Below the pieces are notes generated by a model that had not been told where the DNA came from, searched no databases, and saw nothing but the letters and a program-made list of their open reading frames with translations. Positions 1-64,000 of a stretch of 64,000 bases of DNA are shown here, in pieces (the first letter of the stretch is position 1; every line of letters starts with the position of its first letter). Source of the stretch: Ancylobacter sp. TS-1 (GTDB lineage Bacteria; Pseudomonadota; Alphaproteobacteria; Rhizobiales; Xanthobacteraceae); contig NZ_CP045144.1 in the NCBI RefSeq assembly GCF_009223885.1, positions 1,488,001-1,552,000 on the forward strand, read 5' to 3'. The position numbers and the translations under genes were made by a program.

Positions 1-2274
1 CCCGCCGACATCGCCGCCGCCGCCGGCAACCGGCCGCTGACCACGCTGGCCGATGGCGTCAAGGAGCCGGTGGCTCTCGTCGCCGCCGACAATGCGGTCG
101 ACGCGCTGACCGTGAAGGTGGTGCGGGCCGACCGCAACACGCTGGCGCGCGCCGGAACCGTGCGCGCCCACGACATGCGCGGCCTCGTGCTCGGCGAGGC
201 GCCCTTCGGCTTCGAACCCGGGGCGCGCGAGACCGAGGCCCGCTTCGACCTGCCGGTCGAGATCCGCAACGAGGTCGCCCGGCTCGACATCGTCGACGAG
301 GCCTCCGCCGGCGCGGTGCAGCTGCTGGACAAGCGCTGGCGCCGGCGCACGGTCGGCATCGTCTCCGGCACCTCCGCCGACCAGCGCCAGCCGCTGCTGG
401 CGCCCTCCTACTATCTCACCCGCGCGCTCGGCCCCTTCGCCGACATCCGCACGGCCGAGGGGGCCACGACCTCCGAGGCGATCGACCGCTTCATCGACGG
501 CAAGCTGCCCGTCATCATCCTGTCCGACGTCGGCACGCTGCAGCCGGAGACGCGCGCGCGCCTCGCCCGCTGGATCGAGGGCGGCGGCGTTCTCATCCGC
601 TTCGCCGGCCCGCGCCTCGCCAACGGCTCGGACGACCTCGTGCCGGTGACGCTGCGGCGCGGCGGGCGCGTGCTCGGCGGCTCGCTCTCCTGGGAGCAGC
701 CGCAGTCGCTCGGCAGCTTCACCGCCGAGGGGCCGTTCCGCGACGTGACCGTACCCAATGACGTCACCGTCGAGCGGCAGGTGCTGGCCGAGCCCGACGG
801 CCTGCTCGCCTCGCGCACCTGGGCCACACTCTCGGACGGCACGCCGCTCGTCACCGGCGAGCGGCGCGGCGCCGGCGCGCTGGTGCTGTTCCACGTCACC
901 GCCGACACCTCGTGGTCGAACCTGCCGATCTCCGGCGCCTTCGTCGACATGCTGCGCCGGGTCGTCGCGCTCGGCGGGTCCAGCGCGGCCGAGGCGGGAG
1001 GCGAGGCCGGCGCGACGACCGTGATGACCGGCGAGACCATCGCCCCGAGCCGGCTGCTCGACGGCTTCGGCGCCTTCCGCCCCACCACGCCGACCGCCAA
1101 GGCGATTCCCGTCGGCTATACCGGCCGCGCCAGCGCCGACCATCCGCCCGGCTTCTACGGCCCGCCGGAAGGGCTGGTGGCGGTCAACGCGCTGTTGCCG
1201 CGCGACCGCCTCGTCGCGCTGGACCTGTCCGGCCTCGGCCGGCTGGAGCCCTATCGCGACGCCACGCCCCGCGACCTGCGCGCGCCGCTGCTGCTGGCCC
1301 TGCTCGCCCTCCTGCTGATCGATGCCATGATCGTCTTCCTGCTCGCCGGCGGCTTCGCCCGCCTCACCGCCCGCCGCGCCGCCAGCGCCGCCGTGCTGCT
1401 CGCCCTCGGCCTCGCCGCCGCCCTGCCGTCCGGTCCGGCGCAGGCCGAGCCCCGGCCGCTGGCGCAGGTGGCACCCGCCACCCCGGCGGCAAAGCCGGAC
1501 AAGCCGATGACCGCCGCCGAGGCCGATTTCGCGGTGCAGGCCACCAGCGCCACCCGCCTCGCCTATGTCATCACCGGCGACGCCGACACCGATGCGGTCA
1601 GCCGCGCCGGCCTGCACGGCCTCACCAGCTTCCTCGGCGAGCGAACCGCGCTGGAGGCCGGCGAGCCGATGGGCGTCGACATTGCGCGCGACGAGTTGTC
1701 CTTCTTCCCGCTGCTCTACTGGCCGATCGTGCCCGGCGCCGCCCGCCCGAGCCCCGAGGCGCTGGCCCGCATCGACGCCTTCATGAAGCAGGGCGGCACC
1801 ATCGTCTTCGACACGCGCGACGCCGAGACCACCCTGCCCGGCTCGAACGGCGCCGGCTCGCCGGCCAACGACACGCTGCGCGCCATTCTCTCCGGGCTCG
1901 ACATACCGGAACTCGAACCCGTTCCCCGCGATCACGTGCTGACCAAGGCGTTCTACCTGCTGCGCGATTTCCCCGGCCGCTTCACCGGCGGCACCACCTG
2001 GGTCGAGGCGCTTCCGGCGCCGGAGGACGGCGAGGAGCGGCCGGCCCGCGCCGGCGACGGCGTCTCGCCGGTGATCCTCACCTCCAACGACCTCGCCGGC
2101 GCCTGGGCGGTGGACGATGACGGCCAGCCCATGCTGCCGGTCTCCGGCTCCAGCCAGCGCCAGCGCGAACTCGCCTACCGCGCTGGGGCGAACCTCGTGA
2201 TGTATGTGCTCACCGGCAACTACAAGGCCGACCAGGTCCATGTGCCGGCCCTGCTGGAGAGGCTCGGGCAGTGA
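1..2274 (+). CDS. DUF4159 domain membrane protein, 5' truncated by the window
   Basis: The frame is open from base 1, so the true start lies upstream; 757 codons are visible. The C-terminal part (after a hydrophobic segment and Ala/Pro-rich linker near codons 435-500) matches DUF4159: residues such as LAYVITGD, a FFPLLYWPI stretch and GGTIVFDTRD. The middle part resembles the glutamine-amidotransferase-like fold seen in these proteins (VIILSDVGTL, GGGVLIRFAGPR). Family knowledge: such proteins sit in alphaproteobacterial operons with MoxR AAA ATPases and DUF58/VWA proteins (Bat-like), acting at the cytoplasmic membrane with unknown biochemistry. The next gene, 142 bases downstream on the same strand, fits that operon. 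I infer a role in envelope stress or folding of periplasmic proteins only by analogy with Bat operons. The family call is firm, the function is not. Confidence 0.85.
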   Translation, partial: PADIAAAAGNRPLTTLADGVKEPVALVAADNAVDALTVKVVRADRNTLARAGTVRAHDMRGLVLGEAPFGFEPGARETEARFDLPVEIRNEVARLDIVDEASAGAVQLLDKRWRRRTVGIVSGTSADQRQPLLAPSYYLTRALGPFADIRTAEGATTSEAIDRFIDGKLPVIILSDVGTLQPETRARLARWIEGGGVLIRFAGPRLANGSDDLVPVTLRRGGRVLGGSLSWEQPQSLGSFTAEGPFRDVTVPNDVTVERQVLAEPDGLLASRTWATLSDGTPLVTGERRGAGALVLFHVTADTSWSNLPISGAFVDMLRRVVALGGSSAAEAGGEAGATTVMTGETIAPSRLLDGFGAFRPTTPTAKAIPVGYTGRASADHPPGFYGPPEGLVAVNALLPRDRLVALDLSGLGRLEPYRDATPRDLRAPLLLALLALLLIDAMIVFLLAGGFARLTARRAASAAVLLALGLAAALPSGPAQAEPRPLAQVAPATPAAKPDKPMTAAEADFAVQATSATRLAYVITGDADTDAVSRAGLHGLTSFLGERTALEAGEPMGVDIARDELSFFPLLYWPIVPGAARPSPEALARIDAFMKQGGTIVFDTRDAETTLPGSNGAGSPANDTLRAILSGLDIPELEPVPRDHVLTKAFYLLRDFPGRFTGGTTWVEALPAPEDGEERPARAGDGVSPVILTSNDLAGAWAVDDDGQPMLPVSGSSQRQRELAYRAGANLVMYVLTGNYKADQVHVPALLERLGQ

Positions 2275-2296
2275 TGGAGTTCATCATCCGGACTTT

Positions 2297-2396
2297 GTCA
2301 TCCCGGCCGAAGGCGCAGCCGGAGAGCCGGGATCGCTCTCCATTCGGCCCACGATCCCGGCGCGGCCTACGGCCGTCCGGGATGACGGCTGATGGG
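2297..2396. repeat. Palindromic intergenic repeat, family A copy 1
   Basis: A REP-like element begins GTCATCCCGG and ends CCGGGATGAC, so its ends are inverted repeats, with internal GCCGGGATCG and CGATCCCGGC arms. Related copies occur at 16201-16305, 17126-17164 (half copy) and 40773-40860. It fills the gap between the two Bat-like genes and leaves room for the second gene's start at 2417. Probable role: transcript hairpin or mobile REP-type element; not coding. Confidence 0.8.
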
Positions 2397-2416
2397 CGCG
2401 CGGAAAGGCTCACCGC

Positions 2417-4489
2417 ATGAATCTCGGCCTCGCCTTCGATCCGCTCATCCCGCTGCCCTGGCTGATCGCGGCCGCCGTCGTCGCGAGCGTGGTGGCGCTG
2501 CTGGTGATCGTCTCGCGCACGCGCGGCTCGCTACTGCGCGCGCTCGCCATCGCGCTCGCCGTGCTGGCCCTGGCCAATCCTTCGCTGACGCAGGAGGAGC
2601 GCGAACCGCTCTCCACCGTCGTCGCCGTCGTCGTCGACAAGAGCGCCAGCCAGGATTTCGGCGACCGCACCGGCATGACCGAAGCCGCCCGCGCCGAGCT
2701 GGAAACCCGCCTCGCCCGGCTGAAGGAGCAGGGCGCCGAGATCCGCTTCATCGACGCCGGCGGCGGTGCCGGCGAGATGGACGGCACGCGCCTGTTCACC
2801 GCGCTGTCGGCCGGGCTCGCCGACGTGCCGCCCGAGCGCGTGGCCGGCGCCATCTTCATCACCGACGGCCGGGTCCACGACATCCCGGCCAGCGTCGCCG
2901 CGCTCGGGTTCCGCGCGCCGGTGCATGCCATCATCTCCGGCAAGGAGGGCGAGCGCGACCGCCGCGTGGCGCTGACCTCCACCCCGCGCTTCGGCATTGT
3001 CGGCCAGAAGCAGACCATCGGCTACCGGGTCGAGGACGAGGGCGCCCCGGCCGGGGCGCGCGTCGCCGTCACCGTGCGCCGCGACGGCGAGGTGGTGGCC
3101 CGCCCCATCGTCACCGCCGGCCAGCCGGCGAGCGTCGAGGTCGAGATCACCCATGCCGGCGCCAACATCGTCGAGATCGAGGCCGCCGCGCTTGAAGGCG
3201 AGCTGACGCCGGTGAACAACCGCGCGGCGGTTTCCATCGACGGCGTGCGCGACAAGCTGCGCGTGCTGCTCGTTTCCGGCGAGCCGCATGTGGGCGAGCG
3301 CACCTGGCGCAACCTGCTGAAGTCCGACGCCAATGTCGACCTCGTGCACTTCACCATCCTGCGCCCGCCGGAGAAGCAGGACGGCACTCCGATCAACGAA
3401 CTGTCGCTGATCGCCTTCCCCACGCGCGAGCTGTTCCAGCAGAAGATCAAGGACTTCGACCTGATCATCTTCGACCGCTACGCCCAGCAGGGCGTGCTGC
3501 CGATGATCTATTTCGACAACATCGTGCGCTATGTGGAGGAAGGCGGCGCCCTGCTCGTCGCCGCCGGCACCGACTACATCTCGGACGGCTCGGTCTATTA
3601 CACGCCGCTGGATTCCATCCTGCCGGCGGCACCCACCGGCACCATGACCGAGACGCCGTTCCGCGCCCGTCTCACCGAGGCCGGCCAGCGCCACCCGGTG
3701 ACGCGCGCTTTGCCCGGCTCGCAGAGCGAGCCGCCGGCTTGGTCGCGCTTCTTCCGCGTGGTCGACACGCAGAACCCGCGCGGCACCAGCGTGATGGACG
3801 GCCCGGACGGCAAGCCCGTCGTGCTGCTCGACCGCGTCGGCGAGGGCCGGGTGGCGCTGCTGCTGTCCGATCATTTTTGGCTGTGGGCGCGCGGCTATGA
3901 GGGCGGCGGCCCGCATATCGACCTGCTGCGCCGGCTCTCGCACTGGCTGATGAAGGAGCCGGACCTCGAGGAGGAGCGTCTCAAAATGTCCGCCCATGGC
4001 GGCGACATCGTCGTCGAGCGCCAGACCATGGGCGATTCCGCCCCGCCTGTGACCATCACCACCCCCACCGGCGCCACCCGCAGGACCACGCTGGAGCCCG
4101 CCGCGCCGGGCCTGTTCCGCGTCACCTTCCCGGCCGATACGCTCGGCCTGTGGCGGGCGAGCGACGGCATCCACACCGCCCTCGTCAATGTCGGCCCGCT
4201 CAACCCGCGCGAATTCGCCGAGGTGACGTCGACGACGGAAACGCTGCGCCCGACCGTCGAGGCCACCGGCGGCGGCGTCTGGCGCATGGCAAACCTCGCG
4301 GGGGGCGTGCCGCGCGTCATCGCGGTGCGTTCCGGCGAGCGTTTCGCCGGCGACGACTGGATGGGCCTTGCCATGCGCGAGGTGTCGGTGGTGCGGGGCC
4401 TCGGCCTGTTCCCGCTCTTCGCCGGCCTATCCGGCCTGCTCATCCTGCTCGCCGGCGTGGCGGCGGCCTGGGCGCGCGAGGGGCGCTAG
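2417..4489 (+). CDS. Membrane-anchored VWA-like / glutamine-amidotransferase-like protein (Bat-like operon)
   Basis: 690 residues. Two N-terminal hydrophobic segments (about 15-33 and 38-54), a long soluble region, and one C-terminal hydrophobic helix (about 663-685) followed by a basic tail. A DxSxS-type MIDAS motif (DKSAS, residues 74-78) follows a VVAVVV beta strand, as in von Willebrand factor A domains. A later region (LRVLLVSGEPH, FDLIIFDRYA, GGALLVAAGTDY) resembles the class I glutamine amidotransferase-like fold, without an obvious catalytic triad. The ATG at 2417 starts the first membrane segment. It follows the DUF4159 gene, and this pair is typical of alphaproteobacterial MoxR-DUF58-DUF4159 operons. 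Function is inferred only from context. A REP-like repeat separates the two genes. Confidence 0.8.
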   Translation: MNLGLAFDPLIPLPWLIAAAVVASVVALLVIVSRTRGSLLRALAIALAVLALANPSLTQEEREPLSTVVAVVVDKSASQDFGDRTGMTEAARAELETRLARLKEQGAEIRFIDAGGGAGEMDGTRLFTALSAGLADVPPERVAGAIFITDGRVHDIPASVAALGFRAPVHAIISGKEGERDRRVALTSTPRFGIVGQKQTIGYRVEDEGAPAGARVAVTVRRDGEVVARPIVTAGQPASVEVEITHAGANIVEIEAAALEGELTPVNNRAAVSIDGVRDKLRVLLVSGEPHVGERTWRNLLKSDANVDLVHFTILRPPEKQDGTPINELSLIAFPTRELFQQKIKDFDLIIFDRYAQQGVLPMIYFDNIVRYVEEGGALLVAAGTDYISDGSVYYTPLDSILPAAPTGTMTETPFRARLTEAGQRHPVTRALPGSQSEPPAWSRFFRVVDTQNPRGTSVMDGPDGKPVVLLDRVGEGRVALLLSDHFWLWARGYEGGGPHIDLLRRLSHWLMKEPDLEEERLKMSAHGGDIVVERQTMGDSAPPVTITTPTGATRRTTLEPAAPGLFRVTFPADTLGLWRASDGIHTALVNVGPLNPREFAEVTSTTETLRPTVEATGGGVWRMANLAGGVPRVIAVRSGERFAGDDWMGLAMREVSVVRGLGLFPLFAGLSGLLILLAGVAAAWAREGR

Positions 4490-4507
4490 CCCCGCCTCGA
4501 GGCCCGC

Positions 4508-5311
4508 TCAGCTTCCCGCAAGGCGCGCATGGGTGTCGTACCAGCCGGCGCGATAGCGCAGCCGGTTGAGCACCCTGACAAGATTCGGGCCGAGCAGCGG
4601 CTCGTCGCCGACGAGGTGATAGCGCAGGAAGATCGACTTGTACGCCTCGATCGCCTGCTCCGCCGTCAGCCATTCGCCGGGGGCCTCGTCGCCGAACAGG
4701 CCGCTGGCGCCGAACGTGAAGGCATGGTCGGCGTAGCTTCCCTCTCGCGGCGGATTCGGCGGGCGCTGCTTGCGCACCGTGTCCTGGCGCACGACCTTGA
4801 AGCGGTCATAGCCCAGTTCGCGGAAGGTCTCGAACTCCTCGCGCAGCTTGCCGAAGGACACCTTCTCGGATTCGATGGAGATGTATTTCGGCCGTTCGGC
4901 GGAGAGCTTCAGCGAGCGCAGGGCGACCATGTCCATGCCCTCGATGTCGATCTTGATGAAATAGGGCAGGCCGAACTCCGCGATGATGTCCTCGAAGGGC
5001 GCGGCCTCGACCTCGATCTCCTCCGACTTCTTGCCGAGCCGCTCGTTGCGGCGCGCCCAGTCGGGGTCGACCGTCCCCCACTCCGTCAGCTCGTTCTTGT
5101 AGAAGGTCAGCGTGCCGCGCTGGTCGGAGATCGCCTTGTTGACGATGATCAGGCGGCCATCGGCGATATGGGGCGAGAAGGTCTGCCGGGCGCGCGCGCA
5201 CAGCTCGGGGTTCGCGTCGATGGCGACCACTCGGAAGCCCTTCTTGAGATAGAATTCCGTGTCCTCGCCGCGATGCAGGCCAAGATCGTAGATCAGGTCC
5301 GACATGTTCAT
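4508..5311 (-). CDS. FkbM family SAM-dependent methyltransferase
   Basis: 267 residues from ATG 5311, preceded by GGAAG about five bases upstream; a GTG at 5314 and an ATG at 5305 are alternatives. The N-terminus carries a SAM-binding Rossmann signature (LIYDLGLHRGEDTEFYLKKG, then VVAIDANPEL), and the middle has the FkbM hallmark FIKIDIEGMD followed by ISIESEK. Family members O-methylate sugars or small metabolites; the substrate cannot be read from sequence. It runs convergent with the Bat-like gene, whose stop is only 18 bases away. The roughly 110 residues after the core contain a His/Asp-rich segment (YADHAFTFG) often seen in bacterial FkbM proteins. A monocistronic unit is likely, since the gene upstream is separated by about 170 bases. 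Confidence 0.88.
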   Translation of the reverse strand: MNMSDLIYDLGLHRGEDTEFYLKKGFRVVAIDANPELCARARQTFSPHIADGRLIIVNKAISDQRGTLTFYKNELTEWGTVDPDWARRNERLGKKSEEIEVEAAPFEDIIAEFGLPYFIKIDIEGMDMVALRSLKLSAERPKYISIESEKVSFGKLREEFETFRELGYDRFKVVRQDTVRKQRPPNPPREGSYADHAFTFGASGLFGDEAPGEWLTAEQAIEAYKSIFLRYHLVGDEPLLGPNLVRVLNRLRYRAGWYDTHARLAGS

Positions 5312-5457
5312 CACGGCTTCCAGAGGTTCTGCGATCAGGGGAAAACAGGCAGGGGGCGGCGGCTGACGGCCACTATACTGTCATTCGACCGCGGATCGAC
5401 GGAATCCGGTCGATGCGGGCCCGGCTGGCGGACGCCTATCAACAGCAACGTCGCGCC

Positions 5458-5477
5458 AGGGGCGGCGAGCCGCCCCT
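5458..5477 (-). terminator. GC-rich hairpin downstream of the GNAT gene
   Basis: AGGGGCGGC and GCCGCCCCT form a perfect nine-base inverted repeat with almost no loop, four bases past the stop of the minus-strand acetyltransferase. There is no U-run, so it may be a 3' stabilising stem or a weak terminator. Confidence 0.45.
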
Positions 5478-5481
5478 CGCC

Positions 5482-6003
5482 TCACGCCGGCACGCGCTTC
5501 CTCACGGCGCCGCGCACCTCGTCGAGCGGCGTCGCGTCGAGCGGGCAGACCAGCACACGGGCGGGATCGACCGGCCCCGGCAGGCTCACCTGGCCGTGCG
5601 GCACCCGGTGGAAACCGAGGCGCCCGTAATAGGGCTCGTCGCCCACCAGCAGCACGAGGCGCGCCGCGCCCGACATGTCCATGACCGCCTTCGCGGCTTC
5701 CAGGCTGCGCTCCACCAGCCGCCGGCCGATGCCGTGCGAGCGGAAGGGCGGCTCCACGGTGAGCGGGCCGAGCAGCAGGGCAGGCAGCGTGCCGATCTCG
5801 ATCGGCGTCAGCCGCACCGAGCCGACCAGCATGGTGCCGATATAGGCGGTGAAGGAGAGGTCGCGCCGGTGCGGGTTGTTCTCGCGCAGCCGATAGGCCG
5901 TGCGCGCGAAACGGCCCGGACCGAAGGTGCGCGCCACCAGCCGCTCGATGGCGGCATCGTCGGAAGGGTTCTCGGGCAGAAGCGAAATGGACAGTTCGGT
6001 CAT
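5482..6003 (-). CDS. GNAT family N-acetyltransferase (YhbS-like)
   Basis: 173 residues, start MTELSIS. The acetyl-CoA binding motif A is clear: LTVEPPFRSHGIGRRLVERSLEA shape with the R/Q-x-x-G-x-G/A signature (RSHGIG), followed by VLLVGDEPYYGRLGFHRVP, the motif B region typical of YhbS-like enzymes. These enzymes transfer an acetyl group from acetyl-CoA to an amine; the substrate is unknown. The protein is cytosolic with no signal peptide. It lies alone on the minus strand, divergent from another GNAT gene about 245 bases away, which is unrelated in detail. Family assignment is firm; the specific reaction is not. Confidence 0.88.
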   Translation of the reverse strand: MTELSISLLPENPSDDAAIERLVARTFGPGRFARTAYRLRENNPHRRDLSFTAYIGTMLVGSVRLTPIEIGTLPALLLGPLTVEPPFRSHGIGRRLVERSLEAAKAVMDMSGAARLVLLVGDEPYYGRLGFHRVPHGQVSLPGPVDPARVLVCPLDATPLDEVRGAVRKRVPA

Positions 6004-6248
6004 CGGGACACTCGGCGCTCAAGGCTCGGCACAGTGCGCACCGAGCGTCCGCGCCTCACGGCCGCCGGCGGGCAGAAACGGACAGGCACGCGCGCGCATC
6101 CGCGCGGCGGGCTCGCTCGTCTCGTCGTCGCTGGGCCGGCATCCTTGACATCGGGACCTTCCTCGATTGGTCGGGCCGGATAGCACAGGCGGCGCGCGAG
6201 GTCGAGCGTTGCCGTCCCCTCGTGGGATGGATTAGCCTCACCGCCACC

Positions 6249-6788
6249 ATGACCGCGCCCGCCATCCGCCCCCTCGCCCCCGACGATGCGACCGTCGACG
6301 CGCTCGCCGCGCTCCTCATCGAAACCGTGGCCGCCGACGGCTCGGTGTCCTTCATGCACCCGCTGTCCCCCGAGCGGGCGGCGGCCTTCTGCCGCGCGGC
6401 GCTCGACAGTGCGGCACGCGGCGAGCGGATCGTGCTCGGCGCGTTCCTCGACGGCGCTCTCGCCGGCACGGTGACGCTCCAACTCGCCCTGCCGGAGAAC
6501 CAGCCCCACCGTGCCGAGATCGCCAAGATGATGACGGCGACCGCCCATCGCCGACGCGGCATCGCCAGCGCGCTGCTGGACGAGGCCGAACGGCTGGCCC
6601 TCGCCCATGGCCGCACCCTTCTTGTGCTCGACACGGCGGCCGATGGCGGCGCCGCCGGCCTGTACGAGAAGCACGGCTTCGTCCGCGCCGGCGAGATTCC
6701 CGGCTTCGCGCTGAAGCCCCGCGGCGGGCTGACCGCCACGCTGCTCTACTGGAAGCAGCTTGCGGCAACGGCGCGCGACGGCGGCTAG
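6249..6788 (+). CDS. GNAT family N-acetyltransferase
   Basis: 179 residues from ATG 6249 (MTAPAIRPLAPDD). A GTG at 6222 would add nine residues but is less plausible. Acetyl-CoA binding signature MMTATAHRRRGIASALLDEA (R-R-x-G-I-A) lies mid-protein, and LLVLDTAADGGAAGLYEKHG followed by F (motif B) is near the C-terminus. The overall pattern resembles bacterial acetyltransferases acting on small toxic amines or antibiotic-like molecules, but the substrate cannot be inferred. It is divergent from the 5482-6003 acetyltransferase and followed at 6861 by a diguanylate cyclase on the same strand; the 72-base gap and absence of overlap do not require an operon. Confidence 0.88.
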   Translation: MTAPAIRPLAPDDATVDALAALLIETVAADGSVSFMHPLSPERAAAFCRAALDSAARGERIVLGAFLDGALAGTVTLQLALPENQPHRAEIAKMMTATAHRRRGIASALLDEAERLALAHGRTLLVLDTAADGGAAGLYEKHGFVRAGEIPGFALKPRGGLTATLLYWKQLAATARDGG

Positions 6789-6860
6789 CGGCGGGCGCAG
6801 CATCTTTTAACGGATCGGTGCGATAATGCGTCATAGGTGCGTGCCGCTGGTCGCGCGCCG

Positions 6861-8780
6861 ATGACTTCGGATGCCCTGATGCGTGACGAGCCCATATCCG
6901 CGCGAAAGGTCGCCCGCCCTGCCCCCGGACGCGAACGGCGGAGCAAGGTCGGGCGCCAGCTCGCGCTGTTCGGTGTCGTGGTCGGCGCCTTGCTGGCCGT
7001 GGGCGTCATCCTCGTGCTGATCGAGTTCCGCCACGCCGCCATCCATCGCGTCGACGAAGAGCTCAAGCGCATGGCGCTCGTGCTGGCCGATCAGGCCGAA
7101 CGCGCCTTTCAGGCGCTGGAGACCGCTCAGAACGGCATATTGCAGGAGCTTCAGACCCAGGAGGTCGACAATCCCGACGCCCTGCGCGATCAGAAGAACC
7201 GGCCGGATCTGCACGAATCGCTGCGCCAGCGCATCGCCGGCCTCGCCCATATCGAACTGATCGCGCTGATCGACGACAAGGGCGAGGTGGTCGGCCATTC
7301 CCATCCCATCACCGCCTCGGTCGGCAATCTGGCGGAGCGCCGCTTTTTCACCGCGCTGCGCGACGGTCCGCCGAACGGGCGCTATGTCTCCGTGCCGCTG
7401 GCCGATCCGAACGACACCGTGTGGACGGTCCACATCGCCCAGCGGGTGAGCGGCAAGGACGACGCCTTCGTCGGGATCGTGATCGGCGCCGTGCGGCTGA
7501 GCTATTTCGAGACCCTGTACGGCACGGTGGCCGCCACCTCCGGCGACGTCATCTCGCTCGTTCATACCGATGGCGACGTCCTCGCCCGCTATCCCGCCCT
7601 CGAGGGCCGCCCGCAGGATGGCGGCGGCAACCCCCTCGCCGCTTTCGTGCCGGTGGCCGAGAAGCCGCACGAACGCACCATCCGCGTCGGCCCGTCCCAT
7701 TTCACCGCTACCCATCCGGTGGCCGCTTATCCGGTGGAGGTCCAGGTGAGCCGCGAAGCCGTGCATGTGCTGGGCAGCTGGCAGCAGGAGGCGCTGGTGA
7801 TCCTGCTCGGCGCCGGCCTCGTCGAGCTGAGCCTCGCCGGCGTGGTGGTGCTGGGGGTGCGGCAGATCCGCAGCCAGGGCCGTCTGGCGCAGATGGAGCG
7901 CGAGCGCCGCACCCAGCACATACGCTTCGCCACCGCCATGGAGCATCTGAACCAGGGCGTGTGCATGCTCGACCCGCACGGGCGCATCGCGGTGATCAAC
8001 CCGCGCCTGCGCGAATTGCTGGCCCTGCCGGGGGAGGCCGCGCTGGTCGGGCTCTCCCTCGGTGCATTCGCCCGCGCGGCTGTGGCCGCCGGCCGGGTGA
8101 CGGCCGCCGACATCCGCCGCCTGCGCCGCGCCATCGCGGAACTGCCGGCGACGATGCCGGCCTCGCTCACCCTCCATCTGTCCGACGGACGGGTCTTCGT
8201 CGTCGAACTCGACACCACGCCGGATGGCGGCCATCTGGCGACGGTGGAGGACGCCACCGAGCGCCACCACGCCGAGATGCGCATCCACCACCTCGCCCAT
8301 CACGACCCGCTCACCGGCCTCGCCAACCGCACGCTGTTCTCGCAGCGCCTGCGCGAGGCCACCGCAGGCAGCGGCCCGCCGGCGGCGCTGCTGCTGGTGG
8401 ACCTCGACCATTTCAAGACCGTCAACGATCGCTTCGGCCATCCGGTCGGCGACGCGCTTCTGGTCGCCGCCGCCGAGCGCCTGCGCGGCTGCCTCGGCGC
8501 GGGCGACCTCGCCGCCCGGCTCGGCGGCGACGAATTCGCGGTGCTGCAGACCGGCGCGGCGCAGCCGGAGGGCGCCCGCGCGCTCGGCGCCCGCCTCGTC
8601 GAGGCGCTCGGCGCGCCATACGACATCGAGGGCCGCCATCTCGTGGTGCGCGCCTCGGCGGGCAGCGCCGTCGCCGGCGACGGCGACGACGAGGTGGTGC
8701 TGATGCGGCAGGCCGACCTTGCCCTCTACCGCGCCAAGGGCGAGGGCCGCGGCCGCCACGTCATGGCCGGCGAAAGCTGA
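6861..8780 (+). CDS. Membrane sensor diguanylate cyclase (Cache - PAS - GGDEF)
   Basis: 639 residues from ATG 6861; a GTG at 6837 is the alternative, and neither has a strong ribosome site. Layout: basic N-terminus, TM helix (about 32-56), periplasmic dCache-like sensor (about 57-300, with the DDKGEVVGHS strand), second TM helix (about 305-330), a PAS-like domain (ATAMEHLNQGVCMLDPHGRI) and a C-terminal GGDEF domain (HDPLTGLANR, VDLDHFKTVNDRFGH, intact GGDEF near residue 555). This makes c-di-GMP from two GTP in response to an external ligand. The position of the RxxD inhibitory site, five residues before GGDEF, reads GAGD, so product inhibition is probably lost. No EAL domain follows. The ligand is unknown. 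Confidence 0.93.
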   Translation: MTSDALMRDEPISARKVARPAPGRERRSKVGRQLALFGVVVGALLAVGVILVLIEFRHAAIHRVDEELKRMALVLADQAERAFQALETAQNGILQELQTQEVDNPDALRDQKNRPDLHESLRQRIAGLAHIELIALIDDKGEVVGHSHPITASVGNLAERRFFTALRDGPPNGRYVSVPLADPNDTVWTVHIAQRVSGKDDAFVGIVIGAVRLSYFETLYGTVAATSGDVISLVHTDGDVLARYPALEGRPQDGGGNPLAAFVPVAEKPHERTIRVGPSHFTATHPVAAYPVEVQVSREAVHVLGSWQQEALVILLGAGLVELSLAGVVVLGVRQIRSQGRLAQMERERRTQHIRFATAMEHLNQGVCMLDPHGRIAVINPRLRELLALPGEAALVGLSLGAFARAAVAAGRVTAADIRRLRRAIAELPATMPASLTLHLSDGRVFVVELDTTPDGGHLATVEDATERHHAEMRIHHLAHHDPLTGLANRTLFSQRLREATAGSGPPAALLLVDLDHFKTVNDRFGHPVGDALLVAAAERLRGCLGAGDLAARLGGDEFAVLQTGAAQPEGARALGARLVEALGAPYDIEGRHLVVRASAGSAVAGDGDDEVVLMRQADLALYRAKGEGRGRHVMAGES

Positions 8781-8901
8781 CGCCGAAAGGGTCGACGCCG
8801 GAAGGCATGCGCGCAAGACCGCCCTGCCGCCCGCGCAAGCGATCCCCGCTGGAATGCCGCCCGTTCCGCTCTACTCTCCCGGACAACAGAGGGAGGCGAT
8901 T

Positions 8902-9870
8902 ATGGGACTGCTGGTCGAGGGCAAATGGGTCGACAAATGGTACGACACGAAGAGCACCGGCGGGCGCTTCGTGCGCACCGTCACCAGCTTCCGCAACTGG
9001 ATCACCCCTGACGGCGCCCCCGGCCCCACCGGCGAGGGCGGCTTTCCCGCGCAGGCCGGGCGCTATCACCTCTATGTCTCCTATGCCTGCCCCTGGGCGC
9101 ACCGCACCCTCCTCCTGCGCGCGCTGAAGGGGCTGGAGGATGTCGTCTCGGTGTCGGTGGTCGACCCCTTCATGGGCGCCGAGGGCTGGGTCTTCGCCGA
9201 CCATGCCGAGCGGCACACCGACGGCGCCACCGCCGATTCCGTGCTGGGGAAGAAGCGGCTCTACGAGGTCTATCTGGAAGCCGCCCCCGACTATTCCGGC
9301 CGCGTCACCGTGCCGGTGCTGTGGGACAGGAAGCGCGCGACCATCGTGAGCAACGAATCGGCGGAGATCATCCGCATGCTCAACTCGGCCTTCGACGCCT
9401 TCACCCCCGACCGGCACGACTACTACCCGGCGGCGCTGGCCGAGGCGATCGACGCGCTCAATGCGCGCATCTACGACGCGGTGAACAACGGCGTCTACAA
9501 GGCCGGCTTCGCCACCGCGCAGGCCGCCTATGAGGAGGCGGTCGGCGCCCTCTTCACCATGCTGGACGAGCTGGAGTCCCGGCTGGAAGGCCGCTCCTGG
9601 CTGTTCGGCGAGACGCTGACGGAGGCGGATATCCGCCTGTTCACCACGCTGATCCGCTTCGACCCAGTCTATGTCGGCCACTTCAAGTGCAACATCCGCC
9701 GGATCGCGGACTACCCGAACCTGTCGCGCTTCGTGAAGGCGCTCTACCACCGCCTCGGCGTCGCCGGCACGGTCAACCTCACCCACATCAAGCGGCACTA
9801 TTACGAGAGCCACACCACCATCAACCCGACAGGCATCGTACCGGTGGGACCGCAGGTGTGGTGGGGGTGA
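8902..9870 (+). CDS. Glutathionyl-hydroquinone reductase-like omega-class GST
   Basis: 322 residues from ATG 8902, with GGGAGG seven bases upstream. The in-frame ORF extends further 5' but lacks coding character there. The N-terminal thioredoxin-like domain carries the catalytic cysteine in SYACPWAHRT, the hallmark of the Xi-class (YqjG/PcpF) enzymes, and SNESAEIIRML matches the glutathione-binding Glu-Ser segment. The C-terminal helical domain includes the tyrosine-rich KRHYYESH motif typical of this class. Known chemistry: glutathione-dependent reduction of glutathionyl-hydroquinones to hydroquinones, in the cytosol. Length agrees with the family (about 320-330). It appears monocistronic and convergent with the hydrolase gene. 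Confidence 0.9.
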   Translation: MGLLVEGKWVDKWYDTKSTGGRFVRTVTSFRNWITPDGAPGPTGEGGFPAQAGRYHLYVSYACPWAHRTLLLRALKGLEDVVSVSVVDPFMGAEGWVFADHAERHTDGATADSVLGKKRLYEVYLEAAPDYSGRVTVPVLWDRKRATIVSNESAEIIRMLNSAFDAFTPDRHDYYPAALAEAIDALNARIYDAVNNGVYKAGFATAQAAYEEAVGALFTMLDELESRLEGRSWLFGETLTEADIRLFTTLIRFDPVYVGHFKCNIRRIADYPNLSRFVKALYHRLGVAGTVNLTHIKRHYYESHTTINPTGIVPVGPQVWWG

Positions 9871-9898
9871 AAACGGGCTGGAGTGAAGGTCGCCCCCC

Positions 9899-11107
9899 TC
9901 ACTTCCCGTCGAACCACGCCTTCCACTGGGGCACAGCGGTGGCGAAGGTGCCGCGGTGGGTGGTTTCGCCGGTGGAGATCGCCTCCACCGCAGGATTGCC
10001 GGCGCCGATGGCGCGCTGGTAGGTCTGGGCGAGCTGGCCGAGGCCGATGCTGATCACCTCGTCCTTCTCGCCGTAATAGTTGCGCACCGGCGTACGGATG
10101 ATCCAGCGATAGGCGTTGGTGGCCGCCACCAGCCGCCCATAGGCGGACGCCGCGAAGAAGTGCGGGTCGAAATAGTCCGGCCGGATCAGCTTCCTGAGAT
10201 CGGTCGGTATGTTGGCGGCGTCGAACGGCTCGCGCGCATAGGCCTTGCGCGCCACCTCGTAATACGCGTCGGCGATCAGCGAGCGCGCCAGCCCCGGCAC
10301 GCCGTAATAGTTCTCGAACGAGAACGACGAGAGGATGAACAGCGTCGTCACCCAGGAGGCGTCGTTCGGGCGCGGGAAGTCGAGAAAGCCGCTCAGCGCC
10401 ACGAAGATGTCGACCGGCGCGCTGGCGGTGGCGGCGGCGTTCACCGCGATGCCGTCCGCCTCCAGCTTTTCCAGCAGCGCCATGGTCACGAAGCCGCCCT
10501 GCGACCAGCCGGCGAGGAACAGTTTGGGGGTGGAGAGTTTCATCGCCGCCAGCACCTGCCGGCTGGCCGTCACCATGTCGGCGGTCGCCTGCTGGTGGGC
10601 GGCCTTCACCATGTAGCCTTCCGGCTCGGTGGAGAGGCCGAGGCCGAAATAGTCGGCGCCGACGACGACATAGCCCTGCCCGGCGAACTGCGCCACCATC
10701 AGCGCCGTCTCGGTCGACTGCGCGATGAAGGACGGCACCTGCTGTTTTCCGTACACCGTCCCGTGCTGGTAGGAGACCATGGGAAAGCTGGTGCCCGGCA
10801 GGTCCGGGATGGCGAGCAGGCCGGTCGCGGTCGTCGGCCGGTTGCCGCGCTCGGGGATCACGGAAGGGTATGTGACGCGGTAGAGGCGCACCGCGTTGCG
10901 GGCCGGCGTGTAGTCCACCGCAACACCGGCGAAGGCCGGCGTCTCGGTCTTCAGGACCGTGTTGAGCCGGTCGACATCCCAGCGTTCGAGGAATTCGTAG
11001 CTGATGCCGCCCGGCACGGCGACTGCGCCCTTCTCCTGCGCCCGGGCGGGAGCGGATGCGGCGATGGCGAGAAGGCAGAGCGCGAGGGCGCGAAACAGGA
11101 AGGCCAT
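9899..11107 (-). CDS. Secreted alpha/beta hydrolase (lipase/esterase-like)
   Basis: 402 residues from ATG 11107, chosen because it opens a clean signal peptide (MAFLFRALALCLLAIAAS, cleavage near ARAQ). The nucleophile elbow G-W-S-Q-G is near the middle (LAGWSQGGFV), preceded by the oxyanion-type SYQHGTVYG. A likely catalytic His is in the C-terminal ETTHRGTF segment, with Asp candidates in KDEV. The arrangement resembles secretory lipase-type or cutinase-like hydrolases that cleave esters in the periplasm or outside the cell. The substrate is unknown. It is followed upstream by pmtA on the same strand after 76 bases, so co-transcription with a phospholipid-modifying enzyme is possible but unproven. 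Confidence 0.82.
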   Translation of the reverse strand: MAFLFRALALCLLAIAASAPARAQEKGAVAVPGGISYEFLERWDVDRLNTVLKTETPAFAGVAVDYTPARNAVRLYRVTYPSVIPERGNRPTTATGLLAIPDLPGTSFPMVSYQHGTVYGKQQVPSFIAQSTETALMVAQFAGQGYVVVGADYFGLGLSTEPEGYMVKAAHQQATADMVTASRQVLAAMKLSTPKLFLAGWSQGGFVTMALLEKLEADGIAVNAAATASAPVDIFVALSGFLDFPRPNDASWVTTLFILSSFSFENYYGVPGLARSLIADAYYEVARKAYAREPFDAANIPTDLRKLIRPDYFDPHFFAASAYGRLVAATNAYRWIIRTPVRNYYGEKDEVISIGLGQLAQTYQRAIGAGNPAVEAISTGETTHRGTFATAVPQWKAWFDGK

Positions 11108-11183
11108 GATCTGCCCATGCGGCGCGAGGACGGGGATTCGTGCCGGAGCGTCCGCGATCGGACGCCCCCGCGCAATACCGTCC

Positions 11184-11867
11184 TCAGCCCGCCAGCGCCA
11201 CGCTTTCCGTCGCGGCGGCCATCTCGGCCTCGGTGCGCTTGCGGAAGCGGACCATGGTGTACATGCCGAGCGCCACGTCGCGCTTGATCGGCAGGTCGAC
11301 GGAGCCATTGCGCACCGCCCAGTTGTGCAGGCGGGCGAACTGGAATTCCGGGCGCCAGCCGAGCTTGCGGGCGCGCCGCGCGAACCAGCGCTCGAAGACC
11401 GCGCGCGGCCCGTCCTCGGCACCGAGATGGTTCACCAGGATGATCTCGCCGCCCGGCTTCAGCACGCGGGCCATCTCGTCCAGCGTCTCCTCCGGGTGCG
11501 GCACCACGGTGATGACGAACTGCGCCATGACGACGTCGAAGGAATTGTCGGCGAAGCCCATATGGGCGCCGTCCATCAGGCACAGGCCCTCGACATGGGA
11601 GAGGCCTTCCTTCTCCACCTTCTCGCGCGCCTTGCGCAGCATGGGCTCGGAAATGTCGACCCCGACCAGGCGGTTGCTGGGCTTGTAGGCCGGCAGCGCG
11701 AAGCCGGTGCCGACGCCGAATTCCAGGATGCGCCCGCCAATCCGCTCCGCCGCGCGCAGCGCCGCCTTGCGGCCGGGCTCGAACACGGCGCCGAACACGA
11801 TGTCGTAGATCGGCGCCCAGCGGGCATAGGCCTCTTCCACGGTGGCGCGATCGAGATCGGTCGTCAT
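11184..11867 (-). CDS. pmtA: Phosphatidylethanolamine N-methyltransferase, Rhodobacter type
   Basis: 227 residues. SAM-binding motif I is ILEFGVGTGFALPAY, followed by GVDISEPML (motif II), FDVVMAQFVITVVPHPEETL and RVLKPGGEIILVNH. The N-terminal AYARWAPIYD and C-terminal basic region agree with Rhodobacter-type PmtA, which adds three methyl groups to phosphatidylethanolamine to make phosphatidylcholine at the inner face of the membrane. Length matches (about 200-230 residues). It lies between the secreted hydrolase and mnmA on the same strand, 54 bases from mnmA, so a transcript shared with either is possible. A ubiquinone/menaquinone methyltransferase is the main alternative, less likely given the WAPIYD and HLG segments. 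Confidence 0.85.
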   Translation of the reverse strand: MTTDLDRATVEEAYARWAPIYDIVFGAVFEPGRKAALRAAERIGGRILEFGVGTGFALPAYKPSNRLVGVDISEPMLRKAREKVEKEGLSHVEGLCLMDGAHMGFADNSFDVVMAQFVITVVPHPEETLDEMARVLKPGGEIILVNHLGAEDGPRAVFERWFARRARKLGWRPEFQFARLHNWAVRNGSVDLPIKRDVALGMYTMVRFRKRTEAEMAAATESVALAG

Positions 11868-11921
11868 GCGGTTCCCCTTGAATGCCCCGGGCAGCCGCCC
11901 GTCACGCCACCAACGCCCGAC

Positions 11922-13109
11922 TCACGCCGAACGTGCCATCATCTCCACGTCACGTGTCACCCCGGTGAAGGCCTCGGCCGCGCGGCGGATCACCCCGCCG
12001 CCCAGCAGACGCGCCCCGGCGCCGCCCTCCTCGTAGAACACGCAGGCCTGCCCCGGCGCCACGCCTTCCTCGGCCACGTGCAGGCGCACCTCGATGCCGC
12101 CATCGGCCGCGCGACCGAGATGGCCGGCAGCCGGCGCGCGCGCCGAGCGCACCTTCACGTAAATCTCGCGCTCGCCCGCCGCCGCCGCGTCCAGCGGCTC
12201 GTCACCGAGCCAGTTCACCTCGTCGATGCGGATCGCCGCGACGCCGAGCGCCGTGCGCGGGCCGACCACCACGCGCCGGGCGCCGGCGTCGATGCCGACC
12301 ACATAGAGCGGCTCGGAGGCGGCGATGCCGAGCCCCTTGCGCTGCCCGATCGTGTAGCGCATCACCCCGGCATGGCGGCCGAGCACGCGCCCGTCCAGAT
12401 GCACGATGTCGCCGGGTTCCGCCGCCTCGGGGCGCAGCTTCTCGACAATGGCGGTGTAGTGCCCGTTGGGGACGAAGCAGATGTCCTGGCTGTCCGGCTT
12501 GTCGGCGACCTTCAGCCCGAAGCTCTCCGCCAGCGCGCGCACTTCCGGCTTGGTGGTCTCGCCGAGCGGGAAGCGCAGCATGTCGATCTGCGCCTGCGTG
12601 GTGGCGTAGAGGAAATAGCTCTGGTCGCGGCTCTCGTCGAGCGGGCGGAACAGCGCCCGCCGCCCGCCTTCCAGCGCCCGGCTGGTGACGTAATGGCCGG
12701 TGGCGAGAATGTCGGCGCCGAGGTCGCGCGCGGTCTCCAGCAGATCGCGGAACTTCACGGTGCGATTGCAGTCGACGCAGGGAATGGGGGTCTCGCCGGC
12801 CGCATAGGCGTCGGCGAAGCGCTCGATCACCGCGTGGCGGAACCGGCTTTCATAATCGAGCACGTAATGGGGGATGCCGAGCTTCTCGGCCACCATGCGC
12901 GCATCGTAGATGTCCTGGCCGGCGCAGCAGGCACCGGGGCGGTGGTGCATCGCCTCGCCATGGTCGTAGAGCTGCAGCGTCACGCCCACCACGTCGTAGC
13001 CGGCCTGCGCGTACAGCGCCGCCACGACGGAGGAATCCACGCCGCCCGACATCGCCACGACGACGCGCGTCTGGCTGGCAGGACGGGAGGTATCATCGAG
13101 ACGGATCAT
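11922..13109 (-). CDS. mnmA: tRNA-specific 2-thiouridylase MnmA
   Basis: 395 residues. The PP-loop for ATP binding is [14 protein letters not shown] near the N-terminus. The two catalytic cysteines lie in [10 protein letters not shown] and [10 protein letters not shown], both in conserved contexts, and a C-terminal MnmA barrel follows ([16 protein letters not shown]). The enzyme transfers sulfur to U34 of the Lys, Glu and Gln tRNAs. The family length (360-400) agrees. The gene reads leftward from the large intergenic space shared with sciP and probably has its own promoter there; pmtA and the hydrolase follow downstream. Essentially certain. Confidence 0.97.
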
Positions 13110-13430
13110 GGGCCCGGAACAGGAGAGTCGGAAAGCGGGAGCGCGGTCGACGCACCTATATAGGGCACGATGGCGCTTCTATGAACCCTGCCCGCGCGCG
13201 AAACGGTCGTGAACCGCGCGTTAACGCCGATCGGGCTCCAGTAACCGTCATTCCGCGATGCGGCCACGACAGTGCTGCCCTTGCGACATCAACCGTAAAC
13301 AAAGTCCTGCGCAAATATTAACGTATCGGCAAACAATTCACGCTCACCGCTACGTGATTCGCTTAGGGAAATATTTAAAGCTCGCGAGATATGCTGCCTG
13401 CATTGGTCGTGTGTATTGAGTGAGCGTAAC
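13110..13430. promoter_or_regulatory. Divergent promoter region between mnmA and sciP
   Basis: A 321-base gap with lower GC than its surroundings, especially 13300-13400. It must hold the mnmA promoter (leftward) and the sciP promoter (rightward). Possible CtrA half sites: TTAA at 13320 (AATATTAACG) and the pair TTAG and TTAA near 13363-13378, eight bases apart rather than the ideal seven. One CcrM methylation site, GATTC, lies at 13356-13360. No gene is visible here. Confidence 0.5.
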
Positions 13431-13706
13431 ATGACAGAGCCCTACCGCCCGAGGGTGAAATATGTAATCGGGCCGGACGGAAGTCCGCTGACCATTGCCG
13501 ATCTGCCCCCGCCGAACACAAGGCGCTGGGTCATTCGTCGCAAGGCGGAAGTCGTCGCGGCCGTGCGCGGCGGGCTCCTCAGTCTCGAGGAAGCCTGCAA
13601 GCGCTATACTTTGACCACCGAGGAGTTTCTCTCCTGGCAGGCATCCATCGACCGTCACGGCCTTGCCGGCCTGCGCACCACGCGCATCCAGCAATACCGG
13701 CAGTGA
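13431..13706 (+). CDS. sciP: SciP, small CtrA inhibitory protein (DUF1153)
   Basis: 91 residues from ATG 13431; an in-frame TTG at 13416 adds five residues and is unlikely. The sequence is the canonical SciP helix-turn-helix protein: RPRVKYVIGPDGSPLT, then PPPNTRRWVIRRKAEVV, GGLLSLEEAC and a C-terminal IDRHGLAGLR. In Caulobacter SciP binds CtrA and blocks its recruitment of RNA polymerase, restraining CtrA-dependent promoters in swarmer cells. It also points to an alphaproteobacterial host with the CtrA cell-cycle circuit. It stands alone, followed by a strong bidirectional terminator. The upstream region carries a GANTC site and weak CtrA-like half sites. Confidence 0.95.
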   Translation: MTEPYRPRVKYVIGPDGSPLTIADLPPPNTRRWVIRRKAEVVAAVRGGLLSLEEACKRYTLTTEEFLSWQASIDRHGLAGLRTTRIQQYRQ

Positions 13707-13724
13707 ACGCCATTACGTCGCATT

Positions 13725-13757
13725 GAAAAGACGGCCGGGCCACGACCCGGCCGTTTT
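13725..13757. terminator. Bidirectional rho-independent terminator between sciP and phnN
   Basis: GAAAAGA, then CGGCCGGG and CCCGGCCG as an eight-base stem with loop CCACGA, then TTTTC. A-run on one side and T-run on the other allow termination of sciP rightward and of the phn operon leftward. Confidence 0.85.
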
Positions 13758-13770
13758 CATGTCCGGCCGG

Positions 13771-14346
13771 TCACGCAAGGCTGCGCAGGAAGGCCGTCAG
13801 CCGCTCGCCGGCGGCGTCTACCGCATCGACATTGAGGATGCGCAGGTCGGGCGGCGCGTCGAGCGCCGGCTCGCGGGCGAGGCGCGCCAGCACCTCTTCC
13901 GCGCTCTCGCGGCCCCGCGCGGCGATGCGCGCCGCCAGCTGTTCCGGCGGCGCCGTCACATGCACCACCTTGACCCGGGCGAAGCGCGTCCGCGCCTCCG
14001 CCACCGCCGCGCGCGAGCCGTTGGCGACGACGATGAGACCGCTCGCGATGTCCTGCGCCACCTCCTCGCCCAGCGCGTAGCTGAGACCGTTGGCGCGCCA
14101 GTGCAGCGGAAAGCGCCCCTGCGCCAGTTCCCGCGCAAACGTCGCCTCGTCGAGGCTGACATGGTTCTCGGTGGCGTCGGTCGGGCGGGTGATGCGCCGG
14201 CGCGCGAAGCACAGGCCCGGCCGCCCGGCCAGACGCTCGCGGGCATAGGCGATCAGCGTGTCCTTGCCGGCGCCCGAGGGTCCGACCACCAGCACCAGCA
14301 GCCCCGGCCCCAGCCGTCCGTCCGCGTCCGCCGGCTCCCCGCTCAC
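13771..14346 (-). CDS. phnN: Ribose 1,5-bisphosphate phosphokinase PhnN
   Basis: 191 residues from GTG 14346, which overlaps the phnM stop as GTGA; an ATG at 14370 would add eight residues and a larger overlap. The P-loop GPSGAGKDT opens the protein, and the RRRITRPT segment and HVTAPPEQLAARI lid match PhnN and the guanylate-kinase fold. It phosphorylates ribose 1,5-bisphosphate to PRPP, the last step that returns the ribose carrier of C-P lyase to central metabolism. It is the last gene of the phnGHIJKLMN operon and is followed by a terminator at 13725-13757. No phnP (cyclic phosphodiesterase) is seen in this operon. Confidence 0.93.
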   Translation of the reverse strand: MSGEPADADGRLGPGLLVLVVGPSGAGKDTLIAYARERLAGRPGLCFARRRITRPTDATENHVSLDEATFARELAQGRFPLHWRANGLSYALGEEVAQDIASGLIVVANGSRAAVAEARTRFARVKVVHVTAPPEQLAARIAARGRESAEEVLARLAREPALDAPPDLRILNVDAVDAAGERLTAFLRSLA

Positions 14347-15482
14347 GCCACCCTCTCCCCGTCCCGCCACACGGCGCGCGCCACCGGCGCCGGGCCGACA
14401 TCGGCGACGCGGATGAAGTCGGCCTTCAGCCCCGGCGCCAGCCGGCCACGATCGGCAAGGCCGGCCGCCACGGCGGGATTGGCGCTGACCATGCGGACGG
14501 CGCCGGGCAGGTCGATCCCCTCCACCAGCCCGGGCAGCGTGAAGACCGCGAGCAGCAGGCTGCCCGGCACGTAGTCCGACGACAAGATGTCGAGCACGCC
14601 GCGCCGCGCGAGACCGGCGGCGGCGACATTGCCGGTGTGCGAGCCGCCGCGCACCACATTCGGCGCGCCCATTAGCACGCGTATGCCGGCGCCGTGCGAG
14701 GCGTCGGCGGCGCCGTCCGTGGTCGGGAACTCGGCGATGGCGACGCCATCCTCGATCGCCTCGGCGACATGTGCGTCGGTGGCGTCGTCATGGCTCGCCA
14801 GCACGATGCCGCGCGCACGGGCGAGATCGACGAGGCGCGCCCGGTTGGTGCGGGCGTGGCGGGCATGGGCCTCCAGCCGGTCGGCGACGACAATGTCCAT
14901 CTCGTCGTCGCTCATGCCGCTCTTCTTCTTGTAGTAGCTGCGGAACTGCTCGACGGTGAGGAACTGGCGCTGGCCCGGCGTGTGGTCCATCAGCGAGATG
15001 AGGCGCACATCCGCGCTCTCCATCAGCGCCAGCGTCTCCTCGACGACGCCATCGGCCGCCACTTCGCAGCGCAGATGCACGTGATGCTCGGCGCGCAGCA
15101 GCCCGGCCCTGCCCGCCTCGCGCAGCGCCGCCGCCAGCAGCGGCGCGTCACCGTCCATGCCGACGGCCCGCTTGTCCGGCCATACCCGCAGCGAGTCGAA
15201 CACGGTCGTGATGCCGGAGGCGGCGATCTGCGCGTCATAGGCCGTCACCGCCGCGAAGGCGTTCCACGTCACCCGCGGGCGCGGGTAGAGATGGCCCTCC
15301 ACATGGTCGGTGTGCAGTTCGACGAAGCCGGGGAGAAGGTAGTCGCCGGCAAGGTCCTGCGCCCCACGCGGCACCGCGCCTTCGCCGATCTCGGCAATCA
15401 GTCCGTCGCGGACGACGAGATGGCCGGGGCGCACCTCGCCCTCCAGCACCAGCCGCGCATTGGCGTAGACCGTCTCGTTCAT
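14343..15482 (-). CDS. phnM: Alpha-D-ribose 1-methylphosphonate 5-triphosphate diphosphatase PhnM
   Basis: 379 residues from ATG 15482 (MNETVYANARLVL), overlapping the phnL stop as ATGA; the open frame extends upstream through phnL and is not coding there. It is an amidohydrolase-fold protein: the metal-binding motif GFVELHTDHVEGHLYPRP near residue 57 is diagnostic of PhnM, with further metal ligands in ASHDDAT and SSDYVPGSLL. It removes pyrophosphate from ribose-1-methylphosphonate-5-triphosphate to give the substrate of PhnJ. Length agrees with the family. It is translationally coupled on both sides (phnL, phnN). Confidence 0.95.
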   Translation of the reverse strand: MNETVYANARLVLEGEVRPGHLVVRDGLIAEIGEGAVPRGAQDLAGDYLLPGFVELHTDHVEGHLYPRPRVTWNAFAAVTAYDAQIAASGITTVFDSLRVWPDKRAVGMDGDAPLLAAALREAGRAGLLRAEHHVHLRCEVAADGVVEETLALMESADVRLISLMDHTPGQRQFLTVEQFRSYYKKKSGMSDDEMDIVVADRLEAHARHARTNRARLVDLARARGIVLASHDDATDAHVAEAIEDGVAIAEFPTTDGAADASHGAGIRVLMGAPNVVRGGSHTGNVAAAGLARRGVLDILSSDYVPGSLLLAVFTLPGLVEGIDLPGAVRMVSANPAVAAGLADRGRLAPGLKADFIRVADVGPAPVARAVWRDGERVA

Positions 15483-16186
15483 GCCGCCGCCCGCCCGAAG
15501 CTGGTGACGTCGATCACCCGGTCGCACACCGCCTCGCGCACCTCGGTATCGTGGAAGATGCCGAGAATGGCGACGCCGGCGCGCTTCTTCTCCTCGATCA
15601 GTTCCACCACCACCGCGCGGTTGGCGGCATCGAGCGAGGCGGTCGGCTCGTCCATCAGCAGCAGCGGCCGATGGGCGATCAGCCCGCGCGCGATGTTCAC
15701 GCGCTGCTGCTCGCCGCCGGAGAAGGTGGCCGGCGGCAACTGCCACAGCCGCTCGGGCAGGTTCAGCCGCGCCAGCAGCACGCCGGCCCGCGCCCGCGCC
15801 TCCGCCTGCGGCACGCCGTCATGCACCAGCGGCTCGGCCACCACGTCGAGCGCGCCGACGCGCGGGATCACCCGCAGGAACTGGCTGACATAGCCCATGG
15901 TGGTGTCGCGCAGCCGGATCAGCCGGCGCGGCGAGGTGCTCGCCACGTCCACCGCCTCCGCGCCGTCGCGCACGAGGATGGCGCCGGCATCGACGCGGTA
16001 ATTGCCGTAGACCATCTTCAGCAGCGAGCTCTTGCCGGCCCCCGAGGGACCGCCCAGCGCCACGCACTCGCCGGCGAACAGCTCGAAACCGGCGCCGTCG
16101 ACCACCGGCAGCCTTGCCCCCTCGCGCAGATGCAGAATGAAGGTCTTGGCGACGCCGGTGACGGAAAGGATGGGATTAGTCACCAT
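15479..16186 (-). CDS. phnL: C-P lyase complex ABC-type ATPase PhnL
   Basis: 235 residues. Walker A GPSGAGKSSLLKMVYGN, ABC signature TFSGGEQQRVNIARGL, Walker B PLLLMDEPTASLD and the H-loop IFHDTE are all intact. The family works with the C-P lyase core complex; in E. coli PhnK and PhnL dock on PhnJ and use ATP to remodel the complex. The stop overlaps the phnM start. Upstream, phnK is separated by about 140 bases filled with a palindromic repeat (16201-16305), unlike the overlapping joints elsewhere in the operon. Start ATG 16186 opens with MVTNPILSV. Confidence 0.94.
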   Translation of the reverse strand: MVTNPILSVTGVAKTFILHLREGARLPVVDGAGFELFAGECVALGGPSGAGKSSLLKMVYGNYRVDAGAILVRDGAEAVDVASTSPRRLIRLRDTTMGYVSQFLRVIPRVGALDVVAEPLVHDGVPQAEARARAGVLLARLNLPERLWQLPPATFSGGEQQRVNIARGLIAHRPLLLMDEPTASLDAANRAVVVELIEEKKRAGVAILGIFHDTEVREAVCDRVIDVTSFGRAAA

Positions 16187-16200
16187 GTCGTGTCTCCCTC

Positions 16201-16305
16201 GTCATCCCGGCCGTAGCGAAGCGGAGAGCCGGGAACGCGGGCCGACCGCGCGCTCCCGTCAGCAGACGATCCCGGATCGGCGCGTGCCGCGCCGTCCGGG
16301 ATGAC
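16201..16305. repeat. Palindromic intergenic repeat, family A copy 2 (between phnL and phnK)
   Basis: Begins GTCATCCCGG and ends CCGGGATGAC, with the same two-arm layout as 2297-2396. Its right half, 16267-16305, is identical over 39 bases to the reverse complement of 17126-17164 on the other side of phnK. It is inside the phn operon, so it is transcribed and could form a large stem in the mRNA. Confidence 0.85.
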
Positions 16306-16327
16306 GGCGAAGAAGGGGGGAACATCC

Positions 16328-17104
16328 TCACGCCGCCAGCACCGAGGACACCAGAAGCTGCGTATAGGGCTCGCGCGGATCGTCGAGCACCTGGTCAGTC
16401 AGCCCGGTCTCGATCACCCGGCCCTGCCGCATCACCACCATGCGGTGCGACAGCAGGCGCGCCACCGCGAGGTCGTGGGTGACGATGATCACCGCGAGGC
16501 CGAGTTCGGATACCAGCCCTCGTATGAGGTCGAGCAGACGCGCCTGCACCGAGACGTCGAGCCCGCCGGTGGGCTCGTCCATGAAGACCAGGCGTGGCCG
16601 CGTCACGAGATTTCTCGCTATCTGCAGGCGCTGGCGCATGCCGCCGGAGAAGGCGCGCGGATCGTCGTCGATGCGGTCGCCGGCGATCTCGACCCGGCCG
16701 AGCCAGTCGAGCGCCTCCTCGCGGATATTGCCGTAGTGGCGCCAGCCCACCGCCATCAGCCGCTCGCCGACATTGCCGCCGGCCGAGACCGCCATGCGCA
16801 GCCCGTCCGCCGGGTTCTGCCGCACGAAGCCCCAGTCGGTGCGCATCAGCAGGCGCCGCTCGGCCGCTCCGAGGGTGGCGAGGTCCGCCAGCCGGCCGTC
16901 GCGCATGCGGTAGGAGACGCGGCCCGCGCTCGGCTCAAGCTCGGTGGAGAGCAGGCCGAGCAGGGTCGACTTGCCCGAGCCCGATTCACCCACCACCGCC
17001 AGCACCTCGCCGGGATGGACCTCCAGCGAGACGTCGCGGCAGCCGATGCGGGCGCCGTAGTTCTTCGAGAGCCCTTCGGCGATCAGGAGGGGTTGCTCGG
17101 TCAT
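16328..17104 (-). CDS. phnK: C-P lyase complex ABC-type ATPase PhnK
   Basis: 258 residues. Walker A GESGSGKSTLLGLL, signature AFSGGMRQRLQIARNL, Walker B RLVFMDEPTGGLD and switch His in VTHDLAVARLL. It resembles oligopeptide-type ABC ATPases, as PhnK does; in the C-P lyase complex it binds PhnJ. Unlike the other phn genes, which overlap or lie within four bases of each other, phnK is separated on both sides by repeat-bearing gaps. The two flanking repeats contain identical 39-base segments in inverted orientation. The coding sequence itself looks intact and is in operon orientation. Confidence 0.94.
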   Translation of the reverse strand: MTEQPLLIAEGLSKNYGARIGCRDVSLEVHPGEVLAVVGESGSGKSTLLGLLSTELEPSAGRVSYRMRDGRLADLATLGAAERRLLMRTDWGFVRQNPADGLRMAVSAGGNVGERLMAVGWRHYGNIREEALDWLGRVEIAGDRIDDDPRAFSGGMRQRLQIARNLVTRPRLVFMDEPTGGLDVSVQARLLDLIRGLVSELGLAVIIVTHDLAVARLLSHRMVVMRQGRVIETGLTDQVLDDPREPYTQLLVSSVLAA

Positions 17105-17118
17105 GACGTGCCTCTCCT

Positions 17119-18183
17119 CTACTTCGTCATCCCGGACGGCGCGGCACGCGCCGATCCGGGATCGCCCGCTGACGACGGCGTGGTGGACCCGTCCGAAGTC
17201 CCCTCACCCGGCCCTGCGGGCCGACCTCTCCCCGACGGGGAGAGGTGAAGCGCGCCGTCTGCTCCCTCTCCCCGCGGGGGAGAGGGTTGGGGTGAGGGGG
17301 ACGCGCCGGACATCTCGCCGCGATGGCCCTGCTCCTGCCGGGTGTTGCAGTAGTCGGTGTCCGAGCACACGAACATCCGCCCGCCCTGGTCGTCGAGGAT
17401 CACCTCGTCGAGATAGACCCCCGTCGCCGCGCAGAGCGCGCAGGGATGGGCGAAGCGCTGCACCTTGAACGGGTGGTCCTCGAAATCGAGCGAGCGCACC
17501 TTTGTGTGCGGCGGGATGGCGTAGATGCGCTTCTCGCGTCCCGCGCCGAAAAGCTGGAGCGCGGGGCAGTCGTCGAGCTTGGGATTGTCGAATTTCGGGA
17601 TCGGCGAGGGGTCCATCACATAGCGCCCCGCCACCTCGACCGGATAGGCATAGGTGGTGGCGATGTGGCCGTGCCGGGCGATGTCCTCGTAGAGCTTCAC
17701 ATGCATGAGCCCGTACTCGGCCAGCGCGTGAAGCTGGCGGGTCTCGGTCTCGCGCGGCTCGAGAAAGCGCAGCGGCTCGGGGATCGGCACCTGGTAGACG
17801 AGGATCTGGTTCTCGGTGAGCGCCGTCTCCGGCACACGGTGGCGGGTCTGGATGATGGTCGCCTCCGATGTCGAGGTCGTGGTGGCCACCCCAGCGGTCT
17901 TCTCGAAGAAGCCGCGGATCGCCACCGCGTTGGTGGTGTCGTCGGCGCCCTGGTCGATCACTTTCAGCACGTCGTCGCGGCCGAGCACGGCGGCCGTCAC
18001 CTGCACGCCGCCCGTGCCCCAGCCATAGGGCATCGGCATTTCGCGCGCCGCGAAGGGCACCTGATAGCCGGGAATGGCGATCGCCTTGAGGATCGCCCGG
18101 CGGATCATCCGCTTGGTCTGCTCGTCGAGATAGGCGAAATTATAGGTGATCTCCGGCATGCCGCCGATGGCACGGGCGTTCAT
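17119..18183 (-). CDS. phnJ: Alpha-D-ribose 1-methylphosphonate 5-phosphate C-P lyase PhnJ, with repeat-derived C-terminal extension
   Basis: 354 residues from ATG 18183, overlapping the phnI stop as ATGA. The radical-SAM C-P lyase core is complete: the four cysteines stand as C-x2-C-x21-C-x5-C (HPCALC, then FVCSDTDYC), matching the three cluster ligands and the thiyl-radical cysteine of E. coli PhnJ. It cleaves the carbon-phosphorus bond of ribose methylphosphonate phosphate, releasing the hydrocarbon. The core ends near base 17305 (about 293 residues, close to the E. coli 281). The last 61 or so residues are low-complexity Pro/Gly/Ser sequence encoded by two palindromic repeats (17200-17300 and 17126-17164), the normal stop apparently having been lost. 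The core is probably active; the tail's effect is unknown. Confidence 0.94.
   Translation of the reverse strand: MNARAIGGMPEITYNFAYLDEQTKRMIRRAILKAIAIPGYQVPFAAREMPMPYGWGTGGVQVTAAVLGRDDVLKVIDQGADDTTNAVAIRGFFEKTAGVATTTSTSEATIIQTRHRVPETALTENQILVYQVPIPEPLRFLEPRETETRQLHALAEYGLMHVKLYEDIARHGHIATTYAYPVEVAGRYVMDPSPIPKFDNPKLDDCPALQLFGAGREKRIYAIPPHTKVRSLDFEDHPFKVQRFAHPCALCAATGVYLDEVILDDQGGRMFVCSDTDYCNTRQEQGHRGEMSGASPSPQPSPPRGEGADGALHLSPSGRGRPAGPGEGTSDGSTTPSSAGDPGSARAAPSGMTK
17126..17164. repeat. Half copy of repeat family A inside the 3' end of phnJ
   Basis: GTCATCCCGG through GATCCGGGATCG: an exact 39-base reverse complement of 16267-16305. It falls inside the phnJ reading frame and supplies the last residues before the phnJ stop at 17119. 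Confidence 0.85.
17200..17300. repeat. GC-rich palindromic repeat, family C, inside the 3' end of phnJ
   Basis: Two pairs of inverted arms around CTCTCCCC and GGGGAGAGG, bounded by CCCTCACCC and GGGGTGAGGG. This composition is common to dispersed rhizobial intergenic palindromes. It is translated in frame as part of the phnJ C-terminal extension. No other complete copy was noticed in the window. Confidence 0.7.
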
Positions 18184-19307
18184 TCCGCCGCCTCCTTCAG
18201 TTCCGTGTCCCGGCGCTCCGTCTCCTGCTCGGCGCGCATCCGGCGCACGAGGTCGAGTTCGGCCTGGAAGTCCACGTAATGCGGCAGCTTGAGGTGCTCG
18301 ACGAAGCCGGTCGCCTGCACGTTGTCGCAATGGGAGAGCACGAATTCCTCGTCCTGCGCCGGGGCCCCACGCTCCTCGCCGAGTTCCTGCCAGCGCAGCG
18401 CCCGCTCGACGAGCGCCATCGACATCGCCTTGCGCTCGCACTGGCCGAAGACGAGGCCATAGCCGCGCGTGAACTGCGGCGGCGAGGTCGCCGAGCCCTT
18501 GAACTGGTTCACCGTCTGGCACTCGGTGATCTGCACCGTGCCGAGCGACACCTCGAAGCCGAGTTCGGGCGCCTCGAAGACCACGTCCACGTCGCCGAAG
18601 CGGATCTCGCCCACGAAGGGGTGCGAGCGGGCATAGCCGCGCTGGGTGGAATAGCCGAGCGCCAGCAGATAGCCCTCGTCGCCGCGCGCCAGCGCCTGAA
18701 GCCGGGTCGGGCGGTCGACGGGGAAGCTCACCGGCGCGCGGGTGAGGTCGAAGGGCTCGGAACCGTCGTCTTCCGGCGCGCCCTCGATCAGCCCCTCGCG
18801 GCCGAGCAGGTCGGTCACGCGGGGCATGGAAACGGGCGCGACGGCGTCATCGGCCTGTTTGGCCTCATCGGCCCGATCGTCCACCTCATCGGCCTGATCG
18901 GTCAGCGCCAGAGAGGTATCCAGAAGCCGGTGCGTATAGTCGAAGGTCGGGCCGAGAAGCTGCCCGCCGGGCAGGTCCTTATAGGTCGCGGAGACGCGCC
19001 GGCGCACCTGCATCCCGCCCGTGTCGAGCGGCTTCGCATAGCCGAAGCGCGGCAGTGTGGTGCGGAAGGCGCGGATGAGGAAGATCGCCTCGATCAGGTC
19101 GCCGCGCGCCTGCTTCACCGCCAGCGCCGCCAGTTCCACATCATAAAGCGACCCCTCCGCCATCACTCGGTCCACCGCGAGGGTGAGTTGCTGGGCGATC
19201 TGGTCGAGCCCGATCGAGGGAAGATCGGTATCGCCCCGCCGACGCTTGGCCAGCAGCGCATGCGCGTTGCGGATGGCCTTCTCGCCGCCCTTGGCCGCCA
19301 CATACAT
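18180..19307 (-). CDS. phnI: C-P lyase core complex subunit PhnI
   Basis: 375 residues, start MYVAAKGGEKAI, the invariant opening of PhnI. Further family segments are RRVSATYKDLPGGQLLGPTFDYT and ALGYSTQRGYARSHPFVGEIR, and EFVLSHCDNVQATGF with HYVDFQAELDLVRRMR at the end. PhnI is the nucleosidase that, with PhnG, H and J, builds methylphosphonate onto the ribose of ATP. A region around residues 130-150 is rich in Asp/Glu/Ala (DQADEVDDRADEAKQADD), a low-complexity acidic insertion. The start is four bases after the phnH stop and the stop overlaps the phnJ start, so translation is coupled. Confidence 0.95.
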   Translation of the reverse strand: MYVAAKGGEKAIRNAHALLAKRRRGDTDLPSIGLDQIAQQLTLAVDRVMAEGSLYDVELAALAVKQARGDLIEAIFLIRAFRTTLPRFGYAKPLDTGGMQVRRRVSATYKDLPGGQLLGPTFDYTHRLLDTSLALTDQADEVDDRADEAKQADDAVAPVSMPRVTDLLGREGLIEGAPEDDGSEPFDLTRAPVSFPVDRPTRLQALARGDEGYLLALGYSTQRGYARSHPFVGEIRFGDVDVVFEAPELGFEVSLGTVQITECQTVNQFKGSATSPPQFTRGYGLVFGQCERKAMSMALVERALRWQELGEERGAPAQDEEFVLSHCDNVQATGFVEHLKLPHYVDFQAELDLVRRMRAEQETERRDTELKEAAE

Positions 19308-19311
19308 CGGC

Positions 19312-19905
19312 TCAGCCCTCCCACACCGTCACGGAACGCGGCAGGCCGGCAACCCCGCCCGGCCCCACCAGAAGAAGATCGACGCCGAGCGGGAACAGCG
19401 CCCGGTTCGCCGTCATGCGCGCGGCGAAATCGGCCGGCAGCGGCGTGGCGCCGAAAGCGGTCCGCCCCTCGATGCCCGGCCCCTCCAGAAGGAGGCCGCC
19501 GGTGAAGTGCTCCACCTGCACGATCAGCGTGGCGGAGGCGTCCGGATAGTCCGGCGTGCCCTGCGCGAAGACGGCGAAGTCCGGCATGTCGGCCGGCTCG
19601 GCGATGAGCGCGAAACGCGCCTCGGCGGCCTCCTCGACAATCGTCGCGCCGGTGTGGAAGCGCAGGAATTCGGCCACCGCCGGCACGGCGGCCAGCGCGG
19701 GGTCGAGCCAGAGCGGGGTCTCGTAGTCGCACAGGGCGAGCGCCAGCGCCGCCGCCTCGGGCGAAAGCGGCGCGGGCGGGGCGAGGCCGGCATCGAGCGG
19801 CTCGACCCGGCCCGGCCGCGACAGCGCCCACATGGCGGCGCGGAAGGTAGCCTGCGACTCGAAGACAGGATCGTCGAAACCCCTGGCAAGAAGAGTGGCG
19901 GACAT
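19312..19905 (-). CDS. phnH: C-P lyase core complex subunit PhnH
   Basis: 197 residues from ATG 19905 (MSATLLARGFDDPVFESQAT), the usual PhnH opening with F-R-x-x-M (FRAAMWALSRPGR). Later DYETPLWLDP, RFHTGATI and the C-terminal FPLGVDLLLVG are family features. PhnH is a structural dimer in the PhnGHIJ core and has a degenerate PLP-transferase fold. The larger open frame upstream (to 20358) runs through phnG and is not coding. The gene starts one base after the phnG stop and ends four bases before phnI, so it sits inside a compact operon. Confidence 0.95.
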   Translation of the reverse strand: MSATLLARGFDDPVFESQATFRAAMWALSRPGRVEPLDAGLAPPAPLSPEAAALALALCDYETPLWLDPALAAVPAVAEFLRFHTGATIVEEAAEARFALIAEPADMPDFAVFAQGTPDYPDASATLIVQVEHFTGGLLLEGPGIEGRTAFGATPLPADFAARMTANRALFPLGVDLLLVGPGGVAGLPRSVTVWEG

Positions 19906-19906
19906 C

Positions 19907-20392
19907 TCAGTCCTCCCCGCGCACGAGGGTGAAGAAATCGACCTTGGTGGCCGCCGTCTCGGCGCGCAGCTGCGCCGCCTCGGCCTCCAGCCGCGCGCGG
20001 ACGGGGGCCAGCGCCGCCTCCACCGCCGGACGGCGCGCGCCGTCCTGCCAGAGCGCGTCGACGATGGCCGCCGCGCGCGCCGCCGAAGCGTCGCGCCCGA
20101 GCCGGTAGGCGAAGCCGGTGGCGCCGCCCTCCAGCCGCACCGCCGCGCGGGCGACCGTCGCCTCGCCGAGATTGAACGGCGCCCCGTCGCCGCCGGTGCG
20201 GCCGCGCAGCATGACGAGGCCGATCTCCGGCGGGCGAAGGTCGGCGGCCGCGGGCACCGGCGCCAGCCGCGCCAGCATCGCCAGCATCGCGTCGAGTTCG
20301 CCCGATTGGGCCCGCGCCAGCAGCGCCATGGCGCTCTGGCGGGCGGCATGCGGGGCATGGCCGTCAGTGGAAGGTGTCTCGGATGGCTGCAT
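19907..20392 (-). CDS. phnG: C-P lyase core complex subunit PhnG
   Basis: 161 residues from ATG 20392 (MQPSETPSTDG). A farther ATG at 20455 lies inside the presumed PhnF operator and would add 21 uncharacteristic residues, so it was not chosen. Family features: RQSAMALLARAQSGEL, IGLVMLRGRTGGDGAPFNLGEATVARAAVRL (the conserved NLGE-x-TV block), and a C-terminal KVDFFTLVRGED. Length agrees with PhnG (about 150). It is the first gene of the phn operon and faces the divergent regulator gene; the 24-base inverted repeat at 20442-20465 lies about 50 bases upstream of its start. Confidence 0.93.
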   Translation of the reverse strand: MQPSETPSTDGHAPHAARQSAMALLARAQSGELDAMLAMLARLAPVPAAADLRPPEIGLVMLRGRTGGDGAPFNLGEATVARAAVRLEGGATGFAYRLGRDASAARAAAIVDALWQDGARRPAVEAALAPVRARLEAEAAQLRAETAATKVDFFTLVRGED

Positions 20393-20441
20393 TTTGGGAT
20401 CCGCGCCCGACGGGCCGTGAAGGCCGTTTACATTTCGGCGG

Positions 20442-20465
20442 ATTTGTATATTCATCTATACAAAT
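20442..20465. promoter_or_regulatory. Putative PhnF operator between phnG and phnF
   Basis: Perfect nine-base inverted repeat ATTTGTATA and TATACAAAT around a six-base spacer, AT-rich in a GC-rich region and located between the divergent phnG and phnF genes. The inner GTATA/TATAC elements are like HutC-subfamily GntR operators. Inferred to be the site of PhnF autoregulation and phn repression. Confidence 0.8.
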
Positions 20466-20499
20466 AGGCAAGCGCAGTTTTGCAGCGGCGGTGAAACTT

Positions 20500-21276
20500 A
20501 TGAGCGAGAGCGACGACAGTGCCGTGACGGAGCCGTCCCTTCCCGCGTCCGGCGAGGATGTCGCCCGGGGTACGGGCGTCGCCCTGTGGAAGCAGATCGC
20601 CGAGCGCCTCGAGGCGGAAATCCTCGACGGCCGGCTTGCCGCCGGCGCGCGGCTGCCGACCGAGATGGAGCTTTCCGAACGCTTCGGCGTGAACCGCCAC
20701 ACGCTGCGCCGGGCGCTGGCGGAACTGGCGGAGAAACGGCTGATCGAGGCGACGCCGGGGCGCGGCACCTTCGTGCGCGAGCCGCCGATCCGCTACCCCA
20801 TCGGCCCGCGCACCCGCTTCTCCGAGATCGTCACCCGCGAGGGACGCGCCCCCAGCGGTCGCCTCACCGGCTCGCGGATCGAGCCGGCGAGCGCGGAGAT
20901 CGCCACCGCCCTCGGCCTGCCGCCCGGTACCGAGGTGCTGCGCGTCGACATCGTGCGCGAGGCCGACGGCGTGCCGCTCAATATCGGCTCGCACTGGTAC
21001 GAGGCCGCCCGCTGCCGCGACCTCGACCTCCTGGTCGCCGCCACCGGCTCGGTGACGCGGGCGCTGGAAACGCTCGGCCTCGGCGACTACCGCCGACTGG
21101 AGACCCGCATCACCGCCCGCCCCGCCGACGAGGAGGAGCGCCGCGAGCTCAGCCTGCCGGCCGGGCGCACCGTGCTGGTGGTCGACGCCATCAACGGGGA
21201 TGCGCAGCGCCGGCCGATCCAGTATTCACGAGCCCGCTTCGCCGCCGACCGCGTGCAGCTCGTGGTGAAGAACTGA
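20500..21276 (+). CDS. phnF: Phosphonate metabolism GntR/HutC-family regulator PhnF
   Basis: 258 residues from ATG 20500; the frame upstream covers the operator. The N-terminal GntR winged helix is complete (LWKQIAERLEAEILDGRLAAG, LPTEMELSERFGVNRHTLRRAL, RGTFVRE). The C-terminal UTRA ligand domain (TRFSEIVTREGRAPS, YEAARCRDLD, RRPIQYSRARFAADRVQL) assigns it to the HutC subfamily, to which PhnF belongs. It represses the divergent phn operon; the inducer is not known from sequence. Its position, 107 bases from phnG with the perfect inverted repeat between them, supports the assignment. The PPOX gene follows 24 bases downstream and may be co-transcribed. Confidence 0.92.
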   Translation: MSESDDSAVTEPSLPASGEDVARGTGVALWKQIAERLEAEILDGRLAAGARLPTEMELSERFGVNRHTLRRALAELAEKRLIEATPGRGTFVREPPIRYPIGPRTRFSEIVTREGRAPSGRLTGSRIEPASAEIATALGLPPGTEVLRVDIVREADGVPLNIGSHWYEAARCRDLDLLVAATGSVTRALETLGLGDYRRLETRITARPADEEERRELSLPAGRTVLVVDAINGDAQRRPIQYSRARFAADRVQLVVKN

Positions 21277-21300
21277 CAGGTAGACCGGACAGCAATCGCC

Positions 21301-21909
21301 ATGGCCCGCATCACCCGCCCCGAGCAACTGCGCGCGCTCTATGCCGAGCCGCGCGAGCGCAGCCGCCGCAAGGTGCTGCCGGCCATCGACCCGCATTCGC
21401 GCGCCTTCATCGGCTTCTCGCCGCTGGTCATGCTCTCCTCCATGGGGGCGGACGGGCACGCCGACGTCACCCCGCGCGGCGACGCCCCGGGCTTCGTCGT
21501 GGTCGAGGCCCCCGGCACGCTGCTTCTGCCGGACCGGCCGGGCAACAACCGGCTGGACACGCTGACCAATCTGATCGCCAATCCGGCGGTGGGCCTGCTC
21601 TTCCTCATTCCCGGCGTCGACGAGACGCTGCGGGTCAACGGACGCGCGGAGATCCGCGACGATGCCGACCTGCTGGCGCGCTTCGTCGTGAACGGCAAGG
21701 CGCCGGCCACAGTGCTGCGTATCGCGGTGGAGGAGGTCTATATCCACTGCGCCAAGGCGCTGATGCGCTCGCGTGCCTGGGACGCGGACAGCTTCCTGCC
21801 GCGCGACCGACTGCCCAGCATGGGCGAGATCATGCGCGACCAGCTCGGCATGGCCACCGCCGAAAGTCAGGCGGAGATGCTGGAGCGCTACCGCGCCACG
21901 CTCTACTGA
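21301..21909 (+). CDS. Pyridoxamine 5'-phosphate oxidase-fold FMN protein (MSMEG_1061-like)
   Basis: 202 residues, ATG 21301, following phnF closely. The split-barrel flavin-binding fold is recognisable from SPLVMLSSMGADGHADVTPRGDAPGFV, LLLPDRPGNNRLDTLTNLI, VGLLFLIPGVDETLRVNGRAEI and VYIHCAKALMRS near the C-terminus, the typical signature of MSMEG_1061-type PPOX proteins. These bind FMN (or F420 in actinobacteria) and probably reduce small molecules; no substrate is established. A phosphonate link is suggested only by proximity to phnF. It is convergent with the FMN hydroxyacid oxidase gene, six bases away. Confidence 0.88.
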   Translation: MARITRPEQLRALYAEPRERSRRKVLPAIDPHSRAFIGFSPLVMLSSMGADGHADVTPRGDAPGFVVVEAPGTLLLPDRPGNNRLDTLTNLIANPAVGLLFLIPGVDETLRVNGRAEIRDDADLLARFVVNGKAPATVLRIAVEEVYIHCAKALMRSRAWDADSFLPRDRLPSMGEIMRDQLGMATAESQAEMLERYRATLY

Positions 21910-21915
21910 GCCGCC

Positions 21916-23016
21916 TCAGCGGCCGTCCCGCCAGATCACCTGCGGCCCGATATCGGCCAGCGTGCGGCAGCCAGTGAGCACCATCGCCACCTCGAACTCG
22001 CATCGGAGAAGGTGCAACACGTGGGCGACGCCGGCGGGCCCGGCCACCGCCAGCGCGTAGAGGCAGGGCCGCCCCACCATCACCGCGCAGGCCCCGAGCG
22101 CCAGCGCCTTCAGCACGTCGGTGCCGCGCCGGATTCCCCCGTCCATCAGCACCGGCACACGGCCGGCGACCTGCCGGGCTATGAGGGGCAGGGCATCGAG
22201 GCTGGCCGGCACCGTGTCGAGCACGCGACCGCCATGGTTGGAGACGATGAGCCCGTCGGCGCCATGGGCGATGGCGAGCTCGGCATCCTGCGCCGTCATG
22301 ATGCCCTTGAGCAGGATCGGCAGGCTCGTCAGCCCGCGCAGCCGGGCGATGTCGTCCCAGCGCGCGGCGACGTCGAGGAAGCCCCGGAACATCAGGCTTT
22401 CGCCCAGCGCCGCCTCGGCGATGTGGCTCGTGTGCAGCCCGCGCGTGTTGGCGTGCTCGGAGAGCTTGGGCGCGCGGTAGCCGGCGCGCTGCTCGCGGTT
22501 GCGCAGGCTGTGCACCGGCGCGTCGACCGTCACCACCAGCGCGCCATAGCCCGCCGCCTCGGCGCGGCGCACCAGATCGGCGGTAAAGCCGCGATCGTGC
22601 TGGATGTAGAGCTGGAACCAGAGCGGCGTGCGGGCGGCCGCCGCGATCTCCTCCAGCGTGACGTCCGATTCGGTGCTCGCCACCATGCCGGCGCGCGCCC
22701 CGCCCGCCCCGACCACGGTGGCGATCTCCGCCTCCGGCACGGCCAGCCCGTGATGGGCGGTCGGCGCCACGAGGATCGGATGGGCGAACTCCTGCCCGAA
22801 CAGGGAAAGCCCGGTGCCGCCGCCGGTGAGCTCGCCGAGCACGCGCGGGGCGAGCTTCACCCGCTCGAACGCCTCGCGGTTCCAGCGGATCGTCGCCTCG
22901 TCCCCTGCCCCGCCGGCAAAATAGGCGTAGGCGGCCGGGCTGAGGCGCTCGCGCGCCAGCGCCTCATAGTCGTCCGGCGCCACCACGCCGGGCGGTATCG
23001 CGTAGTCCCTCGACAT
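21916..23016 (-). CDS. FMN-dependent alpha-hydroxyacid oxidase/dehydrogenase (lactate oxidase-like)
   Basis: 366 residues from ATG 23016 (MSRDYAIPPGVVAPDDYEAL); the frame upstream shows no family similarity. It is a TIM-barrel flavoprotein: AYAYFAGGAGDEATIRWNRE, HPILVAPTAHHGL, LKGIMTAQDAELA, then the catalytic-base block SNHGGR near residue 255, and DGGIRRGTDVLKALALGA for FMN phosphate. These enzymes oxidise L-2-hydroxyacids (lactate, glycolate, mandelate) to 2-oxoacids, giving electrons to O2 or the respiratory chain. The choice between oxidase and dehydrogenase cannot be read with confidence. It is probably monocistronic, convergent with the PPOX gene. Confidence 0.88.
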   Translation of the reverse strand: MSRDYAIPPGVVAPDDYEALARERLSPAAYAYFAGGAGDEATIRWNREAFERVKLAPRVLGELTGGGTGLSLFGQEFAHPILVAPTAHHGLAVPEAEIATVVGAGGARAGMVASTESDVTLEEIAAAARTPLWFQLYIQHDRGFTADLVRRAEAAGYGALVVTVDAPVHSLRNREQRAGYRAPKLSEHANTRGLHTSHIAEAALGESLMFRGFLDVAARWDDIARLRGLTSLPILLKGIMTAQDAELAIAHGADGLIVSNHGGRVLDTVPASLDALPLIARQVAGRVPVLMDGGIRRGTDVLKALALGACAVMVGRPCLYALAVAGPAGVAHVLHLLRCEFEVAMVLTGCRTLADIGPQVIWRDGR

Positions 23017-23209
23017 GCCGTTCCCGATGCAAGGCCCCGTGGTTCCCGGCCACGCGGCCGCGCCCTGTTCGCAGCTCCCCTGCCACTTCATAATCGCTTC
23101 CGGCTTCGCGTGCAGCATGGGGACGGACGAACGGCCCATTAACCGGGCGGTTCTATGATGCGGAAGGCGGCCTACGGGCCGCGAAGCGGGTAACGGGGAT
23201 CCGGAGCGG

Positions 23210-23806
23210 ATGGACGACGGCGAGAGCTATCGCGGCGATATGCCCGGCCTGTCGCTGCGCGACGCCCTGCGGGTGGCGCGGGTGGAGGCGGCCGAGCGCT
23301 CGGGCGTCATCGTCGAGTTGCGCGACGCCAGTCTCGCCCGCCTGTCCATGCTCAACGAACTGCTCGACCCGGTCTTCGCGGAAGTGCCGCTGGAGCATGC
23401 CGACCTGTTCGATCGCGGGCTGATGCCGGGCGAGACGCCGCGTCTCTTCGTCGACATGGTGGCCCATGTCACGCTCGGCCGCGACCGCCGGACCTTCCGC
23501 TTTCTGCAGGACACCCGCTCGGGACGCCACGTGCTGGCCGAGAGCACCAATCCGAACGACATCGTCGATGCGGTGACGCGCTACATCGCCCGCCGGCTGA
23601 TCGCCCGCGAGCAGGCGCTGGTCGCCGTCGCCCTGCCGCCGGACGCCGAGCCGCACCCGGCCCCGCACCGGCCCGCGCATGAGCCGCGGGCCACCGGCCC
23701 GGCGGGCGGGCGGCACGGGGGTATCCCCTTCGTTCTCGGCATTCTGGTCGGCGTGCTCGCCATGCTGGTGCTGGCGCTGGTCCTGCCCGAGTTCAGGCTG
23801 CGCTGA
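23210..23806 (+). CDS. Unknown conserved protein with C-terminal membrane anchor
   Basis: 198 residues, ATG 23210 after GATCCGGAGCGG, a weak ribosome site. I do not recognise the family. The first 135 residues are a soluble mixed alpha/beta region (ELRDASLARLSMLNELLDPVF, PRLFVDMVAHVTLGRDRRTFRFL, TRYIARRLIAREQALVAV). A Pro/His/Gly-rich linker (about 145-170, with repeated PHPAPHRP-type residues) then leads to one strong TM helix (GIPFVLGILVGVLAMLVLAL) and a short tail, so the N-terminal domain is probably cytosolic. The 3' end overlaps the 3' end of the convergent metallophosphoesterase by 14 bases. Function unknown. Confidence 0.75.
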   Translation: MDDGESYRGDMPGLSLRDALRVARVEAAERSGVIVELRDASLARLSMLNELLDPVFAEVPLEHADLFDRGLMPGETPRLFVDMVAHVTLGRDRRTFRFLQDTRSGRHVLAESTNPNDIVDAVTRYIARRLIAREQALVAVALPPDAEPHPAPHRPAHEPRATGPAGGRHGGIPFVLGILVGVLAMLVLALVLPEFRLR

Positions 23807-24722
23807 AGCCCTGCGAGAGCACGCGCACCGTGCGCGTCGCCACGCCCGCGTCGCCGCTCTGGAAGCCGCGCGCCTCCAGCGTGCAGCGCCAGGGGAAGGA
23901 CGCGTCCGCCACCCGCTCGATGCGGTAGAGATGATACCCACCCGGCCAGTGGCGGTCCTCCGGTCCGGCGGCGAAGGACGGCGCCTCGACGACCGGGATG
24001 AGGCCGGAATTCGGCCCCGGGATCATCTCCACCATCGGCACGTGATCATGGCCGCAGATCACCAGCTCGGCGCCGTGGCGCGCCAGCAGGGCGCGCACCG
24101 CCTCCTCGTCGATCAGCCGCTTATGGGCGGAGCGATGGCCGCAGGGCGGGTGATGGATCAGCACGACGCGGAACAGCCCTTCCGCCGCCAGCCCGTCCAG
24201 CACATGGCCGAGCCGCTCGCGCTGGTCGCGCCCGACCTTGCCGGTCGCCATGAAGGGATGGGTGGGAACCGCGCTGGAGACCCCGACCAGCGCCACCCCG
24301 CCGCGACGGCGCACGAAGGGAAAGGCGCTGGCGTCGGTGACGTCGCCGTTCACGCCGTCGCCGCGCATATAGTCGCCCCAGTTGAGCAGCGAGTGATGGG
24401 CGGTCGAGCGCACATAGGCATCGTGGTTGCCGGGCACGACGGTCACGTCCTGCCCCTCGCCCAGCGATTTCAGGAAATTGAGGCCGGTGGCGAACTCGGC
24501 GGCGAGGCCGACATTCACCAGATCGCCCGTCACCGCGATGTGGTCGGGCGCCATCGCCTTGATGTCGGCCACCAGCAGGTCGATCGTGGCAATGGAGAAT
24601 CGGTGCTGGCGCCCGCGCCGCCAGTTGAGCACGCCAAGCGCCCTCTTGCCGGCGAGCTCGGCGAAGCGCGCGCGGGGGAGAGGTCCCAGATGGGCGTCGG
24701 TGACATGGGCGAGGACAAACAC
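23793..24722 (-). CDS. Calcineurin-like metallophosphoesterase
   Basis: 309 residues from GTG 24722, chosen because AAGGA stands about six bases upstream and the first conserved strand (FVLAHVTDAHLG) follows directly. The long open frame extending to 25346 runs antisense to the NUDIX gene and is not coding. All metal-binding motifs are present: DAH, TGDLVN, PGNHDAY and ICGHDHVP. The layout resembles class III cyclic nucleotide phosphodiesterases and related 3',5'-cAMP or UDP-sugar hydrolases, but the substrate is not decidable. It is cytosolic, divergent from the NUDIX gene whose start lies only 72 bases away, and overlaps the unknown membrane protein tail to tail. Confidence 0.87.
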   Translation of the reverse strand: MFVLAHVTDAHLGPLPRARFAELAGKRALGVLNWRRGRQHRFSIATIDLLVADIKAMAPDHIAVTGDLVNVGLAAEFATGLNFLKSLGEGQDVTVVPGNHDAYVRSTAHHSLLNWGDYMRGDGVNGDVTDASAFPFVRRRGGVALVGVSSAVPTHPFMATGKVGRDQRERLGHVLDGLAAEGLFRVVLIHHPPCGHRSAHKRLIDEEAVRALLARHGAELVICGHDHVPMVEMIPGPNSGLIPVVEAPSFAAGPEDRHWPGGYHLYRIERVADASFPWRCTLEARGFQSGDAGVATRTVRVLSQGFSAA

Positions 24723-24794
24723 GGGGGCTTCCTTACCAGCCCCGGACGGGGGAAGGAAGGCGCGAGGGCCGAGCCCGGCAGCCTGCCCACCCCG

Positions 24795-25259
24795 ATGCCG
24801 GCGTCGCGGCGGCTGCTGGTGCGCCTCATCCATGGCTGGGGCCGGCTGACCCGCTCCGTCACCCTCGGCGTGCGCGCCGTGGTGATCGACGAGGCCGGCG
24901 CCGTCCTCCTGCTGCGCCACAGCTACGTGCCCGGCTGGCACCTGCCGGGCGGCGCGGTGGACCCCGGCGAGAGCGCCGACGCGGCGGTGCTGCGCGAGCT
25001 TTTCGAGGAGACCGCCGTCACGCCCACCGCGCCGCCGCGCCTGCACGGGCTGCTGCTGAACCGGCATCTGGGCGGACGCGACCACGTGGCGGTCTATGTG
25101 ATCGACCGCTTCGAGCGGGGCGTCGCCAATGTGCCCAATCGCGAGATCGTCGAGATCGGTTTCTTCGCCCCCGGCGCGCTGCCGCCGGACACTTCGCCGG
25201 CGACCCGGCGGCGCATTGCCGAAGTGCTGGAGGGGACGCCTGCCGACGCCCACTGGTGA
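24795..25259 (+). CDS. NUDIX hydrolase
   Basis: 154 residues from ATG 24795 (MPASRRLLVRLIHG). An ATG at 24705 would overlap the divergent metallophosphoesterase start and is not preferred; no good ribosome site decides. The Nudix box is complete, GAVDPGESADAAVLRELFEE, fitting G-x5-E-x7-R-E-L-x-E-E, preceded by YVPGWHLPGG. Nudix enzymes hydrolyse nucleoside diphosphates linked to another moiety; this short form with an LLRHSYVPGWHLP strand resembles ADP-ribose or dinucleotide polyphosphate hydrolases, but specificity is not clear. It is followed about 160 bases later by tRNA-Met. Confidence 0.9.
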   Translation: MPASRRLLVRLIHGWGRLTRSVTLGVRAVVIDEAGAVLLLRHSYVPGWHLPGGAVDPGESADAAVLRELFEETAVTPTAPPRLHGLLLNRHLGGRDHVAVYVIDRFERGVANVPNREIVEIGFFAPGALPPDTSPATRRRIAEVLEGTPADAHW

Positions 25260-25422
25260 AGACAGGCGGCGCGGAATGCGTCCGGACGCCTTGCGCCAGG
25301 CCGTTTCTCCGGGGCGGTCGTACCGAGTGGACCCTTTGCGGGACATTCCCGCCTTGACACCGTCCGGCCCCCTTCCTTATATCGCGCCACTCTGCGCTCC
25401 GGCCCCGCTGCCGGCGCGTCGT

Positions 25423-25499
25423 GGCGGGGTAGCTCAGCTGGTTAGAGCACGGGAATCATAATCCTGGGGTCGGGGGTTCAAGTCCCTCTCCCGCTACCA
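25423..25499 (+). tRNA. tRNA-Met (CAT), elongator type
   Basis: 77 bases with encoded CCA. Acceptor GGCGGGG pairs with TCCCGCT (two G-T wobbles), D arm GCTC/GAGC, anticodon stem CGGGA/TCCTG with loop ATCATAA, T loop TTCAAGT. First pair G1-U72 and the lack of the initiator C1-A72 mismatch argue against fMet. A CAT anticodon could also be tRNA-Ile with lysidine, but the overall sequence resembles alphaproteobacterial elongator Met tRNAs. Confidence 0.9.
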
Positions 25500-25740
25500 C
25501 TACATCCGACGGAAATTCTTGATCGCTCGACGGCGAGGCCATTCGCGAAGGCCTGCCGCAGGCAAGCCCGTCCAGCCGGGTGCTGGCCGCGCCGGCGCGG
25601 CGCGGGCAACAATTCCGTGTTCCCTGTGGCGAGGATGCGTTGACACGGAGCAATGGTCGCGGCCTGGCACGAGCCCGCGCGGACGCGTTCGATCCACGCT
25701 GCGCGGACGGCTGCGTCGCCGTGGCGGGAAACCCGACGCC

Positions 25741-28700
25741 TCAGAACTTCCAGTCGAGGCTTCCGCGCACGCTCTGGTCGGTCGAGCCGTCGCCGAACTC
25801 GCCGCTATAGGCGATGCCGACATTCACGAAAGCGTTGACCGCCACGCTCATTCCGACATCGACCAGCAACGAGTCCTCGGCAATGGGCACGCCCGCGACG
25901 GTGAACGGCGTGCTGCCCATCTCGAACATGTAGGTCGACAGCGAATCCACGTCCCCGAAGGCGTGGCGCCAGCCCAGCAGTCCTTTGAGCGTCGCGACTG
26001 TCCGGCCGAAATTGACCGTCGACGCCGCGCGCAGGCCCAGCGTCGAGTAGGTGGCATCCATCGTCGAACTCGGGCTGTAGAGCGCCGCCAGCCCGCCGGT
26101 TTCGGCGAAGGCATCCGTGCCGAGATTCACATAGGCGAGGCCGACAAAGGGCTCGAAATCCACCGCGCCGAAACTCATGCCGTAGCCAAGTTCGCCGAAC
26201 ACCTGCGCCGTGCCGGCGTCGTAGTCGGCATTCAGCGTCCCGGGGAGCGGAAGCGGCGCGAAGCGCGAGGTGGACACGTCGTTCCAGGTATAGGCCGCGC
26301 CGGCGCGCAGGTTCACCGCCCCCCAGTTCGTTCCCGCATAGAGGGCCGCGTGATAATTGTCGCTGTCGCCGGTCGAAGAGCGCGCATTGACGTCGAAGCT
26401 CGTCCGGCTGTAGCCGCCAAGCACGCCAAGGCGCCAGTCGCCGAACAGCGTGTCGGCGCCGATGAAAAATCCGCCCGTGTCGCGATTGACGGAGGCGGCG
26501 TTGCCGTTGCCGTCCGTCGAGCCCCAGGAACCGAAGGCCTGGGACCAGATCGCGCTCACGGGCGCTTCGGCAACCGCAGGCTCGGCCTTCACCGGAAAGG
26601 CCGCCGCCGTCGGCGCGGGCGCGGCATAAGCCAGCGGAGCGACCACGATGCCGCTTGCCGCCTCCGGCCTGTCGGCGCTGGCCAGCCGGTCGAACACCGC
26701 GCTGCGCAGGAACTGGCTGTCATTGATCAGCACGCTCTTGGCCGATGGGCCAATCTCGCCCGACAGCAGGTCCACGGTGGGGCCGACCTGCACGTCGCTC
26801 AGGAAGGCGACCTCCTCGAAGAGCGGATTGCCATAGCCCAGCGATTGGACGGCATTGGCGGTCGCCCCCTGGTTGGTGGTGCGCATCATTGACGACCACG
26901 GGGCGTCGATGGCCTCGAAAGTCACGTCCACCGACGTGCTGGAATAGGAAATCAGCGCTTCGAGCAGCGGGCGGTTTAACGTCACCTCGAACCCGTCGCC
27001 CGTGACCTGCACCGTGCCCGAGGAGCCATCCGCGATTTCAATGATGGTGTAGGGCGTGAGCAGGCTGGCGCGGGACAGGATCAGCAGGCTGAGCTCGGCG
27101 TCATCGGCGATGAAGGCGTCGCCTTCCTGAAGGATAACCTTGTCGGACAGGGAGCCGTCGAACTCCACCTCATAGGCCGAGCCGGCGACGAAGTTCACAT
27201 CCTCAACGACGGTAAGAACCCCCGGCGAGTTACCCGGCGCAAGCGTCGAGTTGGGGGTTAGCGTCACCGACTTCACGGTGCCCGAGCCCCCCAGCGTGCC
27301 GCCCTCCCCCACCGTGACGTCCGAATTGGCGATCGAGCCGTTGACGACGAGCTTGGCCGTGTCGACCGAGGTCGGGCCGGAATAGTCGTTGATGCCGCTC
27401 AGCGTGAGCACGCTGGGCGGAGCCCCCGGCGTCGAGCTGGAGCCCGAGACGTTCAGCCCGCCCGGGCCGGAAATCACGCCGCTGAACTCGGAGCCGCCCG
27501 CCGTCGGGGCGACGGTCAGGCTCGAACCCGCGCCGAGCACGACATTGCCGTCACCCTCGAGACCGTCGACGCTCTGCTCCACGCCCTGAAGCTCGAAGAA
27601 GGCGCCGGTCGTGACGCTGACCTGCGTGAAGTCGGACAGCGCGCCCTCGCTGGCGACGACGAGCGTGCCCTCCTGCACGAGGGTGGCGCCGGAATAGGTG
27701 TTCTCCGTGCCGTCGAGCACCAGCGTGCCCAGGCCGGTCTTGGCGAGCCCGCCGGCACCCGAGATATTCCCGCTCAGCGTGCCCGTCAGGCCGCCGCCGA
27801 CATCGAAGCCGCCGATGACGCCGGACTGCAGCGTCACATCGTTGGTCAGCCCGAAGGTGCTGGCGAAGACGAAGCTGCTGGTGCCCTCGAAGATCATGTC
27901 GCCGGCGCCGAGTGCCCCGTCGACCGCGCGCAGCTTGCCGCCGGCGAAATAGGTGTCACCGATGTAGCTGTTCTCCGGCTTCGTCAGGTCGAGCAGCCCC
28001 TCGCCGCTCTTGCGCAGCGACCCCGTGCCGGAGAGCGTGCCGTTCCAGGTGGCGTCGAAGCCGTTGGTGTCGATCGTGGAGATCGACGTCCCGGTCAGCT
28101 CGGCGTCGACCGAGGTGGTCAGGCTGCTGCCGATCACCTTGATGGCGCCGCCGCCCAGGTTGAAGTCGTAGGAGCCGGTGGTGTTGCCGCCGCCGCCATA
28201 GAGGCCGAGCAGGCTCGCCCCGCCGATCTCCAGCGTGCCGCCATTGAGGTTGTAGGTGCCCGAGCCGTAGCCGCCGAGATACAGGCGCGAGCCGGCGATG
28301 CGCAGCGTGCCGCCGGTCTGGTTGATGACGCCCGTGCTGTTGGGCTGGCTGCCGGGATCGCGGTCGCCGATGACGAGATAGCCGTCGCTGATGTCGGGCG
28401 AGAGCTGCACGAGGCCGGTGCCGCTGATGTTCAGGGTGCCGCTGCTGGTCGGCCGGCTGCCGGCATTGCGGCCGATGGAGTGGCTGCCGCCCCCCAGCAG
28501 CAGCGAGCCGCCGCTGATGTTGTAGATGCCGGTGCCGCCCTGATTGCCGATATTGAGCGAAGCGCAGCTGTCGTCGTCGTCGCAGCTCTGCTCCAGCTGC
28601 ACCGTGCCGCCGGTCTGGTTGACCGTGCCGGTGCCGCCGAAATCGCCGACTCGCAGGCCGACATTCAGGGTGAGCGTGCCGCCGGACACGGTGAGCAGGC

Positions 28701-30657
28701 CGGTCCCGCCGTCGCCGCCGACATTGATGTTGGACCAGTTCGTCGTGCCCGCGCTCTGCGTCATCGAGCCTTCGATGATGGTCGCCTCGCCCCGCTCCAT
28801 CGTCGAGCCGTTGATCAGCAGATCTCCCGCACCCGCCTTGTAGAAGCGCCCGTAGAGCGAATCGTAGGCCCAGCCGTCCGACGTGATCGTGCCGGAAAAG
28901 GCCGCGCTCTGGCCCGCGCCGACGGAGGACACGAGGAAGCTGTCGCCGAGCTTCACCTCGCCGCCACCGGAGAGCGCCCCGATCTGGACGATTCCCGCGC
29001 CCGTACCGGGATTGCCGGCGTCGAGGGCGGTCAGGTCGAAGACGGTGCCGGCCCCTGCGGTGACGTCGTTGCCGATGCCGATGCCGTTCTTGTTGGTCAG
29101 CGCAAGCGTGCCGCCCGCGATGGCGACGTCACCACCATAGGTGCTGTTGTCGCCGCCGAGGCTCAGCGTGCCGGTGCCGGTCTTGGTGAGCCCGCCCGTA
29201 CCGGAGATGACGCTGTTCCAGCTCAGCACGTCGGTGCCGTCGACCTGGATGGTCGAGGCGGCGTCGAAGCTGGTGGCGAAAGCCGATGAGGTGGTGAAGC
29301 TCTGGGAAGCGATCAGAGTGCCGCCGCCGAAGCTGAAGGTCGAATTGACGTTCCCGCCCGTGATGCCGTCGACGGTGAAGGTGCCGCCATTAAGCTCATA
29401 GCTGCCAATGCCGGAGCCATAGGTGATGCCGCCGATCACCGTCGCGGCGCCGCCGGACTGCACCACCTGGCCGGTCCCGGCGCCGCTGGCGATACGCAGG
29501 CCACCGTTCATCGTCGAGGTGCCGCCCGACAGGGTGTAGGAGCCCGTGCCGCCAGCGCCGATGATGACCTGGCCTGTGGAGGAGAAGGTGCCCCCGCTCT
29601 GGAGGAAGGTGCCGGACGTGCCCGCATCGCGGCCGAAGGTGACCCCGGTCGTCCCATCGACATTGAACGTGCCGGCCCGCAGGTCGTAAGTGCCCTGCCC
29701 GCCGGTGCCCCAGCCGAACCAGAAGGCATTGCTGCCAGTGTCTATCGACACGAGCGAACCGGCCCCGTCCTGCACGATCTTGCCCGTGCCCCCATCGACG
29801 CCGACGAACATCTGTGTGCCGCCGCCCGACACGACATCGGTCGTCGTGAACTGCGCGTTGCCGGTGACATTGAGTGTGCCGACGCCGCCGACGCCCTCGC
29901 CGAGATAGACCGTCGAAGCGGGCGTCAGGAAAAAGCTGCCGCCATTGAGGTTATAGGTGCCGGTTCCGCCGACCACGCCCACCTGAAAGGCGCTGCCGTC
30001 GAGATCCACCGCCCCGCCGGACTGGGTGAAGCTGCCACTGCCCGTATAGCCGATGTTGAGCGCCGAGTAGCCGTTCTCCTTGCCGAGCGACAGCGTGCCG
30101 CCGGTCATGCCGACCGAGCCCTCGGCACCGGCGCCGCGGCCGATGTTGAAACGACCATTGCCGACGAAGTCGACGGCCGCGCCCGAGCCGATGACGAAAT
30201 GGGCGCCGTTCTCGACGTTCACGTTCGCATCGCCTGCCGGCGTGCCGGGGTCCGCAAGGAAATTGAGCTGTATGCCGGTCGCCGCGCCTGGAAGGGCAAG
30301 ACCGGAGCCGATGACGACATTGCCGGCGGTCGAACCGATGGCGATATCGACGGTGTCGTTGTCCCCGGGCTGTGTCGCCTGCGGGATGAGGGTATCGAAA
30401 CCGGCCTGGCCGGAGCCGTTCAGAGTCTCGGCATCGGCGGCGGGCGGCACAGCGACCGCCGCGGCGAGGACCGTCGCGAGCGCACCGGCAAAGGCACCCG
30501 CCTTGCCGATACGCAGATCCCTGCCCCGCCCCGAATCGGGCATCGGGCTCGACCTGCGCCCGGCCGGCAGGGACGCGATCTGCACCAGAGCGGTCGAGCC
30601 GTTCAAGCAATTGACGAAATTGCGACTTTCGTGCCGCCCCCCGACGCCAAAAGGCAT
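25741..30657 (-). CDS. Giant type Va autotransporter with beta-helix passenger repeats
   Basis: 1638 residues from ATG 30657, supported by AGGGGG about eight bases upstream; ATG 30543 would place a conventional signal peptide (hydrophobic ALATVLAAAVAVPP, cleavage near ADA) at the very N-terminus. The passenger (about residues 75-1340) consists of many copies of a Gly-rich unit of the kind GTGTYNLNGGSF or GTLNVTGNAQF, the autotransporter-associated beta-strand repeat, predicting a long right-handed beta-helix. TLAPGNSPGVLTV marks the passenger end, and the last 270 residues form a 12-strand barrel ending in VRGSLDWKF with terminal Phe. A short Cys pair enclosing four Asp (SCDDDDSC, near residue 690) interrupts one repeat. 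Likely an adhesin or surface stalk; no protease motif seen. Confidence 0.93.
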   Translation of the reverse strand: MPFGVGGRHESRNFVNCLNGSTALVQIASLPAGRRSSPMPDSGRGRDLRIGKAGAFAGALATVLAAAVAVPPAADAETLNGSGQAGFDTLIPQATQPGDNDTVDIAIGSTAGNVVIGSGLALPGAATGIQLNFLADPGTPAGDANVNVENGAHFVIGSGAAVDFVGNGRFNIGRGAGAEGSVGMTGGTLSLGKENGYSALNIGYTGSGSFTQSGGAVDLDGSAFQVGVVGGTGTYNLNGGSFFLTPASTVYLGEGVGGVGTLNVTGNAQFTTTDVVSGGGTQMFVGVDGGTGKIVQDGAGSLVSIDTGSNAFWFGWGTGGQGTYDLRAGTFNVDGTTGVTFGRDAGTSGTFLQSGGTFSSTGQVIIGAGGTGSYTLSGGTSTMNGGLRIASGAGTGQVVQSGGAATVIGGITYGSGIGSYELNGGTFTVDGITGGNVNSTFSFGGGTLIASQSFTTSSAFATSFDAASTIQVDGTDVLSWNSVISGTGGLTKTGTGTLSLGGDNSTYGGDVAIAGGTLALTNKNGIGIGNDVTAGAGTVFDLTALDAGNPGTGAGIVQIGALSGGGEVKLGDSFLVSSVGAGQSAAFSGTITSDGWAYDSLYGRFYKAGAGDLLINGSTMERGEATIIEGSMTQSAGTTNWSNINVGGDGGTGLLTVSGGTLTLNVGLRVGDFGGTGTVNQTGGTVQLEQSCDDDDSCASLNIGNQGGTGIYNISGGSLLLGGGSHSIGRNAGSRPTSSGTLNISGTGLVQLSPDISDGYLVIGDRDPGSQPNSTGVINQTGGTLRIAGSRLYLGGYGSGTYNLNGGTLEIGGASLLGLYGGGGNTTGSYDFNLGGGAIKVIGSSLTTSVDAELTGTSISTIDTNGFDATWNGTLSGTGSLRKSGEGLLDLTKPENSYIGDTYFAGGKLRAVDGALGAGDMIFEGTSSFVFASTFGLTNDVTLQSGVIGGFDVGGGLTGTLSGNISGAGGLAKTGLGTLVLDGTENTYSGATLVQEGTLVVASEGALSDFTQVSVTTGAFFELQGVEQSVDGLEGDGNVVLGAGSSLTVAPTAGGSEFSGVISGPGGLNVSGSSSTPGAPPSVLTLSGINDYSGPTSVDTAKLVVNGSIANSDVTVGEGGTLGGSGTVKSVTLTPNSTLAPGNSPGVLTVVEDVNFVAGSAYEVEFDGSLSDKVILQEGDAFIADDAELSLLILSRASLLTPYTIIEIADGSSGTVQVTGDGFEVTLNRPLLEALISYSSTSVDVTFEAIDAPWSSMMRTTNQGATANAVQSLGYGNPLFEEVAFLSDVQVGPTVDLLSGEIGPSAKSVLINDSQFLRSAVFDRLASADRPEAASGIVVAPLAYAAPAPTAAAFPVKAEPAVAEAPVSAIWSQAFGSWGSTDGNGNAASVNRDTGGFFIGADTLFGDWRLGVLGGYSRTSFDVNARSSTGDSDNYHAALYAGTNWGAVNLRAGAAYTWNDVSTSRFAPLPLPGTLNADYDAGTAQVFGELGYGMSFGAVDFEPFVGLAYVNLGTDAFAETGGLAALYSPSSTMDATYSTLGLRAASTVNFGRTVATLKGLLGWRHAFGDVDSLSTYMFEMGSTPFTVAGVPIAEDSLLVDVGMSVAVNAFVNVGIAYSGEFGDGSTDQSVRGSLDWKF

Positions 30658-31141
30658 CCCGCACGCCCCCTAAATATGCCGCATGCAACGCAAGATAGTG
30701 ATTATGCGGGCATGAATAAACCGCAGCACCGTTCAAACGTCCAGTTCATTTTACCGACACAGAGAGTCTACAGCATCATGCGTTAGGCAAAATCGCTGAA
30801 ATCGGTGCCATATGTAAGCGCCATGACTCAAAAAGACTCAGCCAGCCCTAGATTCAAACCGATATTACAACGCTTCTAGATTGACATAGATAGAAATAGA
30901 CTGAAATATCATTCAAATTTTGAATTAAATACGTATATTCTGACGCCATGTGGGCTCCGGGCTTCGAAGCCCATCGCGCCCTGCACTCCGTGCGGAACAT
31001 GACCGCAGCCCGGCCCTGTATCCCGCATTGCCGGCGCCGTAGGGGTGGGCGGGCCAGGGTGCCCGACCTCGCCGCCCGACATGCAAAAAGCCCGGCTGCG
31101 AGGCCGGGCTTTGCGTCGTCGGATGAAATGCGCGTCGTCGC
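30658..31141. promoter_or_regulatory. AT-rich intergenic island upstream of the autotransporter, with four GANTC sites
   Basis: No gene is visible in this 484-base gap. Bases 30720-30950 are markedly AT-rich. GANTC methylation sites lie at 30764 (GAGTC), 30825 and 30835 (both GACTC, in a GACTCA direct repeat) and 30851 (GATTC). A perfect seven-base inverted repeat ATTCAAA/TTTGAAT occupies 30911-30925. These probably serve the autotransporter promoter. The right end carries the terminator of the BA14K gene (31085-31112). Confidence 0.55.
31085..31112 (-). terminator. Rho-independent terminator of the BA14K gene
   Basis: AAAGCCCGGC and GCCGGGCTTT form a ten-base stem; read on the minus strand it ends GGGCTTTTT, a proper U-run, about 30 bases past the stop of the BA14K gene. 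Confidence 0.88.
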
Positions 31142-31585
31142 TTAGTAGGGCGAGACGCACTGCTGGCGCGGCCCGTTATAGGGCTGGAAGGTGTTGTCAT
31201 AGGCCCGGTAGGAACGGTACTGGCTGGCGCACCACTGCACATGGGCGCCGCCACCGCCTGCATAGGCCGGCGGTGCGGCATAGGTCGGCTGGTTGGCCAT
31301 GGCGCCGATGGCACCGCCGATGATCGCGCCGGCCGCGAAGGCCCCGGCGGGATACCACCAGCCATTATATTGACGATAGCCGGGCCGGTAATAGTTGTAA
31401 CCGCGGTAGCCGCGATAGTAATTTCGGCCACCACCGTAATAAGGTCCACGACGATAACGCACCTGCTCCACCTGCGAGCCCTGATTGCTCAGTCCCTGCG
31501 GGCTCCACGGAGCGGACATTGCCGGAACGACGCTGGATGTGAGCAGAGTTGCGGCCGCGGCGAGGGCGATATTGAACTTTTTCAT
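31142..31585 (-). CDS. BA14K-like secreted/surface protein
   Basis: 147 residues from ATG 31585; a GTG immediately before (31588) is equally well spaced from GGAGG. A signal peptide (KKFNIALAAAATLLTSS, cleavage near AMSA) is followed by a Tyr/Arg/Gly-rich stretch (YRRGPYYGGGRNYYRGYRG), a hydrophobic glycine-zipper segment (AGAFAAGAIIGGAIGAM) and the diagnostic C-terminal BA14K block (HVQWCASQYRSYRAYDNTF, then PRQQC) with two Cys likely to form a disulfide. Brucella BA14K is an immunoreactive protein with lectin-like properties, and homologues are widespread in Hyphomicrobiales. The gene has its own terminator. Its biochemical role is unknown. Confidence 0.88.
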   Translation of the reverse strand: MKKFNIALAAAATLLTSSVVPAMSAPWSPQGLSNQGSQVEQVRYRRGPYYGGGRNYYRGYRGYNYYRPGYRQYNGWWYPAGAFAAGAIIGGAIGAMANQPTYAAPPAYAGGGGAHVQWCASQYRSYRAYDNTFQPYNGPRQQCVSPY

Positions 31586-31804
31586 CACGGATATCCTCCG
31601 AAATACGATGCGCTGGACATGTCGTAGCGGTGCCGGGATGAATGGCGACTGAACGACGACTGTCGCTTTCGTTCAGCTTGCCGCACGCGCATCCCGCCCG
31701 GCGGGCGCAACGGTCCTGAGCGCAAACGCACGAAGGGCGCCCGGCGTTCCCGCCGCGCGCCCTTGTGATCGGTAATGGAGGGGCTCCGCGACGGAGCCGC
31801 GCCG
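31586..31804. other. Intergenic segment with several hairpins
   Basis: No open frame with coding character. Inverted repeats include CTGAACG/CGTTCAG near 31649-31676, AGGGCGC/GCGCCCT near 31734-31763, and GGCTCCG/CGGAGCC at 31782-31798 just beyond the HbpS stop. The last two may terminate or stabilise the HbpS-gene transcript; none has a clear U-run. Confidence 0.4.
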
Positions 31805-32242
31805 TCAGTCGGCGCCGGGATCGGCCTTGAGCCCGGCCGCCTCGATGCCGGCAATCGCTGCCGCCTCGTCATTCTCGGACGTGTCGCCGGAGATGCCGAC
31901 CGCGCCGACGATCTCGCCGGACTCGTCGCGGATCAGCACGCCGCCGGGCACCGGCACCAGCGCGCCGCCGACCACGTCCGTCACCGAGGTGACGAAGAAG
32001 GCCTGCTCCTTCGCCCGCTTGAAGATCGAGCGCGAGCCCATGCCGAGCGAGAGCGCGCCATAGGCCTTGCCGTGGGCGACCTCGAAGCGCTTCAGGCTGG
32101 TGCCGTCCTCGGCGGCGGATACCTTCACCGCCCCGCGCGCGTCGAGCACCACGACGGCCATCGGCTTGAAGTTGCCCTTGCGGATGACGTCGAGGGCGGT
32201 GGACAGGATCGTCTGGGCGGCATTCAGGGTCAGGCTAGGCAT
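31805..32242 (-). CDS. GlcG/HbpS family heme-binding-like protein
   Basis: 145 residues from ATG 32242 (MPSLTLNAAQTIL). The frame opens further to 32344, but that start lies inside the operator-like motif at 32337-32351. Family features: AVVVLDARGAVKV, FEVAHGKAYGALSLGMGSR, VGGALVPVPGGVLIRDESGEIVGAVGISGDTSENDE. GlcG is the small partner gene of the glycolate oxidase operon (glcDEFG), and HbpS binds heme and iron. Here it diverges from a TRAP transporter and is near a GlcD/GlcF-like fused dehydrogenase, which supports a link to hydroxyacid oxidation. Its biochemical role in that process is unproven. No signal peptide from this start. Confidence 0.88.
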   Translation of the reverse strand: MPSLTLNAAQTILSTALDVIRKGNFKPMAVVVLDARGAVKVSAAEDGTSLKRFEVAHGKAYGALSLGMGSRSIFKRAKEQAFFVTSVTDVVGGALVPVPGGVLIRDESGEIVGAVGISGDTSENDEAAAIAGIEAAGLKADPGAD

Positions 32243-32336
32243 GTTCGCTCCCTGGCTGGGCTGGCTCTTGCTGAGGCCGAATGAGCCTTTCGGTACGGCA
32301 ACGTCAAGTCTCGCCTTGCCTTCTTCGGGAATTTTT

Positions 32337-32351
32337 GCATTCATAATTCAT
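32337..32351. promoter_or_regulatory. Operator-like motif A, copy 1 (hbpS-dctP divergent promoter)
   Basis: GCATTCATAATTCAT, identical over 15 bases to 38639-38653. It sits between the divergent hbpS-like and dctP genes and includes the direct repeat ATTCAT-A-ATTCAT. It is likely a binding site for the FCD GntR regulator at 40064-40750. Confidence 0.6.
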
Positions 32352-32463
32352 AGTTCGGTTGGTCTAGGATCGGCGTCACTCGTATGGCGTCGTTCACGGC
32401 AACGCCGCGCCAAGCCAGAAAGCACCGGAAAACCGGTCGACAGGAAACCCAAAGGAGCATGCC

Positions 32464-33447
32464 ATGATCCGCTTCACGCGAATCGTGTCGGCATTCGCCG
32501 GCACTCTGTTGCTAGCCGCTACCGCAGTCGCCGAACCCGTCGAGGTCAAGCTCGGCCATGTCGGCGAGCCTGGCTCGCTGTTCGACCAGACCTCGCAGGA
32601 ATTCGCCAAGCGCGCCAATGCCAAGCTGGGCGACAAGGGCAAGGTCGTCGTCTACGGCTCCAGCCAGCTCGGCGGCGACACCGAACTGCTCAAGAAGCTC
32701 AAGCTCGGCACCGTCGATCTCGCCCTCCCCTCGACCGTGATGACCACGGTCGCGCCGGAATTCGGCGTGTTCGAAATGCCCTATCTGGTCAAGGACCGCG
32801 ATCATGCGGCCAAGATCCGGGAAGCCGTCATCAAGCCGGTGCTGGTGCCGATCGCCAAGGACAAGGGCTACGAGATCATCGCGGTCTGGGAGAACGGCAT
32901 CCGCCACGTCACCAACAACACGCGTCCGATCAACAAGCCGGAAGACCTCAAGGGCATCAAGCTGCGCGTCCCGCAGGGCGTGTGGCGCGTGCGCATGTTC
33001 CAGGCCTATGGCGCAACGCCGAGCCCGATGGCGCTCTCCGAAGTCTTCGTCGCCCTGCAGACCGGCGTGATGGACGGGCAGGAGAACCCGCTCGCCCAGA
33101 TCTACCCCTCGCGCTTCCAGGAAGTGCAGAAGTACCTGTCGATGACCGGCCATGTCTACACGCCGGCCTATCTCACCGCCGGCCGCAGCTGGTCGAAGCT
33201 GCCGCCCGACGTTCAGAAGGCGCTGACCGAGACCGCCATCGAGATGGAGCCGGTGGCTCTTGAGATCGCCGCCCGGCTCGACGGCGAGCTTCTCGGCAAG
33301 CTCAAGGAAGCGGGCATGCAGGTGAACGAGGTCGACAAGGCCGCCTTCATCGCCGCATCCAAGCCGGTCTATGAGGAGTTCGCGAAGGAAGTCCCTGGCG
33401 GCCAGAAGCTGGTCGACGACTCCCTCGCCCTCGGCAAGGGCTCCTGA
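32464..33447 (+). CDS. dctP: TRAP transporter periplasmic solute-binding protein (DctP family)
   Basis: 327 residues, ATG 32464 preceded by AAAGGAG. Signal peptide MIRFTRIVSAFAGTLLLAA with cleavage near AVA-EP. DctP hallmarks: KLGHVGEPGSLFDQTSQEFA, KLGTVDLALPSTV, the substrate-carboxylate Arg region DLKGIKLRVPQG and GVMDGQENPLAQIYPSRFQEV. It captures a carboxylate in the periplasm and delivers it to the DctQM permease encoded next. Gene order PQM and the 111-base gap to dctQ are usual. Neighbouring enzymes of 2-hydroxyacid and glyoxylate metabolism suggest glycolate, lactate or a similar anion as ligand. The symbol denotes the family, not C4-dicarboxylate specificity. Confidence 0.93.
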   Translation: MIRFTRIVSAFAGTLLLAATAVAEPVEVKLGHVGEPGSLFDQTSQEFAKRANAKLGDKGKVVVYGSSQLGGDTELLKKLKLGTVDLALPSTVMTTVAPEFGVFEMPYLVKDRDHAAKIREAVIKPVLVPIAKDKGYEIIAVWENGIRHVTNNTRPINKPEDLKGIKLRVPQGVWRVRMFQAYGATPSPMALSEVFVALQTGVMDGQENPLAQIYPSRFQEVQKYLSMTGHVYTPAYLTAGRSWSKLPPDVQKALTETAIEMEPVALEIAARLDGELLGKLKEAGMQVNEVDKAAFIAASKPVYEEFAKEVPGGQKLVDDSLALGKGS

Positions 33448-33558
33448 GCCCGTTCCGGCCGGCCATCCTCGCGGAACGCCGGCCGGAACATTCCCGAACG
33501 CCCCCCTCCCGCCCCATCAGAACGCGCGGCCGATCGGCCGCGCCCGTGGAACAGGAAC

Positions 33559-34110
33559 ATGCTCGCAATCAGAAGATCCTACGACCGGATCTTGGAAGTC
33601 ATCGCTGCCGCGCTGATGGCGGCCCTGACCGGCATCATCGTGCTCGGCTTCGTTTTTCGCGCCATCGATCTTTCGCTGGTCTGGTACGACGAGATTGCCT
33701 CGATCGGCCTGTGCTGGCTGACCTATTACGGCAGCGCCCTGGCGGCCCTGCGCGGCGCTCATATCGGCTTTCCGGGCATTGTGAACGCTTTCCCGCCGTC
33801 GCTGCGCGTCGCCAGCACCATCGTCGCGGAAATCATCGTGCTGGCGTTCTTCGTCATCCTCACCGTCACCGGCCTTGAGGTGCTCGACATCCTCCAGGGC
33901 AGCACGCTGGTCTCGCTGCCGAACGTGTCGCTGGTCGTCACCCAGTCGGTCATCCCGATCACGGCGGTGCTGTTCATCATCGCCGAGCTGATACGCTTCC
34001 CCGAGGTTCTCGCCGCCGCGCGGGGGGCCGGCTTCGAGGACCACGAGCTGAAGGAAGCGCTGGAAACCGTCCATGAATCGGCTCCTGCCGCGGGAGGCAA
34101 CGTCCGATGA
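33559..34110 (+). CDS. dctQ: TRAP transporter small permease (DctQ family)
   Basis: 183 residues, ATG 33559 with GGAACAGGAAC upstream. Four hydrophobic segments: ALMAALTGIIVLGFVFRAID, LCWLTYYGSALAALRGAHIG with the conserved GAHIGF motif, TIVAEIIVLAFFVILTVTGL, and VIPITAVLFIIAELIRF, followed by a charged tail. DctQ pairs with DctM to form the Na+-coupled TRAP permease. The stop overlaps the dctM start (ATGA), so the two are translationally coupled. Family certain, substrate unknown. Confidence 0.93.
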   Translation: MLAIRRSYDRILEVIAAALMAALTGIIVLGFVFRAIDLSLVWYDEIASIGLCWLTYYGSALAALRGAHIGFPGIVNAFPPSLRVASTIVAEIIVLAFFVILTVTGLEVLDILQGSTLVSLPNVSLVVTQSVIPITAVLFIIAELIRFPEVLAAARGAGFEDHELKEALETVHESAPAAGGNVR

Positions 34111-35426
34111 GCAGCACGATGGGTCTTATGTTCATCGGCCTGTTCGGCATGGTGCTGCTGAACGTGCCGATCGCCGTGGCTCTCGGCATGGTGGCGGTGA
34201 TCGCCATCTGGGCGACGCAGGGCGCCGACATGCTGCCGAACGTGGCGCTGGTCATGTTCGAGGGCGCCACCAACTTCCCGCTGCTGGCGATCCCGCTCTT
34301 CATCCTCGCTGGCGGCATCATGAACTCGTCGTCGATCTCGCGGCGGCTGATCAACCTCGCCTCCGCCATGCTCGGCTTCGTGCGCGGCGGCCTCGCCATG
34401 GTGACGATCGGCTCCTCGATGTTCTTCGCCGAGATTTCCGGCTCGGCGGTCGCCGGCGTCGCCGCGCTCGGCTCGCTGCTGATCCCGGCCATGAAGAGCC
34501 GCGGCTACAGCAAGGAATTCGCCGCGGCGATCTCCTCCTCTTCGGCGAGCCTGGCGATCATCCTGCCGCCGTCCATCCCCATGATCCTCTACGCGGTCAT
34601 GGCGCAGGTCTCGGTGGTGAAGATGTTCATCTCCGGCCTGCTTCCCGGCCTGCTGGGCGGCGCGGGACTGGCGCTGGCGAGCTGGTACTACGCGGTGAAG
34701 AACGACTTCCCCGTCGAACAGCGCTTCGCCTGGAGCCGGCTGGTGACGGCCTTCCGTGAGGCCCTGTGGGCGCTCATGCTGCCGGTCGTCATCCTCGGCG
34801 GCATCTTCGGCGGCTTCGTCACCGCCACCGAAGGCGCGGCCGTGGCCGTGTGCGCGGCGCTATTCATCTCGGTCATCGTCTATCGCGAGCTCGACTTCAG
34901 GGCCCTTTACCGGGCGCTCGTCGACGGCGCGCTGCAGACGGCGGTGGTCATGCTGCTGGTCGCCTCCTCGGCGCTGGTCGGCGTGTTCCTGACCGAAAGC
35001 CGGGTGCCGCAGGCTCTCGCCAGCTCCATCGCCGAGCTGACGACCAACCCCTACCTCGTCCTGCTGCTGCTGAACGTGCTCTTCCTCATCCTGGGCATGT
35101 TCCTGCATTCGGCGGCGGCGATCATCCTCACCGTTCCGATCGTCCTGCCCCTGATCCAGCAGGTGGGCATCGACCCGGTGCATTTCGGACTGGTGCTGAC
35201 GCTGAACCTCGCCATCGGCCAGCAGACCCCGCCCGTGGCCTCGGTGCTCATCGCCGCCTGCTCGATCGCCAAATCGGACATCTGGCAGACGACCAAGGCC
35301 AATGTCGGCTTCCTGTTCGTGCTGCTGATGGTGCTGATGATCTGCACCTATGTGCCGTGGTTCGCGCTGGCGCCGACCCAGTGGTTCTATGGCGACCCCT
35401 CGATCGGCGCCATGCCGGTGAACTGA
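34107..35426 (+). CDS. dctM: TRAP transporter large permease (DctM family)
   Basis: 439 residues from ATG 34107. About twelve hydrophobic segments, starting with GLMFIGLFGMVLLNVPIAVA. Conserved DctM blocks include EGATNFPLLAIPLFILAGGIMN, GSSMFFAEISGSAVAGVAALG, SSSASLAIILPPSIPMILYA and LNLAIGQQTPPVASVL. It forms the ion-coupled transport channel, an elevator-type transporter in the inner membrane. The start overlaps dctQ. A strong terminator follows at 35454-35487, so the operon is dctPQM only; the aminotransferase and dehydrogenase genes are separate units to the right. Confidence 0.95.
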   Translation: MSSTMGLMFIGLFGMVLLNVPIAVALGMVAVIAIWATQGADMLPNVALVMFEGATNFPLLAIPLFILAGGIMNSSSISRRLINLASAMLGFVRGGLAMVTIGSSMFFAEISGSAVAGVAALGSLLIPAMKSRGYSKEFAAAISSSSASLAIILPPSIPMILYAVMAQVSVVKMFISGLLPGLLGGAGLALASWYYAVKNDFPVEQRFAWSRLVTAFREALWALMLPVVILGGIFGGFVTATEGAAVAVCAALFISVIVYRELDFRALYRALVDGALQTAVVMLLVASSALVGVFLTESRVPQALASSIAELTTNPYLVLLLLNVLFLILGMFLHSAAAIILTVPIVLPLIQQVGIDPVHFGLVLTLNLAIGQQTPPVASVLIAACSIAKSDIWQTTKANVGFLFVLLMVLMICTYVPWFALAPTQWFYGDPSIGAMPVN

Positions 35427-35453
35427 CCGGCCCGACCATCCGCGCAACTCCCG

Positions 35454-35487
35454 CCTCCTCGGCCCCGGCCGGGGAGGCTTTTCTTTG
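35454..35487 (+). terminator. Rho-independent terminator of dctPQM
   Basis: GCCTCC and GGAGGC around a GC-rich inner stem (CCCCGGCC), followed by TTTTCTTT. About 28 bases past the dctM stop. Confidence 0.85.
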
Positions 35488-35518
35488 CCGGCGCCGCCGG
35501 GCGCAATACGGCACCGTT

Positions 35519-35557
35519 AAAAGACAAAGGCGCCCGAGCCGGCAAGCTCGAGCGCCT
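35519..35557 (-). terminator. Rho-independent terminator of the FAD/Fe-S dehydrogenase gene
   Basis: AGGCGC and GCGCCT with inner CGAGC/GCTCG arms; on the minus strand the stem is followed by TTTGTCTTTT. It lies about 36 bases past the stop at 35594. Confidence 0.8.
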
Positions 35558-35593
35558 GAATATCCGCAGCGATAAACGGGGAAGCGCCGTCCC

Positions 35594-38569
35594 CTATTCT
35601 GCCGCTTCCAGCCGGCGCGCCGGCTGGCGGCTGCGGGCGGCCGCCGCGCTGCGTGCCAGCACCTGCACGACATGGATGGCGTCGCGGTCGGCGCCGTCAT
35701 GGATCTGGTGACGGCAGGAGGTGCCGTCGGCGACCACCAGCGTGCCGGGCTCGGCCTTGCGCACCGCTGGCAGCAGCGAGAGTTCCGCCATGGCCAGCGA
35801 GGTGTCGATGGTCTCGGCGTGGTAGCCGAAGGCCCCCGCCATGCCGCAGCAGCTCGATTCGACCGTCTCGACATGCAGCCCCGGCACGAGGCGCAGCGCC
35901 TTCTCCACCGCGCCCATGGCGCCGAAGGACTTCTGGTGGCAGTGGCCGTGCAGCAGCGCCTTCTCGGCGACCGGCGCCAGCGGCAGGTCGAAGCGCCCGG
36001 CGTCGATCTCGCGGGCGATGAATTCCTCGATCAGCAGCGCATGGGCGGAGAGCTTCTGCGTCCCCTCCCCCGGCAGCATGGAGGGCAGCTCGTCGCGGAA
36101 GGCGAGCAAACAGCTCGGCTCCAGCCCCACCACCGGCACGCCGCGCGCGACGAAGGGGGCGTAGGTCTCCACCACGCGGCGCGCCTCGGCCCTCGCCTCG
36201 TCGACGAGGCCGGCGGACAGGAAGGTGCGCCCGCAGCACAATGCCCGCCGGCTCCCATCCACCGGACGCGGCATGTGCACGCGGTAGCCGGCCGAGGTGA
36301 GCACGTCGAGCGCGGCGACCACGTTCTCCTTCTCGAACCAGCGGTTGAAGGTGTCGGCGAACAGCACCACCTCGCGCCCGTCCGCCGGACCGAAGGCGAC
36401 GTCATCCTCGCGGAAGGCATCGGCGCGCCAGCGCGGCAGGGTGCGGCGGGCGGAGAACTGCGCCACGATCTCGGAGAACTTGGCCGCGCCCGGCAGGCTG
36501 TCGCGCAGGTTCAGCAGCCACGGCACCCTCGCCGCGAGGCAGGCATAGCGCGGCATGTAGGCGACGAGCCGCTGGTGCAGGGTGATGCCCTTCGCCTTCG
36601 CCCGCGCCGCCAGCGCCTCGATCTTCATCTTGGCCATGTCGACGCCGGTGGGGCATTCGCGCCGGCAGCCCTTGCAGGAGACGCACAGCTTCAGCGTCTC
36701 CATCATCTCGTCGGAGGCGAGCGCATCGGGGCCGAGCCGGCCGGAAATGGCGAGGCGCAGCGTATTTGCCCGCCCGCGCGTCACATCCTTCTCGTCGCGG
36801 GTGACGCGATAGCTCGGGCACATGACGCCGCCCACCGCCTTGCGGCAGGCGCCGTTGTTGTTGCACATCTCGATGGCGCCCTGCAGGCCGCCGCCCTCGC
36901 CGGAATAGCCGGTCCAGTCGAGCGCCGCCCGGATCGGCTCCACCTTGTAGTCCGGCGCGTAGCGGAACAGGCTGCGGTCGTCGAATTTGGGGGCGCGCAC
37001 GATCTTGCCGGGATTGTAGAGCCCATTCGGATCGAAGCGGTCCTTCACCTCCTCGAAGGCGCGCACGAGGCGCGAGCCGAACATCGGCTCGTGGAACTCC
37101 GAGCGCACGATGCCGTCGCCATGCTCGCCGGAATGCGAGCCCTTGTACTCACGCACCATGGCGAAGGCTTCCTCGGCGATGGCGCGCATCGCCTTCACGT
37201 CCTTCTCAAGGCGCAGGTTCAGCACCGGGCGCACATGCAGGCACCCTTCGGAGGCGTGCGCGTACCAGGTGCCGCGCGTGCCGTTCTTCTCGAACACTTC
37301 CGTCAGCCGCGCCGTGTAGTCGGCGAGGTGCGGCAGCGGCACGGCGCAGTCCTCGACGAAGGAGACGGGTTTGCCCGCCTGCTTCATCGACATCATGATG
37401 TTGAGGCCGGAGGTGCGCACATCGGCAATGGCGGCCTGCAAGCCCGCCTCGCGCACGGCGACGACGCCGCCCCACCGCGCGCCCTCGCGGTCCCAGCCGA
37501 AGCCGAGATCGCCCATCGTGTCTTCAAGAAGCTTCAGCCGGCGCTCGTTCTCCGCCTCGTCCTCGGCGAACTCGACGAGGAGGATCGCCTCCGGCGTGCC
37601 GCGCACGAACTGGCGCAGCGTCGCCTGGAACATCGGAATCTCGCTCGCCAGCGCCAGCAGCGTCGAATCCACCAGCTCGACGGCAATGGGCTTGAGCTTC
37701 ACCAGATGCTGGGCGGCATCCATCGCCTGATAGAAGCTGCCGAAATGGCAGGCGCCGACCACCTTCTTGCCGATCAGCGGCCAGAGCTTCAGCTCGATGC
37801 GGGTGGAATAGGCGAGCGTGCCCTCCGAGCCGACGAGGATATGGGCGAGGTTATAACCCCGCTCATTGGGCACCAGCGCATCGAGATTGTAGCCGCCGAC
37901 GCGGCGCTGGACGCTGGGGAATCGTGCGGCCACCTCACCGGCCTCGCGGGCGCCGAGGTCGAGCAGGTCGCGGGCGAGCGGGGCCAGTGGCGAATCGAGG
38001 GGCAGGCCGGAAAGGTTGTGGTCCACCTGGCCGAAATGCGCCTTGGTGCCGTCGGCCAGCATGGCGTCGATGGACAGCACATTGTCGCGCATCGTGCCGT
38101 AGCGCAGCGAGCGCCCGCCACAGCTATTGTTGCCGGCCATGCCGCCGATGGTGGCGCGCGAGGCGGTCGACACGTCGACCGGGTACCAGAGCCCGTGCTT
38201 CTTCAGCGCCCGGTTCAGGTCGTCGAGCACGATGCCCGGCTCGACCACGCAGCGCCGGCCCTCGACGTCGAGTTCCAGAATGCGGTTGAGGTGCTTGGAG
38301 CCGTCGATGACGAGCGAATCGTTGATGGTCTGGCCGCATTGCGAGGTGCCGCCACCGCGCGGCGTGACCGGGATGCCCTCCACGCGGGCGAGCGCGATGG
38401 CGCGTTCGGCCTCCTCGGCGGTACGCGGCACGACAACGCCGAGCGGCATGATCTGGTAGAACGAGGCGTCCGTGGCGTAGCGGCCGCGATTGAAGCGGTC
38501 GAACCACACATCTCCCGAGACTTCCGCCTTCAGACGCCGCTCCAGTCCGGGCGTCAGCCGTGCCGCCAT
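35594..38569 (-). CDS. Fused FAD-linked / Fe-S hydroxyacid dehydrogenase (GlcD-GlcF-like, YdiJ class)
   Basis: 991 residues from ATG 38569 (MAARLTPGLERRL); the frame continues upstream into the operator region. Order: FAD_binding_4 domain (PRGGGTSQCGQTINDSLVID near 70-90, IGGMAGNNSCGGRSLRYG near 141-158), FAD-oxidase C domain, a first Cys cluster (CNNNGACR and MCPSYR, near 565-580), a second 4Fe-4S motif LCVSCKGCRRECPTG (near 625), and a C-terminal cysteine-rich CCG domain (EPSCLLAFRDEL; VESSCCGMAGAFGYHAET, near 900). This fusion is known from D-lactate, D-2-hydroxyglutarate and glycolate dehydrogenases that pass electrons to the quinone pool. The adjacent aminotransferase points to glycolate or a related acid. 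Substrate not proven. Confidence 0.92.
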   Translation of the reverse strand: MAARLTPGLERRLKAEVSGDVWFDRFNRGRYATDASFYQIMPLGVVVPRTAEEAERAIALARVEGIPVTPRGGGTSQCGQTINDSLVIDGSKHLNRILELDVEGRRCVVEPGIVLDDLNRALKKHGLWYPVDVSTASRATIGGMAGNNSCGGRSLRYGTMRDNVLSIDAMLADGTKAHFGQVDHNLSGLPLDSPLAPLARDLLDLGAREAGEVAARFPSVQRRVGGYNLDALVPNERGYNLAHILVGSEGTLAYSTRIELKLWPLIGKKVVGACHFGSFYQAMDAAQHLVKLKPIAVELVDSTLLALASEIPMFQATLRQFVRGTPEAILLVEFAEDEAENERRLKLLEDTMGDLGFGWDREGARWGGVVAVREAGLQAAIADVRTSGLNIMMSMKQAGKPVSFVEDCAVPLPHLADYTARLTEVFEKNGTRGTWYAHASEGCLHVRPVLNLRLEKDVKAMRAIAEEAFAMVREYKGSHSGEHGDGIVRSEFHEPMFGSRLVRAFEEVKDRFDPNGLYNPGKIVRAPKFDDRSLFRYAPDYKVEPIRAALDWTGYSGEGGGLQGAIEMCNNNGACRKAVGGVMCPSYRVTRDEKDVTRGRANTLRLAISGRLGPDALASDEMMETLKLCVSCKGCRRECPTGVDMAKMKIEALAARAKAKGITLHQRLVAYMPRYACLAARVPWLLNLRDSLPGAAKFSEIVAQFSARRTLPRWRADAFREDDVAFGPADGREVVLFADTFNRWFEKENVVAALDVLTSAGYRVHMPRPVDGSRRALCCGRTFLSAGLVDEARAEARRVVETYAPFVARGVPVVGLEPSCLLAFRDELPSMLPGEGTQKLSAHALLIEEFIAREIDAGRFDLPLAPVAEKALLHGHCHQKSFGAMGAVEKALRLVPGLHVETVESSCCGMAGAFGYHAETIDTSLAMAELSLLPAVRKAEPGTLVVADGTSCRHQIHDGADRDAIHVVQVLARSAAAARSRQPARRLEAAE

Positions 38570-38637
38570 GATGCTCTCACTCCCATGCGCCCATCTGTGC
38601 GGGACCGCGAGCGGCCCCCATGGACTTGACCGCATTT

Positions 38638-38661
38638 TGCATTCATAATTCATTTATGCAA
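38638..38661. promoter_or_regulatory. Operator-like motif A, copy 2 (dehydrogenase-aminotransferase divergent promoter)
   Basis: Contains GCATTCATAATTCAT (38639-38653), identical to 32337-32351, and here it is enclosed by an inverted repeat TTGCAT/ATGCAA (38638-38643 and 38656-38661). It lies between two divergent genes and is a candidate target of the neighbouring FCD GntR regulator. Confidence 0.65.
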
Positions 38662-38751
38662 GATGGAACGCGCCGGGAGCGCGTATCCCCGGCCTTGCCG
38701 TCGATCAAAGGCGCGCGCGTCAACCGGCGCCGACCAAGGGAGAGAACACAG

Positions 38752-39957
38752 ATGTCCAGTAATGCCGCCCGGGTCGCGGGTCGTCATTTCCTGCAGATTC
38801 CGGGTCCCACCCCGGTGCCCGACCGCATCCTGCGCGCGATGGACATGCCGACCATCGACCACCGCGGCCCCGAGTTCCAGAAGCTCGGCAAGCGCGTTCT
38901 GGAAGGCATGAAGAGCGTCTTCAAGACCGCCAGCCCGGTCATCATCTACCCGGCCTCCGGCACCGGCGCGTGGGAAGCCGCGCTCGCCAACGTGCTCTCG
39001 CCCGGCGACAAGGTGCTGATGTTCGAAACCGGCCATTTCGCCACGCTGTGGAAGAACATGGCCATCAAGCTCGGCCTGCATCCCGAGTTCATCGCCTCCG
39101 ACTGGCGCATCGGCGCCGATGCCGACGCCATCGAGGCGCGGCTGCGCGAGGACAAGAACCACGAGTTCAAGGCGGTCTGCGTGGTCCATAACGAGACCTC
39201 GACCGGCTGCATCTCGCGCATCGCCGAGGTGCGCAAGGCGATCGACAATGCCGGCCATCCCGCGCTGCTGCTCGTCGACACCATCTCCTCGCTGGCCTCG
39301 ATCGACTACCGCCACGACGAATGGGGCGTCGACGTCACCGTTTCCGGCTCGCAGAAGGGCCTGATGCTGCCGCCGGGCCTGTCCTTCAACGCCATCTCCG
39401 ACAAGGCGCTGGCGGCGGCGAAGAAGTCCTCCATGCCCAAGCTGTTCTGGTCGTGGGAGGAGATGCTGCCCCATAACGAGAAGGGCTTCTTCCCCTACAC
39501 GCCCGGCACCAACCTGCTCTACGGCCTCGCCGAAGCCATCGACATGCTGCACGAGGAAGGGCTCGACAACGTCTTCGCCCGCCACGACCGCCACGCCGAG
39601 GCGACCCGCCGCGCCGTGCGCGCCTGGGGCCTGGAAGTGCTCTGCCGCGACCCGAAGTACTATTCGTCCTCGCTCACCGCCGTGCTGATGCCGGAAGGCC
39701 ATGACGCCGACGCCTTCCGCGAGAAGACGCTGAACCATTTCGACATGTCGCTCGGCACCGGCCTCACCAAGCTGTCGGGCCGGGTGTTCCGCATCGGCCA
39801 TCTCGGCGACACCAACGACCTGACCATTCTGGGCGCCCTCGCCGGCGTCGAGATGGGCCTGTCGGTCGCCGGCGTCCCGCACCGCAAGGGCGGCACGCAG
39901 GCCGCGATGGACTACCTCGCCGACTGCGCCTCGAACCCGATACGCGCCGCCGCGTGA
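38752..39957 (+). CDS. Serine/alanine-glyoxylate aminotransferase (SGAT class)
   Basis: 401 residues from ATG 38752, with AAGGGAGAG about ten bases upstream. Class V PLP aminotransferase: IPGPTPVPDRIL, YPASGTGAWEAALANVL (phosphate-binding loop), the VVHNETSTG block, VDTISSLASIDYRHDEWGVD (PLP-pyridine Asp) and VSGSQKGLMLPPG, where Lys in SQKG binds PLP. C-terminal VFRIGHLGDTND is the usual carboxylate Arg. It aminates glyoxylate with serine, alanine or aspartate, giving glycine; the aspartate-specific relative BhcA is in the same family. No other beta-hydroxyaspartate-cycle genes (aldolase, dehydratase) lie nearby. It diverges from the FAD/Fe-S dehydrogenase and precedes the GntR gene. Confidence 0.9.
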   Translation: MSSNAARVAGRHFLQIPGPTPVPDRILRAMDMPTIDHRGPEFQKLGKRVLEGMKSVFKTASPVIIYPASGTGAWEAALANVLSPGDKVLMFETGHFATLWKNMAIKLGLHPEFIASDWRIGADADAIEARLREDKNHEFKAVCVVHNETSTGCISRIAEVRKAIDNAGHPALLLVDTISSLASIDYRHDEWGVDVTVSGSQKGLMLPPGLSFNAISDKALAAAKKSSMPKLFWSWEEMLPHNEKGFFPYTPGTNLLYGLAEAIDMLHEEGLDNVFARHDRHAEATRRAVRAWGLEVLCRDPKYYSSSLTAVLMPEGHDADAFREKTLNHFDMSLGTGLTKLSGRVFRIGHLGDTNDLTILGALAGVEMGLSVAGVPHRKGGTQAAMDYLADCASNPIRAAA

Positions 39958-39966
39958 GCGGATCGG

Positions 39967-39997
39967 CCCGGCCGGCTTGCGAAATCCGCCGGCCGGG
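39967..39997 (+). terminator. Hairpin downstream of the aminotransferase gene
   Basis: CCCGGCCGGC and GCCGGCCGGG, a perfect ten-base stem with an 11-base loop, 10 bases past the stop. Only a short T-containing stretch (TCAATTTA) follows, so it may allow readthrough into the GntR gene. Confidence 0.55.
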
Positions 39998-40063
39998 TCA
40001 ATTTAGGGGTCCTTGTGACCTTTCATGCCGCGCCTCGCGCGCGGCCTCCGGGAGACCCGCCGC

Positions 40064-40750
40064 ATGGCGATGTCGGATACGGCCATTATTCCGCGACGCA
40101 GCCTGCACGACGAGCTGGCCGCGCAGCTGCGCGACATGCTCATGCGCGGCGATCTCAAGGCCGGCGACAAGATCTCCGAACAGGCGCTGTGCCAGCGCTT
40201 CGGCGTCTCGCGCACCCCGCTGCGCGAGGCGCTGAAGGTTCTCGCCAATGAGGGCCTGCTGATTCTCTCGCCCAATCGCGGGGCGAGCGTGGCGCGCGTC
40301 TCGCCCGAAGAGGTGGACGAGTTGTTCCCGATCATGGGGGCGCTTGAGGCGGTGGCGGGCGAGACTGCCTGCGCCCGTGCCACCGACGCCGACGTCGCCG
40401 CCGTCCAGGCCATGCATGACGAGATGCTGGTGTATTACCGGGCCGGCGACCCGGCCGCCTATCTCAGGCTCAACCGGGCCATCCACGAGAAATTCTTCGA
40501 CATCGCCGGCAACCACGCGCTGGCGCAGCTCTACCAGACCCTCATGGTGCGCATCCACGCGGTGCGCTTCATCGCCCAGAAGTCCAGCGACCGCTGGCGC
40601 GAGGCGGTGGACGATCATGAGGAGATGATGGCCGCGCTCAGGGCCCGCGACGGCGCGCGGCTCGGCGCCATCCTCAAGCTGCACCTGCGGCACAAGGCGG
40701 CGATGGTGCACGAATCGCTCGACCCGCCGGACGTCCGCGCCGCCGAGTAG
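40064..40750 (+). CDS. GntR-family regulator with FCD domain (module 1)
   Basis: 228 residues from ATG 40064 (MAMSD), with GGGAG nine bases upstream; an upstream ATG at 40025 has no support. Winged-helix N-terminus (SLHDELAAQLRDMLMRGDLK, then QALCQRFGVSRTPLREALKVL) and an all-helical FCD domain carrying likely metal/ligand residues (LNRAIHEKFFDIAGN, DHEEMMAAL, LKLHLRHK). FadR-type regulators of this kind often sense a carboxylate, and the gene's neighbours suggest a hydroxyacid or glyoxylate-related ligand. It is strikingly similar to the 45499-46239 regulator (both contain SRTP-x-REALKVL-A-x-EG, and DELFPIM or EELFPIM), suggesting duplication. Candidate targets: 32337-32351 and 38638-38661. 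Confidence 0.9.
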   Translation: MAMSDTAIIPRRSLHDELAAQLRDMLMRGDLKAGDKISEQALCQRFGVSRTPLREALKVLANEGLLILSPNRGASVARVSPEEVDELFPIMGALEAVAGETACARATDADVAAVQAMHDEMLVYYRAGDPAAYLRLNRAIHEKFFDIAGNHALAQLYQTLMVRIHAVRFIAQKSSDRWREAVDDHEEMMAALRARDGARLGAILKLHLRHKAAMVHESLDPPDVRAAE

Positions 40751-40772
40751 GTGGGCCGCGTTCAGACAGAAC

Positions 40773-40860
40773 GTCATCCCGGCCGAAGCGCAGCGCAGAG
40801 CCGGGATCGCTCACCGTCTCCGATGCGATCCCGGATCGGCCTCCGGCCGTCCGGGATGAC
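40773..40860. repeat. Palindromic intergenic repeat, family A copy 4
   Basis: Starts GTCATCCCGG and ends CCGGGATGAC with internal GCCGGGATCG and CGATCCCGG arms. It occupies the whole gap between the convergent GntR and azoR genes and could act as a bidirectional transcript stop or stabiliser. Confidence 0.82.
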
Positions 40861-40876
40861 GCTCCATGAATACCCC

Positions 40877-41476
40877 TCACGCCGCCTTCAGTTCACCCGC
40901 GCTCTTCAGCGCCCCTTCCAGCGCCGCCTCGCGCTGGCCCGCCGCGATGCCGTCAGCGACGATGAATTCCGGCGCGATGCCGATGAAGCCGAACACCCAG
41001 CGCAGATAAGTCTCCGCATGCTCGGCAGCGGCGGCGAAGCCGGGATCGGCATAGTTCCCCCCACGCGCCAGCGCCACGATCACCCGCTTGTTGCCGGCCA
41101 GCCCCGACACCGCGCCGTTGGCGCCATAGGCGAAGGTCTTGCCCGGCACGAGGATGCGGTCGACCCAGGCGCGAAGCTGCGTCGGCACCGAGAAATTGTA
41201 CATGGGCGCGCCGATCACCACGATGTCGGCGGCAAGGAAGGCGTCGAGCGCCTGCTGGCTGGCGACGTCACCCTTGCCGCCCGACAGCGGATGGTCGGCC
41301 GGCATGCTGGCCGGCGTGGCGTGCGGCAGCGGATCGGCCGCGAGGTCGCGATAGACCACCCTCAGCGCCGGGTCGGCCTGCGTCAGGCGCGCAACGATGG
41401 CGGCGCTGACCTGACGGCTGACCGAATGGCCGCCGAGGATGGAGGAATCGAGATGGAGGAGCGTCGCATTTGACAT
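40877..41476 (-). CDS. azoR: FMN-dependent NADH-azoreductase
   Basis: 199 residues, start MSNATLLHLDSSILGG. Flavodoxin-like fold of the AzoR/quinone reductase family: VIGAPMYNFSVPTQLRAWVD is the signature FMN-binding block (M-Y-N-F), followed by RILVPGKTFAY and ALARGGNY, with GHSVSRQVSAAI near the N-terminus. It reduces quinones and azo compounds with NADH by two-electron transfer, protecting against quinone stress. Its divergent neighbour is an HxlR-type regulator with a single cysteine, the arrangement known for quinone-sensing regulators such as Bacillus YodB. The putative operator at 41498-41512 is 22 bases upstream of the start. Confidence 0.93.
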   Translation of the reverse strand: MSNATLLHLDSSILGGHSVSRQVSAAIVARLTQADPALRVVYRDLAADPLPHATPASMPADHPLSGGKGDVASQQALDAFLAADIVVIGAPMYNFSVPTQLRAWVDRILVPGKTFAYGANGAVSGLAGNKRVIVALARGGNYADPGFAAAAEHAETYLRWVFGFIGIAPEFIVADGIAAGQREAALEGALKSAGELKAA

Positions 41477-41497
41477 GGGGGAACCTTCATTGCCACG

Positions 41498-41512
41498 GTT
41501 ACGAATTGTGAC
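41498..41512. promoter_or_regulatory. Putative HxlR operator in the azoR-hxlR intergenic region
   Basis: GTTAC and GTGAC separated by GAATT: a GTNAC-N5-GTNAC palindrome, 15 bases, in the 63-base divergent promoter. Proposed binding site for the adjacent HxlR protein. Confidence 0.5.
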
Positions 41513-41539
41513 CTGGACTAATTAGGTGCCTGCCCCCAT

Positions 41540-41992
41540 ATGCCGCAAGAACGCACAATTCTCATACCGAGGCACACGGAAGTGACTGAGGAACATCAAC
41601 ATTTCCAGAACGAAAGCTGCCGTGGCGTCAGCCGTGTTCTGGCCCGCATCGGCGACAAATGGAGCGTGCTGATCGTCATGATGCTGGCCGACGGCCCGCG
41701 CCGCTTCAACGAGATCAAGCGCATGATCGACGGCATCTCGCAGCGCATGCTCACCCTCACCCTGCGCGGGCTGGAGCGCGACGGCCTCGTCTCGCGCACC
41801 GTCTATCCCACCATCCCCCCGCGCGTGGATTACGAGCTGACACCGCTCGGCCATTCGTTGCGCGAGCCGGTGATGGCGCTTGGGCAATGGGCACAGGCGC
41901 ACCTGTCGCAGATCGCCCAGGCCCAGGCCCGCTTCGACAGCGCCATCGCCGGCGAAACGCCCCTCGCGCCGGTGCGCCGGACGGGTTCGTGA
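41540..41992 (+). CDS. HxlR-family winged-helix regulator, single-cysteine type
   Basis: 150 residues from ATG 41540; a GTG at 41582 would remove 14 residues. HxlR hallmarks: [59 protein letters not shown] and [15 protein letters not shown]. The protein has just one cysteine (ESC, residue 27), at the position used by YodB and related proteins to sense quinones and diamide. It is divergent from azoR, so I infer it represses azoR and itself and is inactivated by electrophilic modification of this cysteine. Highly likely regulator; the sensing mechanism is inferred from family knowledge. Confidence 0.9.
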
Positions 41993-42139
41993 GAGCTCCG
42001 CCCGTGCCCAGCGCGACCGCCGGTGCGTGCGGGCACCAGCTATCCCACGTCGCAACCCATTAATTCTATTAGCTCTTCAGGAGATCGAAATCGGCTTCCC
42101 CACAGGCGGATGACGCGCTTGCATCGCGTCATCAAAATC

Positions 42140-42158
42140 GCATCTATAATTATTGATG
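42140..42158. promoter_or_regulatory. Operator-like motif B, copy 1 (upstream of tctC)
   Basis: A near-perfect palindrome: CATC, then ATAATTAT, then GATG (42141-42158), preceded by G, giving GCAT-N2-ATAATT as in motif A. It contains TAATTATTGAT (42147-42157), which recurs at 46277-46287. Candidate binding site for the GntR regulator at 45499-46239, about 90 bases upstream of the tctC start. Confidence 0.6.
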
Positions 42159-42246
42159 TGAAATGATTGATGCGTTAGCGTGCCGCCAACCGCGAGGCTG
42201 GGAACGTTTCCCGCCCGCTCAAGAATTCTCACTAGGGAGGACGTTC

Positions 42247-43251
42247 GTGCCCAACTATGCCCTTACTGCGTTTGCGCTCACGCTCACGGTGGCCCTTCCC
42301 GGCGCCGCTCTTGCCGACTGGCAGCCGAACCGCCCGGTCGAGTTCGTGGCGGCGGCCGGTCCCGGCGGCGGCACCGACACCTTCGCCCGCGTGGTCCAGT
42401 CCGCGCTGAGCAAGAACGAGTTGCTGACCACGCCGATCATCGTCGCCAACAAGTCCGGCGGCTCGGGCGCGGAGACCTTCATCTACGCCAAGTCGAACAA
42501 GGGCGACCCCTACAAGCTCTATTTCGGCACCCAGGACGCCTATGTCCTGCCGCTCGCCAACAAGCTTTCCTACAGCCTCAAGGACCTTACCCCGGTCGCG
42601 GCGCTGGTGTTCGACCCCTTCATCCTGTGGGTGAACCCCAAGACCTCGGGCATCGAGGACGTGAAGGGCTTCATCGCCAAGGCGAAGGAAAACCCCGGCC
42701 AGATCAAGCTCGGCGGTGCCAAGGCCAAGGAAGCCGACGAGACGCTGATGACCCTCATCGAGCGCGCCACCGGCACCGACCTCACCTACATCCCCTACAA
42801 GTCGGGCAGCGAGGCGGCGATCCAGGTCGCGGGCGGCCACATCACCGCCAACGTCAACAACCCGAGCGAGAGCGTCGAGCAGTGGAAGGCCGGCGTGCAG
42901 AAGCCGCTCTGCGTGTTCGAGAGCGAGCGCCTCGCCGACAAGACCGTCATCGCCGACGGCAAGTCGTGGAACGACGTCCCGACCTGCGTGGAAGCCGGCA
43001 TCGACGTGAAGACCTTCGCCCAACCCCGCACCGTGTGGGCGGCGGCGGACATCCCGCCGGAGGCGCTGGCCTATTATGTCGAGCTGCTGACCAAGGTCGT
43101 CGGCACCCCGGAGTTCAAGGGCTATGAGGAACGCGGCGCGCAGATCCCGCGCATGCTGACCGGCGACGCCTTCAAGGACTTCATCGCCAAGCACGAGGCG
43201 ACCTACGCCGAGATCTACAAGACCAATGGCTGGCTGAAGGCCGCGCAGTAG
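42247..43251 (+). CDS. tctC: TTT transporter periplasmic binding protein (TctC/Bug family)
   Basis: 334 residues from GTG 42247, chosen for GGGAGG seven bases upstream and the directly following signal peptide (PNYALTAFALTLTVALPGAA, cleavage near ALA-DW). The upstream ATG 42163 would precede the signal. Tct/Bug features: RPVEFVAAAGPGGGTDTFAR (ligand carboxylate loop), NKSGGSGAETFIYAK, PVAALVFDPFILWVNPKT, and KLGGAKAKEADETLMTLI. It binds a carboxylic acid for the TctBA permease. The ligand is not predictable; the CoA-transferase and crotonase genes suggest an organic acid activated to its CoA thioester. Confidence 0.92.
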   Translation: MPNYALTAFALTLTVALPGAALADWQPNRPVEFVAAAGPGGGTDTFARVVQSALSKNELLTTPIIVANKSGGSGAETFIYAKSNKGDPYKLYFGTQDAYVLPLANKLSYSLKDLTPVAALVFDPFILWVNPKTSGIEDVKGFIAKAKENPGQIKLGGAKAKEADETLMTLIERATGTDLTYIPYKSGSEAAIQVAGGHITANVNNPSESVEQWKAGVQKPLCVFESERLADKTVIADGKSWNDVPTCVEAGIDVKTFAQPRTVWAAADIPPEALAYYVELLTKVVGTPEFKGYEERGAQIPRMLTGDAFKDFIAKHEATYAEIYKTNGWLKAAQ

Positions 43252-43357
43252 CCCGAGCTGCGGCCGACGGCCGAGGGGGCGGCGCGCCGCCCCCTCACCC
43301 CCGAACCCAAACCACGACCTGAAGCGGGCGCCACCGGCGCCGGCCCGGAGCGACGTC

Positions 43358-43840
43358 ATGGACATCTCGCGCAACACCATGGAGATCGCGACCGCCTGCG
43401 CGACCGCCGCCGCCGGCGGCGTCGTGTGCTACGGCGCGACGCTCAACGGCATCACCTGGAACGACGGCGGCCCGGAGCCGGGCTATTTCCCGTTCTACAT
43501 CGGCTGCCTCATCATCTTCGGCAGCCTCGTCACCATCGGCCAGACCGTGCTGCGCCGCGCCACGGTGTCCGATGTCTTCATCGACGGGGAGCGCCTGCGC
43601 ACCGTCCTCGCCTTCTTCCTGCCGATCGTGGCGCTGACGCTCGTCTCCGCCTGGCTCGGCCTCTACATCGGCATGGCGCTCTACATTTTCTACGCCATGC
43701 GGGTCTCCGCCGGCTTCCGCAACCCGGCCTCGCTGTTCACCGCCGCTGTGGTGGTCGCGGTCAATTTCGTCATCTTCGAGAAGATCTTCATGGTCCCGCT
43801 GCTGAAGGGCCCGATCCTCGAATATTTCGGCATCTACTGA
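43358..43840 (+). CDS. tctB: TTT transporter small permease (TctB family)
   Basis: 160 residues, start MDISRNTMEIATACATAAAG. Four hydrophobic segments are visible: an N-terminal helix, GYFPFYIGCLIIFGSLVTIG, VLAFFLPIVALTLVSAWLGLYIGMALYIFY and SLFTAAVVVAVNFVIFEKIF. The WNDGGPEPGYFPFYIG loop is the conserved TctB motif. It partners with TctA in a secondary transporter driven by the ion gradient. The gap to tctC is 106 bases and to tctA 39 bases; order C-B-A is standard. No ambiguity about family. Confidence 0.9.
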   Translation: MDISRNTMEIATACATAAAGGVVCYGATLNGITWNDGGPEPGYFPFYIGCLIIFGSLVTIGQTVLRRATVSDVFIDGERLRTVLAFFLPIVALTLVSAWLGLYIGMALYIFYAMRVSAGFRNPASLFTAAVVVAVNFVIFEKIFMVPLLKGPILEYFGIY

Positions 43841-43879
43841 AAAACGAAGAAGAAAAAGAGCAAGGGAGCGCACGCGGCC

Positions 43880-45415
43880 ATGGGTAATTTCGGTCAGTTG
43901 ATGGACGGCTTCGCCGTCGCCCTCACCGCCCATCACGTGATGATCATGGTGGTGGGCGTCCTGCTCGGCCTCGTCGTCGGCGTGCTGCCGGGCCTCGGCG
44001 CACCCAATGGCGTGTCGCTGCTGCTGCCGCTGACCTTCACCATGGACCCGATCTCGGCGATCATCCTGCTGACCTCGATGTACTGGGGCGCGCTGTTCGG
44101 CGGCTCGACCACCTCGATCCTGTTCAACATCCCCGGTGAGCCCTCCTCCGTCGCCACCACCTTCGACGGCTACCCGATGGCCAAGCAGGGCCAGGCGGTA
44201 CGCGCGCTCACCCTCGCCTTCACCTCGGCCGGCATCGGCGCGCTCACCGGCGTCATCGTCATCACGCTGCTGTCGAGCTGGGTCGCCAATTTCGCCATGC
44301 GCTTCGGCGCGGCCGAGTATTTCGCCGTCTATTTCATGGCCTTCGCCAGCTTCATCGGCATGGCCGGCGGCTCGCCCTTCAAGACGCTGGTGTCGATGAT
44401 GCTCGGCTTCGCCGTCGCGACCGTCGGCATCGACACCATCTCCGGCGAGAGCCGCCTGACCTTCGAGTTCGACGAGCTGATCGGCGGCATCTCCTTCCTC
44501 ATCGCGGTCATCGGCCTGTTCGGCCTCGGCGAACTGCTGCTGACCATGGAGGAAGGGCTGAAATTCGAGGGCGTGCGCGCCAAGCTCGACATCCGCACCA
44601 TCGCCCGCACCGTCGCCGAAGTGCCGCGCTACTGGGTCACGCTGGTGCGCAGCGCGCTGATCGGCTGCTGGATGGGCATCACCCCCGGCGGGCCGACCGC
44701 CGCCTCCTTCATGAGCTACGCGCTGGGCCGGCGTTTCTCGAAGCGCGGCAAGAACTTCGGCCGGGGCGAGCCGGAAGGCATCGTCGCGCCCGAGACCGCC
44801 GACCATTCGGCCGGCTCCTGCGCCCTGCTGCCCATGCTGGCGCTCGGCATTCCCGGCTCCGCTACCGCGGCGGTGATGATGGGCGGGCTGATGATCTGGG
44901 GTCTTTCGCCCGGGCCGATGCTGTTCTCCACCCGCCCGGATTTCGTCTGGGGCCTCATCGCCTCCATGTATATGGGCAACCTCATCGCCGTCGTGCTGGT
45001 GCTGGCGACGGTGCCGCTGTTCGCCGTCATCCTGCGCGCGCCCTTCACCGTGGTCGGGCCGATCATCACCATCGTCTGCGTCATTGGCGCTTATACAGTT
45101 GCCAACCACGTCTTCGACATCTGGCTGGCGCTGGGCTTCGGCATCGTCGGCTACGTGTTCAAGAAGCTCGACTACCCGCTCGCGCCCTTCGTGCTCGCCA
45201 TGGTGCTCGGCGACAAGGCGGAGGATGCGTTCCGGCAGGCCATGCTGACCTCGGACGGTTCGCCGGCGATCTTCTTCGCCAATCCGCTCGTCGCCACCAT
45301 GATGGGGCTCGGCATCTTTCTGCTGTGCCTGCCGCTGATCTCCGCCGTCTTCAAGGGCGGATTCTTCGGCCGCGCCGGAGCGGGAGATGCCGGGGCGCAG
45401 GGGAGGTCGGCGTGA
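43880..45415 (+). CDS. tctA: TTT transporter large permease (TctA family)
   Basis: 511 residues from ATG 43880 (MGNFGQLMDGF). Conserved TctA blocks: GLVVGVLPGLGAPNGVSLLLPLTF, SMYWGALFGGSTTSILFNIPGEPSSVATTFDGYP, ALLPMLALGIPGSATAAVMMGGLMIWGL and PLAPFVLAMVLGDKAEDAFRQAML. About twelve membrane helices. It is the transport subunit of the tripartite tricarboxylate transporter family, acting with TctB and the periplasmic TctC. The stop is followed about 84 bases later by the GntR gene in the same direction, so regulator and transporter could share a transcript. Confidence 0.95.
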   Translation: MGNFGQLMDGFAVALTAHHVMIMVVGVLLGLVVGVLPGLGAPNGVSLLLPLTFTMDPISAIILLTSMYWGALFGGSTTSILFNIPGEPSSVATTFDGYPMAKQGQAVRALTLAFTSAGIGALTGVIVITLLSSWVANFAMRFGAAEYFAVYFMAFASFIGMAGGSPFKTLVSMMLGFAVATVGIDTISGESRLTFEFDELIGGISFLIAVIGLFGLGELLLTMEEGLKFEGVRAKLDIRTIARTVAEVPRYWVTLVRSALIGCWMGITPGGPTAASFMSYALGRRFSKRGKNFGRGEPEGIVAPETADHSAGSCALLPMLALGIPGSATAAVMMGGLMIWGLSPGPMLFSTRPDFVWGLIASMYMGNLIAVVLVLATVPLFAVILRAPFTVVGPIITIVCVIGAYTVANHVFDIWLALGFGIVGYVFKKLDYPLAPFVLAMVLGDKAEDAFRQAMLTSDGSPAIFFANPLVATMMGLGIFLLCLPLISAVFKGGFFGRAGAGDAGAQGRSA

Positions 45416-45498
45416 TCGTCTTCCCGGCGCCGGTGTTTCCCGGCTATCCTTCGGACAGGAAACGTCCAGGCTCGCAGAAGCCGCCAAGGAAACAACGA

Positions 45499-46239
45499 AT
45501 GCCGTCCGCTCCGATCGTCCGACACTCTCTCCACGAATCGCTCGTGGCGCCCCTGCGGGAAATGATCCTGCAGGGCGAATTGCGGCCCGGCGAGAAGGTG
45601 CCGGAGGAACAGCTCTGCGAGCGCTTCGGCGTCTCCCGCACGCCGATCCGCGAGGCGCTGAAGGTGCTCGCCGCCGAGGGCGTGCTGCAGATCCTGCCGC
45701 ATCGCGGCGCCATCGTCGCCCGCATCACCGAAGAACAGATCGAGGAGCTTTTCCCGATCATGGCCTCGCTGGAACGGCTCGCCGGCATCCTCGCCTGCAC
45801 CCGCGCCAGCGACGTCGAGATCGCCCGCGTGCGCGCCCTGCACGACCGGATGATGGAGCATTTCGAGAAGGGCGAGGAGGCCGAGTACCTGCGCCATAAC
45901 CGGCTGATCCACGAATCCTTCTTCGAGATCACCGGCAATGCGACGCTCTCGGCGTTCTACCAGCAGATCCTCACCCGCATCCATGCCTGCCGCTTCGTGG
46001 TGCGCAAGAGCCGCGAGCACTGGGCGGCGGCGGTGATCGAGCACAAGGCCATGATCGAGGCGCTGGAAGCGCGCGACGGGCCCCGCCTCGGGAACCTGCT
46101 GGAAGTCCACGTGATGGGCACCACCTCCGGCATCGCCCGCGCCTTCATCCAGCGCACCGGCATGGAGGCGCCGGCTGCGCCGGCCGAGGACCGCACTCCG
46201 GCGCGCGGCCGCAAGGCCGGCAGCCCGCTGACCGCCTGA
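45499..46239 (+). CDS. GntR-family regulator with FCD domain (module 2)
   Basis: 246 residues from ATG 45499 (MPSAPIVRHSLHESLVAP), AAGGAA ten bases upstream; the open frame before it has no family similarity. Winged helix (LREMILQGELRPGEKV, CERFGVSRTPIREALKVLAA) and FCD domain (EELFPIMASLERLAGILACT, HNRLIHESFFEITGN, EHKAMIEALEARDG, EVHVMGTTSG). It is very similar in layout and sequence to the regulator at 40064-40750. A C-terminal basic Ala/Pro-rich tail of about 25 residues (PAEDRTPARGRKAGS) is an addition. It sits between tctCBA and the CoA-transferase gene and likely controls both via the motifs at 42140-42158 and 46277-46287. Confidence 0.9.
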   Translation: MPSAPIVRHSLHESLVAPLREMILQGELRPGEKVPEEQLCERFGVSRTPIREALKVLAAEGVLQILPHRGAIVARITEEQIEELFPIMASLERLAGILACTRASDVEIARVRALHDRMMEHFEKGEEAEYLRHNRLIHESFFEITGNATLSAFYQQILTRIHACRFVVRKSREHWAAAVIEHKAMIEALEARDGPRLGNLLEVHVMGTTSGIARAFIQRTGMEAPAAPAEDRTPARGRKAGSPLTA

Positions 46240-46276
46240 GCGCCGCCCGTTTCGGCGGGATGCGGTGTGAAACACG

Positions 46277-46287
46277 TAATTATTGAT
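46277..46287. promoter_or_regulatory. Operator-like motif B, copy 2 (upstream of the CoA-transferase gene)
   Basis: TAATTATTGAT, 11 bases identical to 42147-42157, enclosed by CAC and GTG (46273-46291). It lies 45 bases upstream of the CoA-transferase start and probably belongs to the same regulon as the tctC promoter. Confidence 0.55.
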
Positions 46288-46331
46288 TGTGCATTCGGGC
46301 CAAGCCCGGAATTCTGAAAGGGTCGAAACCG

Positions 46332-47603
46332 ATGAGCGACGTTCTTGACCATGCGCGGGAGACGCCCGCCACGCCGCAGCGCGAGGGCGACACGGCCACG
46401 GCCGCCCGCCCGCTTCCCCTCGCCGGAGTGCGCGTGCTCGACGTCAGCCAGGTGATGGCCGGTCCCTATAGCTGCATGCTGCTCGGCGACCTCGGCGCCG
46501 ACGTCATCAAGATCGAGCCCCCGGGCACCGGCGACCAGACCCGCGGCGCCATGGGCTTCAAGATGAAGGGCCCCGACTCGATGGGCTTCCTCAACATGAA
46601 CCGCAACAAGCGGTCGGTGGCCGTGAACCTCAAGAGCGAGGCCGGCCGCGAGCTGTTCTACGAGCTGGTGAAGAGCGCCGACATCCTGGTCGAGAACTAC
46701 CGGCCCGGCGTGATGAAGAAGCTGAAATGCGACTATGAGACCGTGCGCCAGTACAATCCGCGCCTCGTCTACGCGTCCATTTCCGGCTTCGGCCAGTCCG
46801 GCCCCTGGGCCGGCCGCCCGGGCTTCGACCTGATGGCGCAGGCCATGTCCGGCGTGATGAGCGTCACCGGCCATCCCGGCGGTCCGCCGGTCAAGGCGGG
46901 CGTGCCGGTCGCCGACATCGGCTGCGGCCTGTTCGCCACCTATGCCGCGCTCGCCGCCTATATCGGTGCCAAGGCCACCGGCGAGGGCCAGTATATCGAC
47001 GCCTCGCTGTTCGAGGCGGCGCTGGCCTTCTCGGTGTGGGACATCTCCGAATATTGGGGTCGCGGCACCCAGCCGATCCCGCTCGGCACCGCCAACCGCA
47101 TGAGCGCGCCCTATCAGGCGGTGAAGTCCAAGGACGGCTATTTCGTCATGGGCGCCACCAACCAGAAGCTCTGGCTGCAGCTCTGCGAGACGCTGGATCG
47201 TGCCGACCTTGTCGACGATCCGCGGTTCAAGACCAACCCGGACCGCCTCGCCAACCGCGAAGTGCTGATCGAGGAGCTGGAGAAGAGCTTCGTCACCCGC
47301 ACCTCCGACGAATGGGTGGAGGCGCTGCTCGCCGTCGGCATCCCGGCCGGCACCATGTACACCTATCCCGAAGCCTTCGAGAGCGAGCACGGCCGCCACC
47401 GCCAGATGCGCATGGAGATCGTCCACCCGAACGAGGGCAAGGTCTCGAACATCGGCTTCCCGGTGAAGCTGACCGGCACGCCGCAGCAGGTGCGCCTGCA
47501 CCCGCCGCTGCTCGGCCAGCACACCGAGGAAGTGCTGAAGGAGATCGGCCTCGACAAGGCCGCCGTCGAGGAACTCACCGCGCGCGGAGCCTTTGCGCCA
47601 TGA
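46332..47603 (+). CDS. Family III (CaiB/BaiF) CoA-transferase
   Basis: 423 residues from ATG 46332 (MSDVLDHARETP), chosen over an in-frame upstream start because AAAGGGTC lies just before it. Family III signatures: LAGVRVLDVSQVMAGPY, LLGDLGADVIKIEPPGTGDQ, NRNKRSVAVNLKSEAGRELF, LVENYRPGVMKKL, and SISGFGQSGPWAGRPGFDLM. The catalytic Asp is expected in VADIGCG. It moves CoA from an acyl-CoA donor to a carboxylic acid by way of an acyl-enzyme anhydride. Acid and donor are unknown. The stop overlaps the start of the downstream crotonase gene, and the two are presumably one enzyme module served by tctCBA. Confidence 0.92.
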   Translation: MSDVLDHARETPATPQREGDTATAARPLPLAGVRVLDVSQVMAGPYSCMLLGDLGADVIKIEPPGTGDQTRGAMGFKMKGPDSMGFLNMNRNKRSVAVNLKSEAGRELFYELVKSADILVENYRPGVMKKLKCDYETVRQYNPRLVYASISGFGQSGPWAGRPGFDLMAQAMSGVMSVTGHPGGPPVKAGVPVADIGCGLFATYAALAAYIGAKATGEGQYIDASLFEAALAFSVWDISEYWGRGTQPIPLGTANRMSAPYQAVKSKDGYFVMGATNQKLWLQLCETLDRADLVDDPRFKTNPDRLANREVLIEELEKSFVTRTSDEWVEALLAVGIPAGTMYTYPEAFESEHGRHRQMRMEIVHPNEGKVSNIGFPVKLTGTPQQVRLHPPLLGQHTEEVLKEIGLDKAAVEELTARGAFAP

Positions 47604-48409
47604 ACGTCGCCGCCACTGCCGCCGATCTGAAGCCGGAGGCGGACCAGGGCACGGTTCGCTTCACCGTGGAGGGCGCGGTCGCCCATCTCGTCTTCGACCG
47701 CCCCTCGGCCCGCAACGCCATGACCTGGCGGATGTATGAGGAGCTCGCCGGGGCCTGCGCGCGCATCGCCGCCGATCCCTCGATCCGCGTCGCCGTGCTG
47801 CGCGGCGCCGGCGGCAAGGCCTTCGTGGCCGGGACGGATATCGAGCAGTTCCGGGCCTTTTCCTCGGGCCAGGACGGCATCGCCTATGAGGAGAAGGTCG
47901 AGCACTATGTGAGCCGGCTGGAAAACCTCGCCATCCCCACCATCGCGGTGGTGGAAGGCTGGGCGGTCGGCGGCGGCATGGCGCTCGCCAATGCCTGCGA
48001 CTTCCGCCTCGCCACGCCCGGCGCGCGCTTCGGCGTGCCGATCGCCCGCACGCTCGGCAACTGCCTCTCCGCCTCCAACGTACAGCGCCTCGTCGCCACG
48101 CTGGGCGCCAGCGTCGTCAAGCGCATGCTGCTGCTGGCCGAGACGCCGAAGGCCGAGGAACTGCCGGCGGGCTACGTCACCATCGTGCCGCCCGAAGAAC
48201 TCGCTGCCCGCCTCGCGGACATCACGACCCGCCTCGTCTCGCACGCGCCGATCACGCTCGCCGTCACCAAGGAGATGCTGCGCCGCCTCGCCCACGACCC
48301 GCACGCGCCCGACGCGGATCTGGTGCGCAGGACCTATGGCAGCGCCGATTTCCGCGAAGGCGTCGACGCCTTTCTCGCCAAGCGCCCCCCGCAGTGGCGC
48401 GGCGAGTGA
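47600..48409 (+). CDS. Crotonase-fold protein lacking the usual catalytic glutamates
   Basis: 269 residues, ATG 47600 overlapping the CoA-transferase stop (ATGA). Crotonase fold: VAHLVFDRPSARNAMTW, GGKAFVAGTDIEQF and VEGWAVGGGMALANACDFRL form the CoA site and oxyanion hole. In the hydratase the first catalytic Glu follows FGQP, and the second lies in the later AMEM segment. Here the matching stretches read FGVPIARTLG and VVKRML, by alignment from memory, with no Glu in either. It is therefore unlikely to be an ordinary enoyl-CoA hydratase, though an isomerase, lyase or thioesterase-type crotonase is possible. It ends just before a strong terminator. Confidence 0.88.
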   Translation: MNVAATAADLKPEADQGTVRFTVEGAVAHLVFDRPSARNAMTWRMYEELAGACARIAADPSIRVAVLRGAGGKAFVAGTDIEQFRAFSSGQDGIAYEEKVEHYVSRLENLAIPTIAVVEGWAVGGGMALANACDFRLATPGARFGVPIARTLGNCLSASNVQRLVATLGASVVKRMLLLAETPKAEELPAGYVTIVPPEELAARLADITTRLVSHAPITLAVTKEMLRRLAHDPHAPDADLVRRTYGSADFREGVDAFLAKRPPQWRGE

Positions 48410-48434
48410 CACCCTCCCCCTCGAGGAGCAACTG

Positions 48435-48476
48435 AAAAAGCCGGCGATCCGTCTCCCGGATCGCCGGCTTATTTTC
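48435..48476. terminator. Strong bidirectional terminator
   Basis: AAGCCGGCGATCCG and CGGATCGCCGGCTT make a perfect 14-base stem with loop TCTCC, with A-run before and ATTTTC after. It closes the CoA-transferase/crotonase operon rightward and the amino-acid binding protein gene leftward. Confidence 0.92.
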
Positions 48477-48497
48477 GTGCGTCGCGCTGGCTAAGGC

Positions 48498-49523
48498 TCA
48501 GCGGATCGGCGGGGCGTACTGGATGCCGCCGGCGCTCCAGAGCTGGTTGATGCCGCGCGGAATACCGAGCTTGGACTGCGCACCGACATTGCGCTCGAAG
48601 ACCTCGCCGTAATTGCCGACGTTCTTCACGATCCGCACGGCCCAGTCCTTGGTGACGCCGAGCTGCTCGCCATAGGTGCCGTCGGTGCCGACAAAGCGCT
48701 TCACGTCCGGCTTCTCCGACTTCAGCGCCTGATCGAGCGTCGCGGTGCTGATGCCAAGCTCCTCGGCATTGACGAGGGCGAACAGGCTCCACTTCACGAG
48801 GTTCAGCCAGGCGTCGTCGCCCTGGCGCACCACCGGGCCCAGCGGCTCCTTGGAGATGACGTCGGGCAGCACGATGTGGTCGGCCGGCTTGGGAAGCTGG
48901 AGGCGCAGCGCGTAGAGCTGCGACACGTCGGTCGTCAGCACGTCGCACTTGCCGTCCGCATAGGCCTTCACCACCTCGGCGACGGTCGGAAGCTCGATCA
49001 GCTCCAGATCCATCTTGTTCTGCCGGAAGTAGTCCTGCACGTTGAGCGCGCTGGTCGTGCCGCTCTGCGTGCAGATCTTCGACTTGCCGAGTTCGAGCGC
49101 GCCGACGACGTTCTTCGACACCGGCACGAGGAAGCCCTGCCCGTCATAATAGGAGACGCCGGCGAACATCAGCTTCAGGCCGGCCTCGCGCGACAGCGTC
49201 CAGGTCGAGTTGCGCGAGAGCAGGTCGACGTCGCCCTTCTGCAGCGCCGGGAAGCGCGCATCGGCCGAGAGCGGCACATAGTCCACCTTCGACGCATCGT
49301 CGAAGATCGCGGCGGCGACGGCCCGGCACAGGTCGACGTCGAAGCCGGCCCACTGGCCCTTGTCGTCCTTGGCCGAGAAGCCGGCGAGGCCCTGGCTTAC
49401 GCCGCATTTGAGCACGCCGCGCGTCTTCACGTCGTCGAGCGTACCCGCCTGGGCGAAGCTCGCCGTGACGACGGCGCCGGTCAGGGCGCCGGCGAAAGCC
49501 AGCGCGGTTGCGATCCTGTTCAT
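48498..49523 (-). CDS. Orphan AapJ/BztA-like amino-acid ABC transporter binding protein
   Basis: 341 residues from ATG 49523 (MNRIATALAFAGALTG), signal peptide ending AFAQAG; the open frame upstream overlaps the transpeptidase gene. Family 3 solute-binding protein of the general L-amino-acid type: TRGVLKCGVSQGLAGFSAKD, GFDVDLCRAVAAAIFDD, DVDLLSRNSTWTLSRE, SGTTSALNVQDYFRQ and NVGNYGEVFERNVG. It binds L-amino acids in the periplasm. No permease or ATPase gene (aapQMP) is next to it in this window, so it must feed a transporter encoded elsewhere. It shares its strand with the L,D-transpeptidase gene upstream, 30 bases away. Confidence 0.9.
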   Translation of the reverse strand: MNRIATALAFAGALTGAVVTASFAQAGTLDDVKTRGVLKCGVSQGLAGFSAKDDKGQWAGFDVDLCRAVAAAIFDDASKVDYVPLSADARFPALQKGDVDLLSRNSTWTLSREAGLKLMFAGVSYYDGQGFLVPVSKNVVGALELGKSKICTQSGTTSALNVQDYFRQNKMDLELIELPTVAEVVKAYADGKCDVLTTDVSQLYALRLQLPKPADHIVLPDVISKEPLGPVVRQGDDAWLNLVKWSLFALVNAEELGISTATLDQALKSEKPDVKRFVGTDGTYGEQLGVTKDWAVRIVKNVGNYGEVFERNVGAQSKLGIPRGINQLWSAGGIQYAPPIR

Positions 49524-49552
49524 GTTTCCCCCAGTCGAGCCTCGGCGCGGCT

Positions 49553-50185
49553 TCACAGCTCGGGCGCCTGCCGGATGATGACCTTGGTCCCTACCGGAAC
49601 GCGGTTGTAGAGATCCTGCACGTCGGAATTCACCAGCCGGAAGCAGCCGGAAGAGATCGCCATGCCGATGGTGTTCGGCATGTTGGTGCCGTGGATGCGG
49701 TAGACGGTGGAGCCGAGATAGAGCGCGGCGGCGCCCATCGGGTTGCCCGGCCCGCCCGCCATGAAGCGCGGCAGGTAGGGCTGGCGCTCGATCATCTCCG
49801 GCGGCGGCGTCCAGTCCGGCCACTCGGCCTTGCGCGTCACCTTCTGCAGCCCGGCCCACTGGAAGCCGTCGCGGCCGACGCCGATGCCGTAGCGCATCGC
49901 CCGGTTGTCGCCGAGGACGAGATAGAGGAAGCGCTCATTGGTGTGGACGATGATCGTCCCCGGCGGCTCGTTGGTGCGGAAATAGACAGGCTGCCGGCGG
50001 AAAGCCGGGTCGAGCTGCTCCTCGTCCGCCGAGGGCACATAGCCGGGCTTTTCCGGCACGTCGACAATCTGGTTGCCCACGCTGGCGGCCGGGCGCATCT
50101 GGGCCTGCGCCGTGGCGAGGGGAAGCGCGACCGCGACCGCCAGCACCATTCCCGTCAGGCCCGCTCTCGTCATAGCAAACGGCAT
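49553..50185 (-). CDS. L,D-transpeptidase (YkuD family)
   Basis: 210 residues from ATG 50185 (MPFAMTRAGLTGMVLAVAVA), AGGGGAAG seven bases upstream; a signal peptide ends at TAQAQ. The YkuD catalytic block is intact: YRIHGTNMPNTIGMAISSGC continues as FRLVN, with His in HGTN and nucleophile Cys in SSGC. The periplasmic enzyme makes 3-3 cross-links in peptidoglycan or attaches lipoproteins. N-terminal segments IIVHTNERFLYLVLG and AMRYGIGVG are usual for the family. The AapJ-like gene follows 29 bases downstream, so both may be one transcript, though no functional link is known. Confidence 0.9.
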   Translation of the reverse strand: MPFAMTRAGLTGMVLAVAVALPLATAQAQMRPAASVGNQIVDVPEKPGYVPSADEEQLDPAFRRQPVYFRTNEPPGTIIVHTNERFLYLVLGDNRAMRYGIGVGRDGFQWAGLQKVTRKAEWPDWTPPPEMIERQPYLPRFMAGGPGNPMGAAALYLGSTVYRIHGTNMPNTIGMAISSGCFRLVNSDVQDLYNRVPVGTKVIIRQAPEL

Positions 50186-50355
50186 TTCGTCACTTCCCCT
50201 CTGAAGGCATGGCGCGCGCAATGGCATGCCGCCGAGTCACGGGTCGCTCCCTAGCACGGATCGAACGGGGGAATTGCCGTCAAGTCAATCACAGTATGAT
50301 GAAATCTGCGCCGGCGGGACCACGTTCCGGCCGGCGCAGATCGTTGCGGCCCCGT

Positions 50356-51681
50356 TCAGCGCAGATAGCTGGTGACGAGGGCTTCCAGGCGCTCCTGACG
50401 GCCCGAGCGCGGCTGCGGGTCGAGACCTTCCGCCTCGACGCGGGCGGCGATGGCGTCCAGCGAGGAGCCGGCGCCCAGCATCGCCTTGTTGGCCGGCGCG
50501 TCCCAGCCGGCATAGCGCGCATCGACCGCCTTCTGCAGCGCGCCGTCCTCGATCATGTCGGCGGCGATCAGCAGGGCGCGGGCGCACACATCCATGGCGG
50601 CCGCATGGGCGATGACGAGGTCTTCCGGCTCGATCGACTGGCGCCGTACCTTGGCGTCGAAATTGGTACCGCCGGTGGTGTAGCCGCCCGCGCGCAGGAT
50701 TTCGTACATGGCGAGCGCCGTGTCCTCGACATTGATCGGGAACTGGTCGGTGTCCCAGCCGGACTGGGCGTCGCCCTTGTTCATGTCGATCGAGCCGAAG
50801 ATGCCGAGCGCCGCCGCCATGGCGATCTCATGCTCGAAGGAGTGGCCGGCCAGCGTGGCGTGGTTGGCCTCGATATTGACCTTCACTTCCTTCTCCAGCC
50901 CGGCGCGGCAGAGCAGGCCGTACACCGTGCCGACGTCGAAGTCGTACTGGTGCTTGGTCGGCTCCTGCGGCTTCGGCTCGATCAGGATGGTGCCCTTGAA
51001 GCCGATCTTGTGCTTGTGCTCGACGACGAGGTTGAGGAAGCGGCCCAGCTGGTCGAGTTCGCGCGTCAGGTCGGTGTTGAGCAGCGTCTCATAGCCCTCG
51101 CGGCCACCCCACAGCACGTAGTTCTCGCCGCCGAGTTCATGGGTGATCTCCAGCACGTTCTTCACCTGCGCGGCAGCAAAGGCGAAGACGTCCGGGTCGG
51201 GATTGGTCGCCGCACCGGCCATGAAACGCCGGTTGGAGAACAGGTTGGCGGTGCCCCACAGCAGGCGCACCTTCTCGCTCTCCATCTTCTTCGCGAAGAT
51301 GTCGGCGATGGCGCGCACATTGGCGTTGGATTCCTTCAGGCTCGCGCCTTCCGGGGCAATGTCGCGGTCGTGGAAGGCGAAGAACGGCACGTCGAGGATG
51401 CGAAACAGCTCGAAGGCCACATCGGCCTTCGCCCGGGCGAGCGCCATCTCGTCGGCGCCGTGCATCCAAGGGCGCAGGAAGGTCTCGCCGCCGAACGGGT
51501 CGCCGCCCGGCCAGGTGAAGCTGTGCCAGTAGGCGACGGCGAAGCGCAGATGGTCCTCCATCCGCTTGCCGAGCACGACGCGGTCCTTGTCGTACCACCG
51601 GAAGGAGAAGGGATCGCGGCTCTCGGGGCCGGCATATTTCAGCGGCTCGGTGGAGGCGAAGAAGCGGGCGGATGCAGTCAT
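50356..51681 (-). CDS. xylA: Xylose isomerase
   Basis: 441 residues from ATG 51681, overlapping the xylB stop as ATGA; the open frame continuing upstream is xylB antisense-frame sequence. Active-site blocks: [12 protein letters not shown] (catalytic His-Asp), [35 protein letters not shown] (metal Glu) and [13 protein letters not shown], all identical in kind to class II isomerases. It converts D-xylose to D-xylulose with two Mg2+ or Mn2+ in the cytosol. It is the last gene of the leftward lacI-xylB-xylA unit, divergent from the xylFHG transporter. Confidence 0.97.
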
Positions 51682-53135
51682 GACGTCACTCCCTTCAGGG
51701 CGGGGTACAGCGCCCGGTAGAGCGCGTGCCGTTCCGCATAGGCATGTTGAAGCTCGGGATCGGGCCGGATCGTCTCGATCCGGCGCGGTGGCAGGCAGAT
51801 CTGCGCCGGGCTCTCGCCGGTCGCGGCCATGCGGGCCAGGCGCGCGGCGCCGAAGGCCCCGCCCCGCTCGCCGTCCTCGATCCGGTTGAGCGGCAGGCCG
51901 AGCACGCTCGCCAGCACCGCGATCCAGAAGCGCGAGCGCGAACCGCCGCCGATCACGTCGGCCTCGGTGAGCCGCGTGCCCGCCGCCGCCAGCGCGTCGA
52001 GGCAGTCGCGGAAGGCAAAGGCGACGCCCTCCAGCACCGCCTGCGTCAGCGTCTCGCGCGTGGTGTCGTGGTCGAGGCCGATGAAGGCGCCGCGAATAGC
52101 GGTGTCGTTGTGCGGCGTGCGCTCGCCGGACAGGTAGGGAAGGAAAGTCGCCGTCGAGGGCGCCGAGGGGCGCTCGCCGAGCGGGGCCAAGAGGTCGGCG
52201 ACCGGCACCTGCGCCGCGCCCGACCACCAGCCCAGCGCCGAGGCGGCCGAGAGGATGACGCCCATCTGGTGCCACGTGGCGGGAATGGCGTGGCAGAAGG
52301 CGTGCACGCTCGACTGCGGGTTCGGCGCATAGCGGTCGGTGGTCGCCCACAGCACGCCCGACGTGCCGAGCGAGACGAAGGCATTGCCGGCATGGATGGC
52401 GCCGAGGCCGACGGCGCCGGCGGCATTGTCGCCCGCCCCGCCCGCCAGCACCGGCGGGCTCGCCATGCCCCAGCGGGCCGCGAGATCGGCATGGATGCGC
52501 CCGGCGGCCGCACTACCCTCGACGAGGCGGGGCATGCGGGCGCGGGAAAGATACGTCGCCTCCAGCGCCGCGTCCGACCAGTCGCGCGCCCCGACATCGA
52601 GCCACAGCGTGCCGGAGGCGTCGGACATCTCCTCGACCATCTCGCCGGTCAGGCGGTAGCCGACATAGGCCTTCGGCAGCAGCACCTTGGCGGTGCGGGC
52701 GAAGATATCCGGCTCGTGCTTTCGCACCCACAGCAGCTTCGGGGCGGTGAAGCCGGGAAAGGCGAGATTGCCGGCGACCTGGTGGAGCGCGGGGAACCGC
52801 GCCTCCAGTTCGCGGCACTCAGTGGAGGAGCGCCCGTCATTCCACAGGATCGCCGGGCGCAGCACCTCACCGTTTTTGTCCAAAAGCACGGCGCCGTGCA
52901 TCTGGCCGGACAGGCCGATGCCCCGCACGGCGGAAAGCGCGGCGGGCTGCTCTGCCTTCAGACGGTCGATGCTGGTCAGCGTCGCCTGCCACCAGTCCTC
53001 GGGGTTCTGTTCACTGAAGCCAGGATGCGGGCGCGAGATCGCCAGCGGCGTCTCCACGGTCGCGACGACCGATTGCGCGTCGTCGACCAGCACCGCCTTG
53101 ATGGCGGAGGTTCCAATGTCGAGGCCGAGAAACAT
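51678..53135 (-). CDS. xylB: Xylulokinase
   Basis: 485 residues, start [19 protein letters not shown], a typical FGGY phosphate-binding loop. [24 protein letters not shown] is the sugar-binding block, [16 protein letters not shown] follows, and [20 protein letters not shown] with [12 protein letters not shown] is the C-terminal ATP region. It phosphorylates D-xylulose to xylulose 5-phosphate for the pentose phosphate pathway. The stop overlaps xylA, so translation is coupled. The start is 35 bases from the end of the LacI gene, which lies upstream on the same strand. Confidence 0.96.
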
Positions 53136-53170
53136 GCCTCACGCCCTTTCGGCAGCAGGGTTTGGGAAAG

Positions 53171-54208
53171 TCACGGCAGGTTGTCCCGCACGAAGATGTC
53201 GATGCGGATGCGCTCCTGCTCGTTGAGCAGCGGTTCGCCGGAGCAATGGGCCAGCAGCACGCGGGCGGCCGAGCGCGACTGGTGCCCGGCGTCCTGGTTG
53301 ATCACCGCGTCCATCACCCCGCGCAGCAGAAAGCGGCGGGTGTCGTCGGTGAGGTCGTGGCCGATGACGATGAGATCACCGGCGCGGTTGGCGGCCGAGA
53401 CCGCCGCCGCGATGCCGCGATTGCCGGCGCCGACATTGTAGAGGCCGACCAGATCGGGCACCTCGCGCAGCATCTGCGAGACGATGGCCTCGGTGCGCTC
53501 GTCCTCGTCGAGGCTCTCCTGCACCGGCAGCGCGCGCAGCGCCGGATATTCGCCGGCGAGCACCTGGGTGAAGCCGAACTGGCGCTCGGCATGGTCGCGC
53601 AGCGCCGGCGTGCCGACGATCAGCCCGACCGCGCCGCGCCGCCCGCCGGCGAAGCGCCCGAGCAGGGTCGCGGCGGTGCGCCCGGCGGCGATGTTGTCGA
53701 TGCCCACATAATGCAGCCGGTGCGAGGACGGCACGTCCGACACCAGCGTCACCACGGCGATGCCCGAGGCGCTCAGGTCGTCGATTGCCGCCCGCACGCG
53801 CGGATGGTCGAGCGCCACCACGGCGACGCCGTCATAATGGCCGATCAGCCCTTCCAGCGCCGCCGCCAGCGTGTCCGGCGCGAAGACGTCGACCCGCAGC
53901 GTGTCGATATAGGCGTTGTTGGAGGCGAGCCAGTCCGCGGTGTTGGCCACCTGCTCGGCCAGCATGCGCATGAAGACGTTGGCGCCGACCGGCAGCACGA
54001 AGCAGAAACGGTAGGTCTCGCCCCGCGCGAGGCGCGCGGCGGCAAGGTTCGGGCGGTATCCCAGACGGGTCACGGCTTCCTTCACACGCTCGGCCGTGAC
54101 GCCGCGCACGCCGGTGCGCCCGTTGAGCACACGGTCGGCCGTGGCGAGCGACACGCCGGCCTCCCGGGCCACGTCTTGCAGCGTTATGCGCGAAACACCT
54201 CTGGACAT
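53171..54208 (-). CDS. LacI-family transcriptional regulator of the xylose genes
   Basis: 345 residues from ATG 54208. N-terminal LacI helix-turn-helix ITLQDVAREAGVSLATADRVLNGR and hinge VTRLGYRPNLAAARLA, then a periplasmic-binding-protein-like sensor (DGVAVVALDHPRVR, VTLVSDVPSSHRLHYVGIDN, GLYNVGAGNRGIAAAV, VIGHDLTDDTRRFL). It probably represses both divergent sets until xylose or a derivative binds; the effector is unproven. It lies first in the leftward xyl unit, before xylB and xylA. Candidate operators, three CTCA/TGAG inverted repeats, stand between its start and xylF. Confidence 0.92.
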   Translation of the reverse strand: MSRGVSRITLQDVAREAGVSLATADRVLNGRTGVRGVTAERVKEAVTRLGYRPNLAAARLARGETYRFCFVLPVGANVFMRMLAEQVANTADWLASNNAYIDTLRVDVFAPDTLAAALEGLIGHYDGVAVVALDHPRVRAAIDDLSASGIAVVTLVSDVPSSHRLHYVGIDNIAAGRTAATLLGRFAGGRRGAVGLIVGTPALRDHAERQFGFTQVLAGEYPALRALPVQESLDEDERTEAIVSQMLREVPDLVGLYNVGAGNRGIAAAVSAANRAGDLIVIGHDLTDDTRRFLLRGVMDAVINQDAGHQSRSAARVLLAHCSGEPLLNEQERIRIDIFVRDNLP

Positions 54209-54222
54209 GTCGCCATGTTGCC

Positions 54223-54399
54223 CTCAAAATCTGAGGTACGCAACTCATCGAGTGAGGCGATTGCCTAGACCAAGTATCGAGGGCATACAGGCTCACGATT
54301 TGTTACGTTGACGGCCATCACCCCGATCGTCGAGGTGTCTGGAGGTCTGTCGGCCCTTCGCGGCCGATCCTGAATCTGATGGATCTCAGTGCTTCTGAG
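54223..54399. promoter_or_regulatory. Candidate LacI operators in the divergent xyl promoter region
   Basis: CTCA and TGAG arms separated by five bases occur at 54223-54235 and 54244-54256, whose centres are 21 bases (two helical turns) apart. A longer version, CTCAG-N5-CTGAG, lies at 54385-54399. All are in the 284-base gap between the divergent lacI and xylF genes, where no gene is visible. Probable sites for control by the LacI protein. Confidence 0.55.
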
Positions 54400-54492
54400 G
54401 TTCGAACGTCAAGAACGACCGTGGCATGCGCGCCGCCCCCGGAGCGCCAAGCCAAGCGGCACCGGCATATCGCACCCCCTTGGGAGGAAAGC

Positions 54493-55533
54493 ATGAATCT
54501 GAAACTGACTGTCACCGCCGCCGCGCTCGCCACCGTCATGGCCGCCGGCGTGGCACGCGCCGCCGAGCCCGTCGTGGGCGTGAGTTGGTCCAACTTCCAG
54601 GAAGAGCGCTGGAAGACCGACGAGGCCGCGATCAAGAAGGCGCTGGCCGCCGCCGGCGCCAAGTACATCTCCGCCGACGCCCAGTCCTCGGCCGCCAAGC
54701 AGCTCTCCGACGTCGAGGCGCTGATCGCCCAGGGCGCCACCGCGCTGATCATCCTTGCGCAGGATTCGGACGCCATCTCCCCCGCCATCACCAAGGCGCG
54801 CAACGAGGGCATCCCGGTCGTCGGCTATGACCGCCTGATCGAGAATCCCGACGCCTACTACATCACCTTCGACAACAAGGAGGTCGGTCGCCTCCAGGCC
54901 GCCGAGGTGATGAAGATCAAGCCGAAGGGCAACTACATCTTCATCAAGGGCTCGGCCTCCGATCCCAATGCCGACTTCCTGTTCTCCGGCCAGATGGAAG
55001 TGCTCAAGCCCGCCATCGACAAGGGCGACATCAAGAATGTCGGCGAGGCCTACACTGACAGCTGGCTGCCGGCCAACGCCCAGCGCAACACCGAGCAGTT
55101 CCTGACCGCCGCCAACAACAAGGTCGACGCCGTCGTCGCCTCCAATGACGGCACCGCCGGCGGCGCCGTCGCCGCCCTCGCTGCCCAGGGCCTCGCCGGC
55201 TCGGTGCCGGTCTCCGGCCAGGACGCCGATTTCGCGGCGCTGAACCGCATCGCGCTCGGCACCCAGACCGTCTCGGTCTGGAAGGACTCGCGCGAGCTCG
55301 GCAAGCGCGCCGCCGAGATCGCCCTCGAACTCGCCAAGGGCACCGATCCCAAGGCGGTGAAGGGCACCACCACCTTCACCGGCGGCCCGAAGGGCCTGCC
55401 GATGAACTCGACCTTCCTGAAGCCGGTTCCGATCACCAAGGACAATCTGGACGTGATCATCGAGGCCGGCTGGGTGCCGAAGGCCACCGTCTGCCAGGGC
55501 GTGAAGCCGGGCACCGTCAAGGCCTGCAACTGA
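54493..55533 (+). CDS. xylF: D-xylose ABC transporter substrate-binding protein
   Basis: 346 residues from ATG 54493, with GGGAGG seven bases upstream. Signal peptide [18 protein letters not shown], cleavage near ARAAE. Family Xyl[59 protein letters not shown] (sugar-binding), [11 protein letters not shown] and [14 protein letters not shown]. It captures D-xylose in the periplasm for the XylHG importer. Length and gene order (xylF-xylH-xylG) agree with rhizobial xylose transporters. The lacI-xylB-xylA set diverges from it. Confidence 0.96.
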
Positions 55534-55618
55534 TCCAGCACAACCGCGGCGGGGGCCAACCCCGCCGCTCGCCCATCAGGGCGCCCGCGCGGGCCGCGCG
55601 GGCCGCAGGAGGACGCAC

Positions 55619-56953
<1,335 letters not shown>

Positions 56954-56964
56954 GAGGTGACGTC

Positions 56965-57795
56965 ATGAACGCTGTCACAGCCGAAACCGTCGCTCCCGTG
57001 GCCAATCCCGGTGCCTCGCTGATCTCCGGCGCCCCGATGGTGGAGATGCGCGACATCTGCATCGCCTTCGGCGGCATCCGCGCCGTCGACGGCGTGACCG
57101 TCGACCTCTATCCCGGCGAAGTGGTGGGCCTGCTCGGCCACAACGGCGCCGGAAAGTCGACGCTGATCAAGATCCTCGCCGGCGCCTACAGGCCCGATGC
57201 GGGCGAGATCCGCATCGGCGGCGAGAAGGTCGACATCGCCAATCCGCGCGACGCCAAGCGCTACGGCATCGAGACGATCTATCAGACGCTCGCCCTCGCC
57301 GACAATGTGGACGCCGCGGCCAACCTCTTCCTCGGCCGTGAGCTTCGGACCGCGTGGGGAACGCTCGACGACGTGGCGATGGAGGCCGCCACCCGCGAGG
57401 TGATGGGCCGGCTCAACCCCAATTTCCGCAAGTTCAAGGAGCCGGTGCGCGGCCTCTCCGGCGGCCAGCGCCAGTCGGTCGCCATCGCCCGCGCCATCCA
57501 CTTCAACGCCAAGATCCTGATCATGGACGAGCCGACCGCCGCGCTCGGCCCGCAGGAGACGGCGCAGGTGGCGGAGCTTATCAAGCAGCTCAAGGCCGAG
57601 GGCATCGCGATCTTCCTCATCAGCCACGACATCCACGACGTCTTCGACCTCGCGGACCGCGTGAGCGTGATGAAGAACGGCAAGCTGGTCGGCACCGCCC
57701 GCACCTCTGATGTGACCAAGGACGAGGTGCTCGGCATGATCATCCTCGGCAAGAGCCCGCCCGGCGCCGCCGCCGGCCCCGGCGCCTCGGCCTGA
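56965..57795 (+). CDS. xylG: D-xylose ABC transporter ATP-binding protein, single-domain form
   Basis: 276 residues from ATG 56965; the long open frame before it belongs to xylH in another frame. Walker [18 protein letters not shown], signature [16 protein letters not shown], Walker [14 protein letters not shown] and H-loop [14 protein letters not shown]. It has only one nucleotide-binding domain, whereas E. coli XylG is about 513 residues with two. Single-domain forms of this carbohydrate-transport subfamily exist in rhizobia, where two copies or a homodimer act. The Ala/Gly/Pro tail is about 12 residues. It powers the XylFH importer. Confidence 0.94.
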
Positions 57796-57839
57796 CGGAC
57801 GGGGCCTCCGCGCCGGGACCCTGCCCCACCAAACACATC

Positions 57840-57871
57840 GTCATCCCCGGGCTCGGCCCGGGAATGGCGAC
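57840..57871. repeat. Short palindromic intergenic repeat, family B
   Basis: GTCATCCCCGGGCTCGGCCC followed by GGGAATGGCGAC, a compact palindrome with CCCGGG/CCCGGG arms. Its first six bases match family A but the centre differs. It lies between xylG and the DUF2946 gene. Confidence 0.6.
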
Positions 57872-57953
57872 GTCCAGCGGCACAGCGGCGCCGTGCCGCT
57901 GTTTTCCTGACGGCCTCGCTCGTGTTAGATCGCGGGCGAGGAAGCACCGGGCG

Positions 57954-58364
57954 ATGATCACCCACGGCAGTCAACCGGACCGACGGACACCTGCAACGGC
58001 CCTGCGCCGTCTGGCGCTGGTGATTGCCGTCGCCTATCTGCTCGTGCTGCAGTCCCTGCTCGGGGGCCTCGCCGGCGGCGCGCACGCGGCCGGCGGCATC
58101 GCGGTGGACGCGTTCGGGCAGGTCATCTGCTCGGGCGCGCATGACGCGCCGTCCTCGCCGGCCGATCCCGCCCGTCATACCCCGGATTGCTGCACCACCG
58201 GCTGCCAGACCGCGGCCGGCGCGGCGCTGCCGCCGCCGTCGGCCGCCGTCCCCGCGCAGCCGGCCGCCCGGCTCAGCGCCCGGGTGACGCTCCCGCGCGC
58301 TTCCGCCCCCGCGCTCCAGCCTGAGCGCACGCCCCGCCACACACGGGCCCCTCCCCTCGCCTGA
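57954..58364 (+). CDS. DUF2946-like small membrane/periplasmic protein
   Basis: 136 residues from ATG 57954 ([20 protein letters not shown]). One hydrophobic segment ([21 protein letters not shown]) acts as signal or anchor. The following segment has a Cys/His set, ICSGAHDA, then [10 protein letters not shown], typical of DUF2946 proteins, which often sit beside copper-handling genes and are thought to be periplasmic. It is followed 82 bases later by the PCuAC copper chaperone gene on the same strand, which supports a copper role. Function is inferred from motif and context only. Confidence 0.65.
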
Positions 58365-58446
58365 CCGCGCCCCGCCGCGCCCATCACCGTCAGTCGAATT
58401 CGCCGGCCGCGCCACGCGCCCACGCCGGCATCAGGGAGTGAACCCA

Positions 58447-58992
58447 ATGATCCGCTACATCATGAGCCACGTGCTCCGCCACGCCGAGGACCGCATCGGC
58501 TTCGCCATCCTCGCCACCGCCCTCGCCCTCTTCGCCGTCCAGCCCGCCTTCGCGCATGGCTTCAAGGTCGGCGAGATCGAGATCGGCCATCCCTGGTCGC
58601 GCGTGACGCCGGCCGGCGCCAAGGTCGCGGGCGGCTACCTCGCGATCCACAATGAGGGCAAGGACGCCGACACCCTCCTTGCCGCCACCGCCGATGTCGC
58701 GGGCCGCGTCGAGATCCACGAGATGGCCGTCAAGGACGGCATCATGACCATGCGCATGCTGCCCGACGGGCTGGCGGTTCCGGCCGGCGGCGAGGTGAAG
58801 CTCGCGCCCGGCGGCTATCATCTCATGCTCATGGACCTGAAGCAGCCGCTGAAGGAAGGCGAGAGCTTCAAGGGCTCGCTGACCTTCGCCAAGGCCGGCA
58901 AGGTCGAGGTGGAGTTCAAGGTCGAGGGCATGGCCGGGCCTAAGGACGCGCCGGCCGCGCACAGCCACGACCACGGCACCCCCGCCAACTGA
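58447..58992 (+). CDS. PCu(A)C family copper chaperone
   Basis: 181 residues from ATG 58447. Hydrophobic N-terminal segment GFAILATALALFAVQPAFAH serves as signal. Copper site: HEMAVKDGIMTMRML then GGYHLMLMDL, matching the conserved H-(M)-x10-M-x21-H-x-M pattern of PCuAC. IEIGHPWSRVTPAGAKVAGGYL is the typical opening. PCuAC binds Cu(I) in the periplasm and supplies the CuA site of cytochrome oxidase. The C-terminus has a His-rich tail (AAHSHDHGTP) that may bind extra metal. The DUF2946 gene before and the PepSY gene after suggest a copper/respiration set. Confidence 0.92.
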   Translation: MIRYIMSHVLRHAEDRIGFAILATALALFAVQPAFAHGFKVGEIEIGHPWSRVTPAGAKVAGGYLAIHNEGKDADTLLAATADVAGRVEIHEMAVKDGIMTMRMLPDGLAVPAGGEVKLAPGGYHLMLMDLKQPLKEGESFKGSLTFAKAGKVEVEFKVEGMAGPKDAPAAHSHDHGTPAN

Positions 58993-59080
58993 TCCGCTCG
59001 CGCGCCACCCGACCCCGGCCCCCTGACGGCGGCCGGGCGTCGCGGCGCGTTCCGACGCACCCAATCCGGGATCGATTCCG

Positions 59081-60448
59081 ATGAGCGATATCGCCATGTC
59101 CGCCGCCGAGGCGCCCGAGCGCGCCGCCAGTCTCTACCGCGCCGTCTGGCGCTGGCATTTCTATGCCGGCCTTCTGGTGCTGCCCTTCCTGGTCCTGCTC
59201 GCCGTCACCGGCGGGCTCTACCTCTTCCGCGACGAGATCGACGGCATCTGGCACCGCCAGCTCAAAGTCGTCGAGGCCCGCGCGACGCCGGTCGAGGCCC
59301 CGAGCGCCTGGATCGACGCCGCGCTGAAGGCGCGCCCCGGCACGGCGCTCAAGGTCATCGTGCCGGCCGACCCGACCGCCTCGGCCGAGGTGGTGATCAA
59401 GACCACTGAGGGCGAGCGCCGCTCGGTCTATGTCGACCCCTATGATTCCCGCGTGCTCGGCGAACTCGCCGACCGCGGCACCATCATGTGGCTGATGCGC
59501 CGGCTGCACAGCCTCGCCGAGTTCGGCACCGTCGCCAACGGCATCATCGAGATCGTCGGCGGCTGGTCGATCCTGCTGGTCGGCACCGGCTTCTATCTGT
59601 GGTGGCCGCGCAAGCAGGCCGGCGGCCGAATGGGCGGTGTCGTGAGCGTGCGCGGCACGCCGCGCCGGCGCGTGTTCTGGCGCGACCTGCACGCCGTCAC
59701 CGGCGCCTTCGCCGGCACCGTCATCGCCTTCATGTCGCTGTCGGGCATGCCGTGGTCGCTGGTCTGGGGCGAGAAGGTCAACGAATGGGCGAACAGCTCC
59801 AATTACGGCTACCCCTCCGGCCTGTATGTGAACGTGCCGATGTCGGACGAGCACCTCGCCCATGCCAACGGCCCCACCACCTGGTCGCTTGAGCAGGCGA
59901 AGATGCCCGAATCGACAGGCACTGGCGCCCCGATCGGGGTCGACGCGGCGGCGGCGATCGTGAACAGGCTCGGCGTGTCGCCCGGCTACACGCTCAGCCT
60001 GCCGGGCGGGGCGAGCGGCGTCTATTCGGCCACCGTCTATCCGGACGACCTGTCGAAGCAGCGCGTCGTCCATCTCGACCAGTACAGCGGCAAGCCGCTG
60101 ATCGACTTCTCCTATGCCGATTACGGCCCGGTGGCGAAGGCGATGGAGTGGGGTATCAACTTCCACATGGGGCAGGAATTCGGGCTGGCCAACCAGCTCT
60201 TCCTGCTGGTGGTCTGCCTCGCCATCATCCTGATGTCCGTCTCGGCGGGGGTGATGTGGTGGAAGCGCCGGCCGAAGGGTTCGCTCGGCGTGCCGCCCGC
60301 GCCCGCCGACCGCTCGGTGATGTGGGGGTTGATCGCCATCATGGCGGTGGTCGGCCTCGTCTTCCCGCTGGTCGGCGCCTCGCTCGTGGTGATGCTGGTG
60401 CTCGACCTCGCCTTCGGCTGGCGGCGCCCGAAGCTGCGCACCGCCTGA
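59081..60448 (+). CDS. PepSY-associated TM helix protein (PiuB-like reductase family)
   Basis: 455 residues, start MSDIAMSAAEAPERAASLYR. Layout: N-terminal TM helix (GLLVLPFLVLLAVTGGLYLF), a periplasmic PepSY-like domain (about 45-130), two further helices around GIIEIVGGWSILLVGTGFYLWWPRK, a second periplasmic domain, and three C-terminal helices. Conserved His residues (HFYAG-type start and RRLHSLAEFG) suggest heme or metal contacts. Related proteins (PiuB, FsrB, YcnJ-like) act as membrane electron-transfer or iron/copper uptake-associated proteins. It follows PCuAC by 88 bases on the same strand. Exact function unknown. Confidence 0.88.
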   Translation: MSDIAMSAAEAPERAASLYRAVWRWHFYAGLLVLPFLVLLAVTGGLYLFRDEIDGIWHRQLKVVEARATPVEAPSAWIDAALKARPGTALKVIVPADPTASAEVVIKTTEGERRSVYVDPYDSRVLGELADRGTIMWLMRRLHSLAEFGTVANGIIEIVGGWSILLVGTGFYLWWPRKQAGGRMGGVVSVRGTPRRRVFWRDLHAVTGAFAGTVIAFMSLSGMPWSLVWGEKVNEWANSSNYGYPSGLYVNVPMSDEHLAHANGPTTWSLEQAKMPESTGTGAPIGVDAAAAIVNRLGVSPGYTLSLPGGASGVYSATVYPDDLSKQRVVHLDQYSGKPLIDFSYADYGPVAKAMEWGINFHMGQEFGLANQLFLLVVCLAIILMSVSAGVMWWKRRPKGSLGVPPAPADRSVMWGLIAIMAVVGLVFPLVGASLVVMLVLDLAFGWRRPKLRTA

Positions 60449-60513
60449 TCGCACCGCCCTCACGGGTTCCAGCCGGGCGCCTCTTCCCCTAACATCGTGC
60501 GGGGGAGAGGCGC

Positions 60514-60930
60514 GTGGCAAATCCATCGACGGAAACGGAAGCGAAGGCCGACGCGCAGGCGCCGCGCGACGGCCTGTTCATCCGCGTCTATTTCGGCGAC
60601 GGCCGCCATCTCGGCCCGGGTATGATCGACCTGCTGGAGACCATACGCCGCGAGGGTTCGATCCTCTCCGCCGCGAAGAAGATGGGCATGAGCTACCGCC
60701 GTGCCTGGCTGCTGGTGGACGAGATCGGCCGCAATTTCCGCGAGCCGGTGGTCGAGACCCATCCGGGAAGGCGCGGCCATGGCAGCGAACTCACGCCCTT
60801 CGGCGAGCGGCTGATCGCGCTCTACCGCTCCATCGAGCGCAGCAGCGCCGACGCAAGCCGGGACGCCATGGACGAACTGCGCGCGGCGCTGGCGCCACAT
60901 GCGCCGCCGGTGCGCGAAGGGGCGCCATAG
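60514..60930 (+). CDS. ModE-like winged-helix regulator lacking the molybdate-binding domain
   Basis: 138 residues; GTG 60514 is preceded by GGGAGAGG. The N-terminal winged helix is of the ModE type: IDLLETIRREGSILSAAKKMG, continuing MSYRRAWLLVDEIGRNF, and GRRGHGSELTPFGERLIALY. E. coli ModE has two Mop domains after this; here only a helical tail of about 30 residues follows, so molybdate sensing would need another route. The gene lies next to modCBA but in the opposite direction, so it is the likely regulator of the molybdate transporter. The LysR-type HTH is related, so the alternative is an uncharacterised regulator. Confidence 0.85.
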   Translation: MANPSTETEAKADAQAPRDGLFIRVYFGDGRHLGPGMIDLLETIRREGSILSAAKKMGMSYRRAWLLVDEIGRNFREPVVETHPGRRGHGSELTPFGERLIALYRSIERSSADASRDAMDELRAALAPHAPPVREGAP

Positions 60931-61020
60931 CGGGCGCGGAAGGCGGACACGTCCGGTAGCGAGGAACCTTCCACGCCCGGCCGGGTTCTCCACAGGCCAA
61001 GTCCTGCGCCACGAGGCCCC

Positions 61021-61215
61021 ATGCAGACCCTCATCGTCGTCATCCTCATCCTGCTGGTGCTCAGCATCACCGGCTTCTTCGGCCACCGCGCCGGCGGCGT
61101 GCGCGGCCTCATCATAGGGCTGGTGATCGCCCTGCTGGTCCTCGCGGTGATCGGCTTCGTCAGCGACGAACGGGCGGTCGGCCCCGGCGTCGCCCCGATC
61201 ATGGCGCCGCCCTGA
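61021..61215 (+). CDS. Small hydrophobic two-TM protein
   Basis: 64 residues, start MQTLIVVILILLVLSITGFF, a TM helix. A short polar loop (GHRAGGVRG) is followed by a second TM helix (LIIGLVIALLVLAVIGFV) and a hydrophobic tail. No family recognised. It lies between the ModE-like regulator and the end of modC, tail to tail with modC (stops four bases apart). No ribosome site stands out; an expressed small membrane protein is plausible, not proven. Confidence 0.5.
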   Translation: MQTLIVVILILLVLSITGFFGHRAGGVRGLIIGLVIALLVLAVIGFVSDERAVGPGVAPIMAPP

Positions 61216-61218
61216 CCT

Positions 61219-62322
61219 TCAGGGGGCCGCGCTGAAATCGGCGCCTCGGCTGTCCACCGCCACGCTCTTGACCATCGCCCAGACGGAAAGGCCGGGGCGC
61301 AGCCCCAGCCGCTCCACGCTCTCGCGCGTGACCATGGAGGAAAGCCGCCCCTCGCTGAGGGCGAGCGCCACATCGGCATAAGGGCCCTCCTGTAGCCGCA
61401 CCTCCTCCACGACCGCCGGGAACAGGTTGGAGACCGAGACGCCTTCGGGCTTCGCCAGCGCCAGCGCCACGTCGCGCGCGCGCACCCGCGCCCGCACCGG
61501 CGCGCCGACAGGCAGGGCGACCTGCGGCACGCGCAGCGTCCCGCCGGCGAAGGCAAGGTCGGAGAGCGCGTAGCCGCCATCGTGCCCGGCGACCACGCAG
61601 TCGAGCACGCTGCCAATGTCGAAGCGGCCAACCACCGGCACCACCTCCGGGCGCGCCATCACCTCCCCGACCGTGCCGGCCGCCACCTGCCGGCCCTCGT
61701 GCAGCACCACGATACGGTCGGACAGGCGCAGCACCTCGTCGATGGAGTGGCTGACATAGAGCACCGGCAGCCCCATCGCGTCGCGCAGGCGGTCGATATA
61801 GGGCAGGATCTCCGCCTTGCGCGCCGCGTCGAGCGCAGCCAGCGGCTCGTCCATCAGCAAAAGGCGCGGCTGCGCCAGCAGCGCCCGGCCGATGGCGACG
61901 CGCTGGCGCTCGCCGCCGGAGAGCGTGTGCGGCCGGCGCGCCAGCAGATGGCCGATGCCGAGCAGGTCGACCACCGCCCCGAAGTCGATGCGCCGCTCCG
62001 TGACCCGGGTGCGCCGCTCGCCATAGCGCAGGTTCCGCTCCACCGAGAGATGGGGAAACAGCCGCGCATCCTGGAACACATAGCCGGTGCGCCGCGCCTC
62101 TATGGGCAGGTCGATGCCGCGCGCCGCATCGAAGAACACCTCGCCGTCCACGACGATGCGCCCGGCATCGGGGCGCACCACGCCGGCCAGCGCCTGGATG
62201 ATGGTCGTCTTGCCCGCCCCCGAGCGACCGAACAGAGCCGTCACCCCGGCGCCGGGCGCCTGGAAGGTCGCCTCCAGCACGAAGCCACCCGGACGGGCGA
62301 GGCGGATATCGATCTCGATCAT
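61219..62322 (-). CDS. modC: Molybdate ABC transporter ATP-binding protein
   Basis: 367 residues from ATG 62322 (MIEIDIRLARPGGF). Walker A LFGRSGAGKTTIIQALAGV, signature LSGGERQRVAIGRALL, Walker B LLLMDEPLAALD, H-loop VSHSIDEVLRL. The roughly 140 C-terminal residues contain the TOBE/Mop-type oxyanion-binding domain (VRARDVALALAKPEGVSV, VNLF-like LFPAVVEEV, PYADVALAL). Energises molybdate or tungstate import with ModB. It follows modB by seven bases and is the last gene of the mod operon. Confidence 0.95.
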   Translation of the reverse strand: MIEIDIRLARPGGFVLEATFQAPGAGVTALFGRSGAGKTTIIQALAGVVRPDAGRIVVDGEVFFDAARGIDLPIEARRTGYVFQDARLFPHLSVERNLRYGERRTRVTERRIDFGAVVDLLGIGHLLARRPHTLSGGERQRVAIGRALLAQPRLLLMDEPLAALDAARKAEILPYIDRLRDAMGLPVLYVSHSIDEVLRLSDRIVVLHEGRQVAAGTVGEVMARPEVVPVVGRFDIGSVLDCVVAGHDGGYALSDLAFAGGTLRVPQVALPVGAPVRARVRARDVALALAKPEGVSVSNLFPAVVEEVRLQEGPYADVALALSEGRLSSMVTRESVERLGLRPGLSVWAMVKSVAVDSRGADFSAAP

Positions 62323-62329
62323 GGCGCCC

Positions 62330-63019
62330 TCACGCCCGCCCGATCAGCGCGCGGATGCGCCGGTCGACGAGGCTCGCCAGCAGCAGCGCGGCGAGCGCCA
62401 GCACGACCGACACAAGCGTCAGCCGCAGCGCCATGGCGTCACCGTCCGGGATGTGAGTGGCGCTGTAGATGGCGAGCGGGATGGTGCGGGTCTGGCCCTC
62501 GATATTGGAGACGAAGGTGATGGTGGCGCCGAACTCGCCCAGCGCCGAGGCGATGGCGAGCAGCGCGCCGGAGAGGATGCCCGGCAGCATCAGCGGCAGC
62601 GTCACCGAGAAGAACACGTCGAGCCGTGAGGCGCCCAGCGTGCGCGCCGCCGTCTCCAGCCCCCGGTCGACCGCCTCCAGCGCGAGGCGGATGGCGTTGA
62701 CGGTGAGCGGGAAGCTCACCACGGCAGCCGCCACCGTGGCGCCGGCCGTGGTGAAGATCAGCTTTATGCCGAACCAGGCGTCGAGATACTGGCCGATGAA
62801 GCCGCGCGCGCCCAGCGTGAGGAGGAGAAGATAGCCCACCACCACCTTCGGCAGCACCAGCGGCAGATAGACGATGCCGTCCAGCATCCCCCGGCCGGGA
62901 AAGCGCCCGCGCGCCAGCACCCAGGCCGTCAGCACGGCGACGGGCAGACTCCAGAAGGTCGCCCAGAAAGCGACCCTCAGGCTCAGCAGGACGGCCGTCC
63001 ATTCCTCGGGGGTGAGCAT
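62330..63019 (-). CDS. modB: Molybdate ABC transporter permease
   Basis: 229 residues from ATG 63019 (MLTPEEWTAVLLSLRVAFWA). The open frame extends to 63067 through a dispersed repeat, adding an uncharacteristic LAQRASKDV sequence. Five to six hydrophobic helices and the EAA-type cytoplasmic loop (ETAARTLGASRLDVFFSVTLPLMLPG) shared by ModB permeases; C-terminal helix LTLVSVVLALAALLLASLVD. Transports molybdate into the cytosol with ModC and ModA. Confidence 0.95.
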   Translation of the reverse strand: MLTPEEWTAVLLSLRVAFWATFWSLPVAVLTAWVLARGRFPGRGMLDGIVYLPLVLPKVVVGYLLLLTLGARGFIGQYLDAWFGIKLIFTTAGATVAAAVVSFPLTVNAIRLALEAVDRGLETAARTLGASRLDVFFSVTLPLMLPGILSGALLAIASALGEFGATITFVSNIEGQTRTIPLAIYSATHIPDGDAMALRLTLVSVVLALAALLLASLVDRRIRALIGRA

Positions 63020-63034
63020 GCTTTCCGCCCTGAA

Positions 63035-63155
63035 ACGAACATCCTTCGAGGCTCGCTGCGCGAGCACCTCAGGATGACGTGGTTCTCATGATCCAGCACG
63101 TTACGTCATGCTGAGGTGCCGGCCGAATGGCCGGCCTCGAAGCACGCACACGGCT
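63035..63155. repeat. Dispersed intergenic repeat (family D) between modB and modA
   Basis: CATCCTTCGAGGCTCGCTGC, a palindromic-arm section followed by CACCTCAGGATGACG, then a second block of related sequence (ACGTCATGCTGAGGTGCCGGC) in inverted order with CCTCGAAGCACGC. The two blocks are near-inverted copies. It fills most of the modA-modB gap and is not coding. Confidence 0.65.
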
Positions 63156-63185
63156 CGATCCGCTTGCCCTCTCAAGAGGAGGACG

Positions 63186-63983
63186 TCACTTCACCACGAA
63201 GCCGTATTTGGCGTACACCGCCTTCGCCTCCGGGCTGGTGAGGAAGGCGAAGAACGCCCGCGTCGCCGGATTGTCCTGCCCCTTCACGATCTCGAACGGA
63301 TACTCGACCGGCGGGTGGCTGTCGGACGGGAAGGTGGCGATGACCTTCACGTTCCTGGCGATGGCGGCGTCGGTGGAATAGACGATGCCGGCGGCGGCCT
63401 CGCCGCGCTCGACCAGCGCCAGCGCGGCGCGCACGCTCTCGGTGCCGACGATGCGCGCCTTCACCTTGTCCCACTGGCCGAGGCTGGTCAGCGCCGCCTT
63501 GGCATAGATGCCGATCGGCACGCTGTCGGTGAGGCCGGTAGCGATCCTGCCGTCAGCGCCGAGGAAGGCGAGCCAGTCGAACGACCCGTCGATGGTCACG
63601 TCCCTCGCCCTGTCGGCGGGGGCGATCAGCACGAGGCTGTTGCCGATGGGGGTGACACGGGTGGCCTTGAGGGTCAGGTCCCTGCCCTCGGCATAGTCCA
63701 TCCATTTGTTGTCGGCCGAGGCGAAGATGGCGGCGGGGGCGCCGGCCTCAAGCTGCTTGGCGAGTGACGAGGAGGCGGCGAAGGAGAAGGTCACGTCCTT
63801 GCCGGTCTTCTCCTTGTAGAGCTTGCCGATGTCCTGGAAGGCGTTGGTCAGGCTGGCGGCGGCGAAGACGGTCGGCACGGTCTCCTGCGCGCGCAGGCCG
63901 GCCGGCGCGAGCAAGACGCCGACGAGGCCGGCGAAGGCGAGCAACGCCGAGGCGCGGCGCAGGAAAAGACGGCGAGACGACAT
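63186..63983 (-). CDS. modA: Molybdate ABC transporter substrate-binding protein
   Basis: 265 residues, start MSSRRLFLRRASALLAFAGL. The signal contains SRRLFLRR, a good match to the Tat consensus S-R-R-x-F-L-K, so export by the Tat system is possible. Molybdate-binding family features: VFAAASLTNAFQDIGKLY, KDVTFSFAASSSLAKQLEAGAPAAIFASAD, IGIYAKAALTSLGQWD, GEAAAGIVYSTDAAI. It captures molybdate or tungstate for ModBC. It is the first gene of the modABC order, with the start 17 bases from the window end. Confidence 0.94.
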   Translation of the reverse strand: MSSRRLFLRRASALLAFAGLVGVLLAPAGLRAQETVPTVFAAASLTNAFQDIGKLYKEKTGKDVTFSFAASSSLAKQLEAGAPAAIFASADNKWMDYAEGRDLTLKATRVTPIGNSLVLIAPADRARDVTIDGSFDWLAFLGADGRIATGLTDSVPIGIYAKAALTSLGQWDKVKARIVGTESVRAALALVERGEAAAGIVYSTDAAIARNVKVIATFPSDSHPPVEYPFEIVKGQDNPATRAFFAFLTSPEAKAVYAKYGFVVK

Positions 63984-64000
63984 GGCGTGGCTCCCTGTTC

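Follow-up and report, generated by a model that had tools for sequence, protein, structure and literature searches.

A probable regulator-linked 2-hydroxyacid oxidation locus in Ancylobacter sp. TS-1, with exchangeable importers and most likely a hydroxy-dicarboxylate-like substrate

The clustering of an importer, a fused dehydrogenase, an aminotransferase and a transcriptional regulator in Ancylobacter sp. TS-1 raises the question of which acid is taken up and oxidised here, and of how this locus stands to the glycolate oxidase genes of the same genome. An earlier note on the window (the whole stretch of 64,000 nucleotides that was analysed) had judged glycolate the best fit and the locus a compact alternative to glcDEF. 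Gene content, operator conservation, co-occurrence with the regulator, importer exchange, active-site residues and linkage to a downstream gene pair were computed for this locus and its relatives. All of the genes named in the note are present by Pfam profile search: an hbpS-like gene, dctPQM, the fused dehydrogenase, an aminotransferase resembling serine-glyoxylate aminotransferases (SGAT) and an FCD-GntR regulator, here called GntR1. The conserved locus is larger than the segment first described (31805..40750) and extends to at least position 48409. A search of the open-access literature found no paper on this gene set in the text it returned, which is weak evidence of absence, subscription papers being outside its scope.

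The correct starts of the dehydrogenase, SGAT and hbpS genes lie downstream of the listed ones, as judged for the dehydrogenase and SGAT by the length of close homologues. The dehydrogenase (35594..38569, minus strand, 991 aa) had been given an ATG at 38653, which is too early, and the hbpS ATG listed at 32344 is probably too early as well, the real gene probably occupying 31805-32242; in the long frame, the first residue of the HbpS-like domain is number 38. Once the starts are corrected, the 15-base motif noted earlier becomes intergenic. The putative operators, recognised by sequence pattern, both read TGAATTATGAATGCA and lie on the minus strand at 32336..32350 (operator 1, between hbpS and dctP) and 38638..38652 (operator 2, between the dehydrogenase and SGAT). 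The earlier observation that the motif is identical in the two divergent promoters is exact: the 3.96 Mb genome contains GCATTCATAATTCAT just twice, each time at this locus. The 15-mer makes up most of an imperfect palindrome, TGAATT-N3-AATTCA, and TGMATTATGAATKCA has three exact sites in the genome. A site resembling a promoter lies at 38621-38649 on the plus strand, and operator 2 overlaps its -10-like element, CATAAT. A DNA hairpin formed by the 15-mer is ruled out, its folding being ordinary (z of -0.81 and 0.32).

The distribution of the operator follows that of the regulator. With at most one mismatch allowed, the operator pattern has 72 sites in 30 genomes of the genus versus 2 for a reversed control pattern. 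All 21 genomes with the full dehydrogenase and GntR1 have sites, and GntR1 is found in exactly the 21 of 30 that hold the full dehydrogenase; among the nine others, one has a single site with one mismatch. Outside the genus, the operator of TS-1 itself was applied, untuned, to 77 regions upstream of the dehydrogenase; the A. polymorphus locus L009 was excluded as a member of the same genus, and two truncated loci (L019 and L040) were never used. Nine regions match with no more than one arm mismatch (0.17 expected from shuffles) and 21 with no more than two (2.35 expected), the expectations coming from 40 first-order resamplings of each region, and loci from one species, such as L016 and L070, not being independent. 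Elsewhere in these loci, 6 and 65 of 3970 stretches of 300 nt matched at the two thresholds. A family consensus matched 15 of 78 regions at one mismatch and 23 of 78 at two (0.1 and 1.5 expected), counts that are biased because the consensus was picked after viewing the same loci. The 56 of 77 regions that have no site at two or fewer arm mismatches count against the regulon reading.

GntR1 (40025..40750, plus strand) carries both domains above cut-off (GntR, PF00392, 67.2 of 27 bits; FCD, PF07729, 86 of 24.3 bits); its gene begins 67 nt after SGAT and is probably co-transcribed with it. The operator consensus for the FadR subfamily is given as TKGT-N3-ACMA in PMC4494728, which also names exceptions. 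TGAATT-N3-AATTCA shares with this consensus a centre of 3 nt but lacks the GT/AC, its half-site being GAATT. Because the half-site departs from the consensus, binding of TGAATT-N3-AATTCA by GntR1 is predicted from co-occurrence alone. The proposal that import, 2-hydroxyacid oxidation and SGAT-type transamination are co-regulated under the adjacent FCD-GntR is supported, and the palindrome offers a genome-searchable tag for remaining members of the regulon.

The importer itself is not fixed. DctP (32464..33447; PF03480, 272.7 bits), the small membrane subunit DctQ (33559..34110; PF04290, 59 bits) and the large membrane subunit DctM (34107..35426; PF06808, 389.8 bits; TIGR00786, 399 bits), all on the plus strand and each above cut-off, form a TRAP system in TS-1. 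The importer was inspected in 14 of the 21 dehydrogenase-bearing genomes of the genus (12 that were fetched, TS-1, and A. polymorphus, whose L009 is by its coordinates the same genome as G022): eight have a TRAP importer, five a TTT importer and one has none adjacent. Parsimony on the tree implies at least four switches of importer type among 13 genomes of the genus, a count that ignores tree error, several nodes having support of 58 to 78. Whether TRAP or TTT, the importer is preceded by the operator with 0 to 2 mismatches in the loci inspected. By sequence both importers are ordinary family members; unlike usual TRAP and TTT systems, they are interchangeable here behind one operator. Importers with binding proteins are usually annotated singly, from weak similarity, whereas two unrelated importers sharing an operator and enzymes could allow one ligand assay on each to fix the substrate of the module.

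A second importer of the TTT type (42163..45415, plus strand) lies downstream in TS-1 and comprises tctC (42163-43251; PF03401, 81.8 bits), tctB (43358-43840; PF07331, 50.4 bits) and tctA (43880-45415; PF01970, 475.9 bits). No copy of the operator precedes it. It recurs at the same place in three other genomes (G122, G125 and G135) and is missing there in the other 10 of the 13 genus loci compared. Between GntR1 and this importer are a flavodoxin-fold FMN reductase-like gene (40877-41476, minus strand; PF02525, 153 bits) and an HxlR-type regulator gene (41540-41992, plus strand; PF01638, 105.5 bits), and the stretches retrieved for G121, G124 and G129 do not contain this pair (40877..41992).

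The dehydrogenase is YdiJ-like, a single chain joining an FAD half to an Fe-S half. The listed 1019-codon frame contains FAD_binding_4 (139 bits), FAD-oxidase_C (154 bits) and Fer4_8/Fer4_17 domains, together with a CCG domain slightly below cut-off (20.2 of 20.6 bits). In an AlphaFold2 model (mean pLDDT 81) the N-terminal half resembles LDHD and D2HGDH and the C-terminal part resembles LutA. Five residues of D2HGDH that bind C1/C2 and the metal (Arg386, His434, His441, Glu475 and His476) are all kept in the TS-1 enzyme, and among 79 relatives each is kept in 78 or 79, any exception reading X (79 of 80 loci were aligned, one partial protein having been dropped). The side-chain pocket residues Arg475, where GlcD has Leu, and Tyr464, in the 1019-aa numbering, are present in 79 of 79 relatives and in 120 of 120 homologues (the best 120 of about 8000). 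The closest characterised enzyme is E. coli YdiJ, with 28% identity over 1030 columns; the two share the single-chain FAD and Fe-S/CCG architecture over the full length and an Arg at the position of D2HGDH Asn443. The TS-1 enzyme differs in having Tyr rather than Phe at 432 and in its linkage to SGAT, an importer and a GntR regulator, and it falls below the cut-off of the YdiJ model (NF049975, 498.3 of 1350 bits).

The FAD half likewise falls short of the GlcD models TIGR00387 (204.5 of 567.9 bits) and NF008408 (98.8 of 897 bits), for which the genome's own GlcD scores 507.1 and 681.4 bits, and the Fe-S half falls short of the GlcF model NF008434 (56.2 of 333 bits). More specifically, the side-chain pocket reads Leu, Val, Tyr, Arg versus Phe, Cys, Val, Leu in the TS-1 GlcD, and it fits neither mouse LDHD nor human D2HGDH of the VAO/PCMH family. 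Two of the four positions are nonetheless GlcD-like (Thr390 to Leu and Lys401 to Val), so the argument from the pocket is moderate.

A separate glcDEF is present in the TS-1 genome, with GlcD, GlcE and GlcF 58%, 32% and 42% identical to those of E. coli; GlcF is above cut-off and GlcD slightly below (507 of 568 bits). Scored by GlcF, glcDEF coexists with the dehydrogenase in 78 of 80 genomes, or 76 of 78 when two that match the Fe-S half only (G073 and G113) are removed; the two genomes lacking GlcF (G042 and G068) are 82% and 66% complete. In a further set, made up of 44 of the 80 loci and with at least five genomes overlapping the 80-genome set, the count is 42 of 44. Since TS-1 and nearly all dehydrogenase-bearing genomes have glcDEF, the locus is ruled out as an alternative to it, contrary to what had been proposed. 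Both the E. coli glcCDEFGBA operon and this locus combine an FCD-GntR regulator with a flavoprotein of the GlcD type, an Fe-S subunit and a protein of the GlcG/HbpS fold, whereas the TS-1 locus has no GlcE, its dehydrogenase is fused and its side-chain pocket is different.

SGAT (38752..39957, plus strand, 401 aa; PF00266, 77.2 of 21.5 bits) is the sole match of its family in the TS-1 genome at an E-value of 1e-20. Its closest models are the BhcA, SGAT and AGXT class V aminotransferases, and its best solved relative, 6pk1 (377 bits), is named a serine-glyoxylate aminotransferase; it remains below the cut-off of the BhcA model NF045640 (461.3 of 650 bits). Aminotransferases of the SGAT/BhcA type act on glyoxylate, and Hyi and GlxR link hydroxypyruvate and glycerate. 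A third operator-like site is located directly 3' of gcl-hyi-glxR, the glyoxylate carboligase operon (gcl identified by TIGR01504, 1168 bits), between its final stop codon and a terminator-like hairpin. This site is found in 12 of 17 genomes with both glxR and GntR1 versus 0 of 7 with glxR alone (Fisher p of 0.0046, shared ancestry being ignored). Beyond the site is a PanE-like gene set off by a GC hairpin. The homology of SGAT and the site at the carboligase operon leave a glyoxylate link plausible.

The downstream end of the locus contains a second FCD-GntR gene, GntR2 (45325..46239, plus strand, start uncertain; PF07729, 80 bits; PF00392, 72 bits), followed on the same strand by a CaiB/BaiF-type CoA-transferase (46332..47603, 423 aa; PF02515, 439.8 of 23.3 bits) and an enoyl-CoA hydratase (47600..48409, 269 aa; PF00378, 137.4 bits), the hydratase start codon overlapping the CoA-transferase stop as ATGA. 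GntR2 is 52% identical to GntR1 and occurs in all 21 GntR1 genomes (on a different contig in G127) and in G062, a distribution that weakens the assignment of the operator to GntR1. The CoA-transferase adjoins GntR2 in 13 of 13 fetched loci of the genus, and the hydratase is present in 11, the other two stretches ending within the CoA-transferase. Among distant loci, 20 of 79 carry the pair in the neighbourhood of the dehydrogenase; where the flanks are complete, both genes occur in 13 of 39, most such loci having no pair. No operator copy occurs at the pair. Coupled family III CoA-transferases and crotonase-type hydratases are known, for example carnitine CaiB/CaiD. Unlike CaiB, the TS-1 CoA-transferase scores only 139.7 of 413 bits against the L-carnitine CoA-transferase model; it is closer to dicarboxylate CoA-transferases, yet passes no curated equivalog model, the best being succinate-glutarate (313 of 750 bits) and succinyl-CoA:mesaconate (301 of 700 bits). 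The hydratase exceeds the cut-off of NF004796 (355 of 272 bits).

From this arrangement we infer repression, the direction of flux, the electron acceptor, the class of substrate, what SGAT and the CoA pair do, and that GntR2 controls the pair. GntR1 would sit on the operators of both divergent promoters, repressing hbpS/dctPQM and the dehydrogenase and SGAT-gntR transcripts, and would be released when substrate or product is present. The importer (TRAP in TS-1, TTT in sister genomes) would then take up a carboxylate, and the YdiJ-like flavoprotein would turn a D-2-hydroxyacid into the 2-oxo acid by oxidation at the C2 hydroxyl, its Fe-S half relaying the electrons, probably to quinone. SGAT may shuttle an amino group between an amino acid and either this 2-oxo acid or glyoxylate, while the CoA-transferase and hydratase, under GntR2, may hydrate or dehydrate a related acid as its CoA ester, thereby supplying the pool of hydroxyacid or drawing on it. 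The coexistence of glcDEF, the pocket Arg and the linked CoA pair favour a hydroxy-dicarboxylate-like substrate over glycolate; the substrate most likely bears an anionic group beyond C2. A substrate-induced catabolic regulon under GntR1, with an exchangeable importer and a substrate of this kind, is on balance the probable explanation of the whole. A fuller version is tentative and less likely: a hydroxy-dicarboxylate locus representing a new YdiJ-like substrate class with a CoA-cycling pair, a fixed core and operator, swapped TRAP/TTT cassettes, and a GntR1 site that tunes gcl-hyi-glxR from its 3' end, where it might act on carboligase output as a roadblock or through an antisense or small RNA.

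Other substrates have to be weighed against this explanation. Plain catabolism of D-2-hydroxyglutarate, D-malate or D-lactate draws on the closeness of YdiJ and the pocket Arg common to both enzymes, but the YdiJ score is below cut-off and TS-1 already possesses, by pocket residues, L110 and L111, which resemble D2HGDH and have the equivalent of Lys401, and the LDHD-like L108. This reading is rather improbable, though less clearly so for D-malate itself. If glycolate were imported, the fused dehydrogenase would yield glyoxylate and SGAT would aminate this to glycine, making the locus a second, inducible glycolate route beside glcDEF. The SGAT/BhcA-type family, the operator-like site after gcl-hyi-glxR and the two GlcD-like pocket residues speak for it; against it are the near-universal GlcF, the Arg in place of Leu, the low GlcD scores and the adjacent CoA-transferase and hydratase, for which glycolate would have no need. 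Glycolate is thus no longer the favoured substrate and we regard it as unlikely.

D-Glycerate, or an acid like D-erythronate, would be oxidised to hydroxypyruvate or its homologue, exchanged by SGAT with serine and glycine/glyoxylate, and would share its metabolites with gcl-hyi-glxR, where Hyi and GlxR make the connection. The nearest solved relatives of DctP, 4nq8 (197 bits) and then 4pdh, 4p9k and 4pdd, point the same way through their ligands, pantoate and erythronate. The IseP paper (PMC11668362) mentions TRAP homologues solved with pantoate or erythronate. The loop after the second Arg, however, is PQGVWRV in DctP, whereas 4pdd has ENKVHM and the other three solved proteins have ENPIHI or ENPVHI; Arg475 is not obviously required for a C3 hydroxyl, and such a route makes no use of the CoA pair, so that this substrate appears distinctly unlikely. 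Sulfolactate was also considered, a membrane-bound sulfolactate dehydrogenase (SlcD) being described for Ruegeria pomeroyi in PMC4334477, as was pantoate, the PanE-like gene being separated from the third site by the hairpin. A glutarate or mesaconate route was considered too; the best CoA-transferase models point there, and an acyl-CoA dehydrogenase adjoins some distant relatives.

The description of the hbpS product (minus strand, about 145 aa, GlcG/EfgA fold family) as GlcG-like holds at the level of the domain, which is well above cut-off (PF03928, 97.2 of 25 bits), and its best PDB relative is EfgA (6bws, 46 bits). It is not recognisably orthologous to E. coli GlcG, BLASTP giving no match between the two at 1e-3. 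The gene is present in 14 of 14 loci inspected in the genus, but of 40 wider loci that extend 8 kb to either side, only 8 have it close to the dehydrogenase; among these 40, 17 are without TRAP or TTT nearby, 18 without GntR and 32 without hbpS, which counts against the regulon reading. Conservation of the gene set, which the note had proposed to check in other genomes, is borne out by SGAT: of 64 loci whose flanks are long enough, 53 have it no more than 3.5 kb from the dehydrogenase. The dehydrogenase and aminotransferase module occurs in Alpha-, Beta- and Gammaproteobacteria, including the SAR116 and roseobacter lineages, and at least one database entry for it (P0124) reads D-2-hydroxyglutarate dehydrogenase.

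The module at window 31805..40750 lies in a one-contig genome of 3.96 Mb (window location C1:1488001-1552000), whose nearest named relatives by protein homologues are Ancylobacter and Starkeya, and forms a well-defined regulon whose parts are ordinary. All of the genes named in the earlier note (an hbpS-like gene, the TRAP importer dctPQM, a fused FAD/Fe-S dehydrogenase, an SGAT-like aminotransferase and an FCD-GntR regulator, here GntR1, at 40025..40750) were confirmed by Pfam or NCBIfam. The observation made there was right, and understated; the interpretation was half right, the part that fell being the alternative to glcDEF. Notably, the operator of the locus is atypical, its history of importer exchange is unusual, and a CoA-transferase/hydratase pair is linked to it. 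No description of this regulon was found in the open-access literature, to which the search was confined.

The dehydrogenase is 93% common to A. polymorphus, and among the SGAT homologues with an organism name the top ones belong to Starkeya koreensis and Ancylobacter species. Judged by the length of the nearest homologues (990 or 991 residues for most of those of the dehydrogenase, about 401 for SGAT), the true starts of both genes are internal to the listed frames, and that of hbpS probably is as well; with these corrected starts, both copies of the shared motif become intergenic. Adjoining the module is a frame of 1638 aa (window 25741-30657), named from reading of the sequence as a putative autotransporter-like repetitive protein.

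The motif GCATTCATAATTCAT has only two exact matches in the genome, between hbpS and dctP (32336..32350) and between the dehydrogenase and SGAT genes (38638..38652). Extended and read on the other strand it becomes TGAATTATGAATGCA, an imperfect, operator-like palindrome around a 3-nt centre, and the second copy overlaps a hexamer that resembles the -10 consensus and would serve SGAT. In A. polymorphus the dehydrogenase/SGAT gap holds the same sequence, and the importer genes are preceded by the perfect palindrome TGCATTATGAATGCA. The half-site departs from the usual FadR-subfamily box as given in PMC4494728. The usual form in other genera is TGAATT-N3-AATTCA, a consensus picked from the same loci in which it was then found with at most one arm mismatch in 15 of 78 upstream regions (0.1 expected) and with at most two in 23 (1.5 expected). 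The window's own operator, which was not tuned, occurs with at most one mismatch in 9 of 77 regions (0.17 expected) versus 6 of 3970 other 300-nt stretches, and with at most two in 21 (2.35 expected) versus 65 of 3970; the other 56 upstream regions are without a site at this latter threshold. The same palindrome also stands 5' of a second TTT (tctCBA-type) importer operon in L146, L152, L153 and L162, and 5' of a secreted beta-propeller-like gene in L156, L159, L160 and apparently L161. The L159 protein matches Lactonase at a borderline score (22.7 bits against a cut-off of 21.7). Upstream in L146 are a regulator of the AraC type and a gene that resembles the L159 beta-propeller and has no Pfam match.

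Within the genus, TGMATTATGAATKCA at up to one mismatch is present in 22 of 30 genomes, with 72 sites in total versus 2 for the reversed control. The full dehydrogenase (at least 1747 bits) is found in 21 of the 30, a 22nd genome (G119) having only a 543-bit relative, and orthologues of GntR1 (at least 371 bits) occur in exactly these 21 genomes, all of which carry operator sites. Among the nine other genomes a site is present in G134 only, with one mismatch. A second FCD-GntR (GntR2; 237 to 252 bits) is in all 21 too, and also in G062, where there are no sites. Operator site, GntR1 and dehydrogenase are linked by this co-occurrence, and GntR1 is the putative binding protein.

The only other exact operator site in the genome (C1:1851925; L114:5926-5940) lies 7 nt past the stop of glxR, the last gene of gcl-hyi-glxR (gcl, 1168 bits), and precedes a conserved GC hairpin and then a PanE-like gene. 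A site occurs here in 12 of 17 genus genomes with both glxR and GntR1 (this genome and 11 more), at the same distance in 11 of them; in G124 it lies 20 nt away and has two arm mismatches. None of 7 genomes with glxR but without GntR1 (11 glxR copies in all) has it: there the closest match within the first 40 positions after glxR departs from the arms at 3 to 8 positions. For this comparison the Fisher p is 0.0046, shared ancestry ignored. Seemingly decayed sites are seen in G142 and G084, which lack GntR1, but also in G141, which has it; the three mismatches in G142 are no worse than those in G141 and G135, and in G129 the arms are kept and the centre is inverted. If functional, the third site would tie the regulon to glyoxylate metabolism. 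Several genus genomes have two glxR copies, and the second copy in G084 (L172, contig C29) contains one in-frame stop.

Importers were surveyed in 14 of the 21 dehydrogenase-bearing genomes, this one included, and hbpS, dehydrogenase, SGAT and GntR1 occur together in all 14. Eight, this genome counted, have a TRAP importer and five a TTT importer; in one, G135, none adjoins the dehydrogenase and a TTT set stands beside GntR1 instead. An exact operator precedes the importer in this genome, G103, G120, G121 and the five TTT genomes; G126 has one mismatch there, and G124, G129 and G141 have two each. A tree of the three core proteins with 13 tips requires at least four importer changes, a count similar to that for shuffled labels (1672 of 2000 shuffles gave 4 or 5); the sister of the window genome (G122, support 98) is of the TTT type. 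In 40 more distant loci with 8 kb available on either side, TRAP is found in 10, TTT in 13 and neither in 17, and no locus has both. Read most simply, the two importer types transport one and the same substrate. Also in the window (42163-46239) are a TTT importer and the FCD-GntR that goes with it (52% identical to GntR1); in G135 this same set directly adjoins the core, which there lacks the usual importer.

The locus continues 3' of GntR1 with FMN-reductase-like and HxlR-type genes, tctCBA, GntR2 (45325..46239), a family III CoA-transferase (46332-47603) and, with its start overlapping the CoA-transferase stop (translationally coupled), an enoyl-CoA hydratase (47600-48409); the pair (46332-48409) is outside the extent of the earlier finding. 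The CoA-transferase follows GntR2 in all 13 genus loci retrieved, with 88 to 94% identity; the hydratase is present in 11, the other two stretches ending inside the CoA-transferase. Of 79 loci outside the genus, 20 have the CoA-transferase near the dehydrogenase and 31 the hydratase; 20 have both, adjoining on one strand in 16; with 8 kb on both sides, 13 of 39 loci have both, and in L028, L039, L043, L047 and L053 the pair, TRAP and SGAT form a single run. The best CoA-transferase models are of dicarboxylate type (succinate-glutarate, 313/750 bits; succinyl-CoA:mesaconate, 301/700), none reaching its cut-off. Because no operator copy precedes the pair (the nearest weak match, at 53701, has 3 mismatches), its link to the GntR1 regulon is positional and its membership putative.

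The proposal of a compact alternative to glcDEF does not hold, as the same genome carries glcD, glcE and glcF together (L109). In the family, 113 of 119 genomes have GlcF, among them all but two (G042, G068) of the 80 with a dehydrogenase match; so do 42 of 44 genomes reached via named loci (Alpha-, Beta- and Gammaproteobacteria), 39 over cut-off. This coexistence is compatible with both enzymes acting on glycolate. Gammaproteobacterial relatives of the dehydrogenase in L059, L068, L081 and L084 have no SGAT nearby and share a different neighbourhood, and perhaps have another function.
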